DNA of 64,000 bases from Sphingomonas sanxanigenens DSM 19645 = NX02 (GTDB lineage: Bacteria > Pseudomonadota > Alphaproteobacteria > Sphingomonadales > Sphingomonadaceae): positions 496,001-560,000 of the forward strand of contig NZ_CP006644.1 of the NCBI RefSeq assembly GCF_000512205.2. The letters are read 5' to 3'. The translations under genes were made by a program, and so were the position numbers. A model generated the notes under the pieces. It worked only from the letters and a program-made list of their open reading frames with translations. It had not been told where the DNA came from and searched no databases. Of the stretch, positions 1-64,000 are shown piece by piece. Each line of letters starts with the position of its first letter. Positions within the stretch are counted from its first letter, which is position 1.

Positions 1-223
1 GAATGATCGACATCGTTCCTCTCCGCGCGCCTTCAGGCGACCGTCTGTTTCACGTCTGGAGCCAATATGCGGCGAATCAGCGTCCCATAACCATCTCGAT
101 GACGTATAGGTAAGTCAATAGCTCAATGCGTCATCAAAATGCCTATTAGGTTGTGTGCGAATTGGAGGGTCAGGCGCTGCTGGCCCCGTCGTCAGCGTTC
201 GGGCGTGTTCGTGTGTGACGCCG
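1..223. other. Unassigned sequence left of the DUF3422 stub
   Basis: I see no supportable gene here. The motif gcgcgccttca occurs twice, near 27-37 and near 240-250, the second copy close to where DUF3422 homology ends. It could be a trace of the rearrangement that removed the end of that gene. Confidence 0.3.
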
Positions 224-868
224 TCAAGCTATTGATCTTTGCGCGCCTTCAAGCAAGGAAAGATTGCGATAATTGCCCAGTTCCTGAATGCGCTGGATGG
301 AACGCGACACTTCGCCGTCAGCCGCCCCGTTCGCGGCAACGACCAGGCGCCCGTAGCCGCCGGCGTGAATGCGAAAGTCGCTCCAGATCCGGACGCTATC
401 CCCGATGATGCAGGAGACGAGATGGCCCGGATGGAAGTCGGCCCGATCGACAACCGGCTCGGCGTAGCTATCGTTCGCCACAACGACGATGTGGGTTGCG
501 CGGATGACCAGGCCCGGCAGCGTTTGCATCCACTGCAAGGTATCACTGAAGGGGCCGACGTCGGGAGCAGACCAGAACTGCGCGTCCGCGCTGACCGAGG
601 TTGACGTTAGCGTCGTGGTGACCGCTTCACTGTGCCTTTCCCAGGCCAGCCGCCCGTTGGCGGACCACTCCGTTTCCAGGTGGCGCAGGTTGCGATCGAG
701 TCCAGAGGCACATCGCTGCTCCAGGATCAGCCATTCCTTCTCCCGGTCATTCTCATCGACCAGGCGAACCGTCTGAAATGCCATGGCGGGCAATTCGAGT
801 GCAGGAAAACGGCGCAGATGCATTTCGCCGACGATCTGACGCCGGAGGGGATGCTCAGAAAATCGCAT
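224..868 (-). pseudogene. DUF3422 family protein, 3'-truncated
   Basis: The 214-residue product starts with the HPLRR...GEMH segment typical of DUF3422 N-termini. It also has the family's WERHSE and WSDFRIHAGGYGRLVV stretches and the Q(R)IQELGNYR helix. Family members are roughly twice as long: after the YR(M/N)xxLL segment they continue with a long helical region and C-terminal membrane segments, and here the frame stops at once (stop at 224-226). No continuation is seen in the other minus-strand frames of 1-223. I read it as the intact 5' half of a gene whose 3' half was lost. The function of DUF3422 is unknown. It is divergent from the thiolase operon. Confidence 0.6.
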
Positions 869-1082
869 GTGTGCGCCTTCGAAAACAGGTGCAGTGGCGC
901 TTGGGGAGAGGCGCAGCCGTCGATAAGACGGGCGCGAGCATCATCGCCGGGATGAGAGTGCGCGGTTTTTCACTGGCGAGCATCCGTACGTTCCTCGGCC
1001 AAGACCTCCGATATCAAGCCTCCCGGGAACCGGTGCATGACGATTCCCTCGACGGCGTGAGAAGAGTGCCAAAGATTTTAGT

Positions 1083-1096
1083 TGACGTAAACGTCA
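1083..1096. promoter_or_regulatory. Palindromic operator candidate upstream of the beta-oxidation operon
   Basis: The sequence TGACGTAAACGTCA is an inverted repeat (TGACGT, 2-bp spacer, ACGTCA). It lies about 55-68 bp before the favoured thiolase start in the intergenic region between DUF3422 and thiolase. Similar ACGT-centred palindromes are bound by regulators of fatty-acid and branched-chain catabolism (LiuR-type MerR or TetR proteins). The regulator is not next door, so the assignment is inference. Confidence 0.5.
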
Positions 1097-1150
1097 TTTC
1101 ACGCACCATTAGGTAATCAGATGTCCGATTCCCTGGAGAGGCTATCATCG

Positions 1151-2287
1151 ATGCGTAATGTGGTTGTTGCGGGCTATGCCCGGTCCCCCTTTCACCTGGC
1201 AGGCAAGGGCGCGCTGGCGCGCGTCCGCCCTGACGATCTGGCCGCTCAGGTCATTCGCGGACTGATTCAGCAGACCGGCGTGAAGGCCGAAGATATCGAG
1301 GATATCGTGCTGGGCTGCGCTTTTCCTGAAGGCGAGCAGGGCTTCAACATCGCGCGCCTTATCGGTCTTCTCGCCGACCTGCCGCTCTCTGTCGGCGGCA
1401 TGACCGTTAATCGCTTCTGCGGATCGTCGATGAGCTCGGTCCACATCGCTGCGGGCCAGATTCAGCTTGGCGCCGGCGAGGCCTTCATCTGCGCGGGCGT
1501 GGAGTCGATGAGCCGCGTGCCGATGATGGGGTTCAATCCGCTGCCGAACCCCGAGCTCGCGAAGAAGAGCGCCGCCTATATGGGCATGGGCGACACGGCG
1601 GAGAATGTCGCGACCAAATATCAGATCACCCGTGCCCAGCAGGAAGCCTTTGCGGTCGCCAGTCAGGACAAGGCGGCCGCGGCTATCGCGGCCGGCAAGC
1701 TCGAGGCCGAGATCGTGCCGATCACGACCAAGGCGGGCGTGGTCGACAAGGATGGCACGCCGCGTGCCGGCACGACGACGGAAACCCTCGCCGGGCTGAA
1801 GCCGGCCTTCAGCCAGGACGGCACGGTAACGGCGGGAACGTCCTCGCCGCTGACCGATGGCGCAAGCGCAATCCTGGTCACGAGCGAGGATTATGCGCGC
1901 GCGCATGGACTGCCGATCCTTGCCCGCATCAAGTCGGTTGCTGTCTCTGGCTGCCAGCCGGAGATCATGGGCATCGGACCGGTCGAGGCCTCGCGCAAGG
2001 CGCTGCAGCGGGCGGGGCTCAGTGTGGACCAGCTTGACGTTGTCGAGCTCAACGAAGCCTTTGCGAGCCAGTCACTGGCCTGCATCAGCGACCTGGGGCT
2101 TGACCAGTCGAAGGTCAATCTGGACGGCGGCGCCATCGCGATAGGCCACCCTCTGGGGGCGACCGGTGCGCGGATCGTGGGCAAGGCCGCGGCTCTGCTG
2201 AAGCGCGAAGGCGGCAGCTATGCGCTTGCCACCCAGTGCATCGGCGGCGGTCAGGGCATCGCCACCGTGCTGGAGGCGGCGGAATGA
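1151..2287 (+). CDS. Acetyl-CoA C-acyltransferase (thiolase)
   Basis: Degradative thiolase that cleaves 3-ketoacyl-CoA to acetyl-CoA and a shortened acyl-CoA. The protein is 378 residues, normal for the family. The nucleophilic cysteine lies in NRFCGSS at about residue 90, the histidine in GHPLGATGAR at about 333, and the second cysteine in CIGGGQG at about 363. I chose ATG 1151 because GGAGAGG stands 9 bp before it and MRNVVVAGYARSP aligns with usual N-termini. An in-frame ATG at 1121 would add ten residues. The stop overlaps the next gene's ATG (ATGA), so the two are translationally coupled. With the downstream FadN-type protein it forms a trifunctional-like beta-oxidation pair (FadA role). 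Confidence 0.93.
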   Translation: MRNVVVAGYARSPFHLAGKGALARVRPDDLAAQVIRGLIQQTGVKAEDIEDIVLGCAFPEGEQGFNIARLIGLLADLPLSVGGMTVNRFCGSSMSSVHIAAGQIQLGAGEAFICAGVESMSRVPMMGFNPLPNPELAKKSAAYMGMGDTAENVATKYQITRAQQEAFAVASQDKAAAAIAAGKLEAEIVPITTKAGVVDKDGTPRAGTTTETLAGLKPAFSQDGTVTAGTSSPLTDGASAILVTSEDYARAHGLPILARIKSVAVSGCQPEIMGIGPVEASRKALQRAGLSVDQLDVVELNEAFASQSLACISDLGLDQSKVNLDGGAIAIGHPLGATGARIVGKAAALLKREGGSYALATQCIGGGQGIATVLEAAE

Positions 2288-4635
2288 GCGAGCAGGCCAT
2301 CAAGCCAGTCGGCGCCCCGCCGGAAACCATCAAAAAGGTCTGCGTGATCGGCGCAGGCGTCATGGGCGCCGGCATCGCAGCGCAGGTCGCCAATGCCGGC
2401 GTGCCGGTGCTGCTGCTCGATATCGTGCCCAAGGAGGGCGGCGATCGTGACGCCGTGGCGAAGGGTGCGGTCGCGAAGATGCTGAAGACCGATCCGGCGC
2501 CCTTCATGTCGAAGGCTGCGGCGAAGCTCGTTGAAACGGGCAATATCGACGACCATCTCGAGCGGGTGGCCGAATGCGACTGGATCGTCGAGGCGATCGT
2601 CGAACGGCTCGACATCAAGCAGGCGCTCTACGCCAAGCTCGAGCAGCTCAAGCGTCCGGGCACGGCGGTATCGTCCAATACCTCGACGATTCCGCTTGGC
2701 CATCTGGTCGAGGGGCGGGACGATCAGTTCAAACAGGACTTCCTGATCACCCATTTCTTCAATCCGCCGCGCTACATGCGGCTCATCGAAATCGTGACCG
2801 GCCCCGACACTGATACGGCTGTGGCGAGGCGCGTCTCGGATTTCGTCGATCGAAAGCTCGGCAAGCGCATCGTGCCGGCGCGGGACACGCCGGGCTTCAT
2901 CGCCAATCGCATCGGTACCTACTGGCTGGCCGTCGCGATCAATGCCGCGATGGACCAGGGGCTGACGGTGGAGGAAGCCGACCAGATCGGCGGAAAGCCG
3001 ATGGGCGTGCCCAAGACCGGCATTTTCGGCCTTGTCGATCTCGTTGGCGTCGACCTCATGCCGCTGCTCACGAAGAGCCTGTCCTCGACGCTGCCGGCAG
3101 GTGACGCCTATTTCGACACGGTGAGGCCGATGCCGCTCGTCGACAGGATGATCGCGGAAGGCTTTACCGGGCGGAAGGGCAAGGGCGGTTTCTACGCGTT
3201 CGACAAGGCGACGAAGACCAAGAAAGCGCTCGATCTCGCGACCGGCGAATATCGCGTATCGGTGAAGCCGGCTTCCTTGCCGGGCCGGGCCGAGAAGGAC
3301 CTGGCAGCATTGGTTGCTGCGCCCGGCAAGGTCGGCGCCTATGCCTGGGAAATTCTCGGCAAGGTTCTTTCCTATGCCGCGAGTCTGGTCGGTGAAGCTG
3401 CGGACAACATCGTCGGCATCGATGACGCGATGAAGCTCGGCTACAACTGGAAGTTCGGGCCGTTCGAACTGATCGATCGCCTCGGGCCGGGCAAGCTCGC
3501 CGAACGGCTGGCGGCCGAGGGGCGGGATGTTCCCGCGATCCTCAAGGTAGCCGGAGATCGGCCATTCTACCGGGTGCAGGACGGCCGTCGGCAATATCTC
3601 GATGCCGCCGGCGACTATCATGATGTCGTGCGGCCCGAGGGCGTGCTGCTGCTGGAAGACATCAAGCTTCATAGCCAGCCGATCCTCAAAAATGGCTCGG
3701 CGGCACTCTGGGATGTCGGCGACGGCGTTGCCTGCCTTGAGTTCACCGGCAAGATGAACGCGCTCGACGGCGATGTGATGAAGCTGATCGGTCAGGCGAT
3801 CCCGGTCGTGCAGGACAAGTTCAAGGCGCTCGTCGTCTATAATGAGGGCAGCAATTTCTCTGCTGGCGCCAATCTCGGCCTTGCCCTGTTCGCGCTGAAC
3901 ATCGCGGCATGGGGCGAGATCGAAAAGCTCGTCGCGGGCGGGCAGCAGGCCTACAAGGCGCTCAAATATGCGCCGTTCCCGGTCGTGAGCGCGCCGGCCG
4001 GCATGGCGTTGGGCGGTGGTTGCGAGATCCTGCTCAACAGTGATGCCGTGCAGGCCCATGCCGAAAGCTATGTGGGTCTGGTCGAGTGCGGCGTGGGCCT
4101 GATCCCTGGCTGGGGCGGATGCGGTGAAATGATCGATCGCTGGCGCTCCAGTCCCGGCATGCCCAAGGGGCCGATGCCGGCCGTTGCCAAGGTGTTCGAG
4201 ACGGTATCGACGGCCACTGTGGCAAAGTCGGCCGCCGAGGCGAAGGAGCATGGCTTCCTGCGTCCGTCGGACGGCATCACGATGAACCGCGACCGCCTGC
4301 TGGCGGATGCCAAGGCGAAGGCACTGGAACTGGCGGACGGTTACAAACCGCCCGTGGCTCCGGAATTCCGCTTGCCTGGCGCGGGAGGCAAGTCCGCTCT
4401 TTCGATGGCTGTCGAAGGATTCCAGGCCCGTGGCCTCGCAACCTCCTACGATGGTGTCGTGTCCGGCGCGCTCGCCGACGTCCTGACGGGCGGCGAGAAG
4501 GATCTGATCGACATCGTGACCGAAGAGGATCTGCTGGCGCTCGAGCGCAAGGCCTTCATGCAACTGGTGCGCGACCCGCGGACCCAGGCGCGCGTCGAGC
4601 AGATGCTCGTCACCGGCAAGCCGCTGCGTAACTGA
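2284..4635 (+). CDS. 3-hydroxyacyl-CoA dehydrogenase / enoyl-CoA hydratase (FadN-type)
   Basis: Bifunctional beta-oxidation enzyme of 783 residues. The NAD-binding motif GAGVMGAG is at residues 23-30, followed by the dehydrogenase body with SSNTSTIP and the FFNPPRYM segment. A crotonase-fold domain fills the C-terminal third (NFSAGANLGL oxyanion-hole region, GGGCE, GLVECGVGLIPGWGG). This order, dehydrogenase first and hydratase last, is that of Bacillus FadN/YusL and alphaproteobacterial homologues, the reverse of E. coli FadB. It starts in a 4-bp ATGA overlap with the thiolase, so the products probably work as a complex on the same substrates. Chain-length preference cannot be read from sequence. 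Confidence 0.93.
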   Translation: MSEQAIKPVGAPPETIKKVCVIGAGVMGAGIAAQVANAGVPVLLLDIVPKEGGDRDAVAKGAVAKMLKTDPAPFMSKAAAKLVETGNIDDHLERVAECDWIVEAIVERLDIKQALYAKLEQLKRPGTAVSSNTSTIPLGHLVEGRDDQFKQDFLITHFFNPPRYMRLIEIVTGPDTDTAVARRVSDFVDRKLGKRIVPARDTPGFIANRIGTYWLAVAINAAMDQGLTVEEADQIGGKPMGVPKTGIFGLVDLVGVDLMPLLTKSLSSTLPAGDAYFDTVRPMPLVDRMIAEGFTGRKGKGGFYAFDKATKTKKALDLATGEYRVSVKPASLPGRAEKDLAALVAAPGKVGAYAWEILGKVLSYAASLVGEAADNIVGIDDAMKLGYNWKFGPFELIDRLGPGKLAERLAAEGRDVPAILKVAGDRPFYRVQDGRRQYLDAAGDYHDVVRPEGVLLLEDIKLHSQPILKNGSAALWDVGDGVACLEFTGKMNALDGDVMKLIGQAIPVVQDKFKALVVYNEGSNFSAGANLGLALFALNIAAWGEIEKLVAGGQQAYKALKYAPFPVVSAPAGMALGGGCEILLNSDAVQAHAESYVGLVECGVGLIPGWGGCGEMIDRWRSSPGMPKGPMPAVAKVFETVSTATVAKSAAEAKEHGFLRPSDGITMNRDRLLADAKAKALELADGYKPPVAPEFRLPGAGGKSALSMAVEGFQARGLATSYDGVVSGALADVLTGGEKDLIDIVTEEDLLALERKAFMQLVRDPRTQARVEQMLVTGKPLRN

Positions 4636-4680
4636 TTGGCGGCCGGCGGCCCGAGGGCCGACTGGTCAGGAGATATAAAT

Positions 4681-6471
4681 ATGCAAGTCTATGACGCCCC
4701 GTTGCGCGATATGCGCTTCGTGCTCAACGAACTCCATGCCGATGACGGCTTCGGGGACATTCCCGCGCTGGCGGAGTTCACGCCGGATCTGACCGATGCC
4801 ATCCTCGAGGAGGCGGCGCGCTTCTGTCGCGACGTGCTCTTGCCGATCAATCGGTCGGGCGACGAGGAAGGATGCCATCTGGAAAACGGCGTTGTGCGGA
4901 CGCCGGCGGGGTTCGCGCAAGCCTATAAGCAATTCGCCGAAGGTGGCTGGACCGCGCTCGCATCCGATCCAGAATGGGGTGGGCAAGGGCTGCCGGAAGC
5001 GGTCAACAAGCTGGTCGAAGAGATGATCTGCTCGTCCAACCTTTCCTTCGGCCTCTATCCGGGCCTCACCCATGGTGCCACCACTGCGATCGAGGGCCAT
5101 GGGAGCGACGCGCTCAAGCAGGCCTACCTGCCCAAGATGGTAAGCGGTCAATGGTCCGGCACGATGTGCCTGACCGAGCCTCATTGCGGTACCGATCTCG
5201 GGCTCCTGCGCAGCCGCGCGGTCCCGCAGGGCGATGGCAGCTACAAGGTCACCGGCTCCAAGATCTTCATCTCCGCCGGTGAGCATGACCTGACCGAGAA
5301 TATCATCCATCTCGTGCTCGCCCGCCTGCCCGACGCCCCCAAGGGCGTAAAGGGCATCAGCCTGTTCCTCGTTCCCAAATATCTTCCCAAGGAGGACGGC
5401 ACTCCCGGTCAATCGAACGGCGTCGCCTGCGCCGCGATCGAGCACAAGATGGGTCTCAAGGCGTCGGCGACCTGCCAGATGAACTTCGACGATTCGACCG
5501 GTTGGCTGGTCGGCGAGCCGGGCAAGGGCATGGCCGCCATGTTCACGATGATGAACACTGAGCGCGTCTCTGTCGGCATTCAGGGCCTCGGTGTCGGTGA
5601 AGCCGCGTATCAGGCGGCCGCCTGGTATGCGAAGGACCGTATTCAGGGCCGGGCGCTCTCGGGCCCCAAATATCCCGAACAGGCTGCCGATCCGATCATC
5701 GTCCATCCCGATGTTCGCCGCATGTTGATGACGATGCGGGCCTATAATGAGGGGTGCCGGGCGCTCTCGGCCTGGGTCTCGCGCGCGCTGGACGCGGAAA
5801 AACATTCTCCCGAACCCGAAGTGCGCCAGCGTGCGAGTGACTTCATCGCGCTCATGACCCCCGTCGTCAAAGCGCTCTTCACCGACCTTGCGTTCGACAG
5901 TGCGAACCTCGCTGTCCAATGCTATGGCGGCCACGGCTACATCCGCGAAAGCGGCGTCGAGCAATATGCCCGTGATGCCCGGATCACCATGATCTATGAG
6001 GGGACGAACGGCGTTCAGGCGCTCGATCTCGTCGGCCGCAAGCTCGGCGCCCATATGGGCCGCTATCTGCGCAGCTTCTTCCATCCGGTGTCGGCTTTCA
6101 TCGAGGAAAACAACGTCGACGGACCGATGAAGCCGATGGTCGAGGCGCTCGCCAAGGCGTTCGGGGCGCTGCAGCTTTCGACGGCCACGGTCGCGCAGCG
6201 GGCACTCAAGGATCCCGAAGAGGCGGGCGCGGCGTCGGCGGACTATCTGCGTCTGATGGGCCTGGTGGCCATGGGCTATTGCTTTGCCAAGGCGACCAAG
6301 ATCGCAGGCTTGCAGCTCTTCTTCGGCAGCGAGGACAAGCGCTTCTACGATGCCAAGATCAAGACGGCGACGTTCTTCTTCGAGCGCATCCTGCCGCAGG
6401 CGACGGCCAGCTTCCTGGCGATCAAGGCGGGCAAGAAGTCGCTGATGGCGCTGGAAGACGACGTGTTTTGA
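4681..6471 (+). CDS. Acyl-CoA dehydrogenase (FadE/DmdC-like, ~600 aa class)
   Basis: Catalyses the first, FAD-dependent step of beta-oxidation and passes electrons to ETF. The 596-residue length fits the class with an extra C-terminal domain. It shows the mid-domain MCLTEPHCGTDLG and the catalytic glutamate motif IYEGTNGVQALDLVGRKL, with a C-terminal alpha-helical domain ending in KKSLMALEDDVF. ATG 4681 is preceded by AGGAG with about 8-bp spacing; the open frame extends upstream without a better site. It sits between the FadN-type gene and a flavin oxidase, with ETF genes further along, so the whole electron path is encoded together. Confidence 0.92.
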   Translation: MQVYDAPLRDMRFVLNELHADDGFGDIPALAEFTPDLTDAILEEAARFCRDVLLPINRSGDEEGCHLENGVVRTPAGFAQAYKQFAEGGWTALASDPEWGGQGLPEAVNKLVEEMICSSNLSFGLYPGLTHGATTAIEGHGSDALKQAYLPKMVSGQWSGTMCLTEPHCGTDLGLLRSRAVPQGDGSYKVTGSKIFISAGEHDLTENIIHLVLARLPDAPKGVKGISLFLVPKYLPKEDGTPGQSNGVACAAIEHKMGLKASATCQMNFDDSTGWLVGEPGKGMAAMFTMMNTERVSVGIQGLGVGEAAYQAAAWYAKDRIQGRALSGPKYPEQAADPIIVHPDVRRMLMTMRAYNEGCRALSAWVSRALDAEKHSPEPEVRQRASDFIALMTPVVKALFTDLAFDSANLAVQCYGGHGYIRESGVEQYARDARITMIYEGTNGVQALDLVGRKLGAHMGRYLRSFFHPVSAFIEENNVDGPMKPMVEALAKAFGALQLSTATVAQRALKDPEEAGAASADYLRLMGLVAMGYCFAKATKIAGLQLFFGSEDKRFYDAKIKTATFFFERILPQATASFLAIKAGKKSLMALEDDVF

Positions 6472-7376
6472 CGCTTCCGGCAAGCCTCGAAAAGCGGCTG
6501 GCCATTCCAGCCATCGTTGCGCCGATGTTCCTTGTGTCGGGACCGGACCTTGTCGTCAGTTGCTGCGAGGCGGGACTGCTTGGCACGTTCCCGGCGCTCA
6601 ATCAGCGGACCAGCGAAGGTTTCGGTGAATGGCTGGATGAAATCGAGGAGCGGCTGGCTCCCATGCCGGGAGCGGCGCCCTTCGGCGTCAACCTCATCGT
6701 CCATAAGAGCAATCCGAGGCTCGACGCCGATCTGGAACTGATCGTTCGGCACCATGTGCCATTGGTCATCACCTCGCTCGGCGCCGTCGCGGATCTTGTC
6801 CAGGTGGTTCAGGGCTATGGCGGGCTGGTCTTTCACGACGTGACGAACGTGCGTCATGCGGAAAAGGCGCTCGAAGCTGGCGTCGACGGTCTGATCGCGG
6901 TCGCTGCCGGCGCGGGGGGACATGCCGGCACGATGAGCCCGTTCGCACTGGTTGACGAGATACGGCGCTTCTTCCAGGGGCCGCTGGCGCTTTCCGGCGC
7001 CATCACGCGCGGCCACCAGATCGCGGCCGCGCAGATGATGGGGGCCGATCTTGCCTATATCGGATCCCACTTCATCGCGTCGGAAGAGAGTCTCGCCTCG
7101 CCGGCACAGAAAGACATGGTGATCGGGGCCGGACCAGCGGATATCGTCTATACGGACCGGGTCACCGGCGTCGGGGCCAATTTTCTCCGGCCCTCGCTGG
7201 AAGCCGCGACTCTCCCTGAGCCACATGGCGCGCTTTCGGTTTCGGAGGAGGCCAAGGCCTGGAAGACGATCTGGTCGGCAGGCCACGGTGTCGGCGCTAC
7301 CACTGCCGTCCAACCGGCCCGATCCATCTGTGAGAGACTCATTGCCGAATATCAGGCGGCATTACAATCAGAGTAG
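6468..7376 (+). CDS. Nitronate monooxygenase / 2-nitropropane dioxygenase-like flavoprotein
   Basis: FMN-dependent TIM-barrel protein of about 302 residues. It has the N-terminal IPAIVAPMFLVSGPDLV, the central GVDGLIAVAAGAGGHAG phosphate-binding loop and the LSGAI...QMMGADLAYIGSHFIASEES region typical of the family. The likely start is TTG 6468, which overlaps the preceding TGA as TTGA; the first in-frame ATG (about 6526) would remove part of the first strand. Family members oxidise nitronates or act as flavin reductases and NAD(P)H:quinone reductases. Its place inside a beta-oxidation operon suggests a role in acyl-CoA or flavin electron chemistry, but that is inference. Confidence 0.85.
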   Translation: MTLPASLEKRLAIPAIVAPMFLVSGPDLVVSCCEAGLLGTFPALNQRTSEGFGEWLDEIEERLAPMPGAAPFGVNLIVHKSNPRLDADLELIVRHHVPLVITSLGAVADLVQVVQGYGGLVFHDVTNVRHAEKALEAGVDGLIAVAAGAGGHAGTMSPFALVDEIRRFFQGPLALSGAITRGHQIAAAQMMGADLAYIGSHFIASEESLASPAQKDMVIGAGPADIVYTDRVTGVGANFLRPSLEAATLPEPHGALSVSEEAKAWKTIWSAGHGVGATTAVQPARSICERLIAEYQAALQSE

Positions 7377-7385
7377 GATTGATCC

Positions 7386-8129
7386 ATGAAGGTGCTTGTG
7401 CCCGTCAAGCGGGTTATCGATTATAATGTGAAACCGCGCGTGAAGGCGGATGGGACGGGCGTCGATTTGGCGAACGTGAAAATGTCGATGAACCCGTTCG
7501 ACGAGATCGCCGTCGAAGAGGCTATCCGCCTCAAGGAAAAGGGAGTCGCGACCGAAATCGTGGTGGTGTCGATCGGCGTCGCCAAGGCGCAGGAAACGCT
7601 GCGCACCGCGCTCGCCATGGGGGCCGACCGCGCGATCCTCGTCCAGACTGACGATGAGGTCGAGCCGCTCGCCGTCGCCAAGATCCTGAAGGCCATCGCC
7701 ACCGAGGAGGCTCCGGGCCTGGTGATCCTCGGCAAGCAGGCCATCGACGATGATGCCAATCAGACCGGCCAGATGCTGGCAGCCCTTCTCGGTTGGGGGC
7801 AGGGCACATTCGCCAGCAAGGTCGAAGTATCGGGCGAGACTGTCGCGGTGACCCGTGAGGTGGATGGCGGTCTGGAGACCGTAAGCCTCAAACTGCCGGC
7901 GATCGTGACGACCGATCTGCGTCTCAACGAACCGCGCTATGCGAGCCTGCCCAATATCATGAAGGCCAAATCCAAGCCGCTGGCGACGAAGACGCCGGCC
8001 GATCTCGGTGTTGAGATCGCCTCGCGCCTCAAGACGCTCAAGGTGACCGAACCCCCCAAGCGCTCGGCGGGCATCAAGGTGGCCGACGTCGATGAATTGG
8101 TCGCCAGGCTCAAGGAAATGGCGATTTGA
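7386..8129 (+). CDS. etfB: Electron transfer flavoprotein subunit beta
   Basis: Small ETF subunit (247 residues, normal length) that takes electrons from acyl-CoA dehydrogenases. It begins [27 protein letters not shown], and contains the [19 protein letters not shown] and [22 protein letters not shown] motifs characteristic of EtfB. It starts 9 bp after the flavin oxidase gene. etfA follows after a 115-bp gap that holds a strong hairpin. Electrons are expected to go on to ETF:ubiquinone oxidoreductase, which is not in this window. Confidence 0.95.
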
Positions 8130-8184
8130 TAAACTTTCAAACGCGCCGAACTTGCCGAACCTCTCCCATGCAAGTGACGGCGCA

Positions 8185-8221
8185 CCCCGCTTCATCCTGT
8201 GCGCACAGAGATGAAGCGGGG
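8185..8221. repeat. Long hairpin between etfB and etfA
   Basis: A 12-bp perfect inverted repeat (CCCCGCTTCATC / GATGAAGCGGGG) encloses CTGTGCGCACAG, itself a perfect palindrome, plus one unpaired A. It can thus fold as one near-continuous stem of about 18 bp. It ends 11 bp before the etfA ribosome-binding site (GGAG at about 8233). There is no T-tract, so it is not a canonical terminator. It could be an RNA processing/stability element or a dispersed palindromic repeat. Confidence 0.7.
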
Positions 8222-8244
8222 GCGGATTTCTCGGAGAATAAGTT

Positions 8245-9171
8245 ATGAATACGCTCGTCTGGGTTGAACATGACAATGCGTCAGTCAAGGATGCGACGCT
8301 ATCGGCCGTCACCGCCGCTGCCAAACTTGGTGAGGTCCATCTGCTGGTTGCCGGTGCGGGCATCGGCGGCGTGGCCGAGGCTGCTGCGAAGGTCGCGGGT
8401 GTCGCCAAAGTCGTAACGTTCGACGATGCGGCGTTCAAACACGCTTTGCCCGAGAATGTCGCGCCGGCCGTCGCGGACCTGATGCGCGGCTATGACGCGT
8501 TCGTGGCGCCTTCCACTTCGAATGGCAAGAACATCGCGCCGCGCGTGGCGGCCTTGCTTGATGTGATGCAGGTCAGCGACATCCTGTCGGTGGAAAGCGC
8601 TGACACGTTCACGCGTCCCATCTACGCGGGAAATGCGATCGCGACGGTCCAGTCGTCTGATGCAAAGAAGGTTATCACGGTGCGTGGCACAGCCTTCGAG
8701 AAGGCGGCCCGCGAGGGTGGCTCGGCCAGTATCGAGGCTGCGACGGGCACGGATGCGGGACTTTCCAGCTTCGTGGGTGCCGAGATCGCCCAGTCCGAGC
8801 GCCCGGAACTCACCTCGGCCAAAATCATCGTCTCGGGCGGGCGAGCGCTGGGCTCGGCCGGGCAGTTTCATGGCGTGATCGATCCGCTGGCCGACAAGCT
8901 GGGCGCGGGTGTGGGCGCAAGCCGCGCGGCGGTCGATGCTGGCTATGCGCCCAACGATTTTCAGGTCGGCCAGACCGGCAAGATCGTGGCGCCGGAAGTC
9001 TATGTCGCCGTCGGCATATCGGGTGCGATTCAGCACCTTGCTGGCATGAAGGATAGCAAGACCATCATCGCGATCAACAAGGATGAGGACGCGCCCATCT
9101 TCCAGGTCGCCGATATCGGCCTGGTCGGCGACCTCTTCAAGATCGTTCCTGAACTGACCGAAAAGCTTTGA
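8245..9171 (+). CDS. etfA: Electron transfer flavoprotein subunit alpha
   Basis: Large ETF subunit, 308 residues, which binds FAD. It starts MNTLVWVEHDN and carries the C-terminal FAD-binding signature region: SGGRALGSAGQF, GASRAAVDAGYAPNDFQVGQTGKIVAPEVYVAVGISGAIQH and IIAINKDEDAPIFQVADIGLVGDLF. GGAG precedes the ATG by 8 bp. It pairs with EtfB 115 bp upstream. Encoding both ETF subunits beside the acyl-CoA dehydrogenase suggests a dedicated electron carrier for this pathway. Confidence 0.95.
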   Translation: MNTLVWVEHDNASVKDATLSAVTAAAKLGEVHLLVAGAGIGGVAEAAAKVAGVAKVVTFDDAAFKHALPENVAPAVADLMRGYDAFVAPSTSNGKNIAPRVAALLDVMQVSDILSVESADTFTRPIYAGNAIATVQSSDAKKVITVRGTAFEKAAREGGSASIEAATGTDAGLSSFVGAEIAQSERPELTSAKIIVSGGRALGSAGQFHGVIDPLADKLGAGVGASRAAVDAGYAPNDFQVGQTGKIVAPEVYVAVGISGAIQHLAGMKDSKTIIAINKDEDAPIFQVADIGLVGDLFKIVPELTEKL

Positions 9172-9179
9172 GGTAAGCG

Positions 9180-9605
9180 ATGACCGGTCTGGAAGAGATC
9201 GAACAGTTCATGGCGGCCGGCACCCGGCCGCCCATGATGGACCTGTTCGACATCGATCTGCTTGAGGCGGAGGAGGGGAAGGTCGTCTTTGTCGCGACGC
9301 CCACCTCGCAGACCTACAATTTCATGGGCATCGCCCATGGTGGCTATGCCGCGACGCTGCTGGATTCGGCCTGCGGCATCGCGGCGAACTCCGCGGCCCA
9401 AGTGCCCATCAACTGCGTCACGCTCGAACTCAAGGTCGCCTATCATGCGCCCTTGACCGACAGGGTCGGGATGGTCCGTGCAATCGGCCAGGTGGTGTCG
9501 ATGGGCAAGAGGGTGGCGCATACCGAGGCGCGTCTGATCGACATGGCCGGCAAACTCTATGCCTCCGCGACATCGACCTTGCTGCTCGTCGATCGGGCGG
9601 CCTGA
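9180..9605 (+). CDS. PaaI family thioesterase (hot-dog fold)
   Basis: The 141-residue protein has the hot-dog thioesterase pattern FMGIAHGGYAATLLDSACGIAANS, with the HGG motif and the aspartate on the following helix. The strand stretch VTLELKVAYHAPLTDRVG follows, then a G-KR-AH-EARL-D--GKLYA-ATSTLL ending. Such enzymes hydrolyse acyl- or phenylacyl-CoA. It lies 8 bp after etfA and so belongs to the same transcript, probably releasing CoA from dead-end acyl-CoA esters. Confidence 0.88.
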   Translation: MTGLEEIEQFMAAGTRPPMMDLFDIDLLEAEEGKVVFVATPTSQTYNFMGIAHGGYAATLLDSACGIAANSAAQVPINCVTLELKVAYHAPLTDRVGMVRAIGQVVSMGKRVAHTEARLIDMAGKLYASATSTLLLVDRAA

Positions 9606-9619
9606 ACAGGAAAGAAGAT

Positions 9620-9919
9620 ATGGAAGTCGTTATCCCGCACAGCCTTGGTAAAATCGAAGCGAAGAGCAGGATCGAGGCCGGCCTGCCCAAGCTGGCAGCG
9701 CATATCCCGGGAGGCGGTTCGCTCAGTTCCGAGTGGGTATCGGACTACGCACTACACTTGGTCATCGGGGCGATGGGGCAGAATATCCCGGTGCAACTCG
9801 ACATTGAGGATAGCGAGATTCGCGGCGACGTCAGCGTACCGCTGTTCCTCAAAATGATGTCAGGACAGATTTCGGATTTTGTGAAAACGAGCGCCGAGAA
9901 AATGCTCAGCAAGGCATGA
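9620..9919 (+). CDS. Polyhydroxyalkanoic acid system family protein
   Basis: A 99-residue protein beginning MEVVIPHSLGKIEAKSRIEAG, the hallmark of the small family annotated as PHA system or PHA granule-region protein. No signal peptide or membrane segment is visible. A mixed alpha/beta make-up ends in the helix LFLKMMSGQISDFVKTSAEKML. It follows the thioesterase by 14 bp. Its biochemical role is unknown; association with acyl-CoA and PHA genes is the only clue. Confidence 0.75.
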   Translation: MEVVIPHSLGKIEAKSRIEAGLPKLAAHIPGGGSLSSEWVSDYALHLVIGAMGQNIPVQLDIEDSEIRGDVSVPLFLKMMSGQISDFVKTSAEKMLSKA

Positions 9920-10021
9920 TGAATTTACTGGCCGCAGGACAATATCGTTGCTCTGCGATGATTGAGTTTACGAGAATCTGCCCTGTTTCCTAGCCGATAG
10001 TGTCCGCGCGAGGGCTTTGTG

Positions 10022-10261
10022 ATGGAAGAAATCGCTCCCCGAGTTTTCAGGATCATTAGCCGTCAGCTCGGCGTCTATCCGGATCAGATTGCCCTTGCTT
10101 CGTCTTTCTACGATGACATCGGCGTGGATAGTCTCGATGTGCTGGAAGTTGTGATGGCGCTTGAAGACGAATTCGGACTCACTATCCCGGATGAAGCCGC
10201 CGGTGAGGTCAAAACAGTAGAGGATGCGGTCAAGCTGGTCGAAGCATGGATAGCCAAGTGA
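10022..10261 (+). CDS. Acyl carrier protein (stand-alone)
   Basis: A 79-residue four-helix carrier protein. The phosphopantetheine attachment serine is in GVDSLDVLEVVMALEDEFG, and the family's IPDEAAGEVKTVEDAVKLVE ending is present. ATG 10022 has GAGGG about 7 bp upstream; a GTG directly before it (10019) is the alternative. It is about 100 bp downstream of the PHA-system gene, so it may be the last gene of the beta-oxidation operon or have its own promoter. No ketosynthase or other fatty-acid or polyketide synthesis gene is beside it, so this is probably a specialised rather than the housekeeping ACP. Confidence 0.85.
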   Translation: MEEIAPRVFRIISRQLGVYPDQIALASSFYDDIGVDSLDVLEVVMALEDEFGLTIPDEAAGEVKTVEDAVKLVEAWIAK

Positions 10262-10556
10262 GATAAAACCCACGATCCTCTGAAACCGCAATTCACGACG
10301 ACAATGAAATCTAGATAGCTCTTTGGTCGCCTGACGTATCACTTCCATGATCAAGGCTACCGTGATCGCGCATAGCCGCCATATGCTTTGCGCCAGAAAC
10401 GGGATTTCATCTATCGCTTTGCCCACTCGATGACGGAATGGTGTTTCCGAAAAGAATATAGCGAACCATGTTATCTAATGACGAATCGCTGTCTTCTCAC
10501 ATTTGACGAACTGGCTGGTAACGTCGGAGCGGGAAGATGCATGAAAGAGGTAGATC
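10262..10556. other. Non-coding gap between ACP and esterase genes
   Basis: A gap of about 295 bp. The frames overlapping it lack ribosome-binding sites and family features. An AGAGG site at the right end serves the esterase start. Nothing else is recognised. Confidence 0.4.
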
Positions 10557-11468
10557 ATGCGATACCGTTCATTAGGCCTGGCTACAGTCTTGATTGTCAC
10601 GAGCACCGCTTGGGCGCAGACGCCGTCGGATAACCAACATGCGCTGATCGGACCGCCCCAACTCCACGCCCTTCCCGTCACCGCTCCGACGCTCGTCGAG
10701 GCCTATGGTCCTGATCCTCTGCAGATCGGTGAACTGCGCTTGCCTGCAGGTCCTGGCCCGTTTCCCGTCGTCATGGTCATTCACGGTGGCTGCTGGACCA
10801 AAGGCTATGAGACACTGGCAGGCACGGCGCCGTTGGCGAGCGCCTTGACGGACAAGGGCGTGGCGACATGGAATATAGAGTATCGACAGGTTGGTGACAC
10901 CCGCGGCGGGTGGCCTGGGACCTTCCAGGATTGGGGAGCGGCGCTCGATCACTTGAGGGTGCTGGCACGAACCCAGCCTCTGGACCTGAAGCATGTGGTG
11001 ACGGTGGGACATTCGGCCGGCGCCCACGCTGCCCTGTGGCTGGCGGCCCGTCCCAGATTGCCTGCCGACAGCGAGGTCCGCGGCGCTGATCCACTGAAGG
11101 TTTCCGCCGCGGTCGCCATCGACGGCCCAGGCGACCTGCGAACCCTGTACGGGTTCGACAAGGAGATTTGCGGCCGCCCGATCTTCGTCAACCTGTTCGG
11201 GGGCGCTCCTGACGCACAGGCGGGCCGCTACCGTCAGGCAAATCCGATCGAATGGCTGCCTCTGGCCGTGCCTCAATTCATGGTCGCTTCCGTCGTGCTG
11301 GAGCCTTCAGCCGCGCAAGCCTATGCAGCAGCCGCACAGTCGGCCGGCGATAAGGCGACGGTGATCACCCTGGAGAATGCGGGCCACTTCAACATGCTTT
11401 CGCCTGCGGACCCCACCTGGGCGCCGGTAGAGGCCGCGATCCTCGCGGCGGCGAAAGCAGAGCAATAG
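10557..11468 (+). CDS. Secreted alpha/beta hydrolase (esterase/lipase, BD-FAE-like)
   Basis: A 303-residue hydrolase. Residues 1-20 form a signal peptide ending in AWA-Q, so the product is periplasmic or secreted. The oxyanion-hole motif HGGCW is at 76-80, the nucleophile elbow GHSAG at 151-155 (Ser153), and a late NAGHFNM supplies the catalytic histidine. This HGG...GHSAG pattern is that of carbohydrate or feruloyl esterase-like and kynurenine formamidase-like enzymes. The substrate is not deducible. It is a single gene, convergent with the export operon to its right. Confidence 0.85.
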   Translation: MRYRSLGLATVLIVTSTAWAQTPSDNQHALIGPPQLHALPVTAPTLVEAYGPDPLQIGELRLPAGPGPFPVVMVIHGGCWTKGYETLAGTAPLASALTDKGVATWNIEYRQVGDTRGGWPGTFQDWGAALDHLRVLARTQPLDLKHVVTVGHSAGAHAALWLAARPRLPADSEVRGADPLKVSAAVAIDGPGDLRTLYGFDKEICGRPIFVNLFGGAPDAQAGRYRQANPIEWLPLAVPQFMVASVVLEPSAAQAYAAAAQSAGDKATVITLENAGHFNMLSPADPTWAPVEAAILAAAKAEQ

Positions 11469-11631
11469 TCGAGGCAGCCTCCGGTTTATCCCCATCTCGG
11501 TGATCTCTATCTGATGAAGCCCTGCAGAGGTCCGCTTCGAACACCTCCCCCTGGGTTGCGCCAAGGTCGCGTCGGCCGGGGCGAGAGGGTTGCACTTGGG
11601 GTGCCCCTGACGATCTCGTTCCATTGAGGCG

Positions 11632-12762
11632 TCAGTCAGGCTTGAGAGGCTGAAGGTCCGGCGCGGAAATCTTCGTGAAGCGCCACCAGGCCAGGCCTCC
11701 GTAGACCAGAATGAGGATGGCGAGGTTGAGCACCTCCCGCGTCTGCTCGGCAAGGCTCGCGCCCATCTGATTGAGCCCGACCATGAGATGAATGCCCGCG
11801 GTGGTTGGCAGGAGGCGCGCGAGGAGCGCCAGCCAGGCCGGCGTCGCCTCCGCCGGCCAGGAGAGACCCGCGAGGAAGAAGATGGCGAGCGACGTGCCCA
11901 TCCACAGTTGCAGGGGTCGTTCCCGTGTCCGGAAGAGGCTGGCCAGCGCAAGCGCCGCCGCCACAGTCGCGCCCACGAACAAACTGCCGCCCACGATCAA
12001 GGCGCCAGGAGAGCCGGCGGCGCGGGGATAGTCCTGAAACCAGAACACAAAACCCGCATAATAGGCCACGTCGGCCCAGCCGATCACGAAGAAGGCCAGG
12101 GCAATTCCGATAAGGGTGCGCGAGGGCAGACGAAAGCGTCCCAGTGTCTCGCGCAGGGTGGCGGCGAGCATCGTCAGGCCCATCAGCAGGGTCTGGTGAA
12201 TGATGAGGAAGCCGACCCCGGGGAACACCGTGCTGCCATAGCCTTCGCGCGTGTTGAACAGCGGGCGCTGAACGAGCGACAGGGCAGGGCGGGCGGGTGC
12301 GCCCTGCGCCATGGCCTGATCGCTCGCCGCCTCGCCGGCGATCGTGGTGACCGCCAGGCCGATGCCTGACAGCGCCGTGCTGCTGCGCAGCAGATAGGCG
12401 CCGTTGCCGTAGAGCGCGACCGTGCCCTGGGCGCCGTTCAGAATATGTCGCTCGAACCCCTCGGGGATGATGACCACGGCCCCTGCGCCGGTCGTCTCGA
12501 GCCAGAGCCGGGCGGCTCCTGGAGAGGCCGGGCGCGCGGCAAGATCGGCCTGCTGGAGCGCTGCGATCCGGCGCACGAGACTGCGGCTTGCGCCGCTGTC
12601 GTCGAGATCGACGACGGCCACCGGAATGCGGACCGCGACCTCCCCGGAATAGGCTGAAGGGTAGAAGAAGGAATAGAGGATCGTCGACACGACGATCAGC
12701 ATGAAGGCGGAGCGGTCGGAGAGAACGGCGCGGAAGGTAGCGAGGAAGGCGCGGCCGGTCAT
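11632..12762 (-). CDS. ABC-2 type permease, YhhJ-like (second of pair)
   Basis: The 376-residue product has one N-terminal membrane segment (about 15-33), a large periplasmic domain with the IPVAVVDLDDSGASRSLVRRI strand typical of ABC2_membrane_3 proteins, and a C-terminal block of five or six hydrophobic segments from about residue 180. The start ATG at 12762 overlaps the stop of the preceding permease gene by 4 bp; a longer upstream frame merely runs antisense of that gene. It is the last gene of tolC-hlyD-permease-permease. No ATP-binding gene is present in the operon. Confidence 0.85.
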   Translation of the reverse strand: MTGRAFLATFRAVLSDRSAFMLIVVSTILYSFFYPSAYSGEVAVRIPVAVVDLDDSGASRSLVRRIAALQQADLAARPASPGAARLWLETTGAGAVVIIPEGFERHILNGAQGTVALYGNGAYLLRSSTALSGIGLAVTTIAGEAASDQAMAQGAPARPALSLVQRPLFNTREGYGSTVFPGVGFLIIHQTLLMGLTMLAATLRETLGRFRLPSRTLIGIALAFFVIGWADVAYYAGFVFWFQDYPRAAGSPGALIVGGSLFVGATVAAALALASLFRTRERPLQLWMGTSLAIFFLAGLSWPAEATPAWLALLARLLPTTAGIHLMVGLNQMGASLAEQTREVLNLAILILVYGGLAWWRFTKISAPDLQPLKPD

Positions 12763-13922
12763 CGTCGTCCCCAGACCTCCGGGCTCATCCGCGCCGAGAC
12801 ATAGCGCGGCAGCCCGGCGCCCGAGCCGACGACGAGAAAGGCAAACAGCGCCAGGATCGATCCAAGAGATGCGAGCACGGGTGCGCCGATCATCCATTGC
12901 TCCGCGACCAGCCGCGCGAAGCGGGTAAAAGGCAGCAGCGCGCTCCATAGCCGGGCGAAGGCGGAGGCCGACTCGATCGGGAAGATCGCCCCGGCGAAGG
13001 CGAAGGAAGCGCCCGCATAGAGGGCGGTCATCGACAGCGCCTGCCCCATGGAAAGGGTGGCCCCGACGATGAACAAGGCCATGCCCGCATAGGCGAGATA
13101 GAGGGCGAGATAGCCGCCCATCAGCATCGCCACGCTCCCTTGCACGGGCCAGCCCCGGTAGACCGCGAGATAGCCGGTCGCAAGCGCCCCCCAGAGCAGG
13201 AAGATGAGGATATAGGGCGCGATCTTGCCGGCGACGGCGGCGACCGCCTCGCCTCGAGGCCCTGCAAGCCATGCTCCGATGGTCCCGTCCCGCAGCTCGC
13301 GACCGAGCGCGCTCACGACCGCGATCATGAACAGCAGGTGCAGGAGTGCGGGGTGGATCAGGGCGACGAGTTGCAGCTCGTAACTGGCCTGCGGGTTGTA
13401 GAGGATCCGGCTCTGCACGCTCACCGGCTGCGGCCGCACACGCGCGGGACCGGCGATCGCGGCGCTTTGCTCCCCGGCCAAGGCCTTTGCGTGGGCCTGG
13501 ACCACGGTGCCGACTTCACGCAACACCGAACCCGAGGGCGTGGAATAGCTCGCATTGTAGAAGAGGAGGATCTTGCCGGTCTCGCCGCGCAGCACGGTGC
13601 GCTCGAGATCACGCGGGATCAGGACCACGGCATAGGCGGCGTTGGAGCGGACCAGATGCTCGGCCTGTGCCATGTCCGGTGGCCGCGCCGCGACCTTGAG
13701 CCCGGGTGACGCCTCCAGCTTGCGGGTGAGGTCGCGCGCGACGCCGCCGCCGTCCTCGTCGACCACGACGATCGGCAGGTTCCGCATGACGCCTGCCGAC
13801 AACTGGACCGCGACGATCGCCAGCAGCAGCAGAGGCAGCCAGGTGACCAGCGCCAGATCCCAGACGCTGCCGCGCAGGAAGGCGGTTTCGCGCCGGGCGC
13901 TATCGACGAAGGCCCGGATCAT
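12759..13922 (-). CDS. ABC-2 type permease, YhhJ-like (first of pair)
   Basis: A 387-residue inner-membrane protein built like its downstream partner. It has an N-terminal transmembrane helix at about 24-44, a periplasmic domain beginning LPIVVVDEDGGGVARDLTRKLEAS, and a C-terminal membrane block with the ELRDGTIGAWLAGPRGE cytosolic loop typical of ABC-2 permeases. Both ends overlap neighbours by 4 bp, so hlyD, this gene and the next permease are translationally coupled. Two different permeases probably form a heterodimer. Confidence 0.87.
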   Translation of the reverse strand: MIRAFVDSARRETAFLRGSVWDLALVTWLPLLLLAIVAVQLSAGVMRNLPIVVVDEDGGGVARDLTRKLEASPGLKVAARPPDMAQAEHLVRSNAAYAVVLIPRDLERTVLRGETGKILLFYNASYSTPSGSVLREVGTVVQAHAKALAGEQSAAIAGPARVRPQPVSVQSRILYNPQASYELQLVALIHPALLHLLFMIAVVSALGRELRDGTIGAWLAGPRGEAVAAVAGKIAPYILIFLLWGALATGYLAVYRGWPVQGSVAMLMGGYLALYLAYAGMALFIVGATLSMGQALSMTALYAGASFAFAGAIFPIESASAFARLWSALLPFTRFARLVAEQWMIGAPVLASLGSILALFAFLVVGSGAGLPRYVSARMSPEVWGRR

Positions 13923-14956
13923 TGCGGCCAGTCGAACAGGACCGTCATGCCGGGGCGCAGCCCATCGACCCGCGACACGGGCGACAGGCGCACGTCAAAG
14001 CTCTTCACGTCAAAGCCGCTCGACTGGCGGGTCGCGCGCCATGTCGCGAAATCGCCGGCGGGCGCGATGTAGAAGACCCGAAACTGGGCGCAACGATCGC
14101 CGAGCGCAGGTATGCGGCCGGTCAGGACCCGTCCCCGGCGGATCGCACTGAACTGATCTTCTCTCAGGGTGAGCGTCACCCAGGGATGATCGATGTCGGT
14201 CAGGACGAAGACGGGAAATCCCTGCGGCACGAGTTCGCCCGACTGCGCCAGCCTGCGTCCGATCTCACCGTCCGACGGCGCGAACACCCGGGTTTCCTTC
14301 TCGGCCGCCTCGACTTCGGCCAGGGCGCCGCGCGCCTGGCGCACCTGTCCGCTCGCGGCCTGCCGATCCTGTCGCCGCGCCCCGGCCAGCGCCAGATCAT
14401 ATTGCGCGCGCGCCGCTCGGGCCGCTTCATTGGAGGCCAGGGCGTTTGCGCGGCTCTCGTCGCGTTTCTGCCCCGCCAGCACACCCTGTTCAAAGAGGCG
14501 CTCGGTGCGCTGATAGGTGGTCTGGGCGAGGTCCGCCGCCGCCTGCGCGCGTCGCCACTGGGCCTCGGCAGCCCGGATATCCTCCGGCCGTGCGCCTTCA
14601 TCGGCCTTGTCCGCATTCGCCTGCGCGGCGGCGAGCGCGCCGCCGGCCTGTTCGGAGCGGGCTTCGACCTCGGGACTGTCGAGCGTATAGAGCAGCTGTC
14701 CCGTCTTCACCGGCTGGCCTTCCTCGACATGAAAGGCCGTGATCCGAGCCGAGACCTTGCTCGTGATCCGCAGTTCGCGGGCCTCGACCATGCCCTGGAG
14801 CTGATCGGGAACCGGGCGATAGGCCAGCCAGAGACCGAGGCCGAGAATGACCACGACGAGGAAAGCAATGAGCGGCAGCAACTTGCGCTTCCGCCCGGTC
14901 GGAACCGGCGGAGCCGTCTCGTCCGGGGTGACCAGGGTTTCCGATGTGGCGGTCAT
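13919..14956 (-). CDS. HlyD family periplasmic adaptor (membrane fusion protein)
   Basis: A 345-residue adaptor. A single N-terminal membrane anchor (about residues 27-46) is followed by the biotinyl-lipoyl half-motif VSARITAFHVEEGQPVKTGQLLYTLD, a long coiled-coil hairpin (about 95-215) and the second half-motif VFAPSDGEIGRRLAQSGELVPQG. It bridges inner-membrane permeases and an outer-membrane channel. Its ATG overlaps the tolC-like stop by 4 bp (14953-14956), and its stop overlaps the next permease start. Confidence 0.9.
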   Translation of the reverse strand: MTATSETLVTPDETAPPVPTGRKRKLLPLIAFLVVVILGLGLWLAYRPVPDQLQGMVEARELRITSKVSARITAFHVEEGQPVKTGQLLYTLDSPEVEARSEQAGGALAAAQANADKADEGARPEDIRAAEAQWRRAQAAADLAQTTYQRTERLFEQGVLAGQKRDESRANALASNEAARAARAQYDLALAGARRQDRQAASGQVRQARGALAEVEAAEKETRVFAPSDGEIGRRLAQSGELVPQGFPVFVLTDIDHPWVTLTLREDQFSAIRRGRVLTGRIPALGDRCAQFRVFYIAPAGDFATWRATRQSSGFDVKSFDVRLSPVSRVDGLRPGMTVLFDWPQ

Positions 14957-16323
14957 GGCGTGACCCTTTCACCCTGGTCGATATAGTCCGGCAATGTGGC
15001 GATCTGACCGCTGACGTGGAGAAGCTGGGCGAGCGCGACAACGAAATCATATCCGGCCTGGGCGCGCTGGATCCGGGAGCGGGCAAGACCGAGCTGCGCA
15101 TCGATCACGTCGAGCGAGGTTGTCTGCTGCTCCTGATAGCCGAGGGTCTGGACCCGCAGATTCTCCTGCGCCGCAGTGATGGCCGTGTCGGTCAGCTCAA
15201 ACCGCCGTCGCGCGGCTTCCGCATCGTTCCAGGACCGCGTGACGCCGATTTCGATCTGGGTGCGGGCTTCGCGCAGGCCCGCATTGGCTTGCGTCACCGT
15301 TTCCCGCGCGGCCTGCACCGCTTGCGAGCGGCCCACACCGGAGAAGAGCGTGTAGCGCAGCCCGACGCCCACCGACCAGTCGGGATCGGTCAACAGCGTG
15401 TCGCGCCGATCGAAATTATACTGGGCGAAGCCATAGATCGTAGGCCGGAGCTTGGCGCGCTGAAGGGCCACCCCCGCTTCAGCCTGGTCTTCCAGCGCGC
15501 CGAGCCGATCCAGTTGGGGATGGGCGCGCAGGGCCGCGTCCACATAGGTGTCGAGCGAACGGAGCGGCTGACGGATCACGAAGATCGGGGAGACGGGATC
15601 GACGCCGGACGGCGCCCGCAGCGCGCCGGCAAGCGCTACCTGCGCACTCGCGAGATCGGCCTGCGCCTTTTCCAGTTCGCGCGCGGCGTCGTCGCGCGCT
15701 ACCTGCGCCTGGAGGCGTTGGGCCCGGCTTATGAACCCTTCCTGTTCGAGCTTGAGGGCGTCCGCGACATGCCGCTCTAATCCCGCAAGCGCATCACGGC
15801 GAACATCGCGCACGCGCTCGAGCAACTGCTGGCCGAAATAGAGCTGGGTCATCTGCAACAGACCGTTGTCGATGACGATCTGGCGTTCGGCGCGCGACTG
15901 TCCCAGTTGCGCCGCGGCGCCCGCCTGGGCGGCGGGAATCTGGCCGCCGGAATAGAGCGGCAGCGTCGCCGTCACGATCGGCCGGGTGCTGGTGCGCTCG
16001 ATCTCGAAGCGCAGGGGGTCAGAGATGGAATAATCCTGGGCCACGTCCGCCAGCGGGCCGAGCGGCAGATAGAGGGTTTTCTGATAGCGGATCATCTGTC
16101 CTTCGAACTCGACGGTCGGACGCCGCAACGTGCTCGTGGAGCCTTTCTGGGCCTCCTTGCTGCGCACATCGGCGTCGGCGCCCTGGATCGCGTCCGACCG
16201 CTCGAGCAGCCTCGCCTGGGCGCTTCGATAATCGAGATCAAGCCTGTCGATCGTTTGCGCCTGCGCGCCCTGACAGACCGCAGTCGCCAGCGCGGCAACC
16301 AGCATCGAACATCGCAAGGTCAT
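14953..16323 (-). CDS. TolC family outer membrane efflux protein
   Basis: A 456-residue outer-membrane channel. A signal peptide covers residues 1-22 (MTLRCSMLVAALATAVCQGAQAQ), and two OEP repeats rich in coiled-coil helices follow. I chose the ATG at 16323 because AGGAGA lies about 9 bp upstream and the signal peptide starts exactly there; the open frame extends further but into the divergent promoter. It is the first gene of the four-gene export operon and is divergent from a TetR gene, whose operator candidate (16374-16387) lies in the promoter area. Confidence 0.88.
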   Translation of the reverse strand: MTLRCSMLVAALATAVCQGAQAQTIDRLDLDYRSAQARLLERSDAIQGADADVRSKEAQKGSTSTLRRPTVEFEGQMIRYQKTLYLPLGPLADVAQDYSISDPLRFEIERTSTRPIVTATLPLYSGGQIPAAQAGAAAQLGQSRAERQIVIDNGLLQMTQLYFGQQLLERVRDVRRDALAGLERHVADALKLEQEGFISRAQRLQAQVARDDAARELEKAQADLASAQVALAGALRAPSGVDPVSPIFVIRQPLRSLDTYVDAALRAHPQLDRLGALEDQAEAGVALQRAKLRPTIYGFAQYNFDRRDTLLTDPDWSVGVGLRYTLFSGVGRSQAVQAARETVTQANAGLREARTQIEIGVTRSWNDAEAARRRFELTDTAITAAQENLRVQTLGYQEQQTTSLDVIDAQLGLARSRIQRAQAGYDFVVALAQLLHVSGQIATLPDYIDQGERVTP

Positions 16324-16354
16324 GAAGAACGTCTCCTGCTCCCGCACGGTAACG

Positions 16355-16387
16355 TTGACATCCAACCGACTCAATACATATTTGTAT
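16355..16387 (+). promoter_or_regulatory. tetR promoter and operator candidate in the divergent tolC/tetR region
   Basis: A perfect TTGACA -35 box (16355-16360) is followed 14 to 18 bp later by AT-rich -10 candidates. These sit inside the inverted repeat ATACA-TATT-TGTAT (16374-16387). The palindrome also lies about 50-65 bp upstream of the tolC start on the other strand. A TetR protein bound there could block both promoters. This arrangement argues against ATG 16322 as the tetR start, since it would lie upstream of the transcription start. Confidence 0.5.
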
Positions 16388-16411
16388 CGAAATGCTCCCG
16401 CCCGTGATCCC

Positions 16412-17035
16412 GTGAGCCGCCGCCCGGCACGAACGCGCCCGACCCGGGCGCAGACCCGGGAGCGCATCCTGGATGGCGCTCTCGAGGCCTTCGCCGAACG
16501 TGGCTTCCATGGCTCCACCCAGGAAGATATTTGCGAGCGCGTCGGTCTGAGCCGGGGGGCCTATAATTCCAGCTTCCGATCCAAGGACGAATTGTTCTTC
16601 GCCCTCTATGACCGGGTGATCGAGCGCTTGCAGTCGAGGCTGGAGGAGGCGACCGCTTGCGCCCTGTCCATGCCCGGCTCGACGGCCGACAATTTCCTCA
16701 AGGCCTTTATCGCCAGCTATCCGTTCGATCGAGACTGGTATCTGCTCCAGGCCGAGTTCGGCCTCTATGCCCTACGCCATCCTGCCATGGCGAGCCACTA
16801 TGCCGAACGGCAAGGACGGATCCTCGCCATCATCGAGGGCGCGCTCGCTGACATCCTTCGCGAGGACTCCCGCATCGTTGCCCGGGGCCTCCCGCGCATC
16901 GCGCGACTGATCCTGGCTGTCCACGAGGGAAGCATGTTCCAGGGCCTGCTCGAACCGCACGAGGTCGCAAGCGGAGAGCTTCTGGACTTTCTCGTGGATC
17001 TCATGCTGGCGAGGGCGGCAACGAGAGTCGACTAA
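16412..17035 (+). CDS. TetR/AcrR family transcriptional regulator
   Basis: The helix-turn-helix is RERILDGALEAFAERGFHGSTQEDICERVGLSRGAYNSSFRSKDELFFALYD, and a TetR C-terminal ligand domain follows. The start is uncertain. GTG 16412 lies just downstream of the promoter/operator candidate and gives a normal 207-residue protein. ATG 16322 would give 237 residues but overlaps the divergent tolC start codon. The position suggests it represses the tolC-hlyD-permease operon and itself. Confidence 0.8.
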   Translation: MSRRPARTRPTRAQTRERILDGALEAFAERGFHGSTQEDICERVGLSRGAYNSSFRSKDELFFALYDRVIERLQSRLEEATACALSMPGSTADNFLKAFIASYPFDRDWYLLQAEFGLYALRHPAMASHYAERQGRILAIIEGALADILREDSRIVARGLPRIARLILAVHEGSMFQGLLEPHEVASGELLDFLVDLMLARAATRVD

Positions 17036-17111
17036 GAATGGATTGCTGATCTTGCCTTGCGGGAGGCCGCGCAACAGCATGCCTGCCTCTATTTGTGACG
17101 TGGGAGATCGT

Positions 17112-19528
17112 TTAGTGAAGGAGACCGCGCTGTATCGCCGTGGCGACGGCCTGGGTGCGCCTGTTGACAGCGAGACACTTGAAGATCGCGCGAAAATGCC
17201 ATTTTACGCCATCTTCGCCGATACCCAATATGTTGGCGATCTCCGCGCTCGTAAGACCATCCCGCGCCAGGCCGAGGATATGGAGTTGGCGGCGAGACAG
17301 GTCGGATCCTTCGGTATGTTGTGAACTCGGCAAGTGATGTTGTGCTGCGGACCGATCAAACCTCGCCTTTACGGCCCATCCCGCGTGAATATGCTCCAGG
17401 ATATTCCGGAACTCCCGCGCTGTTTCCTTCAGTCCTGTGCTGTCGCGAATTTCCGAGGCCTCTTCCGCTGACCGTATGGAAAGTTGCAGCGCCTCTTTAC
17501 GTAGATGCAGCACCGAACGCAGCATGAGGGTTTTGAGTATGATATGTTGCCATCCTGCCCTGCGGATGCGGGCCAGGATACGGTCCGTCAATTGGCGCGC
17601 GAGGTGATCCTTCCCGTCGGCAAGCGCCCGCGTCGCAGACAGAAGCATGCACTCGACGTCCGCAATGGCGAGGTGAGCCGAAGTGATGGCGTCGTTCCTG
17701 GGAATATTGGGGATGGTGACCGATCGACCCGACGCCATTTCATGTTCGGCAGTCAGGATATCGGCCATGAGTTGCAGTCGCGGCATGTGGTCGCGTACGG
17801 CTTTCACGTTCAGTTCGGTCAGGATTTTTCCGCAGAGGTCCGCATCTCCGGCCAGACGAGCGGCTCGTAATATGGCCCGTGCCGTATGAATCTGGACGTC
17901 GACGATCTGGTCGCAGAAAAGCAACGGCCATTCCAGTTCTGCCAGAGGCACGCCGCTTTCGGCCAGCACAGCGAGGCGCAATCTTTTCAGCGTCTCCTCG
18001 GCAACCGGGGAGACCATATCCGTCAGATGCGCGTCGATCCTATTTCGTGCGGGAATGATCTGCCCCTGCGTCAGCAGGAGCAGCACTTCGGCAATCTTTG
18101 CCCAGTCGCGGGCAAAGCCCTGATCGGCCAGGGCACAAGCTTGATCCAGTAGGGGACGCAGTGCCGCGAACTCGGCCTCGTTCGACTGACTCGCCACGAT
18201 GCTCGCGAGACAGGCCAGGGCGGAGGCCTTCATCATTGGGTTTTCCCGGGCGTGCAGTTGGAGCCATTGCCGGCAGAGCCTTTCCGCCCGCACGACATCG
18301 TCCCTCAGCGCCGCTGTCGTAGCACCGAGCAGCGTCAGCAATTCCTCATGCGTGTCCGTGCGTGACAGCAACTTCAGAAGGTGCGTCGCCCCTGCATGCT
18401 GCTGCTGGAAGGAAGGACCCATATCTTTCCCAGACCAGCCATGGGATTCGTCAGCAACGCTGTGTCGGGCACGCCCTCGAGCCAATGGGCCAACTCGTTG
18501 ATACGGCCTTGTCGCAAAGCGACATCCATGACGATCTCACCGCCCAGTCCCCGCGCCCAGGCCGGATCGCCGGCGCGCAGCGAAAGTGCTATTGTTTGCG
18601 CTGGCCGGCCGGCGCGCCAGTGATGAAAAGCAGCCCGTTTTAAAAGATGGCTTGGCGAGAAACGAAGCTGCGACTGTCCGCTCAAGGCAAGATGGTGTCG
18701 CAGCGCCGGATTGAGCGCAAACATTCCGTGCTTGTCCGGCCTCAATAGGAGACATTCGCGTTGCGCACGTGCGATCCATTGCGCGCCGTCGTGGATGCGC
18801 AGGGCAAAATCGTGGCTTTCGGCATCGAGGGGAGCGATCAATGCCGCCTTTTTCAACCATGTGCGCAGAGCGGGCGATAAGGGCGCCAACACGATCTGAT
18901 CGAGATAACAGATGATCTCGGGCCATACATGCAGTGGCTGCTTCCGGTCGGATACACGACACGCGATGCGGCACAATGCGGGCCAACCCTGTGTGTCCGA
19001 CATGATCCGGTCGAGGGCTGAAGGGACCCGGGTCAGTTGCTTCAGATCCTGGGCGCTGCAGGCCAGGCCATCGGGGCCGACTTCCTGCCAGTCGGCGTTG
19101 AGGACGCCAAATCCCCAAGGGGCGGAGGTTGCAAGGACCGCCCGCCAATCATCGGGAAGAGCATCCACCAGGTCTCTGGTCAGCGTTTCGAGATGTGGCG
19201 CTTCCTGAACATCATCGAGGCAAATGATCCCGGGCCTGTCCTGATGCCATATCCATTGCAGAATGGAGTCGATGTCCGCGGCGGTTCCGGCCTGAAGAGC
19301 GAGGCGATGCAGGGTGCTCTTCGCCGTGTCGTCGCTTGCAAGCTTTGTCCAAAGCGCCGGGCGACCAGTGTCCGCCGCCTCCTTCCAACCGGCCGCAAGT
19401 GTCGCCGATTTGCCGTAGCCGCAAGGCGCACGCAGCAGGCTGACGCGCGCGGTCAATTTAACAGGGCGAAGTGCCGTTTCCGCCAGTCGCGAAAGCAGAG
19501 TTGGAGTCCATTCCCTTTCGTGATCCAT
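17112..19528 (-). pseudogene. MalT-like LuxR family regulator, frameshifted
   Basis: Two adjacent frames make one large STAND-type regulator. The upstream frame (19528 to about 18415) has the N-terminal ATPase with Walker A APCGYGKSATLAA and the Walker B-like GIICLDDVQEAP. It then runs out of frame after NPMAGLGKIWVL. The downstream frame (about 18420 to 17112) resumes with FQQQHAGATHLLKLL. It continues through TPR-like helices to a C-terminal LuxR helix-turn-helix (LSRRQLHILGLARDGLTSAEIANILGIGEDGVKWH). A one-base loss near 18408-18425, in the run ggaaggaaggaccc, explains both. The joined protein would be about 805 residues, close to the family's usual 850-900. It is divergent from an aldehyde dehydrogenase gene, its likely target. 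It could be a sequencing error or a real inactivation. Confidence 0.8.
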
Positions 19529-19608
19529 GACAGGTCGATACTACATGTTCGTGTAGTTCCCTATTGCTATTGTGCTCGTAAGACTCGCGCGAAGCTCATG
19601 TTTCGGAC

Positions 19609-21048
19609 GTGAATGAGATGATTGAAGAGAGACAGTCGATTTCGCAGGAACCCTGTGATGGCCGCCCGGTGGAAATGCTCTTCACCGCGCAAAAGGCAAT
19701 GTCGGACGAGCGCCGGATGCGATTTGGCCTTGCTGAGAGGCGCGCCGCGCTGGCGCGCCTCGCGCTTGCCATACGAAAGTTCGAAGCGGATATCGTTCAG
19801 GCCATGGCGACCGACTTCGGCAAGCCGGAGGCCGAAGTGTTTCTGACGGAAATTCTTCCGGTCATGCAGGAAATCCGCCACAGCCGTCGTAATCTGCGCC
19901 GATGGATGCGGCCAGTCCATGTCGGATCGACATTGATCGGCTTCGGCACGGCCGGACGGATCGTGCCACAACCACGCGGCGTGTGCCTTATCATCGCGCC
20001 CTGGAATTACCCATTCAATCTCTGCCTGGGGCCGCTTGTGTCCTGCCTTGCTGCCGGCAACAGCGCTATCCTGAAGCCTTCAGAGATGACACCTGCTACC
20101 TCGGGCGTCATCGCGCGGCTGATCGCCGACACATTTCCGCCAGACCTGGTTACCGTCGCCCTCGGCGGGAAGGAGATGTCTCAGGCCCTGCTCGCGCTGC
20201 CCTTCGATCATATCTTCTTCACCGGCAGCCCCGAGGTCGGGAAAGTCGTAATGCAGGCAGCCTCCCGCCACCTGACCTCCGTTACGCTGGAACTGGGTGG
20301 CAAGTCGCCCACGATCGTGGGACCGGATGCCGACATAGAGACGGCCGCCAGTTGGATCGCCTTCGGCAAATTCTCCAATGCCGGTCAAACCTGCATCGCG
20401 CCCGATCATGTGTTCGTCCACGCTTCGATCCGCGACCGGTTCGTGGAAGCGCTGCGCCGCCGGATCGCCGCCGCTTATGGTTCGGGCATGACGAGCCCCT
20501 ATCTCGCAAGGATCGTCAATGATCGCCATGCGGACAGACTGGGGGGCCTGATTGCGGATGCCCTGGCCACGGGCGGGCGGATCATTGTCGGCGGCGAAAG
20601 GCAGGGAAGGGCGCTGGCGCCCACAGTGCTGGAGGCGATCGCTCCCGAGGCGGCGATCGACCATGAGGAGGTATTCGGTCCCGTCCTGCCGGTCCTGACC
20701 TATGATGACATTGAAACCGTGATCGGTCGGATCAACGCAAGACCCAAGCCGCTGGCGCTTTATGTGTTCGATCGTGACCGGGCGAGAGTGGATCATATCC
20801 TGGCGGCCACGACTTCCGGCAGTGCAGGCGTCAACCTTACCATCGTCCAATACGTCCACGATCATCTGCCGTTCGGCGGTGTGAACAATTCCGGGATCGG
20901 GGCGGCACATGGCCATCACGGGTTCCGGACTTTCAGTCATGAGCGCGCCGTTCTCCAGAACCGCTTCTCCGCTCTGCCTCTCGTCTTTCCTCCCTATTCG
21001 GGCCGGGCAGCGCGTCTGATCCGACTTGCCAAACGCTTTCTGGGGTAA
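19609..21048 (+). CDS. Aldehyde dehydrogenase (class 3 / coniferyl-aldehyde-type)
   Basis: NAD(P)-dependent oxidation of an aldehyde to the acid. The 479-residue protein has the general-base glutamate in LELGGKSP (about Glu228) and the nucleophile in NAGQTCIAPD (about Cys262). It also has IIAPWNYPF, FTGSPEVGK and EEVFGPVLPV, and ends in the basic/hydrophobic tail of class 3 enzymes. The start is unclear: GTG 19609, ATG 19618 and ATG 19679 are in frame and none has a strong ribosome-binding site. It is divergent from the MalT-like regulator, which suggests an inducible alcohol/aldehyde or aromatic-aldehyde step. Confidence 0.9.
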   Translation: MNEMIEERQSISQEPCDGRPVEMLFTAQKAMSDERRMRFGLAERRAALARLALAIRKFEADIVQAMATDFGKPEAEVFLTEILPVMQEIRHSRRNLRRWMRPVHVGSTLIGFGTAGRIVPQPRGVCLIIAPWNYPFNLCLGPLVSCLAAGNSAILKPSEMTPATSGVIARLIADTFPPDLVTVALGGKEMSQALLALPFDHIFFTGSPEVGKVVMQAASRHLTSVTLELGGKSPTIVGPDADIETAASWIAFGKFSNAGQTCIAPDHVFVHASIRDRFVEALRRRIAAAYGSGMTSPYLARIVNDRHADRLGGLIADALATGGRIIVGGERQGRALAPTVLEAIAPEAAIDHEEVFGPVLPVLTYDDIETVIGRINARPKPLALYVFDRDRARVDHILAATTSGSAGVNLTIVQYVHDHLPFGGVNNSGIGAAHGHHGFRTFSHERAVLQNRFSALPLVFPPYSGRAARLIRLAKRFLG

Positions 21049-21095
21049 ATCCATGTACGACTATATCACGATAACCGATAGCCTAACTATCTAAA

Positions 21096-21431
21096 TTAAC
21101 GTGGCTTTTCCTGCCTTCTGGCGGTCGCCAGCATCTCACGGCGAAGTATGGCGTTCATGCGGGCTTGGTAGCCCTTACCCTGCGATTTGAGCCAGGCGAG
21201 CACATCAGCATCAAGGCGTGCCGTCACCTGCTGCTTGATGGGCTTATAGAAGCGCCCACGCTGCCCGTTCCGCCAGAAATCCTCTGTCAGCGCCGGAGAG
21301 TCGCTATAGTCGATCCCGCTATCCGGCATCGCCTGCAGGGCATCCAGTTCGGCCTGTTGCGCTTCGGTCAACGGCGGCAGATTGTCCGGATCGAGTTGGA
21401 AACGGACGGTATCAGCGTCTTTCTTCTTCAT
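21096..21431 (-). CDS. brnA: BrnA family antitoxin
   Basis: A 111-residue protein starting MKKKDADTVRFQLDPDNLPPL. Its C-terminal half (FYKPIKQQVTARLDADVLAWLKSQGKGYQARMNAILRREM) is the ribbon-helix-helix DNA-binding domain of BrnA antitoxins. Its ATG (21431) lies 20 bp inside the end of the toxin gene. BrnA neutralises BrnT and autoregulates the operon. The open frame extends further upstream, but only antisense and overlapping the toxin. Confidence 0.85.
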   Translation of the reverse strand: MKKKDADTVRFQLDPDNLPPLTEAQQAELDALQAMPDSGIDYSDSPALTEDFWRNGQRGRFYKPIKQQVTARLDADVLAWLKSQGKGYQARMNAILRREMLATARRQEKPR

Positions 21432-21720
21432 AACGTCGCCTTTCCGTTCGATCGGCCTTTCGAGCCGAAATGATATGAATGATCTCCACATACTCGCCGT
21501 CATCGTCTTGCTCGACGACAGTGTGGGCCACGAGGAGGAGCAGATGCCCTTCCACGAGGCCCAAGGTTTGCCATCGTCGCTCGCCACCTTCGATCCGATC
21601 CTGATCGCTCAGCGCGAAACGATCTGTGAACGCACGAGTAGCGATCGCAAAGCTGACGCCGTGCTTCTTCAGATTGCTCTCGGCTTTGGCCGGATGCCAG
21701 GAGAAGCGCATGGATGGCAT
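21412..21720 (-). CDS. brnT: BrnT family ribonuclease toxin
   Basis: A 102-residue toxin with the BrnT signature FSWHPAKAESNLKKHGVSFAIATRAF, a central beta-sheet including LLLLVAHTVVEQ, and the terminal IIHIISARKADRTERRRYEEE. BrnT is a RelE-fold mRNA ribonuclease. The toxin-first, antitoxin-second order and the overlap are as in Brucella brnTA. It stands next to a serine resolvase, so the module probably stabilises, or came with, a mobile element. Confidence 0.87.
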   Translation of the reverse strand: MPSMRFSWHPAKAESNLKKHGVSFAIATRAFTDRFALSDQDRIEGGERRWQTLGLVEGHLLLLVAHTVVEQDDDGEYVEIIHIISARKADRTERRRYEEERR

Positions 21721-21747
21721 TACGGAAATATAATTATGTTTTTGTCG

Positions 21748-22335
21748 TTACGCAAGGCGCGGCGGTTTGAGCCATCCGGCCCGCGCGAGCGTATCTGCGA
21801 GGGTCGATCGGGGCACGTTGAACGTGCGGCTGATCGACGACTTGCTAGCGCCACCGGCAAGGGCGGCGGTGATCTGATCGAGCTTTTCCGCATCGATCGT
21901 TCGCGGGCGGCCACCGTAGCGCCCGCGCCGTCTGGCGGCCGCAAGGCCTGCCATGATGCGCTCGCGCGTCAATGCCCGTTCATACTGGGCCAGCGCGCCG
22001 AACAGCGAAAACAGCAGCTCGCCATGCGGCGTTCCCGTGTCCATCTGCTCGGTCAATGACCGGAATGACACGTCACGCTCCCTGAGATCGGTCAGGATCG
22101 ACAGCAAATGCGGCAGGGAGCGGCCGAGCCGATCCAGTTTCCACACGACCAGCGTATCGCCGGCTGCGAGATATTCGAGGCAGGCCCGCAGGCTCGCCCG
22201 GTCCTCGCGAGCGCCGGATGCCTTGTCGGAATAGAGATGCCGGCTATCGACGCCGGCTGCGATCAGCGCATCGCGCTGAAGATCGACCGATTGCCGGTCA
22301 TCTGTGGAAGAGACGCGCATGTAGCCTATAAGCAT
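21748..22335 (-). CDS. Serine recombinase (Tn3-type resolvase/invertase)
   Basis: A 195-residue small serine recombinase. The catalytic serine is in MLIGYMRVSS (about Ser9), with VWKLDRLGRS containing the active-site arginines and FSLFGALAQYERALTRERIMAG as the E-helix. A C-terminal helix-turn-helix (TAALAGGASKSSISRTFNVPRSTLADTLARAG) binds the res site. It looks full-length. No Tn3 transposase is next to it. It lies 28 bp upstream of brnT on the same strand, suggesting one mobile cassette. Confidence 0.88.
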   Translation of the reverse strand: MLIGYMRVSSTDDRQSVDLQRDALIAAGVDSRHLYSDKASGAREDRASLRACLEYLAAGDTLVVWKLDRLGRSLPHLLSILTDLRERDVSFRSLTEQMDTGTPHGELLFSLFGALAQYERALTRERIMAGLAAARRRGRYGGRPRTIDAEKLDQITAALAGGASKSSISRTFNVPRSTLADTLARAGWLKPPRLA

Positions 22336-22504
22336 GTCGGAAAACCCCTGATAGCTTGTTGTGGGACAGTCCTCCTTTCCGGCAGAGTTTATCGGACGCT
22401 ACGGATTTTGGGCGTGCGTAGATTGCTGGAATTTCCGGGGGGATGCCTGCTAGCGGCGGCATGTGTCGTCGGGCGCATCAGGCGGGGCGCTTATCGTGTG
22501 ATTT

Positions 22505-22690
22505 CCATTAGGTTAATCTGTTCGTGCAGCCGCTGCCGCAGCGGACCGTCTTCTGGCCGCGACGATCAATAACGGATTATCCGCCTGCTTACGCTGACCA
22601 AGTCGCATGCCCGTCGCCGAATTGATCCCGTGGCGGCTGCACACATCGCTGTCGCCATGCCCGCTTCCTGCTCCGCGCCTCTTCAATTTA
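22505..22690 (-). mobile_element. IS3-family transposase remnant
   Basis: Read on the minus strand in changing frames, this stretch gives EQEAGMATA, then DVCSRHGINSAT, then RPEDGPLRQRLHEQ. The first two match the OrfA helix-turn-helix region of IS3-family elements (EAGM-TADVCR-HGIS-ATFYKWK) and the third matches the start of OrfB. Stops and frame changes make it non-functional. The rest of the 22336-22764 gap shows no gene. Confidence 0.5.
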
Positions 22691-22764
22691 TCGTAGAAGC
22701 TTTTGATGTGTCTTATTAAAATCCTTGGCTTGCCGCTCTCGGTCAGACGATGATTGGACGGATT

Positions 22765-23172
22765 TCAGTTCACTTTCGTCCATATCTGCGATTTGCACAT
22801 GATCCGCCCTGTCAGGCACCCCTTTCCCTCCATCCGCCGATCGTCGAGCGTGGTGATTGTTCCAGAGAAGGTTTGGCCGATGTCGGGTACAAAAACACTG
22901 CCGCGCCACACGCCCTTCTTTTCAGGAACAAAATCGCGAAACAGGATCAGACCTACCAGATCGTTTGTCCCGCCGCGCCGCGCATCCGCCTTGGCTTTGT
23001 CACTTGCCCAGACCACGACCCCGCACATTCTGCTTCCGCACGGCTGGGCTCGCACATGTACGCTGTCCTGCGGATTCTTCCACACTCCGAAAGAAGCGCG
23101 CTGTGCCTCGACGGACGCAGATGCTGCAAGTAGCAGCATGGCTGCCAATACGAAACTGAACCTCATCGCCAT
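22765..23172 (-). CDS. DUF2147 domain-containing exported protein
   Basis: A 135-residue protein. A signal peptide (about residues 1-23, cleaved near VEAQ) is followed by a DUF2147 core: GVWKNPQDSVHVRAQPCGSRMCGVVVWAS, a loop with LVGLILFRDFVPEKKGVWRG-VFVPDIGQTFSG, and the closing GCLTGRIMCKSQIWTKVN. The family is exported and of unknown function. It is 6 bp downstream of the GMC oxidoreductase gene on the same strand. Confidence 0.8.
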   Translation of the reverse strand: MAMRFSFVLAAMLLLAASASVEAQRASFGVWKNPQDSVHVRAQPCGSRMCGVVVWASDKAKADARRGGTNDLVGLILFRDFVPEKKGVWRGSVFVPDIGQTFSGTITTLDDRRMEGKGCLTGRIMCKSQIWTKVN

Positions 23173-23178
23173 TCTTCC

Positions 23179-24771
23179 TCAAGGCCGGATCATCATTTGC
23201 GCGACATTTTCCGCGATCGCCATGGTAGGCGCGTTAGTGTTGCCCGACACGATCGACGGCATGATCGATGCATCGACCACGCGCAAACCGTCAATGCCAC
23301 GTACACGGGCTGCCGGATCGACCACGGATGCCGAGTCACTGCCCATGCGGCATGTTCCTACCGGATGATAGATTGTTTCAGCGCGCGCGCGGATGTCGTC
23401 GATCAGAGCCTCGTCGGTCTGGACCGCGGGTCCCGGTCGCACCTCCTCGCGCAAGTGACGGGCGAGCGCCGGCGCATGAAGGAGCTTGCGGGCTAGCTTC
23501 GCGCCATTCAGCAAGACGCCCACATCATCGGGATGACTGAGATAATTGCCCTCTATGCGCGGATGAGCCGTGGGATCGGCGATCTTGAGCCCGATCCTGC
23601 CGCGGCTCTTCGGTAGAAGGTCGCAGACATGCACGGTCATTCCGTAGCCGAAGGCTGTCTTGCGGCCATGGTCACGCAGGATCGCCGGCAGGAAATGGAA
23701 TTGAAGATTGGGCCGCTCCCGGCCGGCGTCGGATTTGAGGAAAGCGCCGCCCTCCGAGGCATTTGACGTCAATTCGCCTTCATGATGAAGGAAATAGCTC
23801 CATGCGCCGCGTATCGCACGAGGCAGGAAACTGGGCGCCACCCCAAATCCTTCGCGATCGGCCGTGGTTGCCACAGCCGTATAGTCGAGGTGATCGGCGA
23901 GATTGGCTCCGACTTCGGGCGCATCCAGAACGATCTCTATGCCATGCTGCCTGAGTTCGCTCGCCGAGCCGACGCCCGACAGCATCAGAATCTGCGGCGA
24001 ATTGACCGCGCCAGCCGAAAGGATCACCTCTCCACCGGGGCGCAGCAGCAGGTCCCGGCCGCCGACGCGGACCCCGATGGCGCGACGGTCCTTGAACAGT
24101 ATCCGTTCGACGAGGCCGTTCGTTTCGATGGCGAGATTCTTGCGCGAGCGAGCCGGATCGAGAAACGCTCGCGCCGTGCTGAACCGTTGCCCGTCTTTCT
24201 GGGTCACCTGATAGACACCAAAGCCTTCCTGGCTCACGCCATTGAAGTCGGGATTTCGCGGGTAGTGCAGTTCCACCCCAGCTTCGACGAAGTCTTCCGT
24301 AAGTGGGTTCACTCGCCCAAGATTGGAGACGCAAAGTGGCCCGGCATTGCCATGATGCTCGTCGTGGATAGCCTGATTGTTTTCGAGCGCGATAAAAAGC
24401 TCGCGCATGCGCGGCCAGTCCCAGTCAGCTCCGGCGGCCGCCCCCCAGCCCTCATAGTCCGCCCGATCGCCGCGAATGTAGACCATTGCATTGATCGAGC
24501 TGCTGCCACCCAGCGTCTTGCCGCGCGGCCAATAGAGCCGCCGGTTGTTAAGGTGAGGCTCGACTTCGGTCTCACAGTTCCAGTTCACCCATCCCGTGCG
24601 GGCAATGACGCCGACGCCAAGCGGCATGTGAATGAAGGGATTGCGATCGCGCGGCCCCGCCTCGATGAGGCAGACAGCTTTATCCGAATCAGCAGAAAGG
24701 CGGTTGGCCATGACGCAGCCGGCCGAGCCGCCGCCAATGATGTGGTTTCCGTCAGCGCCGAACCGTAACAT
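23179..24771 (-). CDS. GMC family oxidoreductase (choline/alcohol dehydrogenase-like)
   Basis: A 530-residue FAD enzyme. The dinucleotide motif GGGSAGCVMANRLS is followed by the GMC signature PRGKTLGGSSSINAMVYIRG, the second signature GAVNSPQILMLSGVG, and the C-terminal YHPVGTCRMG...DGLRVVDASIMPSIVSGNTNAPTMAIAE with the active-site histidine/asparagine pair. The N-terminus MLRFGADGNHIIGGGS is unlike the usual MFDYIIVGGGS. The first codons seem to have been replaced where the gene meets the AT-rich SUKH gene, whose stop is only 4 bp upstream. Activity may be affected. The substrate is probably an alcohol. Confidence 0.87.
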   Translation of the reverse strand: MLRFGADGNHIIGGGSAGCVMANRLSADSDKAVCLIEAGPRDRNPFIHMPLGVGVIARTGWVNWNCETEVEPHLNNRRLYWPRGKTLGGSSSINAMVYIRGDRADYEGWGAAAGADWDWPRMRELFIALENNQAIHDEHHGNAGPLCVSNLGRVNPLTEDFVEAGVELHYPRNPDFNGVSQEGFGVYQVTQKDGQRFSTARAFLDPARSRKNLAIETNGLVERILFKDRRAIGVRVGGRDLLLRPGGEVILSAGAVNSPQILMLSGVGSASELRQHGIEIVLDAPEVGANLADHLDYTAVATTADREGFGVAPSFLPRAIRGAWSYFLHHEGELTSNASEGGAFLKSDAGRERPNLQFHFLPAILRDHGRKTAFGYGMTVHVCDLLPKSRGRIGLKIADPTAHPRIEGNYLSHPDDVGVLLNGAKLARKLLHAPALARHLREEVRPGPAVQTDEALIDDIRARAETIYHPVGTCRMGSDSASVVDPAARVRGIDGLRVVDASIMPSIVSGNTNAPTMAIAENVAQMMIRP

Positions 24772-24775
24772 CTAG

Positions 24776-25309
24776 CTACTCCTCTTCTATCCCCATCGCT
24801 TTCAAGTCCAATCCCAATTCCTTTAAACTGGGCAGGGGAGGAGGATCGAAGGCTACCAGTGCATCGATAAAGTCATGAAAGCTGTCGTATACGGGGGTTA
24901 TCGCCCTAGAAGGCAGAGCTTCATCGTGCAGCCATACGGATATCTTTCCATCAATTCTGTCAATTAACAGCATATTACCCAGACCGATTTCCGCAAAAAC
25001 CACAGATGTTTTTGGAATCTGCATGGATAATTGTTCGTTTATGCGAATTATTCCTAAGCTTCCGTCAGCAGGGCCATATATAACTGAAACGCCAATTCTT
25101 CCTGAATCTTCGGAATAGGCGCATTTTTCCGCAGGAAATTCAACATCCTTATTGAAAACTATCGCTGATCCGAATTCAATAAATAAATCACGAAGCTCAG
25201 AGGGCAGCAATATCCTTAATGAACTCTCTATCTGGTCTAATTCGATCAAAGAATCTCCCGGCATGTGGAGTGATTCTGCATCGAATGATGGATCAAACTG
25301 AAAGGTCAT
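24776..25309 (-). CDS. SMI1/KNR4 (SUKH) family protein
   Basis: A 177-residue protein with the SUKH pattern: an N-terminal IE-LE--L-I-LPSELRDLFIEFGSA block, a central strand region ending LLIDRIDGKISVWLHDEA, and the late DSFHDFIDALV helix. SUKH proteins commonly act as immunity proteins to polymorphic or contact-dependent toxins. Base composition is clearly AT-richer than both neighbours, pointing to horizontal acquisition. No toxin gene is beside it, so it is an orphan immunity candidate. Confidence 0.72.
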   Translation of the reverse strand: MTFQFDPSFDAESLHMPGDSLIELDQIESSLRILLPSELRDLFIEFGSAIVFNKDVEFPAEKCAYSEDSGRIGVSVIYGPADGSLGIIRINEQLSMQIPKTSVVFAEIGLGNMLLIDRIDGKISVWLHDEALPSRAITPVYDSFHDFIDALVAFDPPPLPSLKELGLDLKAMGIEEE

Positions 25310-25420
25310 ATATTTTCTGCCTTACATCATTAGGGCGTCGCTATCGTGTCCGTTCCGCACCGCGCCTCAATCACGCCACCTGATTGGTATAGCCGTTAGC
25401 GGAGGGGCACGACAATCAGG

Positions 25421-26620
25421 TCAATCTTGGCGCGTCGATGCTTTGATTGGTGCTGCGCTCCATCTACGATTGAATATCCGCCATCCGACTAAGCCCGCGA
25501 CAACGCCCAGCAGGCCGCCCACGAGATAGGCGGTTGGCGCATCATTCGGCACAAAAAAGAAGCCGCCAGCAACATAGCCGCCGATTACGGCGGTGCGTGT
25601 CACCGCACCATAGATCGCGGCGACCTTGCCATGATCGGCGGGCGGGCATTCCGACTGGAACAAGGTTCGGACAGCGACGTTGTGGATGCTGTTTGCGCCG
25701 CCGCCTAGGATGAAGGCGACGGCAACGATTGCCAGCCCGATCGGCGCAAGGCCGATCCACAGCATGGTCGCGCCCATGACAGCGGCCGTGCCGAACGCCG
25801 CCAGTCCGACCCTATGGCCAATAACCCTTTCGGCCAGCCCAGCGCCGATCAACATCCCAACCGCCCATAGTGCCGTCAGCATTCCAAACGCGGTCGGCCC
25901 GCTCCCAGCGTCACCATCACGAGAAACACGAAAGCAACGTCGGCTATGGCGGTCGCAAACACTTCGAGGCTGAGCGCACCCGTAACCACCATCAACCGTC
26001 GATTGCGGAGCAGCGGCAGGTAGTCCGCGAACAGGGTCTCCTCCTCCTGATCGTCCCGTTGTGGCTTGCGGCGAAGCCTGCTCGCCATCACGACGAGGGC
26101 CAAAAGGGCATAACTGGCGGCATCGGCTAAAAGCGCATTGCGCGATCCGATCCATCCCACCAGTACGCCCCCAGCGACTGGACCAGCGAGCATTCCAAGG
26201 CTGCGAACCATTTCCATAAGGGAATTGGCGAGTGCGAGGTCATTCCAAGCCGCTCGCCAGCACTGGAATCAACGCGAATGTTGCGGCGCTGCTGATCGTG
26301 AACAGCACGCTCAACAGCGCGGCCCCGGCGAGCGTGAACATGGGATAATAGGCGATAAATGCTATCACGCCCGCTTGCAGAACTGACACCATGACCAGAA
26401 TGCGGGCCGCCTCCCGGCGGTCGATCAAGCGGCCCGCCCAGGGTGCGGCGATCAGACCGGGTAGCAGCTCCGCGGTCAGCAGCGTCGGCACCGCATAGCC
26501 GGATGCGTTCTCGGCAGTGCGGAACATCAACGTCAGCAACGTGATTTCATCGCCGGTCGTCGAAATCGTAAGCGCCACAAGGACCAACCATCCCCAGCCT
26601 TGCCGAAACTCAACTCCCAC
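25421..26620 (-). pseudogene. MFS transporter, two frameshifts
   Basis: Three consecutive minus-strand frames give one major facilitator protein. The first (26620 to about 26240) begins MGVEFRQGWGWLVLVALTISTTGDE and includes LPGLIAAPWAGRLIDRREAARILV. The second (about 26235-25905) begins with NSLMEMVRSLGMLAGPVAGG. The third (about 25905-25421) begins with GPTAFGMLTALWAVGMLIGAG. Frame changes near 26240 and 25905 each look like single-base indels. The joined product would be about 395 residues with 12 membrane segments, normal for drug or efflux MFS proteins. Confidence 0.8.
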
Positions 26621-26702
26621 TCACTTAACCTTCCGCACAGCCCCGCACTTTCCGGGTCACTCTGCACACTTCAAATCTCAACCGACAATCAGGTGAATAG
26701 CT

Positions 26703-28070
26703 TTAGCGTTGTTCTGCCAACCACTTAAGCGCCGATAGGCTTGGCATGAACAGATATTCGCCTCCCTTCATGACATTGAAGGTCTGCACACCGTCGATGC
26801 GCTTGCGCGCAGGCGCCTGCGGGATCGTGAACCGGCCGTCCTCCTCATGCAGACCAACGATTGGATCGCGCTCCTCGCCGAGGTCGACGAAATTGCCGCG
26901 GTTGATCCATTCCTGCTGCATGAACTCGATCGTGTCGTAAGCGCGCGCGCTTATGAAGATGAAGAACAGGCCGCGATCGCCTTTGGCATCGTCTTTCGGC
27001 GCCACATCCTCGGAATAAACCGGCCCGAAGGTCGAGGAACGGCGGATGATGCGGTGAATGTTGACGTCGGTGAGCAGTGTCAGCTCGGAATCGCGGGGAT
27101 TGAGCCGGCGCATATGACAGCCGAGCGGCACGACGCGGCCTTTGGGGTCGTCCTTGAAATTGAAGTCGTTGTTGCGCTGCGGATCGGCGCCGAGGTCCGG
27201 GTCGTCATGATCCGGCGACAACGTCAGTGGAGCGCCTGACCGCCAGCGACCGAACATCTTGGCGGCAAGACGTTCGCGGTCCTCCGCCGTCTCGCCATGG
27301 GCCTTGAGGAAGGCGTTGAAGCAGCCGACCCGGCTGTTGTACTTGCGCAGGACGACGAAGGTGCCGTTCTTTCCCAGCGCCGCAGGTTCAGGCATGCCGA
27401 GCGGCTGGCCGTTCTCGCTCTCGTATCCAAGGATGAACTCGCCCGCCTTGATCGCGCGTTCCTCGCCGGGCAGCGGATCGACGCCGCTGCCTTCGACGGC
27501 GGGCTGGGAGATCGAATCCCGGAAGCCGAACGGGTTTTTCGCGCCGTCCGGCGCGCCGAAGCGATGCTCGCCGATCAAGGTGACGCCGCTGCTCTGGTCG
27601 AGTTCGGTTCGCGCGGTCGCCAGCGCCTTGTCGAGCGCCGCATCGTCGACCGCGTAGATGGTCAGCGCGAGATGGCAGTTGCCCGGCTTGAACACGTCCT
27701 CCCAGTTTTCCGGCGCGTTGGGTCCGAAGTCGCGGAGCTGCTCCGAGCGCGCCGCCATGCCCTGCTGAAAGGGGAGCGGGAATGTCTTGAGCTGCGCTTC
27801 AGGAACGCCGAGCGCCTTCAGTCCCTCGAAGCTGAGTGCAGCGCCTATCCAGAAATCGAGATCCTCGTTCCAGTTGTCGGCGGATGCGATATGGGGCGCG
27901 AGCCGGCCCAGCAAAGCGCGCGCGCCCTCGGCCTCGTCGAAATGGAGCATCGCATGGATGCCGACATAGGGCTCCGGCCGGCTTCGCAGGATCAGCGCCT
28001 GGATATCGTGCAGGTCGAGCGTAACGCTGTCCCTCGAGAAGCGCTCTTTCAGCTTTTGAAGGATCGTCAT
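26703..28070 (-). CDS. Dyp-type heme peroxidase
   Basis: A 455-residue peroxidase. The distal catalytic segment is GFRDSISQPAVEG (the GxxDG-type region) and the proximal heme histidine is in GCHMRRLNPRD. A further GLFFIFISARAYDTIEFMQQEWIN motif in the second ferredoxin-like domain is typical of DyP enzymes. No Tat signal is visible, so it is probably cytosolic. It is the last gene of a three-gene unit, starting 4 bp after the preceding stop. Substrates may be dyes, lignin-like phenolics or organic hydroperoxides; none can be assigned from sequence. Confidence 0.92.
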   Translation of the reverse strand: MTILQKLKERFSRDSVTLDLHDIQALILRSRPEPYVGIHAMLHFDEAEGARALLGRLAPHIASADNWNEDLDFWIGAALSFEGLKALGVPEAQLKTFPLPFQQGMAARSEQLRDFGPNAPENWEDVFKPGNCHLALTIYAVDDAALDKALATARTELDQSSGVTLIGEHRFGAPDGAKNPFGFRDSISQPAVEGSGVDPLPGEERAIKAGEFILGYESENGQPLGMPEPAALGKNGTFVVLRKYNSRVGCFNAFLKAHGETAEDRERLAAKMFGRWRSGAPLTLSPDHDDPDLGADPQRNNDFNFKDDPKGRVVPLGCHMRRLNPRDSELTLLTDVNIHRIIRRSSTFGPVYSEDVAPKDDAKGDRGLFFIFISARAYDTIEFMQQEWINRGNFVDLGEERDPIVGLHEEDGRFTIPQAPARKRIDGVQTFNVMKGGEYLFMPSLSALKWLAEQR

Positions 28071-28073
28071 CGC

Positions 28074-28685
28074 TCAGCCCACCTTGTCCAGGAATTCGTT
28101 GACGGCATGTTCCATCCGCTGAAGCCGACGCACGTCGACGACCGTGACCTGCGGGTTGGCGACGAACCATCCGGCGGCGGTGATCTGATGTTCGGCGATG
28201 AAATCCTTGACCTTCGGGCTCGCGATGCCCGGCCAGCCTTCGACCGAGGCGAAGAGCAAATCCATCAGGTCAGGGATCTTGGTGGCGAAGTCGTTGATAT
28301 AGGTGTCCCAGTCGCCGTCATAGGCGGTGGCGAACAGGATGCGGGTGTCGTTGTCGAAGAAGACGAACCGCATGTTGTGCAGGGTGCCGACCTTCTGCGC
28401 CCCGTCGAAATTGCCGTTCACGAGTCCGAAGATGCGTTTCAGCCGGTCCGCGCCGCCCGGCTTGAGGTTGGCGATGGCGGTGAGCTCGGAGACATTGCCG
28501 GACTGCGCGCCGACGCGACCGGCCGAGCCGGCCGTGCCCTTGAGGTCGGGATTGTGCTTCGTCACCATCTGCTCGAGCGCGAGCTTGGCGAGCTGCGGCG
28601 CGTCGCCGGCCACTTCCTCGATCCGCCGCCGGATGGCCTGAAGGCGGGTTTCGTCGATCTGCGGGTTTTCTTCGGTCTCGGCCAT
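28074..28685 (-). CDS. Unrecognised conserved-looking protein between two heme peroxidases
   Basis: A 203-residue protein with no motif I can name securely. The N-terminal half is polar and helical. The core (LHNMRFVFFDNDTRILFATAYDGDWDTYINDFATKIPDLMDLLFASVEGWPG) has the look of a ferredoxin-like or dimeric alpha/beta-barrel strand-turn-helix module. A further stretch, AAGWFVANPQVTVVDVRRLQRME, follows. ATG 28685 is preceded by AAGGAGG at good spacing. It sits 40 bp after the catalase-like gene and 3 bp before the DyP gene, so it is almost certainly co-transcribed with both and may be a partner or substrate-binding subunit. Confidence 0.75.
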   Translation of the reverse strand: MAETEENPQIDETRLQAIRRRIEEVAGDAPQLAKLALEQMVTKHNPDLKGTAGSAGRVGAQSGNVSELTAIANLKPGGADRLKRIFGLVNGNFDGAQKVGTLHNMRFVFFDNDTRILFATAYDGDWDTYINDFATKIPDLMDLLFASVEGWPGIASPKVKDFIAEHQITAAGWFVANPQVTVVDVRRLQRMEHAVNEFLDKVG

Positions 28686-28725
28686 GACTGGCCTCCTTTC
28701 GTGATTGCGTGTGTCGATCGGTGCG

Positions 28726-29814
28726 TCAGTCCGGGATGGCGTCAATGTTTGTCGGCTCGACACGCGGCTGCGCGTTCATCTCATGGCGGTAGCGGGTGGA
28801 TCGCTCATAGGCGGCGATGCGCACCCGCATGATCGATCCGAGCGGCTGGTGCTCGCGGATACCGTGCCAGGGATTGAACGACAGCACGTCATCGCCATAG
28901 ACCCGCCGCGCCGGCGAATAGGCGTCCTGCGGCGGGATGCGCAGCGTGGCGATCGGCTGGTGTGGCGACAGCTCTTCGGGCCAGAGCACCGCCGCGTCCT
29001 CGACAGGCATCTTGTCGAGATCAGCGCAAAGTTGGGCGCGCAGTTGATACTCAGCACCCTGGTCGCGGAAATGCTCGACAACCAGATCGCGCATCGTAGA
29101 ATCCTCCACTGTGCCGACGTCCTTGCCGGTGAGCGCGCGGACATTGTCGGAAAGCGGCGCGGCGCTGATCTTGGCGATGTGATCGCCAAAGCGGATCGCC
29201 GCCATCGAGTGATAGGTCTCGCCGAGCAGATGGTCGTTGTCGCGCGCGAGCCCGCGCAGCGTCGCGCCGGGCTCGACGCCGACCGCTTCGACCGCGGCTT
29301 CCACGCCACGCGCCACCCCGGCCATGGCGCGTTGGAGGAAGGCGGGGTTCTGCGCATTCTTCTCCAGAAGGCCAATGAGCTGGCGATATTTACCGATCGT
29401 GCCGAAGCTCAAGGTCGGGATGTTGACGAGCAGGAAATCCTGATTGCGGCCCTGGTCGTCGGGCAGAAGCCGCTCTCCCTCCACGCCGATGACCTTGATC
29501 GCCATGCCGCGTGGGGCGGGGATGGTGTCCGAGTGGATATCTCCGGGCGCTGATGAGAGGCGGATCACCACGGAATAGGTGGCCGGGCGAGCGAAAAGCC
29601 CCTGGCGCAGATGCTCCGGCAGTTCCGGGACGACGAGTTCGCCCTTCAGGAACCCGTGGCTCTTGGCATGGGCGTCGCGCACCGCATGCCGATGGCGCTC
29701 GAACGCCTTGCGGTTGGTGCTCGCCATGATTTCGAGGATTTCGGCGGTGAGCCGCTCCTCGTCTTCGCCGAGCACTTCGACGCTGGTGGAGTAGGGGATA
29801 TAGGTCTCAGCCAA
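28726..29814 (-). CDS. Small catalase family hemoprotein
   Basis: A 362-residue protein, much shorter than classical catalases (about 480 or more). It is of the catalase-related class known from mycobacteria and pseudomonads. The distal histidine region is RDAHAKSHGFLKGEL (about residues 46-60), followed by RPATYSVVIRLSSAPGDIHSD, the RGMAIKVIGVEGERLL segment, NQDFLLVNIPTL, and the late YGDDVLSFNPWHGIREHQPLGSIMRVR-AAYE-S region. Described members of this class have organic-peroxide-dependent peroxidase or fatty-acid hydroperoxide activities rather than strong catalase activity. It is first in a unit divergent from the TetR/oleate-hydratase genes. Confidence 0.85.
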   Translation of the reverse strand: MAETYIPYSTSVEVLGEDEERLTAEILEIMASTNRKAFERHRHAVRDAHAKSHGFLKGELVVPELPEHLRQGLFARPATYSVVIRLSSAPGDIHSDTIPAPRGMAIKVIGVEGERLLPDDQGRNQDFLLVNIPTLSFGTIGKYRQLIGLLEKNAQNPAFLQRAMAGVARGVEAAVEAVGVEPGATLRGLARDNDHLLGETYHSMAAIRFGDHIAKISAAPLSDNVRALTGKDVGTVEDSTMRDLVVEHFRDQGAEYQLRAQLCADLDKMPVEDAAVLWPEELSPHQPIATLRIPPQDAYSPARRVYGDDVLSFNPWHGIREHQPLGSIMRVRIAAYERSTRYRHEMNAQPRVEPTNIDAIPD

Positions 29815-29849
29815 GGGCGATCCTTCGAACCGGATTTTCGTTGCATTCG

Positions 29850-29867
29850 AGATATCAGGTGATATCT
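29850..29867. promoter_or_regulatory. Perfect 18-bp palindrome between divergent units (TetR operator candidate)
   Basis: The sequence AGATATCAGGTGATATCT has two perfect 8-bp arms around a GG spacer. It lies 36 bp upstream of the catalase-like start and 69 bp before the TetR start, exactly between the divergent units. Size and symmetry fit a TetR-family site, so the adjacent TetR probably controls both directions. Confidence 0.65.
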
Positions 29868-29935
29868 GGTTTTACGGTGAACGCCGACATGGGTAAAAGG
29901 TTTCCATGCCGTGCTGAATTGGAGGTCGATCGCTC

Positions 29936-30550
29936 ATGCGCCTCACGCGAAAGGAAACGCAGCGCCAGACGCGGGATAAGCTGCTCGCCGCAGCACATTC
30001 GTCCATTGTGGAAGAAGGGGTGGCGGCCATGTCGATCCGCAACATCTGTAGTGCAGCGGGTCATTCGCAGGGGGCCTTCTATTCGAATTTTGCAAGCAAG
30101 GACGATCTGCTGGTCGAGATTCTGCAGGCTCATATCCAGGACGAGGTCGTGCTTCTGCGCGATCTGGTCGCCCACTGCTCCGGCGATGATATCGAGGCGA
30201 CTCTGCAAGTGCTTGCGGCGCGGCTGGCTAAGCTGGCTGACGAACAGCATTGGTCGCTGCTTTCGATCGAATTGCAGCTTCATGCGCGGCGGGACCCCGC
30301 GTTCGCTGAACGGCATCGCGAAGGAAAGGCCGCCTGCCACCATTTGTTCGGAGAACTTGTGGCGGATCTGACGCGGCGCTTTGCGCTTCGGCCTGCCTTG
30401 CCGCCGCTGCAGACCGGGATCGGCCTCTATGCACTGTGGATGGGACTGGCGGTCCAGGGCGATGTCGAAGGCGCTATTCCCCGAGAGCAAATGCTTGTCG
30501 GCTTCTTTCGCGCGATGGCAGGCCTCGATGCGCCATCCACCCGGTCATGA
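29936..30550 (+). CDS. TetR family transcriptional regulator
   Basis: A 204-residue regulator with helix-turn-helix RQTRDKLLAAAHSSIVEEGVAAMSIRNICSAAGHSQGAFYSNFASKDDLL and a C-terminal ligand-binding domain. It heads a four-gene unit with thioesterase, hydroxyacyl-CoA dehydrogenase and oleate hydratase; its stop overlaps the thioesterase start (ATGA). The upstream palindrome at 29850-29867 is the obvious operator. A fatty acid or acyl-CoA is a plausible ligand, judging only by the neighbours. Confidence 0.88.
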   Translation: MRLTRKETQRQTRDKLLAAAHSSIVEEGVAAMSIRNICSAAGHSQGAFYSNFASKDDLLVEILQAHIQDEVVLLRDLVAHCSGDDIEATLQVLAARLAKLADEQHWSLLSIELQLHARRDPAFAERHREGKAACHHLFGELVADLTRRFALRPALPPLQTGIGLYALWMGLAVQGDVEGAIPREQMLVGFFRAMAGLDAPSTRS

Positions 30551-31044
30551 GCCTTCCTGGCGAAGGACGCCGCAGGATCGGCTGCGATGCTTCAGGCGTG
30601 CCCTTGGCTGGAAAAGTGGACGAACGTCGGCGCTTCCATATCCGTTTCCAGGCAACCGAAGAAGACATCGATGAACTCGGCCATGTCAACAATGCGGTCT
30701 GGGTGACCTGGATTCAGGATGTGTCGGTGGCGCACTGGCTGACAGCCGCGCGTCCGAGGGATGCCGACACCTATGTTGCTATGGTGCTCAGGCACGAGGT
30801 CGATTACCGCGGCAATATCCGGGCGGGCGAAGAGACCTTTGCCATAACCTGGGTCGAAGGGAAGCCGCGCGGAGCGAGATACGCCCGGTGCGTCGAGTTC
30901 AAAGACAGTAACGGTCAGACGCTCGTCGCGGCCCTGTCGCAATGGGTGCTCATCGAGAAAGCTACCGGCAAGCTGGTTCGCGTGCCCGCCGAAGTCGCTG
31001 CGCCGTTTCTCTATGAAACCCGACGCAAGGAAGAGAATGAATGA
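30547..31044 (+). CDS. Acyl-CoA thioesterase (4-hydroxybenzoyl-CoA thioesterase-like, hot-dog)
   Basis: A 165-residue hot-dog thioesterase with F-ATEEDIDELGHVNNAVWVTWIQDVSVAHW, the classic D--GHVNN-VY-------A motif. The family's VDYRGNIRAGEE and SQWVLIEKATGK strands follow. ATG 30547 overlaps the tetR stop by 4 bp; the open frame runs upstream but only antiparallel to that gene. The end overlaps the next ATG by 4 bp. It may release hydroxy or other unusual fatty acids from CoA in this pathway. Confidence 0.85.
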   Translation: MSLPGEGRRRIGCDASGVPLAGKVDERRRFHIRFQATEEDIDELGHVNNAVWVTWIQDVSVAHWLTAARPRDADTYVAMVLRHEVDYRGNIRAGEETFAITWVEGKPRGARYARCVEFKDSNGQTLVAALSQWVLIEKATGKLVRVPAEVAAPFLYETRRKEENE

Positions 31045-31904
31045 GCGACATCCTGAAAGTGACGGTGCTAGGCACCGGTGTCCTCGGCAGCCAGATCGCC
31101 TTCCAGGCCGCCTATAGTGGCTTTGACGTTACCGCTTATGAGATCAGCGACGAAGCACTCGACCAGGCGAGGCATCGGTTCGAAACGCTTGTAGAAACCT
31201 ACGTGAAAGAGGTGACGGGTGCGGCTGACGGCAAGGCAGCCGAAGCTTCGAGACGCATCACGCTCACCGCCGATCTTGGGGCTGCGGTTGCGAATGCCGA
31301 TCTGGTCATCGAAGCGGTTCCGGAAGTGCTCGAGATCAAGCAGGCGCTCTACGAGAAACTGGCGGGGCTCGCGCCTGACAGAACGATCTTCGCCACCAAT
31401 AGCTCGACTTTGCTGCCGAGCGACCTCAAAGCCTTCACCGGCCGCCCGGACCGTTTCCTGGCGCTGCACTTCGCCAACAGCATCTGGAAGTTCAACACTG
31501 CCGAGGTGATGGGTACGGACGACACCGATCCGGCCGTGTTCGATACCCTGATCGCCTTCTCCTCCGCGATCGGCATGGTGCCGATCCCGGTGCGCAAGGA
31601 AAAAGCGGGCTACGTCCTCAACTCCCTGCTGGTGCCGTTCCTGAACGCGGCCACCGATCTGGCTGCCGGCGGCTATGCCGAGCCGGAAGATGTCGACAAG
31701 GTCTGGCGGATCGCCACCGGCGCGCCGATGGGGCCGTTCCAGATCTACGACATCATCGGATTGAACACCCCCTACAACATCCTGTCGCACGGTGATGAGC
31801 ACGCACAGTCGCTCGCCGCGTGGCTGAAGGAAAACTACATCGACAAGGGCAAGCTCGGCATCGCGTCGGGCGAAGGCTTCTACAGCTACAAGCCCGCCGA
31901 CTGA
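31041..31904 (+). CDS. 3-hydroxyacyl-CoA dehydrogenase (short, HBDH-like)
   Basis: A 287-residue NAD-dependent dehydrogenase. The Rossmann motif GTGVLGSQIAFQAAYSGFDVTAYEIS is at residues 11-36. The active-site stretch is TNSSTLLPSD...ALHFANSIWKFNTAEVMGTDDTDP, and the family C-terminal domain has GYVLNSLLVPFLNAATDL and GFYSYKPAD. It is a stand-alone enzyme without a crotonase domain. Translational coupling to the thioesterase, and oleate hydratase 27 bp downstream, suggest it oxidises hydroxyacyl-CoA esters derived from hydrated fatty acids. The normal 3-hydroxy substrate remains possible. Confidence 0.9.
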   Translation: MSDILKVTVLGTGVLGSQIAFQAAYSGFDVTAYEISDEALDQARHRFETLVETYVKEVTGAADGKAAEASRRITLTADLGAAVANADLVIEAVPEVLEIKQALYEKLAGLAPDRTIFATNSSTLLPSDLKAFTGRPDRFLALHFANSIWKFNTAEVMGTDDTDPAVFDTLIAFSSAIGMVPIPVRKEKAGYVLNSLLVPFLNAATDLAAGGYAEPEDVDKVWRIATGAPMGPFQIYDIIGLNTPYNILSHGDEHAQSLAAWLKENYIDKGKLGIASGEGFYSYKPAD

Positions 31905-31931
31905 TCCCAACAAGAAAAACAGGAGTTTGCC

Positions 31932-33698
31932 ATGCATTATAGCAGTGGAAACTATGAAGCCTTTGTCCGTCCACGCAAGCCGGAAGGCGCCGACAAAAAG
32001 ACGGCGTGGTTCGTCGGCTCGGGCCTCGCGGGGCTCGCCGGCGCCGCCTTCCTGATCCGCGACGGCGGCGTTTCGGGCGACCGCATCACCATATTGGAAG
32101 AGCTGGAAATCCCCGGCGGCGCGCTCGATGGTCTGGACGTGCCCGAAAAGGGCTTCGTCATTCGCGGCGGCCGCGAGATGGAGGAGCATTTCGAGTGCCT
32201 GTGGGACCTCTATCGCTCGATCCCCTCGCTGGAGATCGAGGATGCCAGCGTGCTCGACGAGTTCTACCGGCTCAACAAGGACGATCCCAACTTTTCGCTG
32301 CAGCGAACGACGCAGAACCAGGGTCAGGACGTGCCCGACAAGGCGCTGCTAACGCTCAACGACAAGGCGCAGAAGGATCTCCTCTCGGTCTTCCTTGCGA
32401 CGCGGGAGGAGATGGAGAACAAGCGCATCAACGAGGTCTTCGGCGAGGACTTCCTCAAGAGCAATTTCTGGCTCTACTGGCGCACCATGTTCGCCTTCGA
32501 GGAATGGCATTCCGCGCTGGAGATGAAGCTCTACCTGCACCGCTTCATCCATCACATCGGCAGTCTCGCCGACTTTTCCTCGCTCAAGTTCAATCGCTAC
32601 AACCAGTATGAATCGATGGTCCTGCCGCTGGTGAAGTGGCTGACCGATCACGGGGTTAAATTCCGCTACGGCGTCGAGGTCACCGATGTCGATTTCGACA
32701 TCCAGCCCGGCTCCAAGCAGGCGACGCGCATCCACTGGAAGGAGCGCGGCGTCGAAGGCGGCATTGATCTCGGGCCCGACGATCTCGTCTTCATCACCAT
32801 CGGCTCGCTGACCGAGAATTCCGACAATGGCGACCACAGGACACCGGCGAAGCTCAACGAAGGACCGGCGCCGGCCTGGGACCTGTGGCGGCGGATCGCG
32901 GCGAAGGATCCGGCCTTCGGCCGCCCGGACGTATTCGGCGCCCATATCCCGGAGACGAAATGGGCCTCCGCGTCGATCACTGCCCTCGACGCCCGCATTC
33001 CGGCCTATGTCGAGAAGATCACGAAGCGGAACCCCTTTACCGGCAAGATCGTCTCCGCCGGTATCGTCACGGTGAAGGACTCGGCGTGGCTGCTGAGCTG
33101 GACGGTTCATCGCCAGCCGCATTTCAAGAAGCAGCCCAAAGATCAGATGATCGCCTGGTTCTACGCGCTCTTTGTCGATTGCCCCGGCGACTTCGTGAAG
33201 AAGCCGATGCAGGAATGCACCGGTGAGGAGATCACCCAGGAATGGCTCTATCACCTCGGCGTGCCGGTCGAGGACATTCCCGAACTCGCGGCATCCGGCG
33301 CCAGCACCGTTCCCACGATGATGCCCTATATTACCGCCTTCTTCATGCCGCGCCAGGCGGGTGACCGGCCGGACGTGGTGCCGGAGGGCGCGGTCAACTT
33401 CGCCTTCATCGGCCAGTTCGCGGAGTCGAAGCAGCGGGACTGCATCTTCACCACGGAATATTCGGTGAGAACCCCGATGGAGGCCGTCTACACGCTGATG
33501 AATGTCGAGCGCGGCGTGCCCGAGGTCTTCAACTCGACCTATGATATCCGTACACTTCTTGCTGCGATCGGTCCGCTGCGGGACGGCAAGGGCATCGATC
33601 TTCCCGGGCCGGCCTTCCTGCGCAAACTGCTGATGAAGAAGCTCGAAGGCACCGAGATCGCCAAGCTGCTCGAAGAGTTCCATCTGATCGAGGAGTGA
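31932..33698 (+). CDS. ohyA: Oleate hydratase (FAD-dependent fatty acid double-bond hydratase)
   Basis: A 588-residue member of the MCRA/oleate hydratase family, which adds water to cis double bonds (oleate to 10-hydroxystearate). The FAD motif GSGLAGLAGAAFL is at residues 29-41. The catalytic loop region RGGREMEEHFECLWDLYRSIPS follows, then WRTMFAFEEWHSALEMKLYLHRF and NQYESMVLPLVKWL. An end block includes VPEGAVNFAFIGQFAE and FTTEYSVRTPMEAVY. Length fits the family (560-650). It is the last of the tetR-thioesterase-dehydrogenase-hydratase unit. Such enzymes detoxify unsaturated fatty acids and feed hydroxy acids into metabolism. Confidence 0.95.
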   Translation: MHYSSGNYEAFVRPRKPEGADKKTAWFVGSGLAGLAGAAFLIRDGGVSGDRITILEELEIPGGALDGLDVPEKGFVIRGGREMEEHFECLWDLYRSIPSLEIEDASVLDEFYRLNKDDPNFSLQRTTQNQGQDVPDKALLTLNDKAQKDLLSVFLATREEMENKRINEVFGEDFLKSNFWLYWRTMFAFEEWHSALEMKLYLHRFIHHIGSLADFSSLKFNRYNQYESMVLPLVKWLTDHGVKFRYGVEVTDVDFDIQPGSKQATRIHWKERGVEGGIDLGPDDLVFITIGSLTENSDNGDHRTPAKLNEGPAPAWDLWRRIAAKDPAFGRPDVFGAHIPETKWASASITALDARIPAYVEKITKRNPFTGKIVSAGIVTVKDSAWLLSWTVHRQPHFKKQPKDQMIAWFYALFVDCPGDFVKKPMQECTGEEITQEWLYHLGVPVEDIPELAASGASTVPTMMPYITAFFMPRQAGDRPDVVPEGAVNFAFIGQFAESKQRDCIFTTEYSVRTPMEAVYTLMNVERGVPEVFNSTYDIRTLLAAIGPLRDGKGIDLPGPAFLRKLLMKKLEGTEIAKLLEEFHLIEE

Positions 33699-33739
33699 AC
33701 AAAGACCGGAAGGCACGCGCGGCGTGCGAAAGGTGATGA

Positions 33740-36229
33740 ATGGCCGACGACGATCAGAAGAGCGAACGCGCCGCCGAGGTGACTGGGGCGCACGGCCATC
33801 ATCACCATCATGAGCCGGACGGCGAAACGCCGTCCGGTCACGTCGACCATGATCCGGTCTGCGGCATGGTGGTCGATCCCGCCAGGACCGCTCACAATGC
33901 TGAGTATGAAGGCGAGCGCTACGTCTTCTGCTCGGCCGGCTGCAAGGCGAAGTTCGACGCCGACCCCGTGCATTATGCGGCACTGGCAGCGCATGCTGCA
34001 CATCACCATGAGGGTGCTGCCGCCCATGGCGATCATTCCCACCATAGCCACACGCATGGACCTGATACCCATGAGCATCACCACGTTGCGGCAGTAACGG
34101 CAACCGCAACGGAAGGGACGATCTGGACATGCCCGATGCATCCGGAAATCCGCCGGGATGCGCCGGGTAGTTGCCCGATCTGCGGCATGGCGCTGGAGCC
34201 GCTGATCGCGGCGGCGGATGCCGGATCAAGCCCCGAACTCGCCGATATGACCCGACGCTTCTGGATCGGCCTCGTGCTCGCCTTGCCCGTGTTCCTGCTG
34301 GAGATGGGCGGTCACCTGATCCCGGCGCTGCACCATTTGGTGCCGATGCGCATCTCGATCTGGATCCAGTTCGCGCTGGCGACGCCGGTGGTCCTGTGGG
34401 CCGGATGGCCGTTCTTCGAACGTGGCTGGGCGTCGATCGTCAACCGCAGCCTCAACATGTTCACGCTGATCGCGATGGGCACCGGGGTCGCCTGGGGCTA
34501 CAGCATCGTCGCGACATTCGCGCCGCAGCTCTACCCGCAGGCTTTCCGAGGCGCCGATGGCACGGTCGCGGTCTACTATGAGGCCGCGGCCGTGATCACC
34601 GTGCTGGTGCTGCTCGGTCAGGTCATGGAACTGCGCGCCCGGGAGCAGACCTCCGGCGCAATCCGCGCGCTTCTCAATCTCGCGCCGAAAACCGCCCGGC
34701 GGATCGGGCGGAACGATGCTGAAGAGGATATTCCTGTCGAAGCCGTCGTCATCGGTGATCGGCTCAGGGTCCGGCCCGGTGAAACCGTGCCGGTTGACGG
34801 CGTGGTCGAGCAGGGTCGCTCATCGATCGATGAATCGATGGTGACCGGCGAATCCATGCCGGTGACGCGTGTAGTCGGCGAAGCGGTCGTAGGAGGTACG
34901 CTGAACCAGACCGGCGCGCTCGTCATCCGGGCTGAAAAAGTCGGGCGCGACACCATGCTCGCCCGCATCGTCCAGATGGTCGCGGATGCCCAGCGCTCGC
35001 GCGCGCCGATCCAGCGCATGGCTGATCAGGTGTCGGGCTGGTTCGTGCCGGTCGTCATCGCCGTCGCGCTGCTCGCCTTCGCGGCCTGGGGTGTATGGGG
35101 GCCGGAGCCGCGGCTGGCGCATGGCCTGATCGCGGCCGTTTCCGTGCTGATCATTGCCTGCCCCTGCGCGCTCGGGCTCGCGACGCCGATGTCGATCATG
35201 GTGGGTATCGGCAAGGGGGCGGCCGCCGGCGTTCTGATCAAGAACGCGGAGGCGCTCGAGCGGATGGAGAAGATCGATACTCTGGTGGTCGACAAAACCG
35301 GGACGCTTACGCAAGGAAAGCCGGCGGTGACCCGGATCGTCGTGGCCCCGCGATTTGTCGAGGAGACCATCCTGCGGCTTGCAGCCGGCGTGGAGAAGGC
35401 GTCCGAGCATCCGCTTGCGCGGGCGATCGTGGCGGCTGCCGACGAGCGAAAGATCACCATCCCCGATGTCGCCGACTTCGACTCGCCGACCGGCAAGGGG
35501 GCGATCGGTCGTGTCGAGGGCCGGCATGTGGTGCTCGGCAGCACCACCTTCCTCGCCGAACATGGGGTTGATACAGCGCCGCTCGCGGCACAGGCCGATG
35601 AGCTACGCCGCGACGGCGCAACCGCCATCTATATCGGCATCGATAAAGCCATCGGCGGCATCTTCGCCATCGCCGACACGATCAAGGCGACCACGCCTGA
35701 GGCACTGAAGGCCCTGCATGCGGAAGGCATCCGCATCGTCATGCTGACCGGTGACAATCGCACCACAGCCGAAGCCGTTGCGAGAAAGCTCGGCATCGAT
35801 GAGGTCGAGGCCGATGTGCTGCCGGACCAGAAAGCCGCGGTCGTCGAGCGCCTGAAGGCGCAGGGCAAGGTGGTGGCGATGGCGGGTGACGGCGTAAATG
35901 ACGCGCCGGCGCTTGCCGCCGCCGATGTTGGTATCGCCATGGGATCGGGGACCGACGTTGCGATCGAAAGTGCGGGCGTGACGCTGCTCAAGGGCGATCT
36001 CACCGGCATTGTCCGCGCGCGACGCCTGTCGCAGGCGACGATGGCCAACATCCGCCAGAACCTCGCCTTCGCGTTCATCTACAATGCGGCAGGCGTACCG
36101 ATTGCGGCCGGTGCGCTCTATCCCACGTTTGGGCTGCTGCTGTCGCCGATCATCGCTGCTGCCGCGATGGCGCTGTCGTCCGTCAGCGTCATCGGCAATT
36201 CGCTGCGGCTCCGGACAGTGAAGGCATGA
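33740..36229 (+). CDS. Heavy-metal (copper-type) translocating P-type ATPase
   Basis: An 829-residue P1B ATPase. Its N-terminus has a His cluster (HGHHHHH, about 18-24), a YHS domain ([10 protein letters not shown]...VFCSAGC, about 38-80), a second long His-rich stretch (about 86-117) and a heavy-metal-binding domain (WTCPMHPEI...[10 protein letters not shown]). The catalytic core shows TGES, the transmembrane [16 protein letters not shown] (phosphorylated Asp about 517), SEHPLARAI and [14 protein letters not shown] plus a YHS/HMBD N-terminus indicates Cu(I) or Ag(I) export. It starts 41 bp after ohyA; a small GCACGC-GCG-GCGTGC hairpin (33713-33727) lies between. No CopZ or CueR gene is adjacent. 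Confidence 0.9.
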
Positions 36230-36237
36230 CGGACCAA

Positions 36238-36262
36238 GGCCCCGACCTTGTGGCGGGGTCTT
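36238..36262 (+). terminator. Terminator candidate after the P-type ATPase
   Basis: A GC-rich stem GGCCCCG / CGGGGTC (one G-T pair) with loop ACCTTGTGG is followed by TT, 8 bp after the ATPase stop. The U-tract is weak but position and stem strength fit an intrinsic terminator. Confidence 0.5.
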
Positions 36263-36272
36263 GCGTGGGGTC

Positions 36273-36372
36273 TTAGTCGGCGCGCCTGCCGTTGGGGCGG
36301 GACCAGATCAGCGAGAAGGTGTCTTCGCCCTCGTTGTCGAAGAGGTTGGCATAGATCAGAGCGCCGATCTTC
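36273..36372 (-). pseudogene. DUF736-like C-terminal fragment
   Basis: A minus-strand frame ends EKIGALIYANLF...DTFSLIWSRPNG and then stops at 36273. It resembles the LYANL...D-F---W tail of DUF736 proteins, which are frequent on integrative and conjugative elements of alphaproteobacteria. No start or N-terminal part is present. It abuts the recombinase fragment. Confidence 0.4.
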
Positions 36373-37230
36373 TCATGATGCCCTCGGCTGTCAGGGCGTC
36401 CGCGATCTGACGGTCGAGTGATCCCACAGCATTGAGCGTTCGCACCATCTCCTCGATGCGTGCGAAGTGAGCCAGATCGTCATAGTTGGCGGTATTGCGG
36501 ATGATCACATGCTCTGTTCGCGCGCCGGTCTGCCACAGGATCGCGAACCAGATACGGCCTTGCGCACGGCTCTTGTCGACCGTCACGCTGTCGATCACGA
36601 GCCGCATCATCTCTTTGCGTTCGTCGATGCCAGCCCGCTTCGAGAACGCGGGCAACAGGGTCGGCAATGGTCAGGATACGCGTTCGCGCGGCGGCGGCCA
36701 GGGCGTTAACCTGCTCGACATGCCACCGCGCGTAATCCTGTTAGACGCGTCGGCTTCGCGTATTTTCTCTTCCCACAACGTTTCCAGCGAACGTGCGACG
36801 AGCCGCTTTTCCGACTCCACGGCATCATATTGTCGGCGTGCACGCTCCGCTTCGTAATGCGCCTTCTCCCGATTCAGCGCCCATTGACGTTCCAGCAGCC
36901 GGTTTTCGCCGTTCATCTGTTCATGAGCCGCAAGCGCAAGGTCGATGCGATCGGGTTGCAGAGCTTCGATCAACAGCCGCTCGACCTCTGCATCAACCTG
37001 GTTTGCGCGCACATTCTGGCAGTGCCCGCTCTGCTCGCTATCGATGCAGTGATAGACGGGGGTCTTCTTATGGGCAGAGTGAGTGAAGACCCATGCGGTG
37101 TCCGCATATCCCGCAGACCACGATGCCTTGAAGCATCGCTGCGCCACGCAGGGGCGCTCCGCGCCGGCCAGCGCTGAAGTTGCCGATATTGTCGGCGAGC
37201 CGCCCGACGTTGCTCATATATGCCTCCCAT
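36356..37230 (-). pseudogene. Large serine recombinase C-terminal remnant, frameshifted
   Basis: Three minus-strand frames join into the C-terminal part of a large serine (Pin/Cin-type) recombinase. The order is NVGRLADNIGNFSAG...GIVVCGICGHRMG (start of the zinc ribbon), TPVYHCIDSEQSGHCQNVRANQVDAEVERLLIEAL followed by a coiled coil of L-ER-----EKAHYEAERARRQYD type, and LVIDSVTVDKSRAQGRIWFAILWQTGARTEHVI near the end. The catalytic N-terminal domain is missing and frames change near 37145 and 36670. This is a dead mobile-element gene. Confidence 0.7.
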
Positions 37231-37275
37231 TGGCTATGCCGATGAGCCCGCGTAGGTGGTGACGCCATAGCCATA

Positions 37276-37290
37276 TAGACGACTGGTCTA
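37276..37290. promoter_or_regulatory. NemR/AcuR-like operator candidate
   Basis: TAGAC-GACTG-GTCTA is an inverted repeat 14 bp upstream of the TetR start. It resembles the TAGAC...GTCTA boxes bound by NemR-like TetR regulators that respond to electrophiles. Position next to a tetR-ohr-quinone-oxidoreductase unit supports autoregulation. Confidence 0.6.
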
Positions 37291-37303
37291 TTATTCGTTA
37301 TAT

Positions 37304-37942
37304 ATGCTGATCATGAATTTGACACCCAAAGCAGAAGCGACCCGGCAAAACATCCTCGACACGGGCTACAGCCTTGTGTTGAGCAAGGGCTTCTCCGCGC
37401 TCGGCCTTCAGGAAATCTTGAAGGTTTCCGGCGTGCCGAAGGGGTCTTTCTATCATTATTTCCCGTCCAAGGAGGCGTTCGGCTGCGCACTTCTTCGTGA
37501 TTACGTGGACGGTTACGGCAAGAAACTGGACTCGCTGTTATCCGCGGAAGCCATAAGCGGTCGCGAGCGGTTGATGCGCTATTGGCGAGCGTGGCTCGAT
37601 GATCCCGGGGAAGGTGATCAAGCCGGAGACGGCTGGGCCGAGGATTGCCTCGCCGTCAAACTGTCCGCCGAAGTCGCGGACCTGTCGGAGGCCATGCGGG
37701 CCGTTCTGAGCGATGGCGTCGCACGATTGCTGCAACGCATCGCCTCCATGATCGCCGAGGCGCGCGAGGACGGATCGCTTCCACCGGGGGCGGAGCCGTC
37801 CGCGCTGGCGCAGGTTCTCTACCAGATGTGGCTTGGCGCTGCGCTGCTCGCCAAACTCACCCGTTCTCGTGCGCCGATGCAACGGGCGATGATCGCCACC
37901 GAGCAGATTCTGGTCTGCACGCCGCAATCCAACCATCCGTGA
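37304..37942 (+). CDS. TetR family regulator (NemR/AcuR-like)
   Basis: A 212-residue regulator with helix-turn-helix EATRQNILDTGYSLVLSKGFSALGLQEILKVSGVPKGSFYHYFPSKEAFG. The FYHYFPSKEAFG ending and the C-terminal AEDCLAVKLSAEVADLSEAMR region are typical of NemR/AcuR-type proteins, which sense electrophiles through cysteines (here a cysteine in AEDCLAV). ATG 37313 is an alternative start. ohr follows after 13 bp and an MDR oxidoreductase 9 bp later, giving a compact stress-response operon. Confidence 0.88.
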   Translation: MLIMNLTPKAEATRQNILDTGYSLVLSKGFSALGLQEILKVSGVPKGSFYHYFPSKEAFGCALLRDYVDGYGKKLDSLLSAEAISGRERLMRYWRAWLDDPGEGDQAGDGWAEDCLAVKLSAEVADLSEAMRAVLSDGVARLLQRIASMIAEAREDGSLPPGAEPSALAQVLYQMWLGAALLAKLTRSRAPMQRAMIATEQILVCTPQSNHP

Positions 37943-37955
37943 AAGGAACCGAAGA

Positions 37956-38366
37956 ATGAAAATTTTCTACAAGACCCGCGCAACGGCGACCGGTGGCCGT
38001 TCAGGCCACACGGCGCTCGACGACGGCAGCCTCGGCCTCGATCTCGCCATGCCGAACTCCGGCAAGCCGGGCGCCAACCCGGAGCAGCTGTTCGCGATGG
38101 GGTATGCAGCTTGTTTCGACAGTGCGCTCAACCATGTCGCCCAGCAGAAAAAGCTGGCGCTGATGGGTAGCAAAACGTCCGCGGAGGTCGGAATCGGGCA
38201 GACGCCTGAGGGCGGCTTCAAGCTGGACATCGACATTCATGTGGAAATCGCGGGTCTCGATGAGGCCGCCGCGCAGGAACTGGTCGAGGCGACGCATCGG
38301 GCCTGCCCCTATTCCAACGCCACACGCAACAACATCGACGTGCGCCTGCACGTCATCACGGTTTAA
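37956..38366 (+). CDS. ohr: Organic hydroperoxide resistance protein (Ohr/OsmC family)
   Basis: A 136-residue thiol peroxidase that reduces organic, especially fatty-acid, hydroperoxides using lipoyl or dihydrolipoamide-type donors. The peroxidatic cysteine is in GYAACFDSAL and the resolving cysteine in HRACPYSNATRNN, with the N-terminal RATATGGRSGHTALDDGSL strand. Length is normal. Ohr is usually regulated by OhrR (MarR); here the adjacent regulator is a NemR-like TetR instead. Confidence 0.95.
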   Translation: MKIFYKTRATATGGRSGHTALDDGSLGLDLAMPNSGKPGANPEQLFAMGYAACFDSALNHVAQQKKLALMGSKTSAEVGIGQTPEGGFKLDIDIHVEIAGLDEAAAQELVEATHRACPYSNATRNNIDVRLHVITV

Positions 38367-38375
38367 GGAGGCGTC

Positions 38376-39353
38376 ATGCGTAGCGCCATTCACACCACAT
38401 TCGGCGAACCGGCCGACGTTCTCGCTTTGGAAGAAAGCCCGGTTCCCGAACCCGGCCCGGGCCAGGTGCGGATCAAGACGATCCTTTCGCCGATCCACAA
38501 TCACGATCTTTGGACCGTGCGCGGCAGCTACGGCTACAAGCCTGAACTGCCCGCTATTGGCGGTTCGGAAGCCGTCGGTACGGTCGATGCGCTCGGTGAA
38601 GGCGTGACCGGCATCACCATCGGTCAGCGCGTCTCGGTCGCCTCGGTTCATGGCTCATGGGCTGAATATTTCCTCGCGCCCGCTGCCGGGTTGGTCCCTG
38701 TCCCGGATTCGATCTCCGATGAGGCGGCGGCGCAGCTTATCGCCATGCCGTTCAGCGCGATCACTCTTCTGGACTTCCTCGAAGTGGCAAGTGGCGACTG
38801 GGTGATCCAGAACACCGCCAATGGCGCGGTCGGCAAAACGCTGGCAATGCTGGCGGCCGCGCGCGGTGTGCATATCGTCAATCTCGTGCGCCGCGATGCC
38901 GGCGTGGAAGAGCTGGCGGCTCTCGGCATCGCCAATGCCGTCTCGACTGCGACCGATGGTTGGCAGGATCGGGTGCGTGCGATCACCGGCGATGCGCCGA
39001 TACGCGCGGCTGTGGATTCGATCGGCGGACAGGCCAGCGCTGAACTCCTGTCGCTTCTGGGTGAGGATGGGCTGCTGGTGTCCTTCGGCACCATGGCCGG
39101 AGAGCCGATGCAGATTTCCTCTGGCAATCTTATTTTCAAACAGGCCGTCGTGAAGGGCTTCTGGGGCTCCAAGGTGAGTGCCGCCATGCCCGCCGAAGCC
39201 AAGCGCCGGCTGCTTGGAGAACTTATCCGCCTCGTCGCCAGTGGCGAGCTGAAACTGCCGGCAGGGGCGGTATTCGGGCTGGATCAGGTCGCTGACGCCG
39301 TTCGCGCATCGCTGACAGCGGGCAAAGCAGGCAAGGTTCTTCTCAAGCCCTGA
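38376..39353 (+). CDS. Zinc-binding-type MDR oxidoreductase (quinone reductase-like)
   Basis: A 325-residue medium-chain reductase. A GroES-like N-terminal domain (PVPEPGPGQVRIKTILSPIHNHDLWTVRG) precedes a Rossmann domain whose NADPH motif is degenerate (NTANGAVGKTLAMLAAARGVHIVNLVRRD). The nucleotide-binding variant and the NHDLW segment recall enoyl reductase/ETR1-like and MDR quinone-reductase groups. Catalytic zinc ligands are absent. GGAGG precedes the ATG. It follows ohr by 9 bp and probably reduces electrophilic enals or quinones in the same response. Confidence 0.85.
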   Translation: MRSAIHTTFGEPADVLALEESPVPEPGPGQVRIKTILSPIHNHDLWTVRGSYGYKPELPAIGGSEAVGTVDALGEGVTGITIGQRVSVASVHGSWAEYFLAPAAGLVPVPDSISDEAAAQLIAMPFSAITLLDFLEVASGDWVIQNTANGAVGKTLAMLAAARGVHIVNLVRRDAGVEELAALGIANAVSTATDGWQDRVRAITGDAPIRAAVDSIGGQASAELLSLLGEDGLLVSFGTMAGEPMQISSGNLIFKQAVVKGFWGSKVSAAMPAEAKRRLLGELIRLVASGELKLPAGAVFGLDQVADAVRASLTAGKAGKVLLKP

Positions 39354-39439
39354 GCGACGAAGGAAAGACCGGCGATCGCCAACATCCTGATGTTCTCCAG
39401 CCATCAGCGTTGCCAAGGGCCAGACTATCCGTGGTTTGG

Positions 39440-40453
39440 TCAGGCGACGGAGAGGACGATCTTGCCCTGGATATTGCCACGGGCGGCGCGTTCGTGGGCA
39501 CGGGCGGCGTCGGCGAGCGGGAAGATGCTGTCGACGACGATGCGGATGGTGCCGTCGTCAAGCAGGCGGGCCGCCTCGGCCAGTTGCGCGCCACTCGAAC
39601 GGACCTGTGTCGTCGAGACGGTAATGCCCAGCGTCTCGGCTTCGGCATGTCCGGTGAAGCCCAGCGGATAGACCGGGTATAGAGAACCGCCACGCTTCAG
39701 GGTGCGGAAGAAGCGGCCGGTATCCGGTCCGCCCACGGCGTCGAGCACGACGTCCACGTCGCGCACGATCTCGTCGGCCGCCGTCCTGGTGTAATCGATG
39801 AACTGATCGGCGCCGAGCTCGCGCATCAGCGCCTCGTTCCTGCCCGACGCGACCGCGATGACGCGCGCGCCCTTCCACTTCGCCAGTTGCACGGCGAGGT
39901 GCCCGACACCGCCGCCGGCGCCGTTGACAAGGACCGTTCGGCCTTCGAGCTGCGCGTGTGCATGGGTAAATGACTGGAACGGGTTGGGTTCGTCATGACC
40001 CAGATCGATCAGGAACTGCCAGGCCGTCAGCAGCGACATGGGCGCAGCCGCCGCGTGAACATGGTCGATGCCCGGTTTGCGCGCGAGGTCCGATGCCGGC
40101 ACGCTGACATATTCGGCATAGGCCTTGCTGCCTTCCATGACGTTTTGCGGGAAACGGACCATCGCGTAGACCTCGTCGCCGACGCTAAATCCCTCCACGC
40201 CATCGTCGAGCGCGGCGACGACGCCGGACACGTCCGATCCGAGGATCAGCGGAAAGGCGGGATGCGGTTGCCACTCGGGGGGAAGCGAGCGGTAGCCGTC
40301 ACGGAGATACCAGTCCGGCGGATTGAGGCCGACCGCGTGGACGCGGACCAGTACCTCACCAGCCGCCAAGGTGGGGCGGGGCGCATCCTCGTAGCGGAGC
40401 ACGTCCGGGCCGCCGAACGCGTGCAGGCGAACCGCCTTCATTGTCTCGCTCAT
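39440..40453 (-). CDS. NADP-dependent MDR oxidoreductase
   Basis: A 337-residue quinone oxidoreductase/enal reductase-type MDR protein. GroES-like part: FGGPDVLRYEDAPRPTLAAGEVLVRVHAVGLNPPDWYLRDG. NADPH-binding motif: VLVNGAGGGVGHLAVQLAKWKGARVIAVASGRNE. Zinc ligands are lacking. ATG 40453 follows AAGGAGG at suitable spacing; the ATG just before it (40456) is too close. It is divergent from a LysR gene that probably activates it, and convergent with the preceding MDR gene. Confidence 0.88.
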   Translation of the reverse strand: MSETMKAVRLHAFGGPDVLRYEDAPRPTLAAGEVLVRVHAVGLNPPDWYLRDGYRSLPPEWQPHPAFPLILGSDVSGVVAALDDGVEGFSVGDEVYAMVRFPQNVMEGSKAYAEYVSVPASDLARKPGIDHVHAAAAPMSLLTAWQFLIDLGHDEPNPFQSFTHAHAQLEGRTVLVNGAGGGVGHLAVQLAKWKGARVIAVASGRNEALMRELGADQFIDYTRTAADEIVRDVDVVLDAVGGPDTGRFFRTLKRGGSLYPVYPLGFTGHAEAETLGITVSTTQVRSSGAQLAEAARLLDDGTIRIVVDSIFPLADAARAHERAARGNIQGKIVLSVA

Positions 40454-40544
40454 CATTGCCTCCTTCGGAAACTTCTAAACTGAAGGAGATGTGGCGACGC
40501 GCATTAAGATTGATAATATTGGTAGAAATCGTTTTAGTATTTCC

Positions 40545-41474
40545 ATGAAGGAACAAATAGCATTTGAGCGCCTCACGGGGTTGATCGCCTTCGCCCGTGT
40601 CGGGTCGCTGGGCAGCTTCACGGCCGCCGCCCGGTCGCTGTCGATTTCGCCATCGGCGGTCAGCAAGAGCGTCCAGCGTCTCGAGCAGACGCTTGGGGTG
40701 CCGCTTATCACGCGCACCACCCGTTCGTTGGCTCTGACGCCCGAGGGCCGGGATTTGCATGAACGGGCGCTCCTGCTTCTTCGCGACGCGGAGGAGATCG
40801 AGCAGATGGCGATCACGGCGCGCTCGGAGCCGGCTGGCACGCTGAGGATCGCCGCCTCGCTGCCGATCGGCATCCATGTGCTTGCTCCGAAGCTGCCCGC
40901 ATTCCGGGAGCGCCACCCCCAGGTGATGGTCGAGCTTCGCCTGAACGACCAGTTCGTCGACCTCGTCGAGGCCGGGATCGATATCGCGGTACGGATCGGC
41001 GATCTCGCGGACACGCGGCTCCTGGCGCGCCGGCTCGCGCCGCATCGCTTTTGCTGCTTTGCATCGCCCTCCTATCTGGCATCCCGGGGCAGGCCGTCCC
41101 ATCCGGACGAACTGGTTGGCCACGATACGGTGAACCTGCGCTACCAAAGCAGCGGCCAGGTGTTGCGCTGGCCTTTCCGCGTCGGGGATCGCGAGGTCGA
41201 GATCGTGCCGTCGTCGGGTATCGTCATGGACGCCAGCGAGGCGCTGATGGCGGCGCTGGCCGCCGGTGGTGGTGTCGGCATCAGCGCGGACTTCGTCGCG
41301 GCGCCTTACGTGGCGCGCGGCGAGCTGGTGCCGGTTCTGTCGGAATTCGCTGTCGAGCGGCACAATATCACGGCCGTCTGGCCGGAGAGCCGTCGCACCA
41401 ATCCGGCGGTGCGCGCTTTCCTGGCCCATCTGCAGGGCACCATGCCACGATCAAAGAATATCCACCCCTCATGA
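40545..41474 (+). CDS. LysR family transcriptional regulator
   Basis: A 309-residue regulator with N-terminal winged helix [59 protein letters not shown] and a periplasmic-binding-like effector domain. ATG 40545 gives the usual distance to the helix-turn-helix; the frame opens at GTG 40491, whose AAGGAG is too close. The last residues (RSKNIHPS) and the stop are encoded by the antisense of an ATPase fragment. The gene's 3' end was therefore formed by a rearrangement near 41445, with little effect expected. It is divergent from the MDR oxidoreductase gene. Confidence 0.88.
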
Positions 41475-41702
41475 TCTTCGGCCGCGATGTGATCTGCCAT
41501 CGCCATCTCGGTGGCGCGGCGCAGGAAAGCCGCCGGATCGGCCCAAGGTAACGCGCTGCCACCGGAGGCCAGTTCTTCGGCTATGATGCGACGGCCACGT
41601 TCCTCGACGATTGTACGGCCGCGCGCGCTCAACTCAGCCAGAAGAGTCGATTTCCCGCCGCTTGAGCAGCCCGAAATTGCCACAAGGCCTTTGTTCAACA
41701 AG
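41440..41702 (-). pseudogene. AAA family ATPase, N-terminal fragment
   Basis: A minus-strand frame gives LVAISGCSSGGKSTLLAELSARG (P-loop), VEERGRRIIAEELASGGSALPWADPAAFLRRA and [11 protein letters not shown]. This is the conserved N-terminal half of the small P-loop ATPase/kinase-like family often found beside GNAT proteins. Homology ends after RGMV, where expected D-A--L continues; the frame then runs antisense of the lysR end. A TTG at 41702 could be the original start. The 3' part is missing. Confidence 0.6.
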
Positions 41703-41754
41703 CACCATCCTTTCGTGCCACGTCGGTGGCTGCGAGACGGGCTTCCAACCGCTT

Positions 41755-42045
41755 CCTGGCCGAAAGTCGCGACCACCGTTTCGATAGACAGAAACAGGGT
41801 GCGGCTGTCCTGCGGATAATCGATGAGTTCGGCGCAGCGCAAATAGAAACGACGTGCAGCGTTGTCCTTCGCGTGGACCATCACCGCGCCGAAGCCGATA
41901 ATCCGGGACGGCGATGCGATCCGCCTCAGCGCATCCGACAGCACGTTCTCCCCAAGCCCCTGGCCGGCGTGATCGAAGCTTACCGCCAGCCGTCCCAACG
42001 GGAGCACATTATGCGGCACACGGGGATGCTTCTCTTGATATGCCA
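41755..42045 (-). pseudogene. GNAT acetyltransferase, C-terminal fragment
   Basis: A minus-strand frame reads AYQEKHPRVPHN...PLGRLAVSFDHAGQGLGENVLSDAL (the acetyl-CoA-binding R/Q-x-x-G-x-G/A loop as GQGLG), FGAVMVHAKDNAARRFYLRCAEL and DSRTLFLSIETV. This is the C-terminal two thirds of a small GNAT protein of the kind that often forms toxin-antitoxin pairs with ribbon-helix-helix proteins. The N-terminus and any antitoxin gene are gone; homology starts at the stop codon of the dehalogenase gene. In the raw frame it is fused to the ATPase fragment. Confidence 0.6.
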
Positions 42046-42048
42046 GCG

Positions 42049-42768
42049 TTACGTGTCCAAAACATCAGCAAAGGCTTCCAGATCCTTGGCAACGAAGTCC
42101 CAATCCTGCTCGGCAGAAAGATCGCTCGTTTGTTTGGGGCCGTGTTCGGTAATGCGGGGCACGCAAGCAGTCCTGAAGCCGCAATTCCTCGCGGCGAGAA
42201 GATCGCTGTTGTGCGCGGCCACCAGACAGACCTCGTCAGGACGCATTCCCAGTATCTCCGCGGTCCTCAGATAGGCTTCAGGGGTCGGCTTATAGGCGCG
42301 AGCGACTTCGGCACCCAGGATGGCGTCCCATGGCAGGTTTGACCGCCTGGCAATGTCGATCATCAGGCTGATGTTGCCGTTTGAAAGCGGAGCTATGATG
42401 AAACCGGACTTCAGCCGCCGAAGACCGGAAACGACGTCGGGCCAGGGGTCGAGCTTGTGCCAGGCCATGTTCAACGCGTCAATTTCCGAGGACGGGATCG
42501 TCTCTGGATCGAGCCCGACATCCAACAACGTCAATTCCAGATTCTCCCGATGCAGAACGTCCAGCCGGGTAAAAGGCCGGCGGCCACTGCGCACTTCCTC
42601 CATCGACGGGGAATAACGGCGGCGCCAGGCATCGGCGAACTCTGCCGGATCGCAAGCTACTTCGTATCGGCGGAGGAATGGCGCCACTTCACGCGCAACG
42701 CCGCCGCGCCAATCGACAAGGGTGCCAAAAACATCGAACACGAGGGCTCGCACGCCTTTCAGGATCAT
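42049..42768 (-). CDS. Haloacid dehalogenase, type II
   Basis: A 239-residue HAD-superfamily protein. Nucleophile aspartate lies in LVFDVFGTLVDW (Asp12), the motif II serine in PLSNGN, the lysine in AYKPTPEAY, and VAAHNSDLLAARNCGFRTACV supplies motif III. The SNGN, YKP and VAAHNxD pattern is diagnostic of (S)-2-haloacid dehalogenases, which hydrolyse 2-halocarboxylates to 2-hydroxy acids; some members act on other small acids. ATG 42768 overlaps the upstream dehydrogenase stop by 4 bp. Confidence 0.88.
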   Translation of the reverse strand: MILKGVRALVFDVFGTLVDWRGGVAREVAPFLRRYEVACDPAEFADAWRRRYSPSMEEVRSGRRPFTRLDVLHRENLELTLLDVGLDPETIPSSEIDALNMAWHKLDPWPDVVSGLRRLKSGFIIAPLSNGNISLMIDIARRSNLPWDAILGAEVARAYKPTPEAYLRTAEILGMRPDEVCLVAAHNSDLLAARNCGFRTACVPRITEHGPKQTSDLSAEQDWDFVAKDLEAFADVLDT

Positions 42769-43622
42769 GGCGCCAAATCTCCGCTGTCAGTCTGAGACAA
42801 TACCCGGTCGAGAGCAGCGATGAGCGTCCTGTCCGCGTCCTTCGCTATGCTCGCGAAGATTTGGGAGGCTGCATCGAAAATGCCGGAGGCCGGATCGTTT
42901 TCTCCCAGGAAAGCGGTGATCTCGCGCATTTCCGGAACCCATCGGTAGGCTTTGCCATACATGTCCGGAATAGCATGCATCAACTGGCCCCGGAGGTTGG
43001 GGAGGCTTTCACTCATTTGCTGCGACAGGGCCTGTGCGCAGCCGGCGCGCTCCGAAGCCAGAAACATCGCGGTCCCCAAAGCAACAAGTCCTTTGTTGAT
43101 CCCGGCGTAGACCATCTTCAATGCCGATGCTGCACCCACCGGACCATCGATCTGGCGCAGCTTCAGGCCAAAGCTGGCGAGGACATCGGCACGACCGTCC
43201 GGGTCGCCGCTGATGTAGAATGTCGGGCCGTCCCGGCCCTGTTGCGGAGGAAGGCCGATGATCGCTCCATCCAGCACATCGCAGCCCGTTCCGGACAGTG
43301 CCGCCGACACGTCTTGCATGGTAGCCGGATTGATCGCGTTGAAATCGATGAACGCCGGTTTCGTCGGGCTCTGGCGCAGCACGGGTGCCAGCATTTGCGC
43401 CAGACCGATCGCCGCGTCCGGCGGAACGATCGACAGGATGAGGTCGCAGCCGGGCAGATCGGACAGGTCGGCGGCGATCATGCCTGCATCGCGTGCGCGC
43501 AACGTGCTCCGCTCACTGCGGCTGTCGATGACGGTCAGAACCTGCGCGCCTCTGCCGACAAGTTCGCGTGCGACAGCACTTCCCATCGCTCCCGGCGCGA
43601 TGACGGCGAGACGCGTTGTCAT
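42765..43622 (-). CDS. NAD(P)-dependent dehydrogenase, 6PGDH/HIBADH-like with DUF1932
   Basis: A 285-residue protein. It has the Rossmann motif VIAPGAMGSAVARELVGRGAQVLTVIDSRS, the VPPDAA loop and the FIDFNAINPATM segment. The C-terminal half carries the catalytic-lysine helix SALKMVYAGINKGLVALGTAM followed by a DUF1932-like end. ATG 43622 has AAGGGAGA upstream. It resembles beta-hydroxyacid dehydrogenases. Coupled to the 2-haloacid dehalogenase, it might oxidise or reduce the resulting hydroxy acid; that is inference from position. Confidence 0.82.
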   Translation of the reverse strand: MTTRLAVIAPGAMGSAVARELVGRGAQVLTVIDSRSERSTLRARDAGMIAADLSDLPGCDLILSIVPPDAAIGLAQMLAPVLRQSPTKPAFIDFNAINPATMQDVSAALSGTGCDVLDGAIIGLPPQQGRDGPTFYISGDPDGRADVLASFGLKLRQIDGPVGAASALKMVYAGINKGLVALGTAMFLASERAGCAQALSQQMSESLPNLRGQLMHAIPDMYGKAYRWVPEMREITAFLGENDPASGIFDAASQIFASIAKDADRTLIAALDRVLSQTDSGDLAP

Positions 43623-43719
43623 CTGGTCTCCCTTCAGGTTGCCATCGTTGTGCTTTGAACTGTACATTCATCAAACGAGATTGTTTATGATATCTGCGAT
43701 CTCGAATCTGGATGACAAA

Positions 43720-44568
43720 ATGAACACGCTCGATCTCGATGCGGTGAAAATCTTCCTGATGATCGTCGAATTGCGCAGCTTCACCAAGGCAGCGGCGGCA
43801 ATGGATCTGGCGCAGTCGGCGGTCAGCACAAAGCTCCGGAAACTGGAAACGGAACTCGGCCACCAACTGGTCGAGCGTACCCCGCGTTCCGTGCAGCTAT
43901 CGGCAGCCGGTGCAATGTTTCTCCAGCCTGCCCGCGACCTGATCACTGCCCATGATCTGGCCCTGAGCTCCTTCGGCAGCCGACAAAGAAGGCTCTCCAT
44001 TGGCTTCAGCAATCATATCTTCGGTCCGCAGATCCCGGCGATGCTTTCCCGCCTGCATTCTCAGGACCCCGGCCTCGTTCTGGAAATGAAAGTCGGTACG
44101 ACCCGTGAAATCATGGAAGCAATGGATTGTGGTTCGATCGGTGCGGCCTTCGTGCTCCCGCTCGATGAAACGAGACGCGGGGGAGAGGTCGTCGGACAAC
44201 AGGCGTTCGGCTGGATGGCAGCACCGGGATGGACATGGGACCGTTCGACGTCCTTACCCATCGCCGTTCAGCCTAGCCCCTGCGCCGTCCGGGCGATGAC
44301 AATCCGTGCGCTTGAGGATGCATCTATTCCATGGATGGAAGCCTTCGTCGGCGGCGGGGTTGCGACGATTGCGGCTGCCGCCGCCGCGGGGCTGGCTGTT
44401 GCCGCCCTTGGGCGGCAGGTCGCACCAGCGGACGTGATCGACATGGGGGCGGCGCTGCACCTGCCACCATTGCCTGCTCAGGATATCCTTCTGTATTCCA
44501 GCTTGTCTGACGGAGCTTCGAGAAAGTCGCTGCGTCTGATCGGCGCTATGTTCGGCTCGGTCCTGTGA
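43720..44568 (+). CDS. LysR family transcriptional regulator
   Basis: The winged helix is LDLDAVKIFLMIVELRSFTKAAAAMDLAQSAVSTKLRKLETELGHQLVERTPRSVQLSAAG and a substrate-binding domain follows; about 282 residues from ATG 43720. ATG 43687 is an alternative and the frame is open even further upstream over the divergent gene. It is divergent from the dehydrogenase/dehalogenase pair, its expected target. Confidence 0.85.
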   Translation: MNTLDLDAVKIFLMIVELRSFTKAAAAMDLAQSAVSTKLRKLETELGHQLVERTPRSVQLSAAGAMFLQPARDLITAHDLALSSFGSRQRRLSIGFSNHIFGPQIPAMLSRLHSQDPGLVLEMKVGTTREIMEAMDCGSIGAAFVLPLDETRRGGEVVGQQAFGWMAAPGWTWDRSTSLPIAVQPSPCAVRAMTIRALEDASIPWMEAFVGGGVATIAAAAAAGLAVAALGRQVAPADVIDMGAALHLPPLPAQDILLYSSLSDGASRKSLRLIGAMFGSVL

Positions 44569-44699
44569 CGCGGCACAGAGGAAAAGTCGCCTGACGTCAT
44601 AAAGATCAGCGATTTCACACCGTTTCCCCTCAGCTTTGGATCAGGAAGGGGAGGGGAAATCGCTGGTCGACTGCGTATCCGACGCAAACAAGGTCGAGC

Positions 44700-44859
44700 A
44701 GTGTCAAGGCTGCGCCATGCGAATTGTCCTGCCCCGATCGGGAGCAACGAGGCCTCCGCGCTCCATGAAGGTTGCAAAGCGCCCCGTGTCGCGCTCGCTC
44801 GTCGGCTCGCGGTCATCATGCATGCCATGCTGCGCGATGGCACTTTGTTCCAGGCGTGA
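44700..44859 (+). mobile_element. IS110-family transposase C-terminal remnant
   Basis: A plus-strand frame gives GSNEASALHEGCKAPRVALARRLAVIMHAMLRDGTLFQA and then a stop. The VA-ARRLAVIMHAML-DGT-F pattern matches the C-termini of IS110/IS1111-type transposases. The rest of the transposase is not found. Confidence 0.45.
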
Positions 44860-45318
44860 GGTAGGATAGAACCAGTTTGCCAGCGGTGCAGCGTCAAAGC
44901 TGATCCGAGGGCGGTGTCCGCAGAGGGAACGCAGGGACGAACGATCTGCGAAGGCAGTCAGTTGTTTCAAAGCCCGCACCGAGTCAATGCAACGTTCGCC
45001 TCTGTGAGACCCGATACAGCACGACCAAGCTCCAGTTCGGCCAGATCCATGAGAACCTTAAACGATCGGCACCGCCTAGCAACTGCAATTACAGATCCTG
45101 ACCCTGAAGCGCGGGGGCGTCGCGGCGCTCGATTGCATGCATGCCACGAAAGACTATGGGCAGGGCATTGGTCATCGGCTAGATCGGGGCTGATCCGTTG
45201 CTCCTGAAAGATAGCGCAGTCCCTCTGAAGGTCATCACCAAAGCAGCCCCAGGAGGCTGTTCGCCCACTTGACGTATTGCCATGCAACCAAGTGTACCCG
45301 CGCTATCGCTTGGGAAGG
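44860..45318. other. Gene-free stretch left of glpR
   Basis: Several short frames on both strands lack start signals and family features. I recognise no gene. The stretch follows the IS110 remnant and precedes the glpR stop, and is probably degraded mobile DNA. Confidence 0.35.
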
Positions 45319-46116
45319 TCAGCAAGTAATGCTGGTCTCGATCAGACTGACGCCATGACGTTCGCATGTGGAACGGAGATTCGGATCGTCGATCCGATCA
45401 GTGACGAAGAAATCGATCACATCCATTCCACACACGCGCACTGGAGCCGAGCGCCCCACCTTGCTGGAATCAGCTACAAGGATCACCTTGCGCGCGTTAC
45501 GGATGATCGTCTGCGAGACTTCCACTTCATCGATCGCGAAATCGAGCAGACTTCCGTCAATATCGATCGCCGAGATGCCGATGAGCGCATAGTCGACGCG
45601 AAAATTTTCGATGAAGCGCATTGCGAGCGCTCCCACCACGGCACGATCGCCGGTGCGCACCTTGCCGCCTACGCAGACAAGTTCCATCGCCTGATGATCT
45701 GAAAGGGTGTCAACGACGTTGAGATTGTTCGAGACCACCATGAGGTTGCGATGATGCACAAAATTTGCAGCCACAGCCTCGGTTGTGGTGCCGATATTCA
45801 CGAACAGGGAAGCGCCATTGGGGATCAGCGCGGCAGCTGCTGCCCCAATACGAGCCTTCGCATTCGATGCGACAGTCCGACGTGCGTCATAGGCCAGGTT
45901 GTCAACGCCGGAGGTCACCAGCGCTCCGCCATGAATGCGGGAAAGCAGCGACTGTCCGGCTAGCACGTTCAGGTCCTTGCGGATCGTTTGCGGTGTTACG
46001 CCAAGCCGCTCGGCTAGATCTTCAACGGCAACGCTGCCAGCGCTGCGGGCTATCTCCAGGATATGCTCTCGACGTGCTACGACGACATCGCCTTCAGCCG
46101 CGGTTCCTCGCTCCAT
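45319..46116 (-). CDS. glpR: DeoR/GlpR family transcriptional repressor
   Basis: A 265-residue regulator. The DeoR helix-turn-helix is RREHILEIARSAGSVAVEDLAERLGVTPQTIRKDLNVLAGQSLLSRIHGGA. The sugar-phosphate sensor domain has VNIGTTTEAVA, VSNNLNVV, GGKVR--D-AVVG, and VILVADSSKVGRSAPV. ATG 46116 (MERGTAAEGD) is chosen because upstream codons belong to former intergenic DNA. The sensed ligand is expected to be glycerol-3-phosphate. The gene lay about 38 bp downstream of glpD before IS66 inserted; now a 2.4-kb element oriented against it separates the two. Confidence 0.88.
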   Translation of the reverse strand: MERGTAAEGDVVVARREHILEIARSAGSVAVEDLAERLGVTPQTIRKDLNVLAGQSLLSRIHGGALVTSGVDNLAYDARRTVASNAKARIGAAAAALIPNGASLFVNIGTTTEAVAANFVHHRNLMVVSNNLNVVDTLSDHQAMELVCVGGKVRTGDRAVVGALAMRFIENFRVDYALIGISAIDIDGSLLDFAIDEVEVSQTIIRNARKVILVADSSKVGRSAPVRVCGMDVIDFFVTDRIDDPNLRSTCERHGVSLIETSITC

Positions 46117-46269
46117 TGCTCCTGCTTCCTGTTTCCTTGTGATCTTGCTGATCACTAAAGCGAAGCGACGCACCGGGAAAGTGTGCTGTAAGCGGGTCCG
46201 CGACCCCACCTTGCGGCGCTGAAGCACAGCGCCGAGTCTCCGCGCCCTGATTGGGTGGAAGCTGGTGCT

Positions 46270-46704
46270 ATGACGATGTCATGTGATGATGCTGGCACTA
46301 GCCGGGTAACGCGCTTCGAAGTGTTCACCGGCGCGGGGCGCCGTCGGGATTGGCCGCCGGATGTGAAGGCATCGATCGTGGCCGAGAGCTTCTCCGGGCA
46401 GGAGACGGTCTGCTCGGTCGCGCGGCGCCATGGCATGAGCCCGTCGCAGCTGTTCACCTGGCGCCGGCAGCTCCGCAAGCAGATGGAGAGCCAGGGTGCG
46501 GGTGTGCCGGCATTCGTGCCCGCCGTGGTCGATGTTGGCTCGGCAGAGGAGCCTGGGGCAGCGATCCAGCGGCCGAAGCAGCGGCGGCGCTCGAAGGCGA
46601 GCGCCGTGGAACTGGAGATCGACGGCGTAGCGGTGAAGATCAGCCACGGTGCCGACGCCGGGGTGATTGCCGCGGTGATCGAAGCGCTCCGGGCCACCCG
46701 ATGA
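46270..46704 (+). CDS. tnpA: IS66 accessory protein TnpA
   Basis: A 144-residue protein with a transposase helix-turn-helix (RRRDWPPDVKASIVAESFSGQETVCSVARRHGMSPSQLFTWRRQL), a short linker, and a C-terminal VELEIDGVAVKISHGADAGVIAAVIEALRA segment typical of IS66 OrfA. The start is ATG 46270, with GGAAG upstream; GTG 46255 is possible. It overlaps tnpB by 4 bp. Confidence 0.9.
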   Translation: MTMSCDDAGTSRVTRFEVFTGAGRRRDWPPDVKASIVAESFSGQETVCSVARRHGMSPSQLFTWRRQLRKQMESQGAGVPAFVPAVVDVGSAEEPGAAIQRPKQRRRSKASAVELEIDGVAVKISHGADAGVIAAVIEALRATR

Positions 46705-47057
46705 TCGGACCCGGATCAGGTGCGAAGGTGATGGTCGCCACGCGCCCGGTGGACTTCCGCAAAGGCCCAGATGCGCTGGCTGCGTTGGTAGGTGTCGAGT
46801 ACGGCGGTGATCCCTATTCCGGCGTGATCTACGTGTTCCGGGCTAAGCGCAGCGATCGGATCAAGCTCGTCTGGTGGGACGGCACCGGGTTGTGCCTGAT
46901 GGCCAAGAGGCTGGAGTCCGGCGGGTTCAAGTGGCCGGCAATCCAGGATGGCGTGATGCGGCTGACGGCGGCGCAGTTGGGCGCCTTGCTTGAGGGGCTG
47001 GACTGGCGCCGTGTGCACGGCGGACGCCGCCCGATTGCGCCGCAGATTGCTGGTTGA
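46701..47057 (+). CDS. tnpB: IS66 accessory protein TnpB
   Basis: A 118-residue IS66 Orf2 protein with the signature KVMVATRPVDFRKGPDALAALV, IYVFRAKRSDRIKLVWWDGTGLCLMAKRLESGGFKWP and LLEGLDW. It is needed for IS66 transposition in an undefined way. It starts in the ATGA overlap with tnpA; tnpC follows after about 30 bp. Confidence 0.93.
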   Translation: MIGPGSGAKVMVATRPVDFRKGPDALAALVGVEYGGDPYSGVIYVFRAKRSDRIKLVWWDGTGLCLMAKRLESGGFKWPAIQDGVMRLTAAQLGALLEGLDWRRVHGGRRPIAPQIAG

Positions 47058-47088
47058 CGGGATGTTCTGCTCCTGATTCACTGCTTCC

Positions 47089-48612
47089 ATGCCCATGGAA
47101 GCGGACCTTCCCAACGATGTCGAAGCGCTCCGTGCGCTCGTCCTCGAGCAGGCCCGCGAGCTCGATGCACTGAAGGTTTTCCAGGCCGAGGTTGAACGCC
47201 TGAAGGCGATCATTGAGGCCCTGCAGCGGCACCGGTTCGGCCGCCGGTCCGAGCAGCTCGATCCCGATCAGTTCGAGCTTGCTCTGGAGGAAGTCGAGAC
47301 GGCCTTGGCCCAGGCCCAGCACGCCGTGGACAAGGCGAGCCGGGCATCTGCGGATCGCCCGCGCAAGGCCAACCGCGGTTCGCTGCCGCCCCATCTCGAG
47401 CGGATCGAGCAGGTCGTCGATGTCGAAGATAAGGCCTGCCCCTGCTGTGGCGGCGCGCTCCACCAGATCGGCGAGGACGTGGCTGAACGGCTCGACGTCG
47501 TGCCGACCACCTTCCGCGTGCTGGTCACGCGCCGCCCGCGCTATGGCTGCCGCTCGTGCGAGGGCGCGATTGTCCAGGCACCGGCGCCGGCGCGGATCGT
47601 CGAGGGTGGTATCCCCACCGAGGCGCTGATCGCACAGGTCCTGGTCGCCAAGTACGCCGATCACCTGCCGCTGTACCGCCAAGCCCAGATCTACGCCCGC
47701 CAAGGTATCCAGCTTGACCGGTCCACCCTGGCGGATTGGGTCGGCCGGGCAGCCTGGTACTTGCGCCCCTTGCGCGATCAGATCCTAGAGCGATTGCGAC
47801 GATCCGAGCGGCTGTTCGCCGATGAGACCACGGCGCCAGTGCTCGATCCCGGGCGTGGTCGGACCAAGACCGGCCAGCTCTGGGCCTATGCCAGGGACGA
47901 TCGACCATGGGGCAGCGAAGATCCGCCTATGGTTGCCTATGTCTACGCCGCTGACCGCAAGGGTGAGCGGGCCGAGGCCCATCTCGGTGACTTCGCCGGC
48001 ATCCTGCAGGTCGACGGCTTTGGCGGCTATGCCGCCCTGGCCAGGCGCCGGCAGCAAGTGAGCCTCGCCTTCTGCTGGGCGCACGTGCGGCGCAAGTTCT
48101 ACGAACTGGCCGAGAGTTCGCCGGTCGCGGCCGAGGTGCTACGCCGGATCGCCATGCTCTACGCGATCGAGGACGAGGTTCGCGGCTCCTCGGCGAAGCA
48201 GCGCCGCGCCGTGCGCGCCGAACGGGCCCGCGTCATCGTCGATGACCTGCACATTTACCTCGCGGCACGGCTCCGTCAGGTCAGCGCCAAGAGCAAGCTC
48301 GCCGATGCGATCCGTTACGCGCTGACCCGCTGGGCCGGGCTGACGCTGTTCCTCGACGATGGCCGCGTCGAGCTGGATTCCAACACAGTCGAGCGGTCGG
48401 TCCGGCCGCTGGCCCTCAATCGCAAGAATGCGCTGTTCGCCGGCTCTGACGAGGGTGGCGACAACTGGGCAGTGATCGCCACGGTGATCGAGAACTGCAA
48501 GATATCAGGCATCAACCCGCATGCCTGGCTGACCGAGACGCTGACCAAGTTGGCTCATGGGCATCCCGCGAACAAAGTCGGCGAACTCATGCCGTGGACC
48601 GCCGTGGCCTGA
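47089..48612 (+). CDS. tnpC: IS66 family transposase TnpC
   Basis: A 507-residue DDE transposase. An N-terminal coiled coil (ALVLEQARELDALKVFQAEVERLKAIIEAL) is followed by the RFGRRSEQLDPDQ segment and a zinc-ribbon CPCCGGAL. Catalytic residues are in LFADETTAPVLDPG, ILQVDGFGGYAAL and VELDSNTVERSVRPLALNRKNALFAGSDEGG. ATG 47095 is an alternative start. It appears intact. Confidence 0.93.
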   Translation: MPMEADLPNDVEALRALVLEQARELDALKVFQAEVERLKAIIEALQRHRFGRRSEQLDPDQFELALEEVETALAQAQHAVDKASRASADRPRKANRGSLPPHLERIEQVVDVEDKACPCCGGALHQIGEDVAERLDVVPTTFRVLVTRRPRYGCRSCEGAIVQAPAPARIVEGGIPTEALIAQVLVAKYADHLPLYRQAQIYARQGIQLDRSTLADWVGRAAWYLRPLRDQILERLRRSERLFADETTAPVLDPGRGRTKTGQLWAYARDDRPWGSEDPPMVAYVYAADRKGERAEAHLGDFAGILQVDGFGGYAALARRRQQVSLAFCWAHVRRKFYELAESSPVAAEVLRRIAMLYAIEDEVRGSSAKQRRAVRAERARVIVDDLHIYLAARLRQVSAKSKLADAIRYALTRWAGLTLFLDDGRVELDSNTVERSVRPLALNRKNALFAGSDEGGDNWAVIATVIENCKISGINPHAWLTETLTKLAHGHPANKVGELMPWTAVA

Positions 48613-48621
48613 GCACACCGC

Positions 48622-50166
48622 TTACAGTGTGCTGAGATAGGCATCGATTTCAGTCTCGGTCCCAGGCGGCACATGCAAGCCCAGCTTCGAGCGTCGGTAA
48701 AGAATATCCTCTGCTGTACGCGCCCATTCGGCCGCGAACAGATATTCTATCTCGGCGGCGTGGAGCCCGGCCCCGAAGTCCTCGCCCAGGTCAGCCGGAA
48801 CGCTTGCGGCGCCAAGAATCTGGATCGCTTCTGTGCCATATGCCCGAGCGAGGCGGCGAAGCAACTTTGAGGGCATGGCTGGCCACCGCGATGACAGGTC
48901 AGCCACAAACCGATCAAAGTCCTGCCCCGGCAGATTTCCACCGGGCAGCGGTTCACCTGCTGTCCAGGCCTTCCCGGCAGTTGGGAACACTTCAGCTATA
49001 TGCTCCATCGCATGCTCAGCCAATTTGCGATAAGTGGTGATCTTTCCGCCGAAGATACTGAGTAGTGGCGCCCGTGTTTTCTCGGGTTTCTCGAAATCGA
49101 GCACATAGTCACGCGTTACCGCAGAGGCGTTGGCAGCATGATCGTCATAAAGCGGGCGGATGCCGGCATAGCTCCACACGATATCGGACGGTGTAATCTC
49201 CTTTTCGAAATAGCGATTCACCGTCGCGCACAGATAGTCGACTTCGCCCTGGCTGATTTCAGCCTTGCCGGGTTCGTCCGTCCAGGGCTCATCGGTGGTG
49301 CCAATCAGTGTGAATTCGCCTTCATAAGGAATCGCGAAGACGATGCGACGGTCCGGATTCTGCAGCATGAACGCATGGTCGCCATCGTAGAGGCGCGGCA
49401 ATATCATATGACTGCCCTTGACGAGCCGCACGCCGCGATTGTTGTTGCTGCGCCCGATACGGCCAAGAACCTTATCGACCCATGGACCGGCGGCATTGAC
49501 CAGCATCCTTGCGCGCACCTGACGGACTGTACCGGCTTTCGTTTCGAGCGTTGCAATCCACTCGCCATTTTCGTTTTGTGCTTGCGTTAGCTGTGTGCGT
49601 GTTTCGATCCGGGCGCCGCGGGCAGCCGCATCCATTGCGTTAAGTACGACGAGCCGGCTGTCTTCCACCCACCCGTCTGAATAGACGAAAGCCTTGCCCC
49701 GTTTCTTGCCCTTCTGGGGCTTGAGCCCGATCCCGCCCGGGCTCCGGTCGAGGTTTATCGTTTCGGTTCCGGGCAAGTTCTTCCGGCCACCCAGATTATC
49801 GTAAAGGAACAGGCCAAGTCGGACCATCCAGGCGGGGCGGGGGGAAAGTGATTGCGGGAGGACGAACCGCAGCGGCCACATGATGTGCGGCGCCATAGCC
49901 AGTAACCGCTCGCGTTCGATCAAAGCCTCTCGGACTAGGCGGAATTCGTAATATTCCAGATAACGCAGCCCGCCGTGGATTAGTTTTGTCGATGATGAGG
50001 AGGTATAACTGGCCAGATCGTCCTGCTCTACCAGCAGGACCGAAAGTCCGCGGCCGGCGGCGTCGCGTGCTATCCCGGCGCCATTCACGCCTCCCCCCAC
50101 GATCAACAAATCATAGGTTTCGACGTGCATACCGGTAGCAGGAGAGGGGGGCGGGCATGCGGTCAT
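48622..50166 (-). CDS. glpD: Glycerol-3-phosphate dehydrogenase (FAD, aerobic), C-terminus altered by IS66
   Basis: Membrane-associated flavoenzyme oxidising glycerol-3-phosphate to dihydroxyacetone phosphate. From ATG 50166 it has 514 residues. The FAD motif is DLLIVGGGVNGAGIARDAAGRGLSVLLVEQDDLASYTSSSSTKLIHGGLRYLE, followed by LVNAAGPWVD, YEGEFTLIGTTDEPW and FGGKITTYRKLAEHA. The stop TAA (48622-48624) lies inside the IS66 terminal repeat. Reading across the excised element, the original end was STL-SRCVASL followed by TAG at 46157-46155, so seven residues were lost. The catalytic domains are untouched, so activity is probably retained. Confidence 0.93.
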   Translation of the reverse strand: MTACPPPSPATGMHVETYDLLIVGGGVNGAGIARDAAGRGLSVLLVEQDDLASYTSSSSTKLIHGGLRYLEYYEFRLVREALIERERLLAMAPHIMWPLRFVLPQSLSPRPAWMVRLGLFLYDNLGGRKNLPGTETINLDRSPGGIGLKPQKGKKRGKAFVYSDGWVEDSRLVVLNAMDAAARGARIETRTQLTQAQNENGEWIATLETKAGTVRQVRARMLVNAAGPWVDKVLGRIGRSNNNRGVRLVKGSHMILPRLYDGDHAFMLQNPDRRIVFAIPYEGEFTLIGTTDEPWTDEPGKAEISQGEVDYLCATVNRYFEKEITPSDIVWSYAGIRPLYDDHAANASAVTRDYVLDFEKPEKTRAPLLSIFGGKITTYRKLAEHAMEHIAEVFPTAGKAWTAGEPLPGGNLPGQDFDRFVADLSSRWPAMPSKLLRRLARAYGTEAIQILGAASVPADLGEDFGAGLHAAEIEYLFAAEWARTAEDILYRRSKLGLHVPPGTETEIDAYLSTL

Positions 50167-50237
50167 TCGATCTTCTCTCGATAGGAAGGCGGCGGAAGTG
50201 TCCTGGTTCGATCCGAAGGGCATCATTCCCAGGTTTC

Positions 50238-50281
50238 TTTCGATAGAAAATAATATGCCGAAACCGAAAATGCAAACGAAA
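50238..50281. promoter_or_regulatory. GlpR-type operator cluster between glpD and glpF
   Basis: One TTTCG (50238-50242) and three CGAAA boxes (50259-50263, 50265-50269, 50277-50281) lie in the AT-richer region between the divergent glpD and glpFK genes. DeoR/GlpR repressors bind clustered sites with such TTTCG/CGAAA half-sites. A TTGACG box follows at 50285. Dual repression of both directions by GlpR is inferred. Confidence 0.5.
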
Positions 50282-50311
50282 GAGTTGACGTTAATATGAA
50301 AGCGTGTGCAG

Positions 50312-51187
50312 ATGGGGCAGTTTCAGATGAAAATTGTTCCAACGTGGGGAGACTTGAAGGTGGAATATCGCCGCGCCCTGATCGGCGAACTCATCTCCGA
50401 GGCCTTGGCGGTCGCGATCATAATCCTGATCGGTGATGGTGCGGCAGCCATGATCACCCTTTATGACCCGAGTCCCTACGCTCAGGCCTATTGGGGCGTT
50501 TGCATCGCCTGGGGGCTGGGCGTGACAATCGCGATCTATGTCACGGGTGCCGTTTCCGGAACACACGCCAATCCAGCGGTCACGCTGGCGCTCGCTTTTT
50601 TCCGTGGTTTCCCCAAACGCAAGATTTTGCCTTATTGGATAGCGCAGGTGATAGGTGGGTTCATCGGTGCCAGCCTGGTGCTGCAACTCTATCATCCGGT
50701 GATTGACGCTTATAATGCAGCCCATGGCTTGACGCGTGCGACAGGTGGCGCCGCTGGGGTATTCTTCACTCATCCCGGGGAACATATCACCCCGATCCAC
50801 GCATTCTGGGATGAAGTGATCCTGACCGGCCTCCTGTTGCTGGGAATCTTCGCCATCACGGACGAGTTCAACGATGTTGCGCCACGGGCGAATTCGAGCG
50901 CTCTCATGATCGGTCTGCTGGTCGCGACCATTGGCGCGTCCGCAGGATATCTGGAAGCCTGGGCACTCAATCCCGCTCGCGATTTTGGGCCACGGCTTCT
51001 GGCTTGGCTCGCCGGATACGATCAGGCCGCTTTTCCAAGTCCCGAGAATTACTGGTGGGTCCCGATTGCCGCGCCGTTACTTGGTGGAACGCTCGGCGCT
51101 GGTCTCTATCAAATTGCCGTCAAGCCATATTTACCTTCGCGAAGCAAGTCAGGTGCGCCGGGCGATACGGACATGCCTGTCAAGTAA
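50312..51187 (+). CDS. glpF: Glycerol facilitator (MIP/aquaglyceroporin)
   Basis: An inner-membrane channel of about 291 residues with six membrane helices and two half-helices. It shows the signature loops HANPAVT and [10 protein letters not shown], where the aspartate after NPAR marks glycerol facilitators. The start is uncertain: ATG 50312, ATG 50327 and GTG 50306 are in frame. It is the first gene of glpFK and divergent from glpD. Confidence 0.93.
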
Positions 51188-51218
51188 ACCTTTGAAGAAA
51201 AGCCCGGAGAGCCGCCTA

Positions 51219-52709
51219 ATGCCTCAGCCTGTGCACATTCTGGCCATCGATCAAGGCACGACATCGACGCGCGCCATCGTGTTCGACAGGCACGCGCGTC
51301 CCGTTGCAAGCGCGCAATGTGAGTTCGAACAACATTATCCCGACCTGGGGTGGGTGGAGCATGACCCGGAGGACATTTGGCGCGACACCCTCCGTCTTGC
51401 CAAAGAAGCTATCGAGAAGAGCGGGGTGGGTACCGGCGGCATTGCCGGCATCGGCATCACCAACCAGCGCGAGACAGTGGTCGTTTGGGAGCGCGGTACT
51501 GGGAAGGTGATCCATCGCGCCATCGTGTGGCAGGATCGCCGTACCGCCAGACTATGCGCCGAACTCAAGGGAGAGGAAGGATTTGAGGCGGAAGTGCGCT
51601 CGCGTACCGGCCTTCTCGTCGATCCCTATTTTTCGGGCACCAAGCTCGCCTGGATTCTTGATAATGTCGGCGGCGCCAGAGAGCGCGCTGAAAGGGGTGA
51701 GCTTGCGTTTGGCACCATCGATAGTTTCCTGATCTGGCGCCTGACGGGTGGGAAGGTTCATGCCACGGACGTGACCAATGCTGGTCGGACGATGCTCTAC
51801 AACATCCGCGAGCAACGTTGGGATGAGGAAATGTGTCGTCTGCTGCGTGTGCCGATGCAGGTGCTTCCCGAGGTGCATGATAATGCGCATCATTTCGGCA
51901 CGACTGACGCTGCGCTTCTGGGCGCAGCAATCCCCATTGCCGGTGTTGCCGGGGATCAGCAGGCCGCGCTGTTCGGTCAGGCTTGCTTTGGCGTGGGAAT
52001 GGCGAAGTCGACCTATGGCACCGGTTGCTTCATGCTCCTCAACACGGGTACCGAGGCATTGGAATCAAATAACCGCCTCCTCACGACACCAGCCTATCGC
52101 CTGAACGGGCAGATGACCTATGCTCTTGAGGGTTCGATTTTCGTTGCTGGCGCGGCGGTGAAATGGTTGCGGGACGGGATCGGCGTCATCACGCATGCTC
52201 GTGAAACGAACGATATGGCTACGCGGGTTCCCTCCAGTCATGGTGTCTATATGGTTCCGGCTTTTGTGGGACTTGGCGCGCCTCACTGGGATCCTGATGC
52301 GCGTGGTGCGATTTTTGGCCTGACGCTTGACGCGACCCAGGCCCATCTCGCTCGCGCCGCGCTTGAGGCGGTCGCCTACCAGACTATGGATCTTGCAGAA
52401 GCGATGGTCTCAGATGGCGGCGCAGCCCCTGCCAAACTGCGCGTCGATGGCGGTATGGCCGCCAATGACTGGCTTTGCCAATTCCTTGCCGACATGCTCG
52501 AGACGAAGGTTGAGCGGCCCGTTCATCTTGAGACGACAGCGCTTGGCGCTGCTTTTCATGCGGGCCTTGCAACAGGGCTCTGGGCGGATCTCAACGCTCT
52601 GGCCGAAACCTGGACGCAGGGACAGATTTTTGAACCGAAAATGGCGAATTTTGAACGCAAAACGCTCGTTGCCGGATGGCAAGATGCAGTTCGCCGTACG
52701 TTGCGTTAG
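51219..52709 (+). CDS. glpK: Glycerol kinase
   Basis: A 496-residue FGGY kinase phosphorylating glycerol to glycerol-3-phosphate. N-terminal [43 protein letters not shown], the nucleotide-binding [10 protein letters not shown], and C-terminal [19 protein letters not shown] are all present. ATG 51219 has GGAGAG upstream; the frame extends into glpF without a better start. It follows glpF by 31 bp, and the product feeds GlpD. Confidence 0.95.
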
Positions 52710-52834
52710 CAAGACGATCTGAGCCAGAAATGCTATAACGGCGGCATTACTAATCTGATATCGGACGTGTCGTCGTACTTCGTCGCCATGATTGCGCAGC
52801 TCAACCGTGAGCGCTTCTTGCGGAAAGTCCGGCA

Positions 52835-53142
52835 ATGATGTGCCAAAGCGAACGGGCAAGAGCACGCTGGCCGGCGGTTCTCCGCACAATCGCGGGAACG
52901 CTGGGGGCCTACGGCGTGACATCGCTTGCAACCGTGGCCCTCTCGCTGCTGTTGGTCCGGATCGGAATGGGGCAGGCCGAGGCCCTTATAGTCGCAACTT
53001 TGGCGAGCTTCGCAATGTTTGCCTTCATTGCCATGGCGACCTTCCATTTCCGCGGTGTTGCTGGTGTGTGGGGGTGGCTGCGACGCTTTCCGTTGTGGCC
53101 GGCATTGTCATCCTGCTGACGGCGCTCGGAACAAAGGTATGA
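52835..53142 (+). pseudogene. DUF3649-like inner-membrane protein, frameshifted in a G run
   Basis: The first frame gives a small membrane protein with two hydrophobic segments (TIAGTLGAYGVTSLATVALSLLLV and VATLASFAMFAFIAMATF) resembling DUF3649 proteins found with TonB and siderophore-uptake genes. It then reads WGWLRRFP and stops at 53119. One extra G in the GGGGG run at 53070-53074 would give VWGVAATLSVVAGIVILLTALGTKV, with a third membrane segment and a stop at 53140-53142 overlapping the tonB ATG. The coupled end and restored membrane helix argue that the ancestral gene ended there. Confidence 0.6.
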
Positions 53143-53945
53143 CGCTTGTGATACCCCAACCGCAACCCGCGCAATGCGGCGCGGCCCTGTCCGGGACAAG
53201 CGCTGCGCCGGCTATGCCGCCCGTATATGCATCAGCGTGGCAGCCTTCGAGCCGGTATGCCGATCAACCCATGAGGCTGGGGACGCGACAGTTCGGCATT
53301 GGGGGCGTGTCGGTGATCGGGCTGCTGATCCTGTGTGCGGCGTTGTTTACCTGGCGGACCTATAGCGCACCGCCTGCATCGACTACCCTTAACGTGTTCG
53401 ACGTCCGGGCTCCCGCATCACCCCCAGAGATTCAGCCGGAAGAGAAGGATGCGCTCAGGCCGGTCGAGAGGACGGAAAAGTCTACGGAGCGGCCCAAGGT
53501 GCAACTGGTTGAACGCACGATCGTGCCGATCCCGCCGGTGTCGGTGCCCTTACCGCGAGTGACGCCCACGCCCACTCATCCGGCGCCAACGGAACCGGAG
53601 ACGGCCGCGCCCGAGACCATGCCCGCGCCATTGGCGCCTCAGGTGGCAAGCCACGGAGCCGATAGCTGGGAAGGCCGCGTCCTTGCGGCGCTCAACAAGC
53701 ATCGCCAATATCCGCGTGCGGCGATGGCGCGGGGGCAACAGGGAGCGCCCTGGATTCGTTTCGTGATGGACCGCGAAGGCAAGGTCCTATCATCCCGCCT
53801 CGAACGGTCTTCGAGCTTTCCTGACCTCGATCGCGAAGCGGTTGCGCTTGCAAAACGGGCATCACCACTTCCCAAGCCGCCCGACGACAAACCCGGCGAA
53901 ACGCTGGAACTGGTCGTGCCGGTGGAGTTCTCCCTGACCCGGTGA
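53139..53945 (+). CDS. tonB: TonB family energy transducer
   Basis: A 268-residue protein. A cytoplasmic N-terminus of about 53 residues is longer than usual, and one membrane helix follows (about 54-71). A Pro/Glu-rich periplasmic spacer spans about 90-190 (RVTPTPTHPAPTEPETAAPE...). The C-terminal TonB domain (WEGRVLAALNKHRQYPRAAMARGQQGAPWIRFVMDREG...REAVALAKRASPLPKPP) ends VPVEFSLTR. It couples the proton gradient to TonB-dependent outer-membrane receptors. ATG 53139 overlaps the corrected DUF3649 stop. No exbB, exbD or receptor gene is in the window. Confidence 0.87.
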   Translation: MTLVIPQPQPAQCGAALSGTSAAPAMPPVYASAWQPSSRYADQPMRLGTRQFGIGGVSVIGLLILCAALFTWRTYSAPPASTTLNVFDVRAPASPPEIQPEEKDALRPVERTEKSTERPKVQLVERTIVPIPPVSVPLPRVTPTPTHPAPTEPETAAPETMPAPLAPQVASHGADSWEGRVLAALNKHRQYPRAAMARGQQGAPWIRFVMDREGKVLSSRLERSSSFPDLDREAVALAKRASPLPKPPDDKPGETLELVVPVEFSLTR

Positions 53946-54002
53946 AGGCGAGGTAACGTGATGGGCACCGTGTTACACCAGGCAGACCAAAAGTTTCTTC
54001 GA

Positions 54003-55628
54003 TTACGCCCCTTCATCGACGATCAGGGGTGATATCATCCCATTCCATCTGATAACTGCTCCATTCTCATCGAGCTGAGGATGTGCCCGACTTCTCATGA
54101 GGAGATAATTTCCTCCCGTTTGCGCCATTCGAAATGTGGTCGAAAACGGTCGCACTGACGGCAACCAGGCAAGCCATTCCGCACGAACCCGTGCGAGATC
54201 GTCCGTGTGCATTTTGCTATACCAGCGATCAATTCTCTTTTGCATTGCTTCGCCCTCGATGTCCGTCGCTAATGGGCTGATATAATCTACGGTTCCATCA
54301 GGCCTGGCTGCCCAGGCAATCGTCGGACTCACTTCTGCAAGGTGCCGGAAATGCGCATCGCTAAGGTGAAGCTTGCGAATGATGTGCTTCTGTTCTGTGA
54401 CATCGACTGTCACTAACGAAAGACCGATGACGTCGCCGCCTACATCGACAACCTTTTGTACAAATACTTGATAGTCTCGTTCGGCTATAACGACTTCCTG
54501 AGTGGGAGTATGGTCATTTTTCAGCGCTGCGTTCAATATTTCTCGGAGTTGGTCGAGAGTGGGGTCGGATAATACCTCATCAATTGTCTTACCCGTAATT
54601 TGAAATGAACTGGCTCCCAGCATCTTGGCGAAGAGATCGTTCACGCGTACGTGGCGCAAGTTCACATCCAGGAAGCATAGCCCCGCGGGGGACTGTTGGT
54701 ACAGGGATCGGAGCTGATGGAGTTGCTGAAACGGCGAGGCGTCGAGTAAAGGTGGGGTATCGGTGTGAGGTGTTCCCAGTCCATCTACCATCTCGCGAGC
54801 CTCGTGGGCCGGCACTCCCGCACCAAAAAGCCAGCCTTGGCCCAGCGGACAACCAAGATCCGATAGAATCGAGGCTTCCTTCTCCGATTCTACGCCTTCT
54901 GCGACAACGGTAATTCCAAGGCTTTGTCCGAGACCAATGATGGCAGCTGCAATTCGCCGCTTCCCCGCATCCCGGTCCAGGCCACGTACAAAGCGAGCAT
55001 CGATCTTGAGCTTTCTGAACGGAAAGGCTTCCAGTCTTGCGAGACTGGAATAGCCGGTCCCGAAATCATCGATCGACACTTTAACGCCCAGGGAATCCAG
55101 TTTCCGAAGCGTAGCGTATGCTGTTTCCTCCTGAGAATGGAGCGATCCTTCGGTGACTTCAATCTGAAGACGATTCAGTGGAAAACCTGCCCGAACTTCT
55201 TCCGCCATGAGCCAGTCAGGCATTTCCTCATGCAGGAGTTGACATGGGGAAATGTTGAAAGCGATGAAGAATGTGCCGGGCCAATCTCTGGCCTGCGCAC
55301 ATGAGGATCGTATCAAAGCCTTGGTAAGATCATCAATCAGATTATGCTTTTCCAGCAGCGGGATGAAGTGATCTGGCGGAATGTTCCTTCCCCCGGATGC
55401 CGTCCATCGAGCCAAAATCTCGAAACCTGCGAGATGTCCGGAGTCAATTGATACAATAGGCTGAAAAGCGGGCCAGATATTCCCGTTTGAGATTGCCGAT
55501 TTGAGTCTGGCTTTAATATAATTATTGCTAAATCCTCTTGTTGATCTTCCTTCTACCGAGAAATTTACAGTGCGATTTGCTTTCGCAGGATTCGTTGCTA
55601 TGGCCTTCTGTTTTCCATAAATCGCCAT
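54003..55628 (-). CDS. EAL-domain c-di-GMP phosphodiesterase with C-terminal tandem PAS
   Basis: A protein of about 541 residues. The EAL domain comes first (about 40-285) with EILAR in place of EAL, FNISPCQL, the EVTEG loop, DDFGTGYSSLARL, KIDARFV, VVAEGVE and GQGWLFG. All metal and catalytic positions look present, so it should hydrolyse c-di-GMP. Two PAS domains follow (about 310-420, 425-535). The usual order is PAS before EAL. ATG 55628 is preferred; the frame opens at a TTG at 55661. A PAS-GGDEF gene lies upstream on the same strand beyond an IS5-family element. Confidence 0.88.
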   Translation of the reverse strand: MAIYGKQKAIATNPAKANRTVNFSVEGRSTRGFSNNYIKARLKSAISNGNIWPAFQPIVSIDSGHLAGFEILARWTASGGRNIPPDHFIPLLEKHNLIDDLTKALIRSSCAQARDWPGTFFIAFNISPCQLLHEEMPDWLMAEEVRAGFPLNRLQIEVTEGSLHSQEETAYATLRKLDSLGVKVSIDDFGTGYSSLARLEAFPFRKLKIDARFVRGLDRDAGKRRIAAAIIGLGQSLGITVVAEGVESEKEASILSDLGCPLGQGWLFGAGVPAHEAREMVDGLGTPHTDTPPLLDASPFQQLHQLRSLYQQSPAGLCFLDVNLRHVRVNDLFAKMLGASSFQITGKTIDEVLSDPTLDQLREILNAALKNDHTPTQEVVIAERDYQVFVQKVVDVGGDVIGLSLVTVDVTEQKHIIRKLHLSDAHFRHLAEVSPTIAWAARPDGTVDYISPLATDIEGEAMQKRIDRWYSKMHTDDLARVRAEWLAWLPSVRPFSTTFRMAQTGGNYLLMRSRAHPQLDENGAVIRWNGMISPLIVDEGA

Positions 55629-55685
55629 GTCATGGGCGACTCGGCTTACTCTCCGCCCCAAAGTTTAACTATCAATAAACTATAA

Positions 55686-56640
55686 GAGCCCGATCGGAAA
55701 TTAAGTTGAGTGGTATCAGCAGGTTAGCTTGACGGCCTGACCTGTCGTTGATTCATGAGTTTCGCCAAAAACTACCATGGATACAACGATGTGGACCGAT
55801 ACCACTCGCGCCCTTCATGCGCGAAGCGGGCTGACTTTGCCAAGTGATATGACTGATGCCGAGTGGGCGGTTCTGGAACCATTGCTGCCACCAGCATCAC
55901 ATGTCGGGCGACCTCGCAAATGGTCGCTGCGGCGCATTGTCGAGGCTATCCTATACTTGCTGCGCGGGGGCTTGCCCTGGCGGATGCTGCCGCCTTGCTT
56001 TCCGCCTGTTTCGACCGTGCGGCACTGGTTCTACCTTTGGCGCGACAACGGGCTGTGGCTGACGATCAATCACACACTGCTGATGGTTGCACGCGAGGCG
56101 CACGGCCGGGAGGCTTCGCCCAGCGCCGGCGTGATCGACAGCCAAAGCGTGAAAACCACGGAAAGCGGAGGGCCTCGTGGCTATGACGCGGGCAAGAAGG
56201 TCAAAGGGCGCAAGCGCCACGTCCTCACCGACACCGAGGGAAATCTCGTCCATGCCGTGATCCACACCGCCGACATCCAGGACCGCGACGGCGCGCCGAT
56301 GGTGTTGGCCGAAATCATTCGGCGCTTCCCCTGGCTGCGCCATGTTTTCGCTGATGGAGGCTATGCCGGAGACAAGCTCAAGGACGCTCTGCGCCGCTTC
56401 GGCAAATGGACCATCGAGATCATCAAGAGGTCCGATGCAGCGAAAGGCTTCGACGTGCTGCCCCGACGCTGGGTGGTCGAACGCACGCTGGCATGGCTGA
56501 ACCGGAACCGGCGGCTCGCCAAGGACTTCGAACAAACCATTGCGTCGGCAGCCGCATGGCTCTTCATCGCATCGATCCAGCTCTTTGCCCGACGCATCGC
56601 AAGATCATGAAATCCGCGACGATAATTTTGAATCAGACAC
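55686..56640 (+). mobile_element. Complete IS5-family insertion sequence
   Basis: A 955-bp element with imperfect terminal inverted repeats (left GAGCCCGATCGGAAATTA, right complement GTGTCTGATTCAAAATTA). It is flanked by the trinucleotide TAA on both sides (55683-55685 and 56641-56643), a TNA-type target duplication of the IS1031/IS5 group. It contains one intact transposase and separates the EAL gene from the GGDEF gene. Confidence 0.85.
55777..56610 (+). CDS. IS5 family transposase
   Basis: A 277-residue DDE transposase. The N-terminal DUF4096-like DNA-binding part is LPSDMTDAEWAVLEPLLPP...GRPRKWSLRRIVEAILYLLRGGLPWRMLP. Catalytic residues lie in GVIDSQSVKTTE, HVFADGGYAGDKL and WVVERTLAWLNRNRRLAKDFE. 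A single uninterrupted frame suggests it is functional. Confidence 0.95.
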   Translation: MDTTMWTDTTRALHARSGLTLPSDMTDAEWAVLEPLLPPASHVGRPRKWSLRRIVEAILYLLRGGLPWRMLPPCFPPVSTVRHWFYLWRDNGLWLTINHTLLMVAREAHGREASPSAGVIDSQSVKTTESGGPRGYDAGKKVKGRKRHVLTDTEGNLVHAVIHTADIQDRDGAPMVLAEIIRRFPWLRHVFADGGYAGDKLKDALRRFGKWTIEIIKRSDAAKGFDVLPRRWVVERTLAWLNRNRRLAKDFEQTIASAAAWLFIASIQLFARRIARS

Positions 56641-56742
56641 TAAGGGACGCATTCTGGGACTGGTTATATCAATCGTAATTCTGAGAGCAGCGATCAATGC
56701 TCAGCCCTGTTTGTTGGGCGCCTCATATCAGATGGCGATCGT

Positions 56743-57687
56743 TCAGGCCGCAATCGGCGCCTGGAACCATTCCCAACCACCCATGCGCTGCGATTTTCGA
56801 CGGTAAAGCGCCTCATCAGCGCGCTTCACCAGAAGTTGCAGTTCATCGCCGTCCTGGGGGTACAGGCTTGCACCGACACTGGCGCCGACCGCGGCTATGC
56901 TTCCATCGATTATGACCGGCTGGCGCAGGGCCGCGTCAATCCGCTGGCAAATTGGTTCGACGGGCCATGGGCTTCGCAGGCCGGGTAGCAGTACAGCAAA
57001 TTCATCGCCTCCTATGCGGCAAACGAGATCGCCTTCCCGAACGCATTCCTTGAGCCGCTGAGCCACAGTTCTCAGCATTTCGTCGCCTGCATCATGGCCC
57101 AAACGATCATTGATCGCCTTGAAGCCGTCCAGATCGATCACAAGTACAGCCATCATATTGTCTGCGATCGCGCCCCGTGTTGCGTGCTCTGCCCATAGAT
57201 CTTGCAGCACCCGACGATTGGCAAGACCGGTTAGCGGGTCCTCAAACGCAATGCGACGTAATGCGTTCTCGGCCTCACGTCTGCTCGAAATGTCATCGAA
57301 TAGCGCGATGCCGATGCCCATCTCGTGAAGGAGAATTCCGCGATGCTGAGCCGTTCTGATCCTGTTGTCAGCGCATAAAATTTCGACCTCGCAAACATCT
57401 ATTTCCGAAATACCATCCGACTGCGCGAGCCAAAGATCGTGCCAAAGCCGACGGGTTTCCCGGCGGTGATGCTCATGCGGATAGGCCTTATCGATCCAGT
57501 CACTGACGTTTGTGAAAGTCCCTTCGGCGTAGCCGAACGTCTTTGTAAAAGCCCGGTTGACGAACTGAATCTCTCCTTGCGGTAAGGTGGCCCAGGACAG
57601 AGGAATCGGGAGCGCATCCAGAATGACGTGCAAGTCACGGAACGACAGGGCGCCGGCATTCGCCGCGCGTTCAAGAAATTCCTTCAT
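56743..57687 (-). CDS. PAS-GGDEF diguanylate cyclase
   Basis: A 314-residue cytosolic protein. A PAS domain (about 15-140) is followed by a GGDEF domain with FEDPLTGLANRRVL, VIDLDGFKAINDRLGHDAGDE and intact RIGGDEF at residues 226-230. An inhibitory I-site RxxD (REGD) stands five residues before GGDEF. It should make c-di-GMP with product inhibition. It is co-directional with the EAL-PAS gene downstream; before the IS5-family insertion the two were probably neighbours forming an antagonistic pair. Confidence 0.92.
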   Translation of the reverse strand: MKEFLERAANAGALSFRDLHVILDALPIPLSWATLPQGEIQFVNRAFTKTFGYAEGTFTNVSDWIDKAYPHEHHRRETRRLWHDLWLAQSDGISEIDVCEVEILCADNRIRTAQHRGILLHEMGIGIALFDDISSRREAENALRRIAFEDPLTGLANRRVLQDLWAEHATRGAIADNMMAVLVIDLDGFKAINDRLGHDAGDEMLRTVAQRLKECVREGDLVCRIGGDEFAVLLPGLRSPWPVEPICQRIDAALRQPVIIDGSIAAVGASVGASLYPQDGDELQLLVKRADEALYRRKSQRMGGWEWFQAPIAA

Positions 57688-57923
57688 GGTATACCTACTT
57701 CGCTAGGCTCGCTGAGGCCTTCATGGCTCCCATGCATACGCAATAGCATGCTTAACCGTTAAATCTTAACCCCGCATCTATGATCCGGGGTCGTGATCGG
57801 AAAAATAGACAAAATCGGTCCGGGGCGGCTTCGAAATTGCCTACAGGGGCGTAGGCCTCACCTGCAATCAGATGGACAGTGCGGCCTGCCCAAAAAACGG
57901 CGGTTGGCGTTGCTGTCCAGTTT

Positions 57924-59330
57924 TTACCAGCCACCTCCCAACGCCCGATAGAGCTGAACGGTCGCCGTTCCTTGCGCGATGCGGGTTTGCTCCATCTTGT
58001 CCTCGTCCGAGAGGGCATCCAGTCGGGCCTGCAACACATCGCCCAATTGGGTGCGTCCGGCATCGTACAATATCGCCAGTTGGTCGGCGCGTCGGCGCGC
58101 CATGTCGGATGTACGGATAAGCCCGGCCAGGCGTTCGTCCAGCCCCGTCCGAAAGCCATAAGCGGATTCAACTTCCTCGAGCGCCGACAGCATGGCCTGG
58201 TCATAATTGGCGAGAGCAGCCTCAAGTTCGGCATCGCCCGCCTTCACTCTGGCCTGCAACCTTCCGGCATTGAAAAGCGGCATCGATGCGGAAAGGCCGA
58301 CCAGACCTCCGGTTCCGCCATAACCTGGCAGGCCGCCCAGTTCGATATGCCCGTTCTGCCCAAGGAAATGGATGGCGAAACGCGGAAGCAGATCGGCCTT
58401 CAGGCTCTTGAGGCGCGCCGCGCGCGCGTTCACCAGCCAAGATCGCGCCGCGACATCAGGCCTGCGAGCAAGAATGTCGGAAGGTAGCTGCCCCGTGGGC
58501 GCGCCCGGCGTCTCAAAAGTGGCGGAGGCGATCATGGCCGGCGCCTGTTCGGGCAGGTCGCCCGCCAGCACGGCCAGTCGCCGCCGGCGCGCATCGATGA
58601 GGGATGTGAGAGCCGGGCGGGAGGCGCGCAGCGCCTCAAGGCCATTGCGAGCGCGGGTGACATCGGCCGCTGTCGCAGCGCCCGTCCGCTGTCGGGCGGC
58701 TGCATAATCGACAAGGCGGCCCGCCGTCGCCTCGCTGCGATCAAGGACGGCGAGGCGACGTCTCAGCCCCTGCAACTGCTGATAATTCTCGACGACATCG
58801 GCGGCGACCATGAGCCTGACGGCATCAGCCGTTCGTGCGGCACTTTCGGAAAGCGCGCGCGCCATTTCGGCGTCTGCGTGACTTCCACCGAACAGGTCAG
58901 CCTCCCAGGTGGCTCCAAGACCTACCAGATATCCACTGCCGCTGTTTCCGGACAGCGATGGCAGCATGGCCTGCCACTTGTCATCGAGCCCGGCATCGCT
59001 CTGACTGGCCCAGGCTGTGCCATTTGCGGCAACGGTAGGATAAAGTGCGGATTCCGCGACAGTGACCAGCGCTCGCGCGGCGGCGACATGGGCCTTTGCA
59101 GCGCGGATATCGGCGTTTACTTCGAGCGATTTCTCGATCAGCGCATCAAGAGCGGGATCGCCCCACGCCGTCCACCAGCGGTCTGTCCCGGTTATTGCCG
59201 CGTCGTTCGCCGCCGCTGCGTCGAGGCGAGCGGGCGGAGTGACGCGTGGCGCGTGAGAAGACGTGTTAGGAACGCTGGCACAGGCGGTGAGCAGCAGCGC
59301 GAGCGAGGGGGGAAGCAATCGGCTATGCAT
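57924..59330 (-). CDS. RND/ABC efflux outer-membrane lipoprotein (NodT/OprM family)
   Basis: A 468-residue outer-membrane channel. ATG 59330 has AGGAAAA about 7 bp upstream; an ATG at 59354 is the alternative. A lipoprotein signal peptide ends in LLLTAC (lipidated cysteine about residue 17). Two OEP repeats include DRWWTAWGDPALDALIEKSLEVNADIRAAKA, ATWEADLFGG, and LPSDILARRPDVAAR, diagnostic of the NodT family. It is the last gene of the export operon and starts about 33 bp after the permease stop. Confidence 0.92.
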   Translation of the reverse strand: MHSRLLPPSLALLLTACASVPNTSSHAPRVTPPARLDAAAANDAAITGTDRWWTAWGDPALDALIEKSLEVNADIRAAKAHVAAARALVTVAESALYPTVAANGTAWASQSDAGLDDKWQAMLPSLSGNSGSGYLVGLGATWEADLFGGSHADAEMARALSESAARTADAVRLMVAADVVENYQQLQGLRRRLAVLDRSEATAGRLVDYAAARQRTGAATAADVTRARNGLEALRASRPALTSLIDARRRRLAVLAGDLPEQAPAMIASATFETPGAPTGQLPSDILARRPDVAARSWLVNARAARLKSLKADLLPRFAIHFLGQNGHIELGGLPGYGGTGGLVGLSASMPLFNAGRLQARVKAGDAELEAALANYDQAMLSALEEVESAYGFRTGLDERLAGLIRTSDMARRRADQLAILYDAGRTQLGDVLQARLDALSDEDKMEQTRIAQGTATVQLYRALGGGW

Positions 59331-59363
59331 TCTGATTTTCCTGGGTGATGTCATCCATGACCT

Positions 59364-60491
59364 TTAGCCCTGCCTTGAGAGCATCGAACGGAAGCGGCTG
59401 ACGGCCATCGCCACGAAGAACACGCCCGAGCCGCAGATGATCGCGAGTTCCGGCAGGATCGTTCGCACGCCCGCGCCGCGATAGAGGATCGCCTGGGAGA
59501 GGCTGACGAACTGGGTGGTCGGCAGACACAGTGCAATCGTGCGGATCGCCGAGGGCATGCTCTCGAGCGGCGTCGCCGCCCCCGAGAGCAGATAGGCGAT
59601 GGCATAGACGGGCACCGCGAAGAGCCCGAACTGCGGCATGGATGGCGCGAGCGTCGCCATCCACATGCCGAGCGAGGTGACCGAGAAGAGATAGAGGAAC
59701 ATTGCCGCTGTAAAGAGCAGGAGAGATCCGGTCAGCGGCACGCCCACAGCGCCATGAACGACGAACCAGAGGGACGCGATCGAGGCCAGCAGGATGACGA
59801 GGCCGTTGGCAAGGATCTTGGCGAAGGCGATCTCGCTGGCGCGCACGGGCATCACCAGCAGATGCTCGATCGTGCCATGCTCACGCTCACGGATCACCGC
59901 CGCGCCGACGAGGATGATCGAGAGCACCGTCACATTGGTGACGATCTGCATGACCGAGGTATACCAGGCCGACTGGGCGTTGGGATTGAAATGCATCCGG
60001 CTTTCGACCTGGACCGGCAGCGCCTCCAGGAGGCCCCGGGCATGGAGGAAGTCGAGCGTTTCCTGAGCGAATATCTGCTGGAAATAGGCAGCGCCCAGAC
60101 CTGCCTGCGTCATGGCAGTCGCGTCGACGAGAATCTGGACGGAGGGCGACCGGCCCGCGAGCGTATCGGCTTCGAAGCGGGGCGGGATCTCGATCACGAA
60201 GATATATTGGCCGCTGTCCATCGCAGGGCCGATCGCGGATCGCTCGATGTCCTCGGGTGGTTTGAAATAGGGCTGCTGGATGGCATCGCGCAGTCGGCGC
60301 GACAGTTCGGAATGATCCTCGTCCATGATCGCGACCGAAGCGTTCATGACCTCTGCGCGCACCCCGTTCGCAACAAGCTGGATCGCCACGGTGAAAGCGA
60401 AGAGGATAAGCGCCATCAGCGTCACATCCTTCATGACACTGCGCAGTTCCTTGCCGCTCAGAAGCGCGACGTTGAGAATCCAGCGCGTCAT
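59364..60491 (-). CDS. ABC-2 type permease (YhhJ-like)
   Basis: A 375-residue inner-membrane protein. One N-terminal helix (about 22-42) is followed by a periplasmic domain starting NASVAIMDEDHSELSRRLRDAIQQPYF, and a C-terminal block of five or six helices follows, with REREHGTIEHLLVMPVRASEIAFAKI as the cytosolic coupling loop. It overlaps the ATPase-permease gene by 4 bp. It probably heterodimerises with the permease half of that protein. Confidence 0.9.
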   Translation of the reverse strand: MTRWILNVALLSGKELRSVMKDVTLMALILFAFTVAIQLVANGVRAEVMNASVAIMDEDHSELSRRLRDAIQQPYFKPPEDIERSAIGPAMDSGQYIFVIEIPPRFEADTLAGRSPSVQILVDATAMTQAGLGAAYFQQIFAQETLDFLHARGLLEALPVQVESRMHFNPNAQSAWYTSVMQIVTNVTVLSIILVGAAVIREREHGTIEHLLVMPVRASEIAFAKILANGLVILLASIASLWFVVHGAVGVPLTGSLLLFTAAMFLYLFSVTSLGMWMATLAPSMPQFGLFAVPVYAIAYLLSGAATPLESMPSAIRTIALCLPTTQFVSLSQAILYRGAGVRTILPELAIICGSGVFFVAMAVSRFRSMLSRQG

Positions 60492-63280
60492 TTCTCCTGC
60501 TTTCCCAGCATCAGGCGTGCGCCGCCCACGAAGAGCAATGCGAGCGCCATCAGGGCCAGATAGGCCTGGCCGAAACTGGCCATGCCCAGACCCTTGGTGA
60601 ATGTGCCCAGACTGACGATCTGGAACCAGGAGGAGGGAAATGTCAGCCCGATCATATGGCTCGGGCCTGTCAGGGTCGAAACGGGGTAGAGGAGCCCTGA
60701 GAAGTTCACCGACGGGATGAGGCAGATGAGCGACGTCGCGAAGATGGCGGCGACCTGCGAGCGCACAAATGCGGAGATCATCAGCCCGAGCCCGGTGACT
60801 GACAGGATGAAGAGGAAGCCACCGATCAGAAGGGCCGGCAAGGACCCCTTGAGCGGCACTCCCAAAATGAAGACAGTCACGAGGATCAGCGTCACGAAAC
60901 TGATCATCGCCAGAAGGGCATAGGGCATCTGCTTGCCGACCAGGAATGCGCCCAGGCTCGCCGGCGAGGCGTAGAGATTGGTGATCGAACCGATCTCCTT
61001 CTCTCTCACGACCCCAAGGGCCGTCAGCATTGCGGGAATGAGGATCATGCAGAGCATCAGGACGCCCGGCGCCATGGCGTAGATGCTGCGAAACTCCTGG
61101 TTGTAGATGAAGCGGGGTTCGATCGTGGACGAAAGATCAGGGATTGCGAAGAGCTGCGTGGACCGCAGTTGATCGATCGAATAGCGAAGGAGAATGGCCT
61201 CGGCATAAGCGCGCGCGTTCGACGCGGGGAAGGGGCTTGCGCCGTCGATCCGCACGTCGATCGCGGGCCGCCGCCCTGCGGCCAGGTCGCGTCCGAAGCC
61301 GGGGGGTATGTCCAGCACCATCTTGGCCGATGCCTCGCGCAACGCCTGCTCGGCGGCGGCGTCGCTTTGAAGTTCGGGCTCAACCCGGAAATAGCGTGAC
61401 CCTTCAAAATAACGTTGCAGGTCGCGGCTCGCGGCACTGCAGTCATGATCGAGCACGGCAAGGCGGATATTCTGGACGTCGAAGGAAATGCTGTAGGCTG
61501 CAATGCACAGCAGGATGATCGGGCCGATCAGCGCGAAGGCGAGCCGGATGCGATCGCGCATGAGTTCGGTCGCTTCGCGCCGGGCAAAGGCCCAGGCAAA
61601 GCCCGGCCAGTTGCCGGCAGCGGTCGGCAATCGCGGCACGCCCATAGCCATCGCTCGCGCACCGGCGGCCACAGTCGGGGAAGCAGCCGAAGTGTCGGTC
61701 GGCAAGGTAGCGGGGGCCGCAGTCGGCACTTCGTCATTATCCTTCTCGAGGACAGCGATGAACGCATCCTCGAGCCGCTCCGCATCATAACGCTGCGTGA
61801 GTTCCGCCGGCGCGCCGACGGCCAGAACCCGACCACGATGCATCAGCGATATGCGGTCGCACCGTTCCGCCTCGTTCATGAAGTGGGTCGAGACGAATAT
61901 CGTCACCCCTTCGTCGCGCGAGAGCCGGATCAGGTGACGCCAGAACATGTCGCGCGCGGCCGGATCGACGCCGGATGTCGGCTCGTCCAGGATGAGGATC
62001 TCGGGTCGATGGAGGCAGGCGGCAGCGAGTTGCAGGCGTTGCCGTATGCCGAGCGGAAGCGCCGAGGGAACGGCGTCGGCATGGGCCTCGAGCTCGAACT
62101 GGGCAAGCGCGGCCGAAACCAGTTCGCCTGCCTGCGCGCGTGGCACGCGATAGAGCCGCGCATGAAGGACCAAGTTCTGGCGAACCGAAAGCTCTTCATA
62201 GAGGGAGAAGGCCTGCGACATATAGCCCACGCGCATGCGCGTCTCCATGTCTCCGGGGGCGATCGGCCGCCCAAAAAGGCTGGCCGTCCCGTCCGTTGCA
62301 TCGAGCAGGCCGGTCAGCATTTTCATGGTCGTGGTCTTGCCGCAGCCGTTCGAGCCCAGAAAACCGAATATCTCGCCGCGTCCGATGCGAAAGTTCACAT
62401 GATCGACCGCTACGAAATCGCCAAAGCGCCGGGTAAGGTCATGCGCCTCGATTGCCGGCGCCTCGCCCTTGTCCTGCCAGGCCGGCACGACCAGCGCGTC
62501 GCCCGACGGCCGCTTGTCTTGCGGGAGCAGGCGTACATAGGCGGCTTCCAGCGTATCCGCGCCCGCTTCACGCATGATCTCGCCTGTATCCCCTTGCGCG
62601 ATCACCTTGCCATCATCCATCGCCACGAGGTGGCCGAAGCGCTCTGCTTCTTCCATGTAAGCCGTGGAGACGAGCACGGTCATGTCCGGCCGCTCCGCGC
62701 ACATCGCATCCACCAGTTCCCAGAACTGCCGTCGCGACAGGGGATCGACACCCGTGGTGGGCTCATCGAGGATGAGCAGGTCGGGATCGTGGACCAGCGA
62801 GCAACACAGGCCCAGCTTCTGCTTCATGCCGCCCGAAAGCTTGCCGGCGGGCCGGTCCGGAAAGGGAGCGAGTCCCGTCGCGTCCAGCAGGCGCCGCAGA
62901 TGCGCTTCCCGCTCGGCTGCGGACAGTCCGAAGAGGCGCCCGAAGAAGTCGATATTCTCGCGGACGGAAAGCGTCGGGTAGAGATTGCGACCAAGCCCCT
63001 GGGGCATGTAGGCGACGCGGGCAAGGAAATCCTCCCGCTTGCGACGCTCGGCAAGATCGAAGCCGAGAACCGAAAGACGTCCCGTCTGCAGCTTTTTCAC
63101 GCCGGATATGAGGCCGAGCAGCGTCGACTTGCCGACACCGTCGGGCCCGACCAGCGCGGTGGTCTTCCCCTTGGGCAGGGAGAGCGAAACCTCGTTCAGG
63201 GCGACGATACCACCGTATCGATGCGAAAGGCTTTCGATCCGTATCGCCTCTTCGGGGAGGATCTGAGCGGGCGGGATCAT
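60488..63280 (-). CDS. ABC transporter fusion: two ATPase domains plus permease (RbbA/YhiH-like)
   Basis: A 930-residue protein. The first nucleotide-binding domain has Walker A GPDGVGKST (about 45-53), LSGGMKQKLGL and LLILDEPTTGVD. The second has GSNGCGKTT (about 317), a divergent signature LPLGIRQRLQLAAA, ILILDEPTSGVD and the switch histidine in STHFMNEAE. The first domain has STAYMEEAE, lacking that histidine. An acidic/alanine linker (about 520-550) leads to an ABC-2 permease half with its own periplasmic domain. Four-bp overlaps on both sides couple it to the adaptor and to YhhJ. The substrate is unknown. Confidence 0.92.
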   Translation of the reverse strand: MIPPAQILPEEAIRIESLSHRYGGIVALNEVSLSLPKGKTTALVGPDGVGKSTLLGLISGVKKLQTGRLSVLGFDLAERRKREDFLARVAYMPQGLGRNLYPTLSVRENIDFFGRLFGLSAAEREAHLRRLLDATGLAPFPDRPAGKLSGGMKQKLGLCCSLVHDPDLLILDEPTTGVDPLSRRQFWELVDAMCAERPDMTVLVSTAYMEEAERFGHLVAMDDGKVIAQGDTGEIMREAGADTLEAAYVRLLPQDKRPSGDALVVPAWQDKGEAPAIEAHDLTRRFGDFVAVDHVNFRIGRGEIFGFLGSNGCGKTTTMKMLTGLLDATDGTASLFGRPIAPGDMETRMRVGYMSQAFSLYEELSVRQNLVLHARLYRVPRAQAGELVSAALAQFELEAHADAVPSALPLGIRQRLQLAAACLHRPEILILDEPTSGVDPAARDMFWRHLIRLSRDEGVTIFVSTHFMNEAERCDRISLMHRGRVLAVGAPAELTQRYDAERLEDAFIAVLEKDNDEVPTAAPATLPTDTSAASPTVAAGARAMAMGVPRLPTAAGNWPGFAWAFARREATELMRDRIRLAFALIGPIILLCIAAYSISFDVQNIRLAVLDHDCSAASRDLQRYFEGSRYFRVEPELQSDAAAEQALREASAKMVLDIPPGFGRDLAAGRRPAIDVRIDGASPFPASNARAYAEAILLRYSIDQLRSTQLFAIPDLSSTIEPRFIYNQEFRSIYAMAPGVLMLCMILIPAMLTALGVVREKEIGSITNLYASPASLGAFLVGKQMPYALLAMISFVTLILVTVFILGVPLKGSLPALLIGGFLFILSVTGLGLMISAFVRSQVAAIFATSLICLIPSVNFSGLLYPVSTLTGPSHMIGLTFPSSWFQIVSLGTFTKGLGMASFGQAYLALMALALLFVGGARLMLGKQEK

Positions 63281-64000
63281 TTGTCGATCTTGGTGAGGTC
63301 GGGCCAGGGCTGGTGCGTATCGGTGCGCACGAACCCGTCCGCCGTCATGCCGGCCTTCAGCCTTCCGTCCAGGCGACGGGCGAGATCGGGCGCGATCTGC
63401 AGCTTCACCCGGTAGGACAGGTTCTCGCGTTCGCTGGCCGTCTCGACGAATTTGGGCGTGAACTGCGCATCGGGCGCCACAAAGCTGACGCGCGCGGGAA
63501 TGGCGTCGCCAAAACCCTGCGGAAGAATGCGTGCCTCGTCGCCGATCCTGATCTTGCCGGCGACCGAGGCGGGCAGGAAGATGGTGAGCCAGGCATCCTC
63601 GGCATTGACCAGCGACACGATCTTGCCGCCCGGCGGCAACATGGTTCCAGGCTCGACGATCCGATATTCGACGCGCCCGGGCGTCGGTGCGATGATCCGC
63701 AGGTCGGCAAGGCCGGCTCTGGTTTGCGCGATCAGGGCGTCGGCCTGGGCAATGGCCGAGCGTGCCTCGCCGACACCGCCGCCCGCCGCCTGCGCGCCAC
63801 CTTGCGCAGCGCCCAATGCCAGGCGACGCTGCTCCAGCTCGACGTTCGAGACCATGTCGCGATCACGAAGCTTGGCTGTCTCGACCCAGTCGATGCGGGC
63901 GAGCTGGGCCTGGCTGTCCCGCGCGGCGAGCTCCCCTTGCGCGCGCATGAGGGCGGACACTGCCTGTTCGCGCTTGGCAAGCGCTCCGGCGAGTTGTGCC
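63277..64000 (-). CDS. HlyD/YhiI-type periplasmic adaptor, partial at the right edge
   Basis: At least the last 240 residues of a membrane fusion protein, running off the window. Visible are the second arm of the coiled-coil hairpin (ELAARDSQAQLARIDWVETAKLRDRDMVSNVELEQRRLAL), the lipoyl half-motif LADLRIIAPTPGRVEYRIVEPGTMLPPGGKIVSLV, and the beta-barrel ending at the ATPase ATG. The coiled-coil frame stays open up to position 64000. It is the first visible gene of the exporter operon. Confidence 0.9.
   Translation of the reverse strand, partial: AQLAGALAKREQAVSALMRAQGELAARDSQAQLARIDWVETAKLRDRDMVSNVELEQRRLALGAAQGGAQAAGGGVGEARSAIAQADALIAQTRAGLADLRIIAPTPGRVEYRIVEPGTMLPPGGKIVSLVNAEDAWLTIFLPASVAGKIRIGDEARILPQGFGDAIPARVSFVAPDAQFTPKFVETASERENLSYRVKLQIAPDLARRLDGRLKAGMTADGFVRTDTHQPWPDLTKIDK

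Follow-up and report, generated by a model that had tools for sequence, protein, structure and literature searches.

For the lipid-related half of the locus studied here, the closest described counterpart is that of Staphylococcus aureus, in which, according to the cited part of a review, the oleate hydratase OhyA, the TetR-type regulator FarR and the pump FarE act against antimicrobial unsaturated fatty acids, with the hydratase detoxifying palmitoleic acid, and lipid peroxidation is among the toxic effects of such fatty acids (PMC12098983). That review presents them as genes apart from one another, with an RND-type pump (PMC12098983), whereas in our case an oleate hydratase, a dehydrogenase, a thioesterase and a trio encoding a small catalase-like protein, an unrecognised protein (UNK) and a DyP-type peroxidase appear to be placed under one operator within a mobile block, the exporters being of the HlyD/ABC-2 type. 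Which substrates DyP peroxidases act on, and what they do in the cell, is stated to be unclear, and the activity of the Deinococcus radiodurans enzyme (DR_A0145, DrDyP) is almost nil above pH 4, its heme being low-spin at pH 7.5 (PMC10820274). In the same organism, the eukaryotic-type catalase homologue DR_A0146 is reported in the cited passage of one study to be without catalase activity (PMC7247583) and is still counted among the catalases in passages of two others (PMC7143949, PMC5731708). A DyP without activity at physiological pH, next to a catalase homologue reported to be devoid of catalase activity, hints that these proteins act on a different substrate. The cited passages on DR_A0145 and DR_A0146 make no link to fatty acids, and a search of the open-access literature retrieved no paper joining oleate hydratase to DyP or to the trio, and none on a hydroxystearate/dehydrogenase link.

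We have analysed a stretch of 64,000 nucleotides from Sphingomonas sanxanigenens NX02 (the window), whose relevant features are given in Table 1. The gene calls agree with the first-pass annotation in that the trio is divergent from the tetR-thioesterase-dehydrogenase-oleate hydratase unit. The reading frames of tetR and thioesterase, as well as those of thioesterase and dehydrogenase, overlap by 4 bp, and a P-type ATPase gene, which accompanies the unit in many loci, starts 41 bp past the oleate hydratase gene; no sigma-70-like promoter was called between the divergent arms. The earlier reading of the locus is partly supported; it did not include this ATPase, and it mentioned neither the connection to an exporter nor the fact that the block is mobile, both described below.

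Table 1. Features of the divergent locus, in positions of the window.
Feature	Position	Strand	Remarks
DyP-type peroxidase, 455 aa	26703..28070	-	distal motif GFRDS replacing GXXDG; profile match
UNK (unrecognised protein), 203 aa	28074..28685	-	tentative ferredoxin-like core, low-confidence model
Small catalase-like hemoprotein, 362 aa, TTG start	28726..29814	-	distal His49/Asn131 and proximal Arg332-x-x-x-Tyr336 retained
Operator AGATATCA-GG-TGATATCT	29850..29867	.	conserved; probable TetR site, judged from sequence
TetR/AcrR-type regulator, BetI-like C-terminal domain	29936..30550	+	overlaps thioesterase frame by 4 bp
Acyl thioesterase (4HBT_2 / acyl-ACP thioesterase-like)	30547..31044	+	overlaps dehydrogenase frame by 4 bp
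3-Hydroxyacyl-CoA dehydrogenase, PRK08293/diketoreductase type	31041..31904	+	412.9 bits vs cut-off 312; best PDB match 4dyd
Oleate hydratase (MCRA family)	31932..33698	+	Pfam + NCBIfam equivalog; PDB relatives 4ia5, 7kav
Heavy-metal (copper-type) P-type ATPase, YHS + HMBD domains	33740..36229	+	eighth gene of transferred block

The oleate hydratase is a full-length member of its family, matching PF06100 with 702.8 bits over positions 1-495 of 495 and NF010584 with 871.9 bits against a cut-off of 567. The best solved relative of the dehydrogenase is the diketoreductase 4dyd, and the cut-off of the corresponding NCBIfam family PRK08293 is exceeded; as a difference, the window dehydrogenase is genetically tied to an oleate hydratase and to the trio. 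Dehydrogenases of the PRK08293 type, also above the cut-off, lie beside the trio in D. radiodurans, Acinetobacter, Rhizobium and Aureimonas, the order of these genes being rearranged in Deinococcus and Acinetobacter. Overall, the dehydrogenase occurs in 4 of the 27 sequence clusters, to be compared with a background rate of 5 hits among 289 genomes that assumes a mean genome size of 2.5-4 Mb and has an alphaproteobacterial basis, two of the dehydrogenase clusters being from other groups.

The two arms are separated by the element AGATATCAGGTGATATCT, which comprises two perfect 8-bp arms and a 2-bp GG spacer. It had been described as a perfect 18-bp palindrome, and whereas it is indeed palindromic, "perfect" is slightly wrong, since the GG spacer is not self-complementary and therefore 16 of the 18 positions pair. 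The palindrome is not a product of chance, as the window contains 2 matches with up to 3 mismatches against 0.09 expected from shuffles, and only 3 sites with up to 1 mismatch are found across the 6.58-Mb genome. Two of these belong to the two copies of the unit, the second copy having the same operator, and the third, with 1 mismatch, precedes an alpha/beta-hydrolase/ABC-exporter operon (hydrolase-HlyD-RbbA-ABC2). Across the loci read, an operator with at most 3 mismatches lies between the TetR and catalase-like genes in 54 of the 55 loci with divergent layout, whereas the 32 loci without this layout have none at a distance of up to 500 bp from their trio genes; it is present in 14 of 17 representative regions, in each of which 0 of 300 shuffles were equally good. 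The site, with 3 mismatches, also precedes TetR in all three TetR-thioesterase-dehydrogenase-oleate hydratase loci that lack the trio. The occurrence of the operator both in divergent trio loci and in units with the oleate-hydratase arm only thus makes it well supported, at the level of sequence, that one switch would serve both arms. The earlier claim of one regulon with a shared operator is well supported, considering the conservation of the operator in relatives, the second genomic copy and the sites at single-arm loci. The element is probably the TetR site: all 20 TetR rows from this locus set contain QGAFY, in what we take to be the recognition-helix region, and the Deinococcus TetR is without QGAFY in a locus without operator site. 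At one locus (L091) TetR has QGAFY, yet the site is absent.

The number of operator sites proves nothing by itself, since 7 sites with up to 1 mismatch were seen in 298 genomes against about 11 expected from a uniform-base estimate (the reversed-pattern control returned 0 sites); it is their locations that are informative. We attribute to chance the 1-mismatch sites in two sphingomonad genomes (G168 and G152), each of which falls within a reading frame, the sole queried system gene in their vicinity being a 31% ABC-ATPase match in G168. The two further exporters of the window were rejected as regulon members, since no site with up to 3 mismatches lies beside TolC-HlyD-ABC2 (11674-16326) or adjoins HlyD-RbbA-ABC2 (59367-64000). 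A 3-mismatch match at 18903 is regarded as unproven, since it falls within an open reading frame and is separated from the TolC gene by about 2.6 kb.

All seven genes are found together in 22 of the 87 loci read, NX02's two copies included, which span several alphaproteobacterial genera and one plasmid, so that the two units, whose separation in other genomes would have spoken against the first-pass annotation, do occur together elsewhere. The block from 26716 to 36207 is common to different genera, and a human-skin strain of Roseomonas mucosa has it on a plasmid. These distributions point to a probable fatty-acid-stress block that moves between genera. Within the set, the core is the catalase-like/UNK/DyP trio: DyP accompanies UNK in 27 of 27 sequence clusters and lies within 1.5 kb of it in all 85 loci holding both. 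At four loci of Bacteroidota, UNK-DyP is present but the catalase-like gene is missing. Against the seven-gene fatty-acid reading, an oleate hydratase is seen in just 2 of the 22 clusters that have a full trio, the other 20 having none within 10 kb; likewise, the oleate-hydratase arm occurs without the trio, each arm being known singly. Combined loci are of two kinds, the main one and that of L079 and L102, with an oleate hydratase 43% identical in L079 and a different gene order in L102. An oleate hydratase, dehydrogenase, thioesterase or phospholipase is found near UNK in 7 of the 27 clusters, and HlyD/ABC-2 exporters in 6; in Sphingomonas, a thioesterase and a patatin-like phospholipase lie downstream of DyP. 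No lipid or HlyD-type exporter gene was found near the trio at locus L106, nor among the few neighbours scanned of L083, L086 and L087.

The D. radiodurans genes DR_A0145 and DR_A0146 belong to one cluster (L100) with a homologous trio and dehydrogenase, identities to the window proteins being 57% for DyP, 61% for UNK, 55% for the catalase-like protein and 55% for the dehydrogenase. The order is dehydrogenase-UNK-DyP-catalase-like, the TetR is a different one, the operator is absent and no oleate hydratase is present across the 14.6 kb read. This places the Deinococcus DyP and catalase homologue in a conserved set with a third, unstudied protein, and both the operator and the accompanying genes tie this set to the hydration, oxidation and export of fatty acids, which renders the question of their substrate directly testable.

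The window DyP matches TIGR01413 with 101.4 bits against a cut-off of 100.5. The Asp, Arg and His columns are kept in 80 of 80 aligned DyPs (7 of the 87 loci were dropped, having no stop-free DyP longer than 380 aa), and which His and Arg columns are proximal or distal is in part our assumption. The GXXDG fingerprint is not found, the window sequence being GFRDS; at the fifth position, the 80 proteins have S (62), A (6), M (1) or G (11). On the strength of its profile match and residues we nevertheless class the protein as a variant DyP, since the DrDyP Met-to-Gly mutant is still low-spin at pH 7.5 and its authors consider the Met to have no effect on activity (PMC10820274); the distal Asp, distal Arg and proximal His roles follow the same source.

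The catalase-like protein scores below the Pfam catalase cut-off (20.5 vs 25 bits), and the alignment profile of its family matches catalases only across about positions 27-110. Its structural model (pLDDT 69.5) matches catalases, the 33-kDa protein of Mycobacterium avium subsp. paratuberculosis (3e4w) and the catalase-fold allene oxide synthase 1u5u, with Foldseek E values from 4.4e-9 and a TM of about 0.5. Small size and conserved His, Arg and Tyr are in common with 3e4w and 1u5u, from which the protein is nonetheless remote (13-19% identity in structural alignments). His, Arg and Tyr are present in 74 of 74 aligned catalase-like proteins and Asn in 72; His49 is the sole residue of this set aligned directly to catalases, and Asn131, Arg332 and Tyr336 presumably have the roles known from catalase motifs. 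Model and conserved residues together indicate a catalase fold with a distal His and a proximal Arg-x-x-x-Tyr. The D. radiodurans protein has Thr at the position of Asn131, so that its inactivity may not carry over to the window protein; we know of no activity for this subfamily.

Taken together, we consider it somewhat better than evenly probable that the locus is a regulon under TetR control, mobile by horizontal transfer, which protects the cell from toxic fatty acids, both unsaturated and oxidised, with the lipid-hydroperoxide chemistry of the heme enzymes being inferred. TetR would repress both arms and its own gene until bound to a free fatty acid, an acyl-CoA or an oxidised derivative; oleate hydratase would then hydrate the cis double bond, the hydroxy (or hydroxyacyl) group so formed would be oxidised by the dehydrogenase, and the acyl chain would be released by the thioesterase, while the catalase-like protein, UNK and DyP would remove or convert fatty-acid hydroperoxides formed by such lipids, the ABC exporter would remove the lipid and the metal ATPase lower the copper that drives lipid peroxidation. 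A general metal- and oxidative-stress island, in which both arms share a TetR responsive to damage of the membrane or to redox damage, and in which the fatty-acid enzymes serve to repair membranes following metal stress and not to detoxify external fatty acids, is in our view rather improbable: a whole or partial copper-type ATPase lies near UNK in 20 of 30 main-cluster loci, but in only 3 of the 27 clusters, and the operator is tied to the trio, the oleate-hydratase arm and the exporter. Such an island would agree with the reported rise of DR_A0145 and DR_A0146 under UVC/vacuum (PMC5731708, cited part) and, in the cited part of a study on Sphingobium ba1, with that of genes annotated as oleate hydratase, catalase, fatty-acid metabolism and copper binding under nickel (PMC5557971). 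The ba1 treatment was nickel, not a lipid, and the genes are known by annotation only (PMC5557971, same part).

We regard as unlikely an oxylipin route, biosynthetic or catabolic, in which oxygenated fatty acids are produced or converted by the trio and serve as products or nutrients. Two sphingomonad proteins of about 1450 aa are fusions of a P450 with a UNK-like region and a C-terminal DyP domain, and the order P450-catalase-like-UNK-DyP occurs in Methylorubrum and two relatives, which would suit such a route, for which fungal peroxidase/P450 fusions offer a comparison; however, no gene named lipoxygenase is among the annotated neighbours of 16 plasmid loci, and the exporters and the metal ATPase fit defence better. 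That the two arms are chance neighbours on one mobile element, with the operator captured by one TetR, would explain why each is found alone, but it seems very improbable given the two separate kinds of combined loci (main; L079/L102), the dehydrogenase with the trio in Deinococcus and Acinetobacter, and the operator common to arms found singly.

Within the favoured regulon against toxic fatty acids, the most likely role of UNK is that of a partner through which DyP becomes active at neutral pH. The protein has 0 Pfam or NCBIfam matches at E 0.001; hits across 24 members of its family were weak only, and profile searches of Pfam and PDB gave none that is credible. Its AlphaFold2 model (pLDDT 59.7) has no PDB match below E 0.001, the best matches being LsrG, mutarotase, ABM and NIPSNAP (best E 0.0046). 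We tentatively suggest, as a possibility of less than even probability, that the catalase-like protein, UNK and DyP constitute an undescribed three-part heme enzyme acting on fatty-acid hydroperoxides, in which UNK activates a DyP that is silent with H2O2 at neutral pH; if so, the P450-UNK-DyP fusions would represent its one-chain version.

The window (496001-560000 on contig 1 of the 6.58-Mb genome) holds the seven genes in the layout and orientations proposed in the first-pass annotation, with the trio of catalase-like protein, unrecognised protein (UNK) and DyP peroxidase divergent from TetR, thioesterase, 3-hydroxyacyl-CoA dehydrogenase (PRK08293 type) and oleate hydratase, and with a heavy-metal P-type ATPase as eighth gene 41 bp downstream of this set. 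The palindrome between the two arms had been described as perfect over 18 bp; it does consist of two perfect 8-bp arms, but these are separated by a GG spacer.

Features discussed in the text: location and remarks
Operator, probable TetR site	window 29850-29867	between TetR and catalase-like genes
UNK gene	window 28074-28685(-)	203 aa
Transporter-like reading frame	window 25421-26620	MFS-like by eye; broken into pieces; downstream of DyP
Recombinase-like fragment	window 36356-36667	by eye; just past ATPase end of unit
Weak operator match	window 18903-18920	3 mismatches; within open reading frame
HlyD/ABC-2 exporter operon	window 11674-16326	with TolC and divergent TetR
HlyD/ABC-2 exporter operon	window 59367-64000	
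Second unit copy	L006:4058-13171; contig 1 ~1.992-2.001 Mb	HlyD-ABC2-ABC2 genes alongside
Second operator, Tsuneonella suprasediminis	L090:10755-10772	1 mismatch; ahead of another TetR, just past cut UNK
P450 neighbourhood, Methylorubrum populi plasmid	L114:4034-10007	ferredoxin, FAD-dependent oxidoreductase, P450 immediately upstream of catalase-like-UNK-DyP
P450/UNK-like/DyP proteins, sphingomonads	L116:157-4569; L117:2486-6820	two proteins, ~1450 aa

We have analysed the conservation of the operator in 87 UNK-bearing loci, comprising the window, its second copy, 66 loci drawn from the collection of named genomes, 16 of 33 plasmid records and 3 sphingomonad loci. TetR is divergent from the catalase-like gene in 55 of these, and in 54 of the 55 an operator with at most 3 mismatches lies between the two genes, the exception being L091; the other 32 loci, some of them clipped by contig ends, show no site at 500 bp or less from the trio genes. 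Of 17 regions taken as representative, all upstream of the catalase-like gene, 14 have the site, each with 0/300 shuffles equally good, the misses being L091 (5 mismatches, 2/300 shuffles as good), L102 (4, 0/300) and L104 (7, 214/300). The Deinococcus TetR is devoid of the QGAFY motif, and the operator is absent there as well. Three loci carrying TetR, thioesterase, dehydrogenase and oleate hydratase without the trio (L153, L154, L155) have the site ahead of TetR, with 3 mismatches each, and Aureimonas (L079) has extra sites, two ahead of oleate hydratase (3 mismatches each) and one, with 1 mismatch, that separates an HlyD gene from another TetR. Because operator sites recur at trio loci with divergent TetR, at trio-less loci and in Aureimonas, both arms, alone or combined, are most likely controlled by one switch.

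Allowing at most 1 mismatch, a pattern search of the whole genome returned only three sites: the window operator, its positional counterpart in the second copy of the unit, which lies 1.47 Mb away, and a site 96 bp ahead of an operon encoding an alpha/beta-hydrolase, HlyD, an RbbA-like ABC protein and an ABC-2 permease. Seven such sites occur in all in the 298 genomes of the family, being the three of this genome, two adjoining the trio (G098, G289) and two within unrelated reading frames. The proteins of the two copies are least alike for thioesterase (71% identity) and most alike for UNK (98%); the ATPase reading frame measures 675 aa in the second copy versus 829 aa in the window. In Rhizobium sp. 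LC145, DyP is followed by a homologue (58%) of the alpha/beta-hydrolase from the third-site operon. Taken together, operator conservation, the second copy and the sites at single-arm loci make the shared regulon earlier proposed for both arms very likely. The weak operator match in the window is retained in five near-identical island copies (L039, L041, L042, L043, L092), and the two further exporter operons of the window are homologous to exporters adjoining the unit in other loci.

Grouping the 87 loci at 92% UNK identity resulted in 27 clusters, in which a gene was counted when at least one locus had it within 10 kb; detection was by tblastn, which misses divergent genes and omits the annotated TetR of L100 and L104 and the annotated HlyD of L110. 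DyP accompanies UNK in 27/27 clusters, the catalase-like gene in 22, TetR in 10, HlyD/ABC-2 exporter genes in 6, dehydrogenase and thioesterase in 4 each, the ATPase in 3 and oleate hydratase in 2. At least one of oleate hydratase, dehydrogenase, thioesterase or phospholipase is found in 7 clusters, and any lipid gene, exporter or P450 in 10. The trio is the core of the gene set: UNK and DyP lie at most 1.5 kb apart in 85/87 loci, the remaining two being L098, which stops at a contig end, and L090, with a cut UNK followed by a further TetR that has a site. The order is dehydrogenase-UNK-DyP-catalase-like in D. radiodurans and UNK-DyP-catalase-like-dehydrogenase, plus HlyD, on a 12-kb Acinetobacter lwoffii plasmid, whose dehydrogenase has two tandem family matches and whose catalase-like protein is only 28% identical. 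Four Bacteroidota loci carry UNK-DyP alone, and Ketogulonicigenium is among the loci in which neither a lipid gene nor an HlyD-type exporter was seen.

The expected co-occurrence of both arms in other genomes was borne out, as all seven genes are found in 22/87 loci (window and second copy included; some are detected only in part in L057), in Sphingobium, Novosphingobium, Sphingomonas, Brevundimonas, Shinella, Roseomonas/Pseudoroseomonas and MAGs. Sphingobium sp. CECT 9361 matches the window at 100% from 22509 to 38685, and the eight genes (~26716-36207) are matched at 88-90% in Shinella lacus, Pseudoroseomonas, a Parvibaculum MAG and a Hyphomicrobiales MAG, the match ending earlier in further genomes. 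The unit of Roseomonas mucosa AD1 sits on a plasmid amid IS66 and IS21 genes; the recombinase-like fragment of the window is perhaps linked to mobility of the unit. Oleate hydratase is scarce, with 17 matches in 12/367 alphaproteobacterial genomes (E 1e-60) and presence in 19/298 genomes of the family (E 1e-20), and so is the dehydrogenase type, with 5 matches in 4/289 genomes (E 1e-90), 3 of which adjoin oleate hydratase. It is unlikely that the trio meets these genes at random within ~10 kb, the chance, for an assumed genome size, being ~2e-5 for oleate hydratase in 2/27 clusters and ~4e-13 for dehydrogenase in 4/27. A wider reading of 20 of the family's oleate hydratase loci, one being a third gene copy in this genome, found TetR, thioesterase and dehydrogenase together in 3, TetR in 1 more and HlyD/ABC-2 exporters in 2.

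In respect to function, the enzymes of the unit are of known kinds; in our searches of an open-access library nothing came up that describes them combined, this operator, the UNK-containing trio or its link to lipid genes. In passages of PMC12098983, S. aureus is described as countering palmitoleic acid with oleate hydratase and other fatty acids with a TetR-linked pump, with lipid peroxidation increasing the toxicity of fatty acids; the same kinds of parts are united in the present block. A role of the unit in fatty-acid stress is more likely than not, with lipid hydroperoxide as a plausible predicted substrate. The inducer might also be a metal: according to passages of PMC5557971, Sphingobium ba1 exposed to nickel upregulates genes with annotations for oleate hydratase (35.9-fold enrichment), catalase, fatty-acid metabolism and copper binding, a response that favours metal as much as lipid. 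It would fit co-regulation of such a unit if the ba1 genes were part of one.

The distal Asp, distal Arg and proximal His are retained in 80/80 aligned DyPs, the fifth residue of GXXDG being S, A or M in 69. Among solved structures, a putative peroxidase (8re2/8re3) comes closest. We take it to be DrDyP (DR_A0145), as it shares the GYKDM motif with the D. radiodurans protein at L100 and Met190 is described at this place (PMC10820274). That paper reports DrDyP to be inactive at physiological pH, and its authors speculate that the enzyme may be governed by interactions with other proteins; UNK is an obvious candidate for such a partner. The catalase-like protein falls below the Pfam cut-off, the model matching catalases, a 33-kDa catalase-related protein and allene oxide synthase; its Deinococcus homologue, stated in a passage of PMC7247583 to be without catalase activity, lacks the Asn that 72/74 aligned proteins keep. 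For UNK no family match was found, and a weak model only hints at a ferredoxin-like fold. In the two sphingomonad proteins of ~1450 aa, an UNK-like region is flanked by a P450 and a DyP C-terminal domain.
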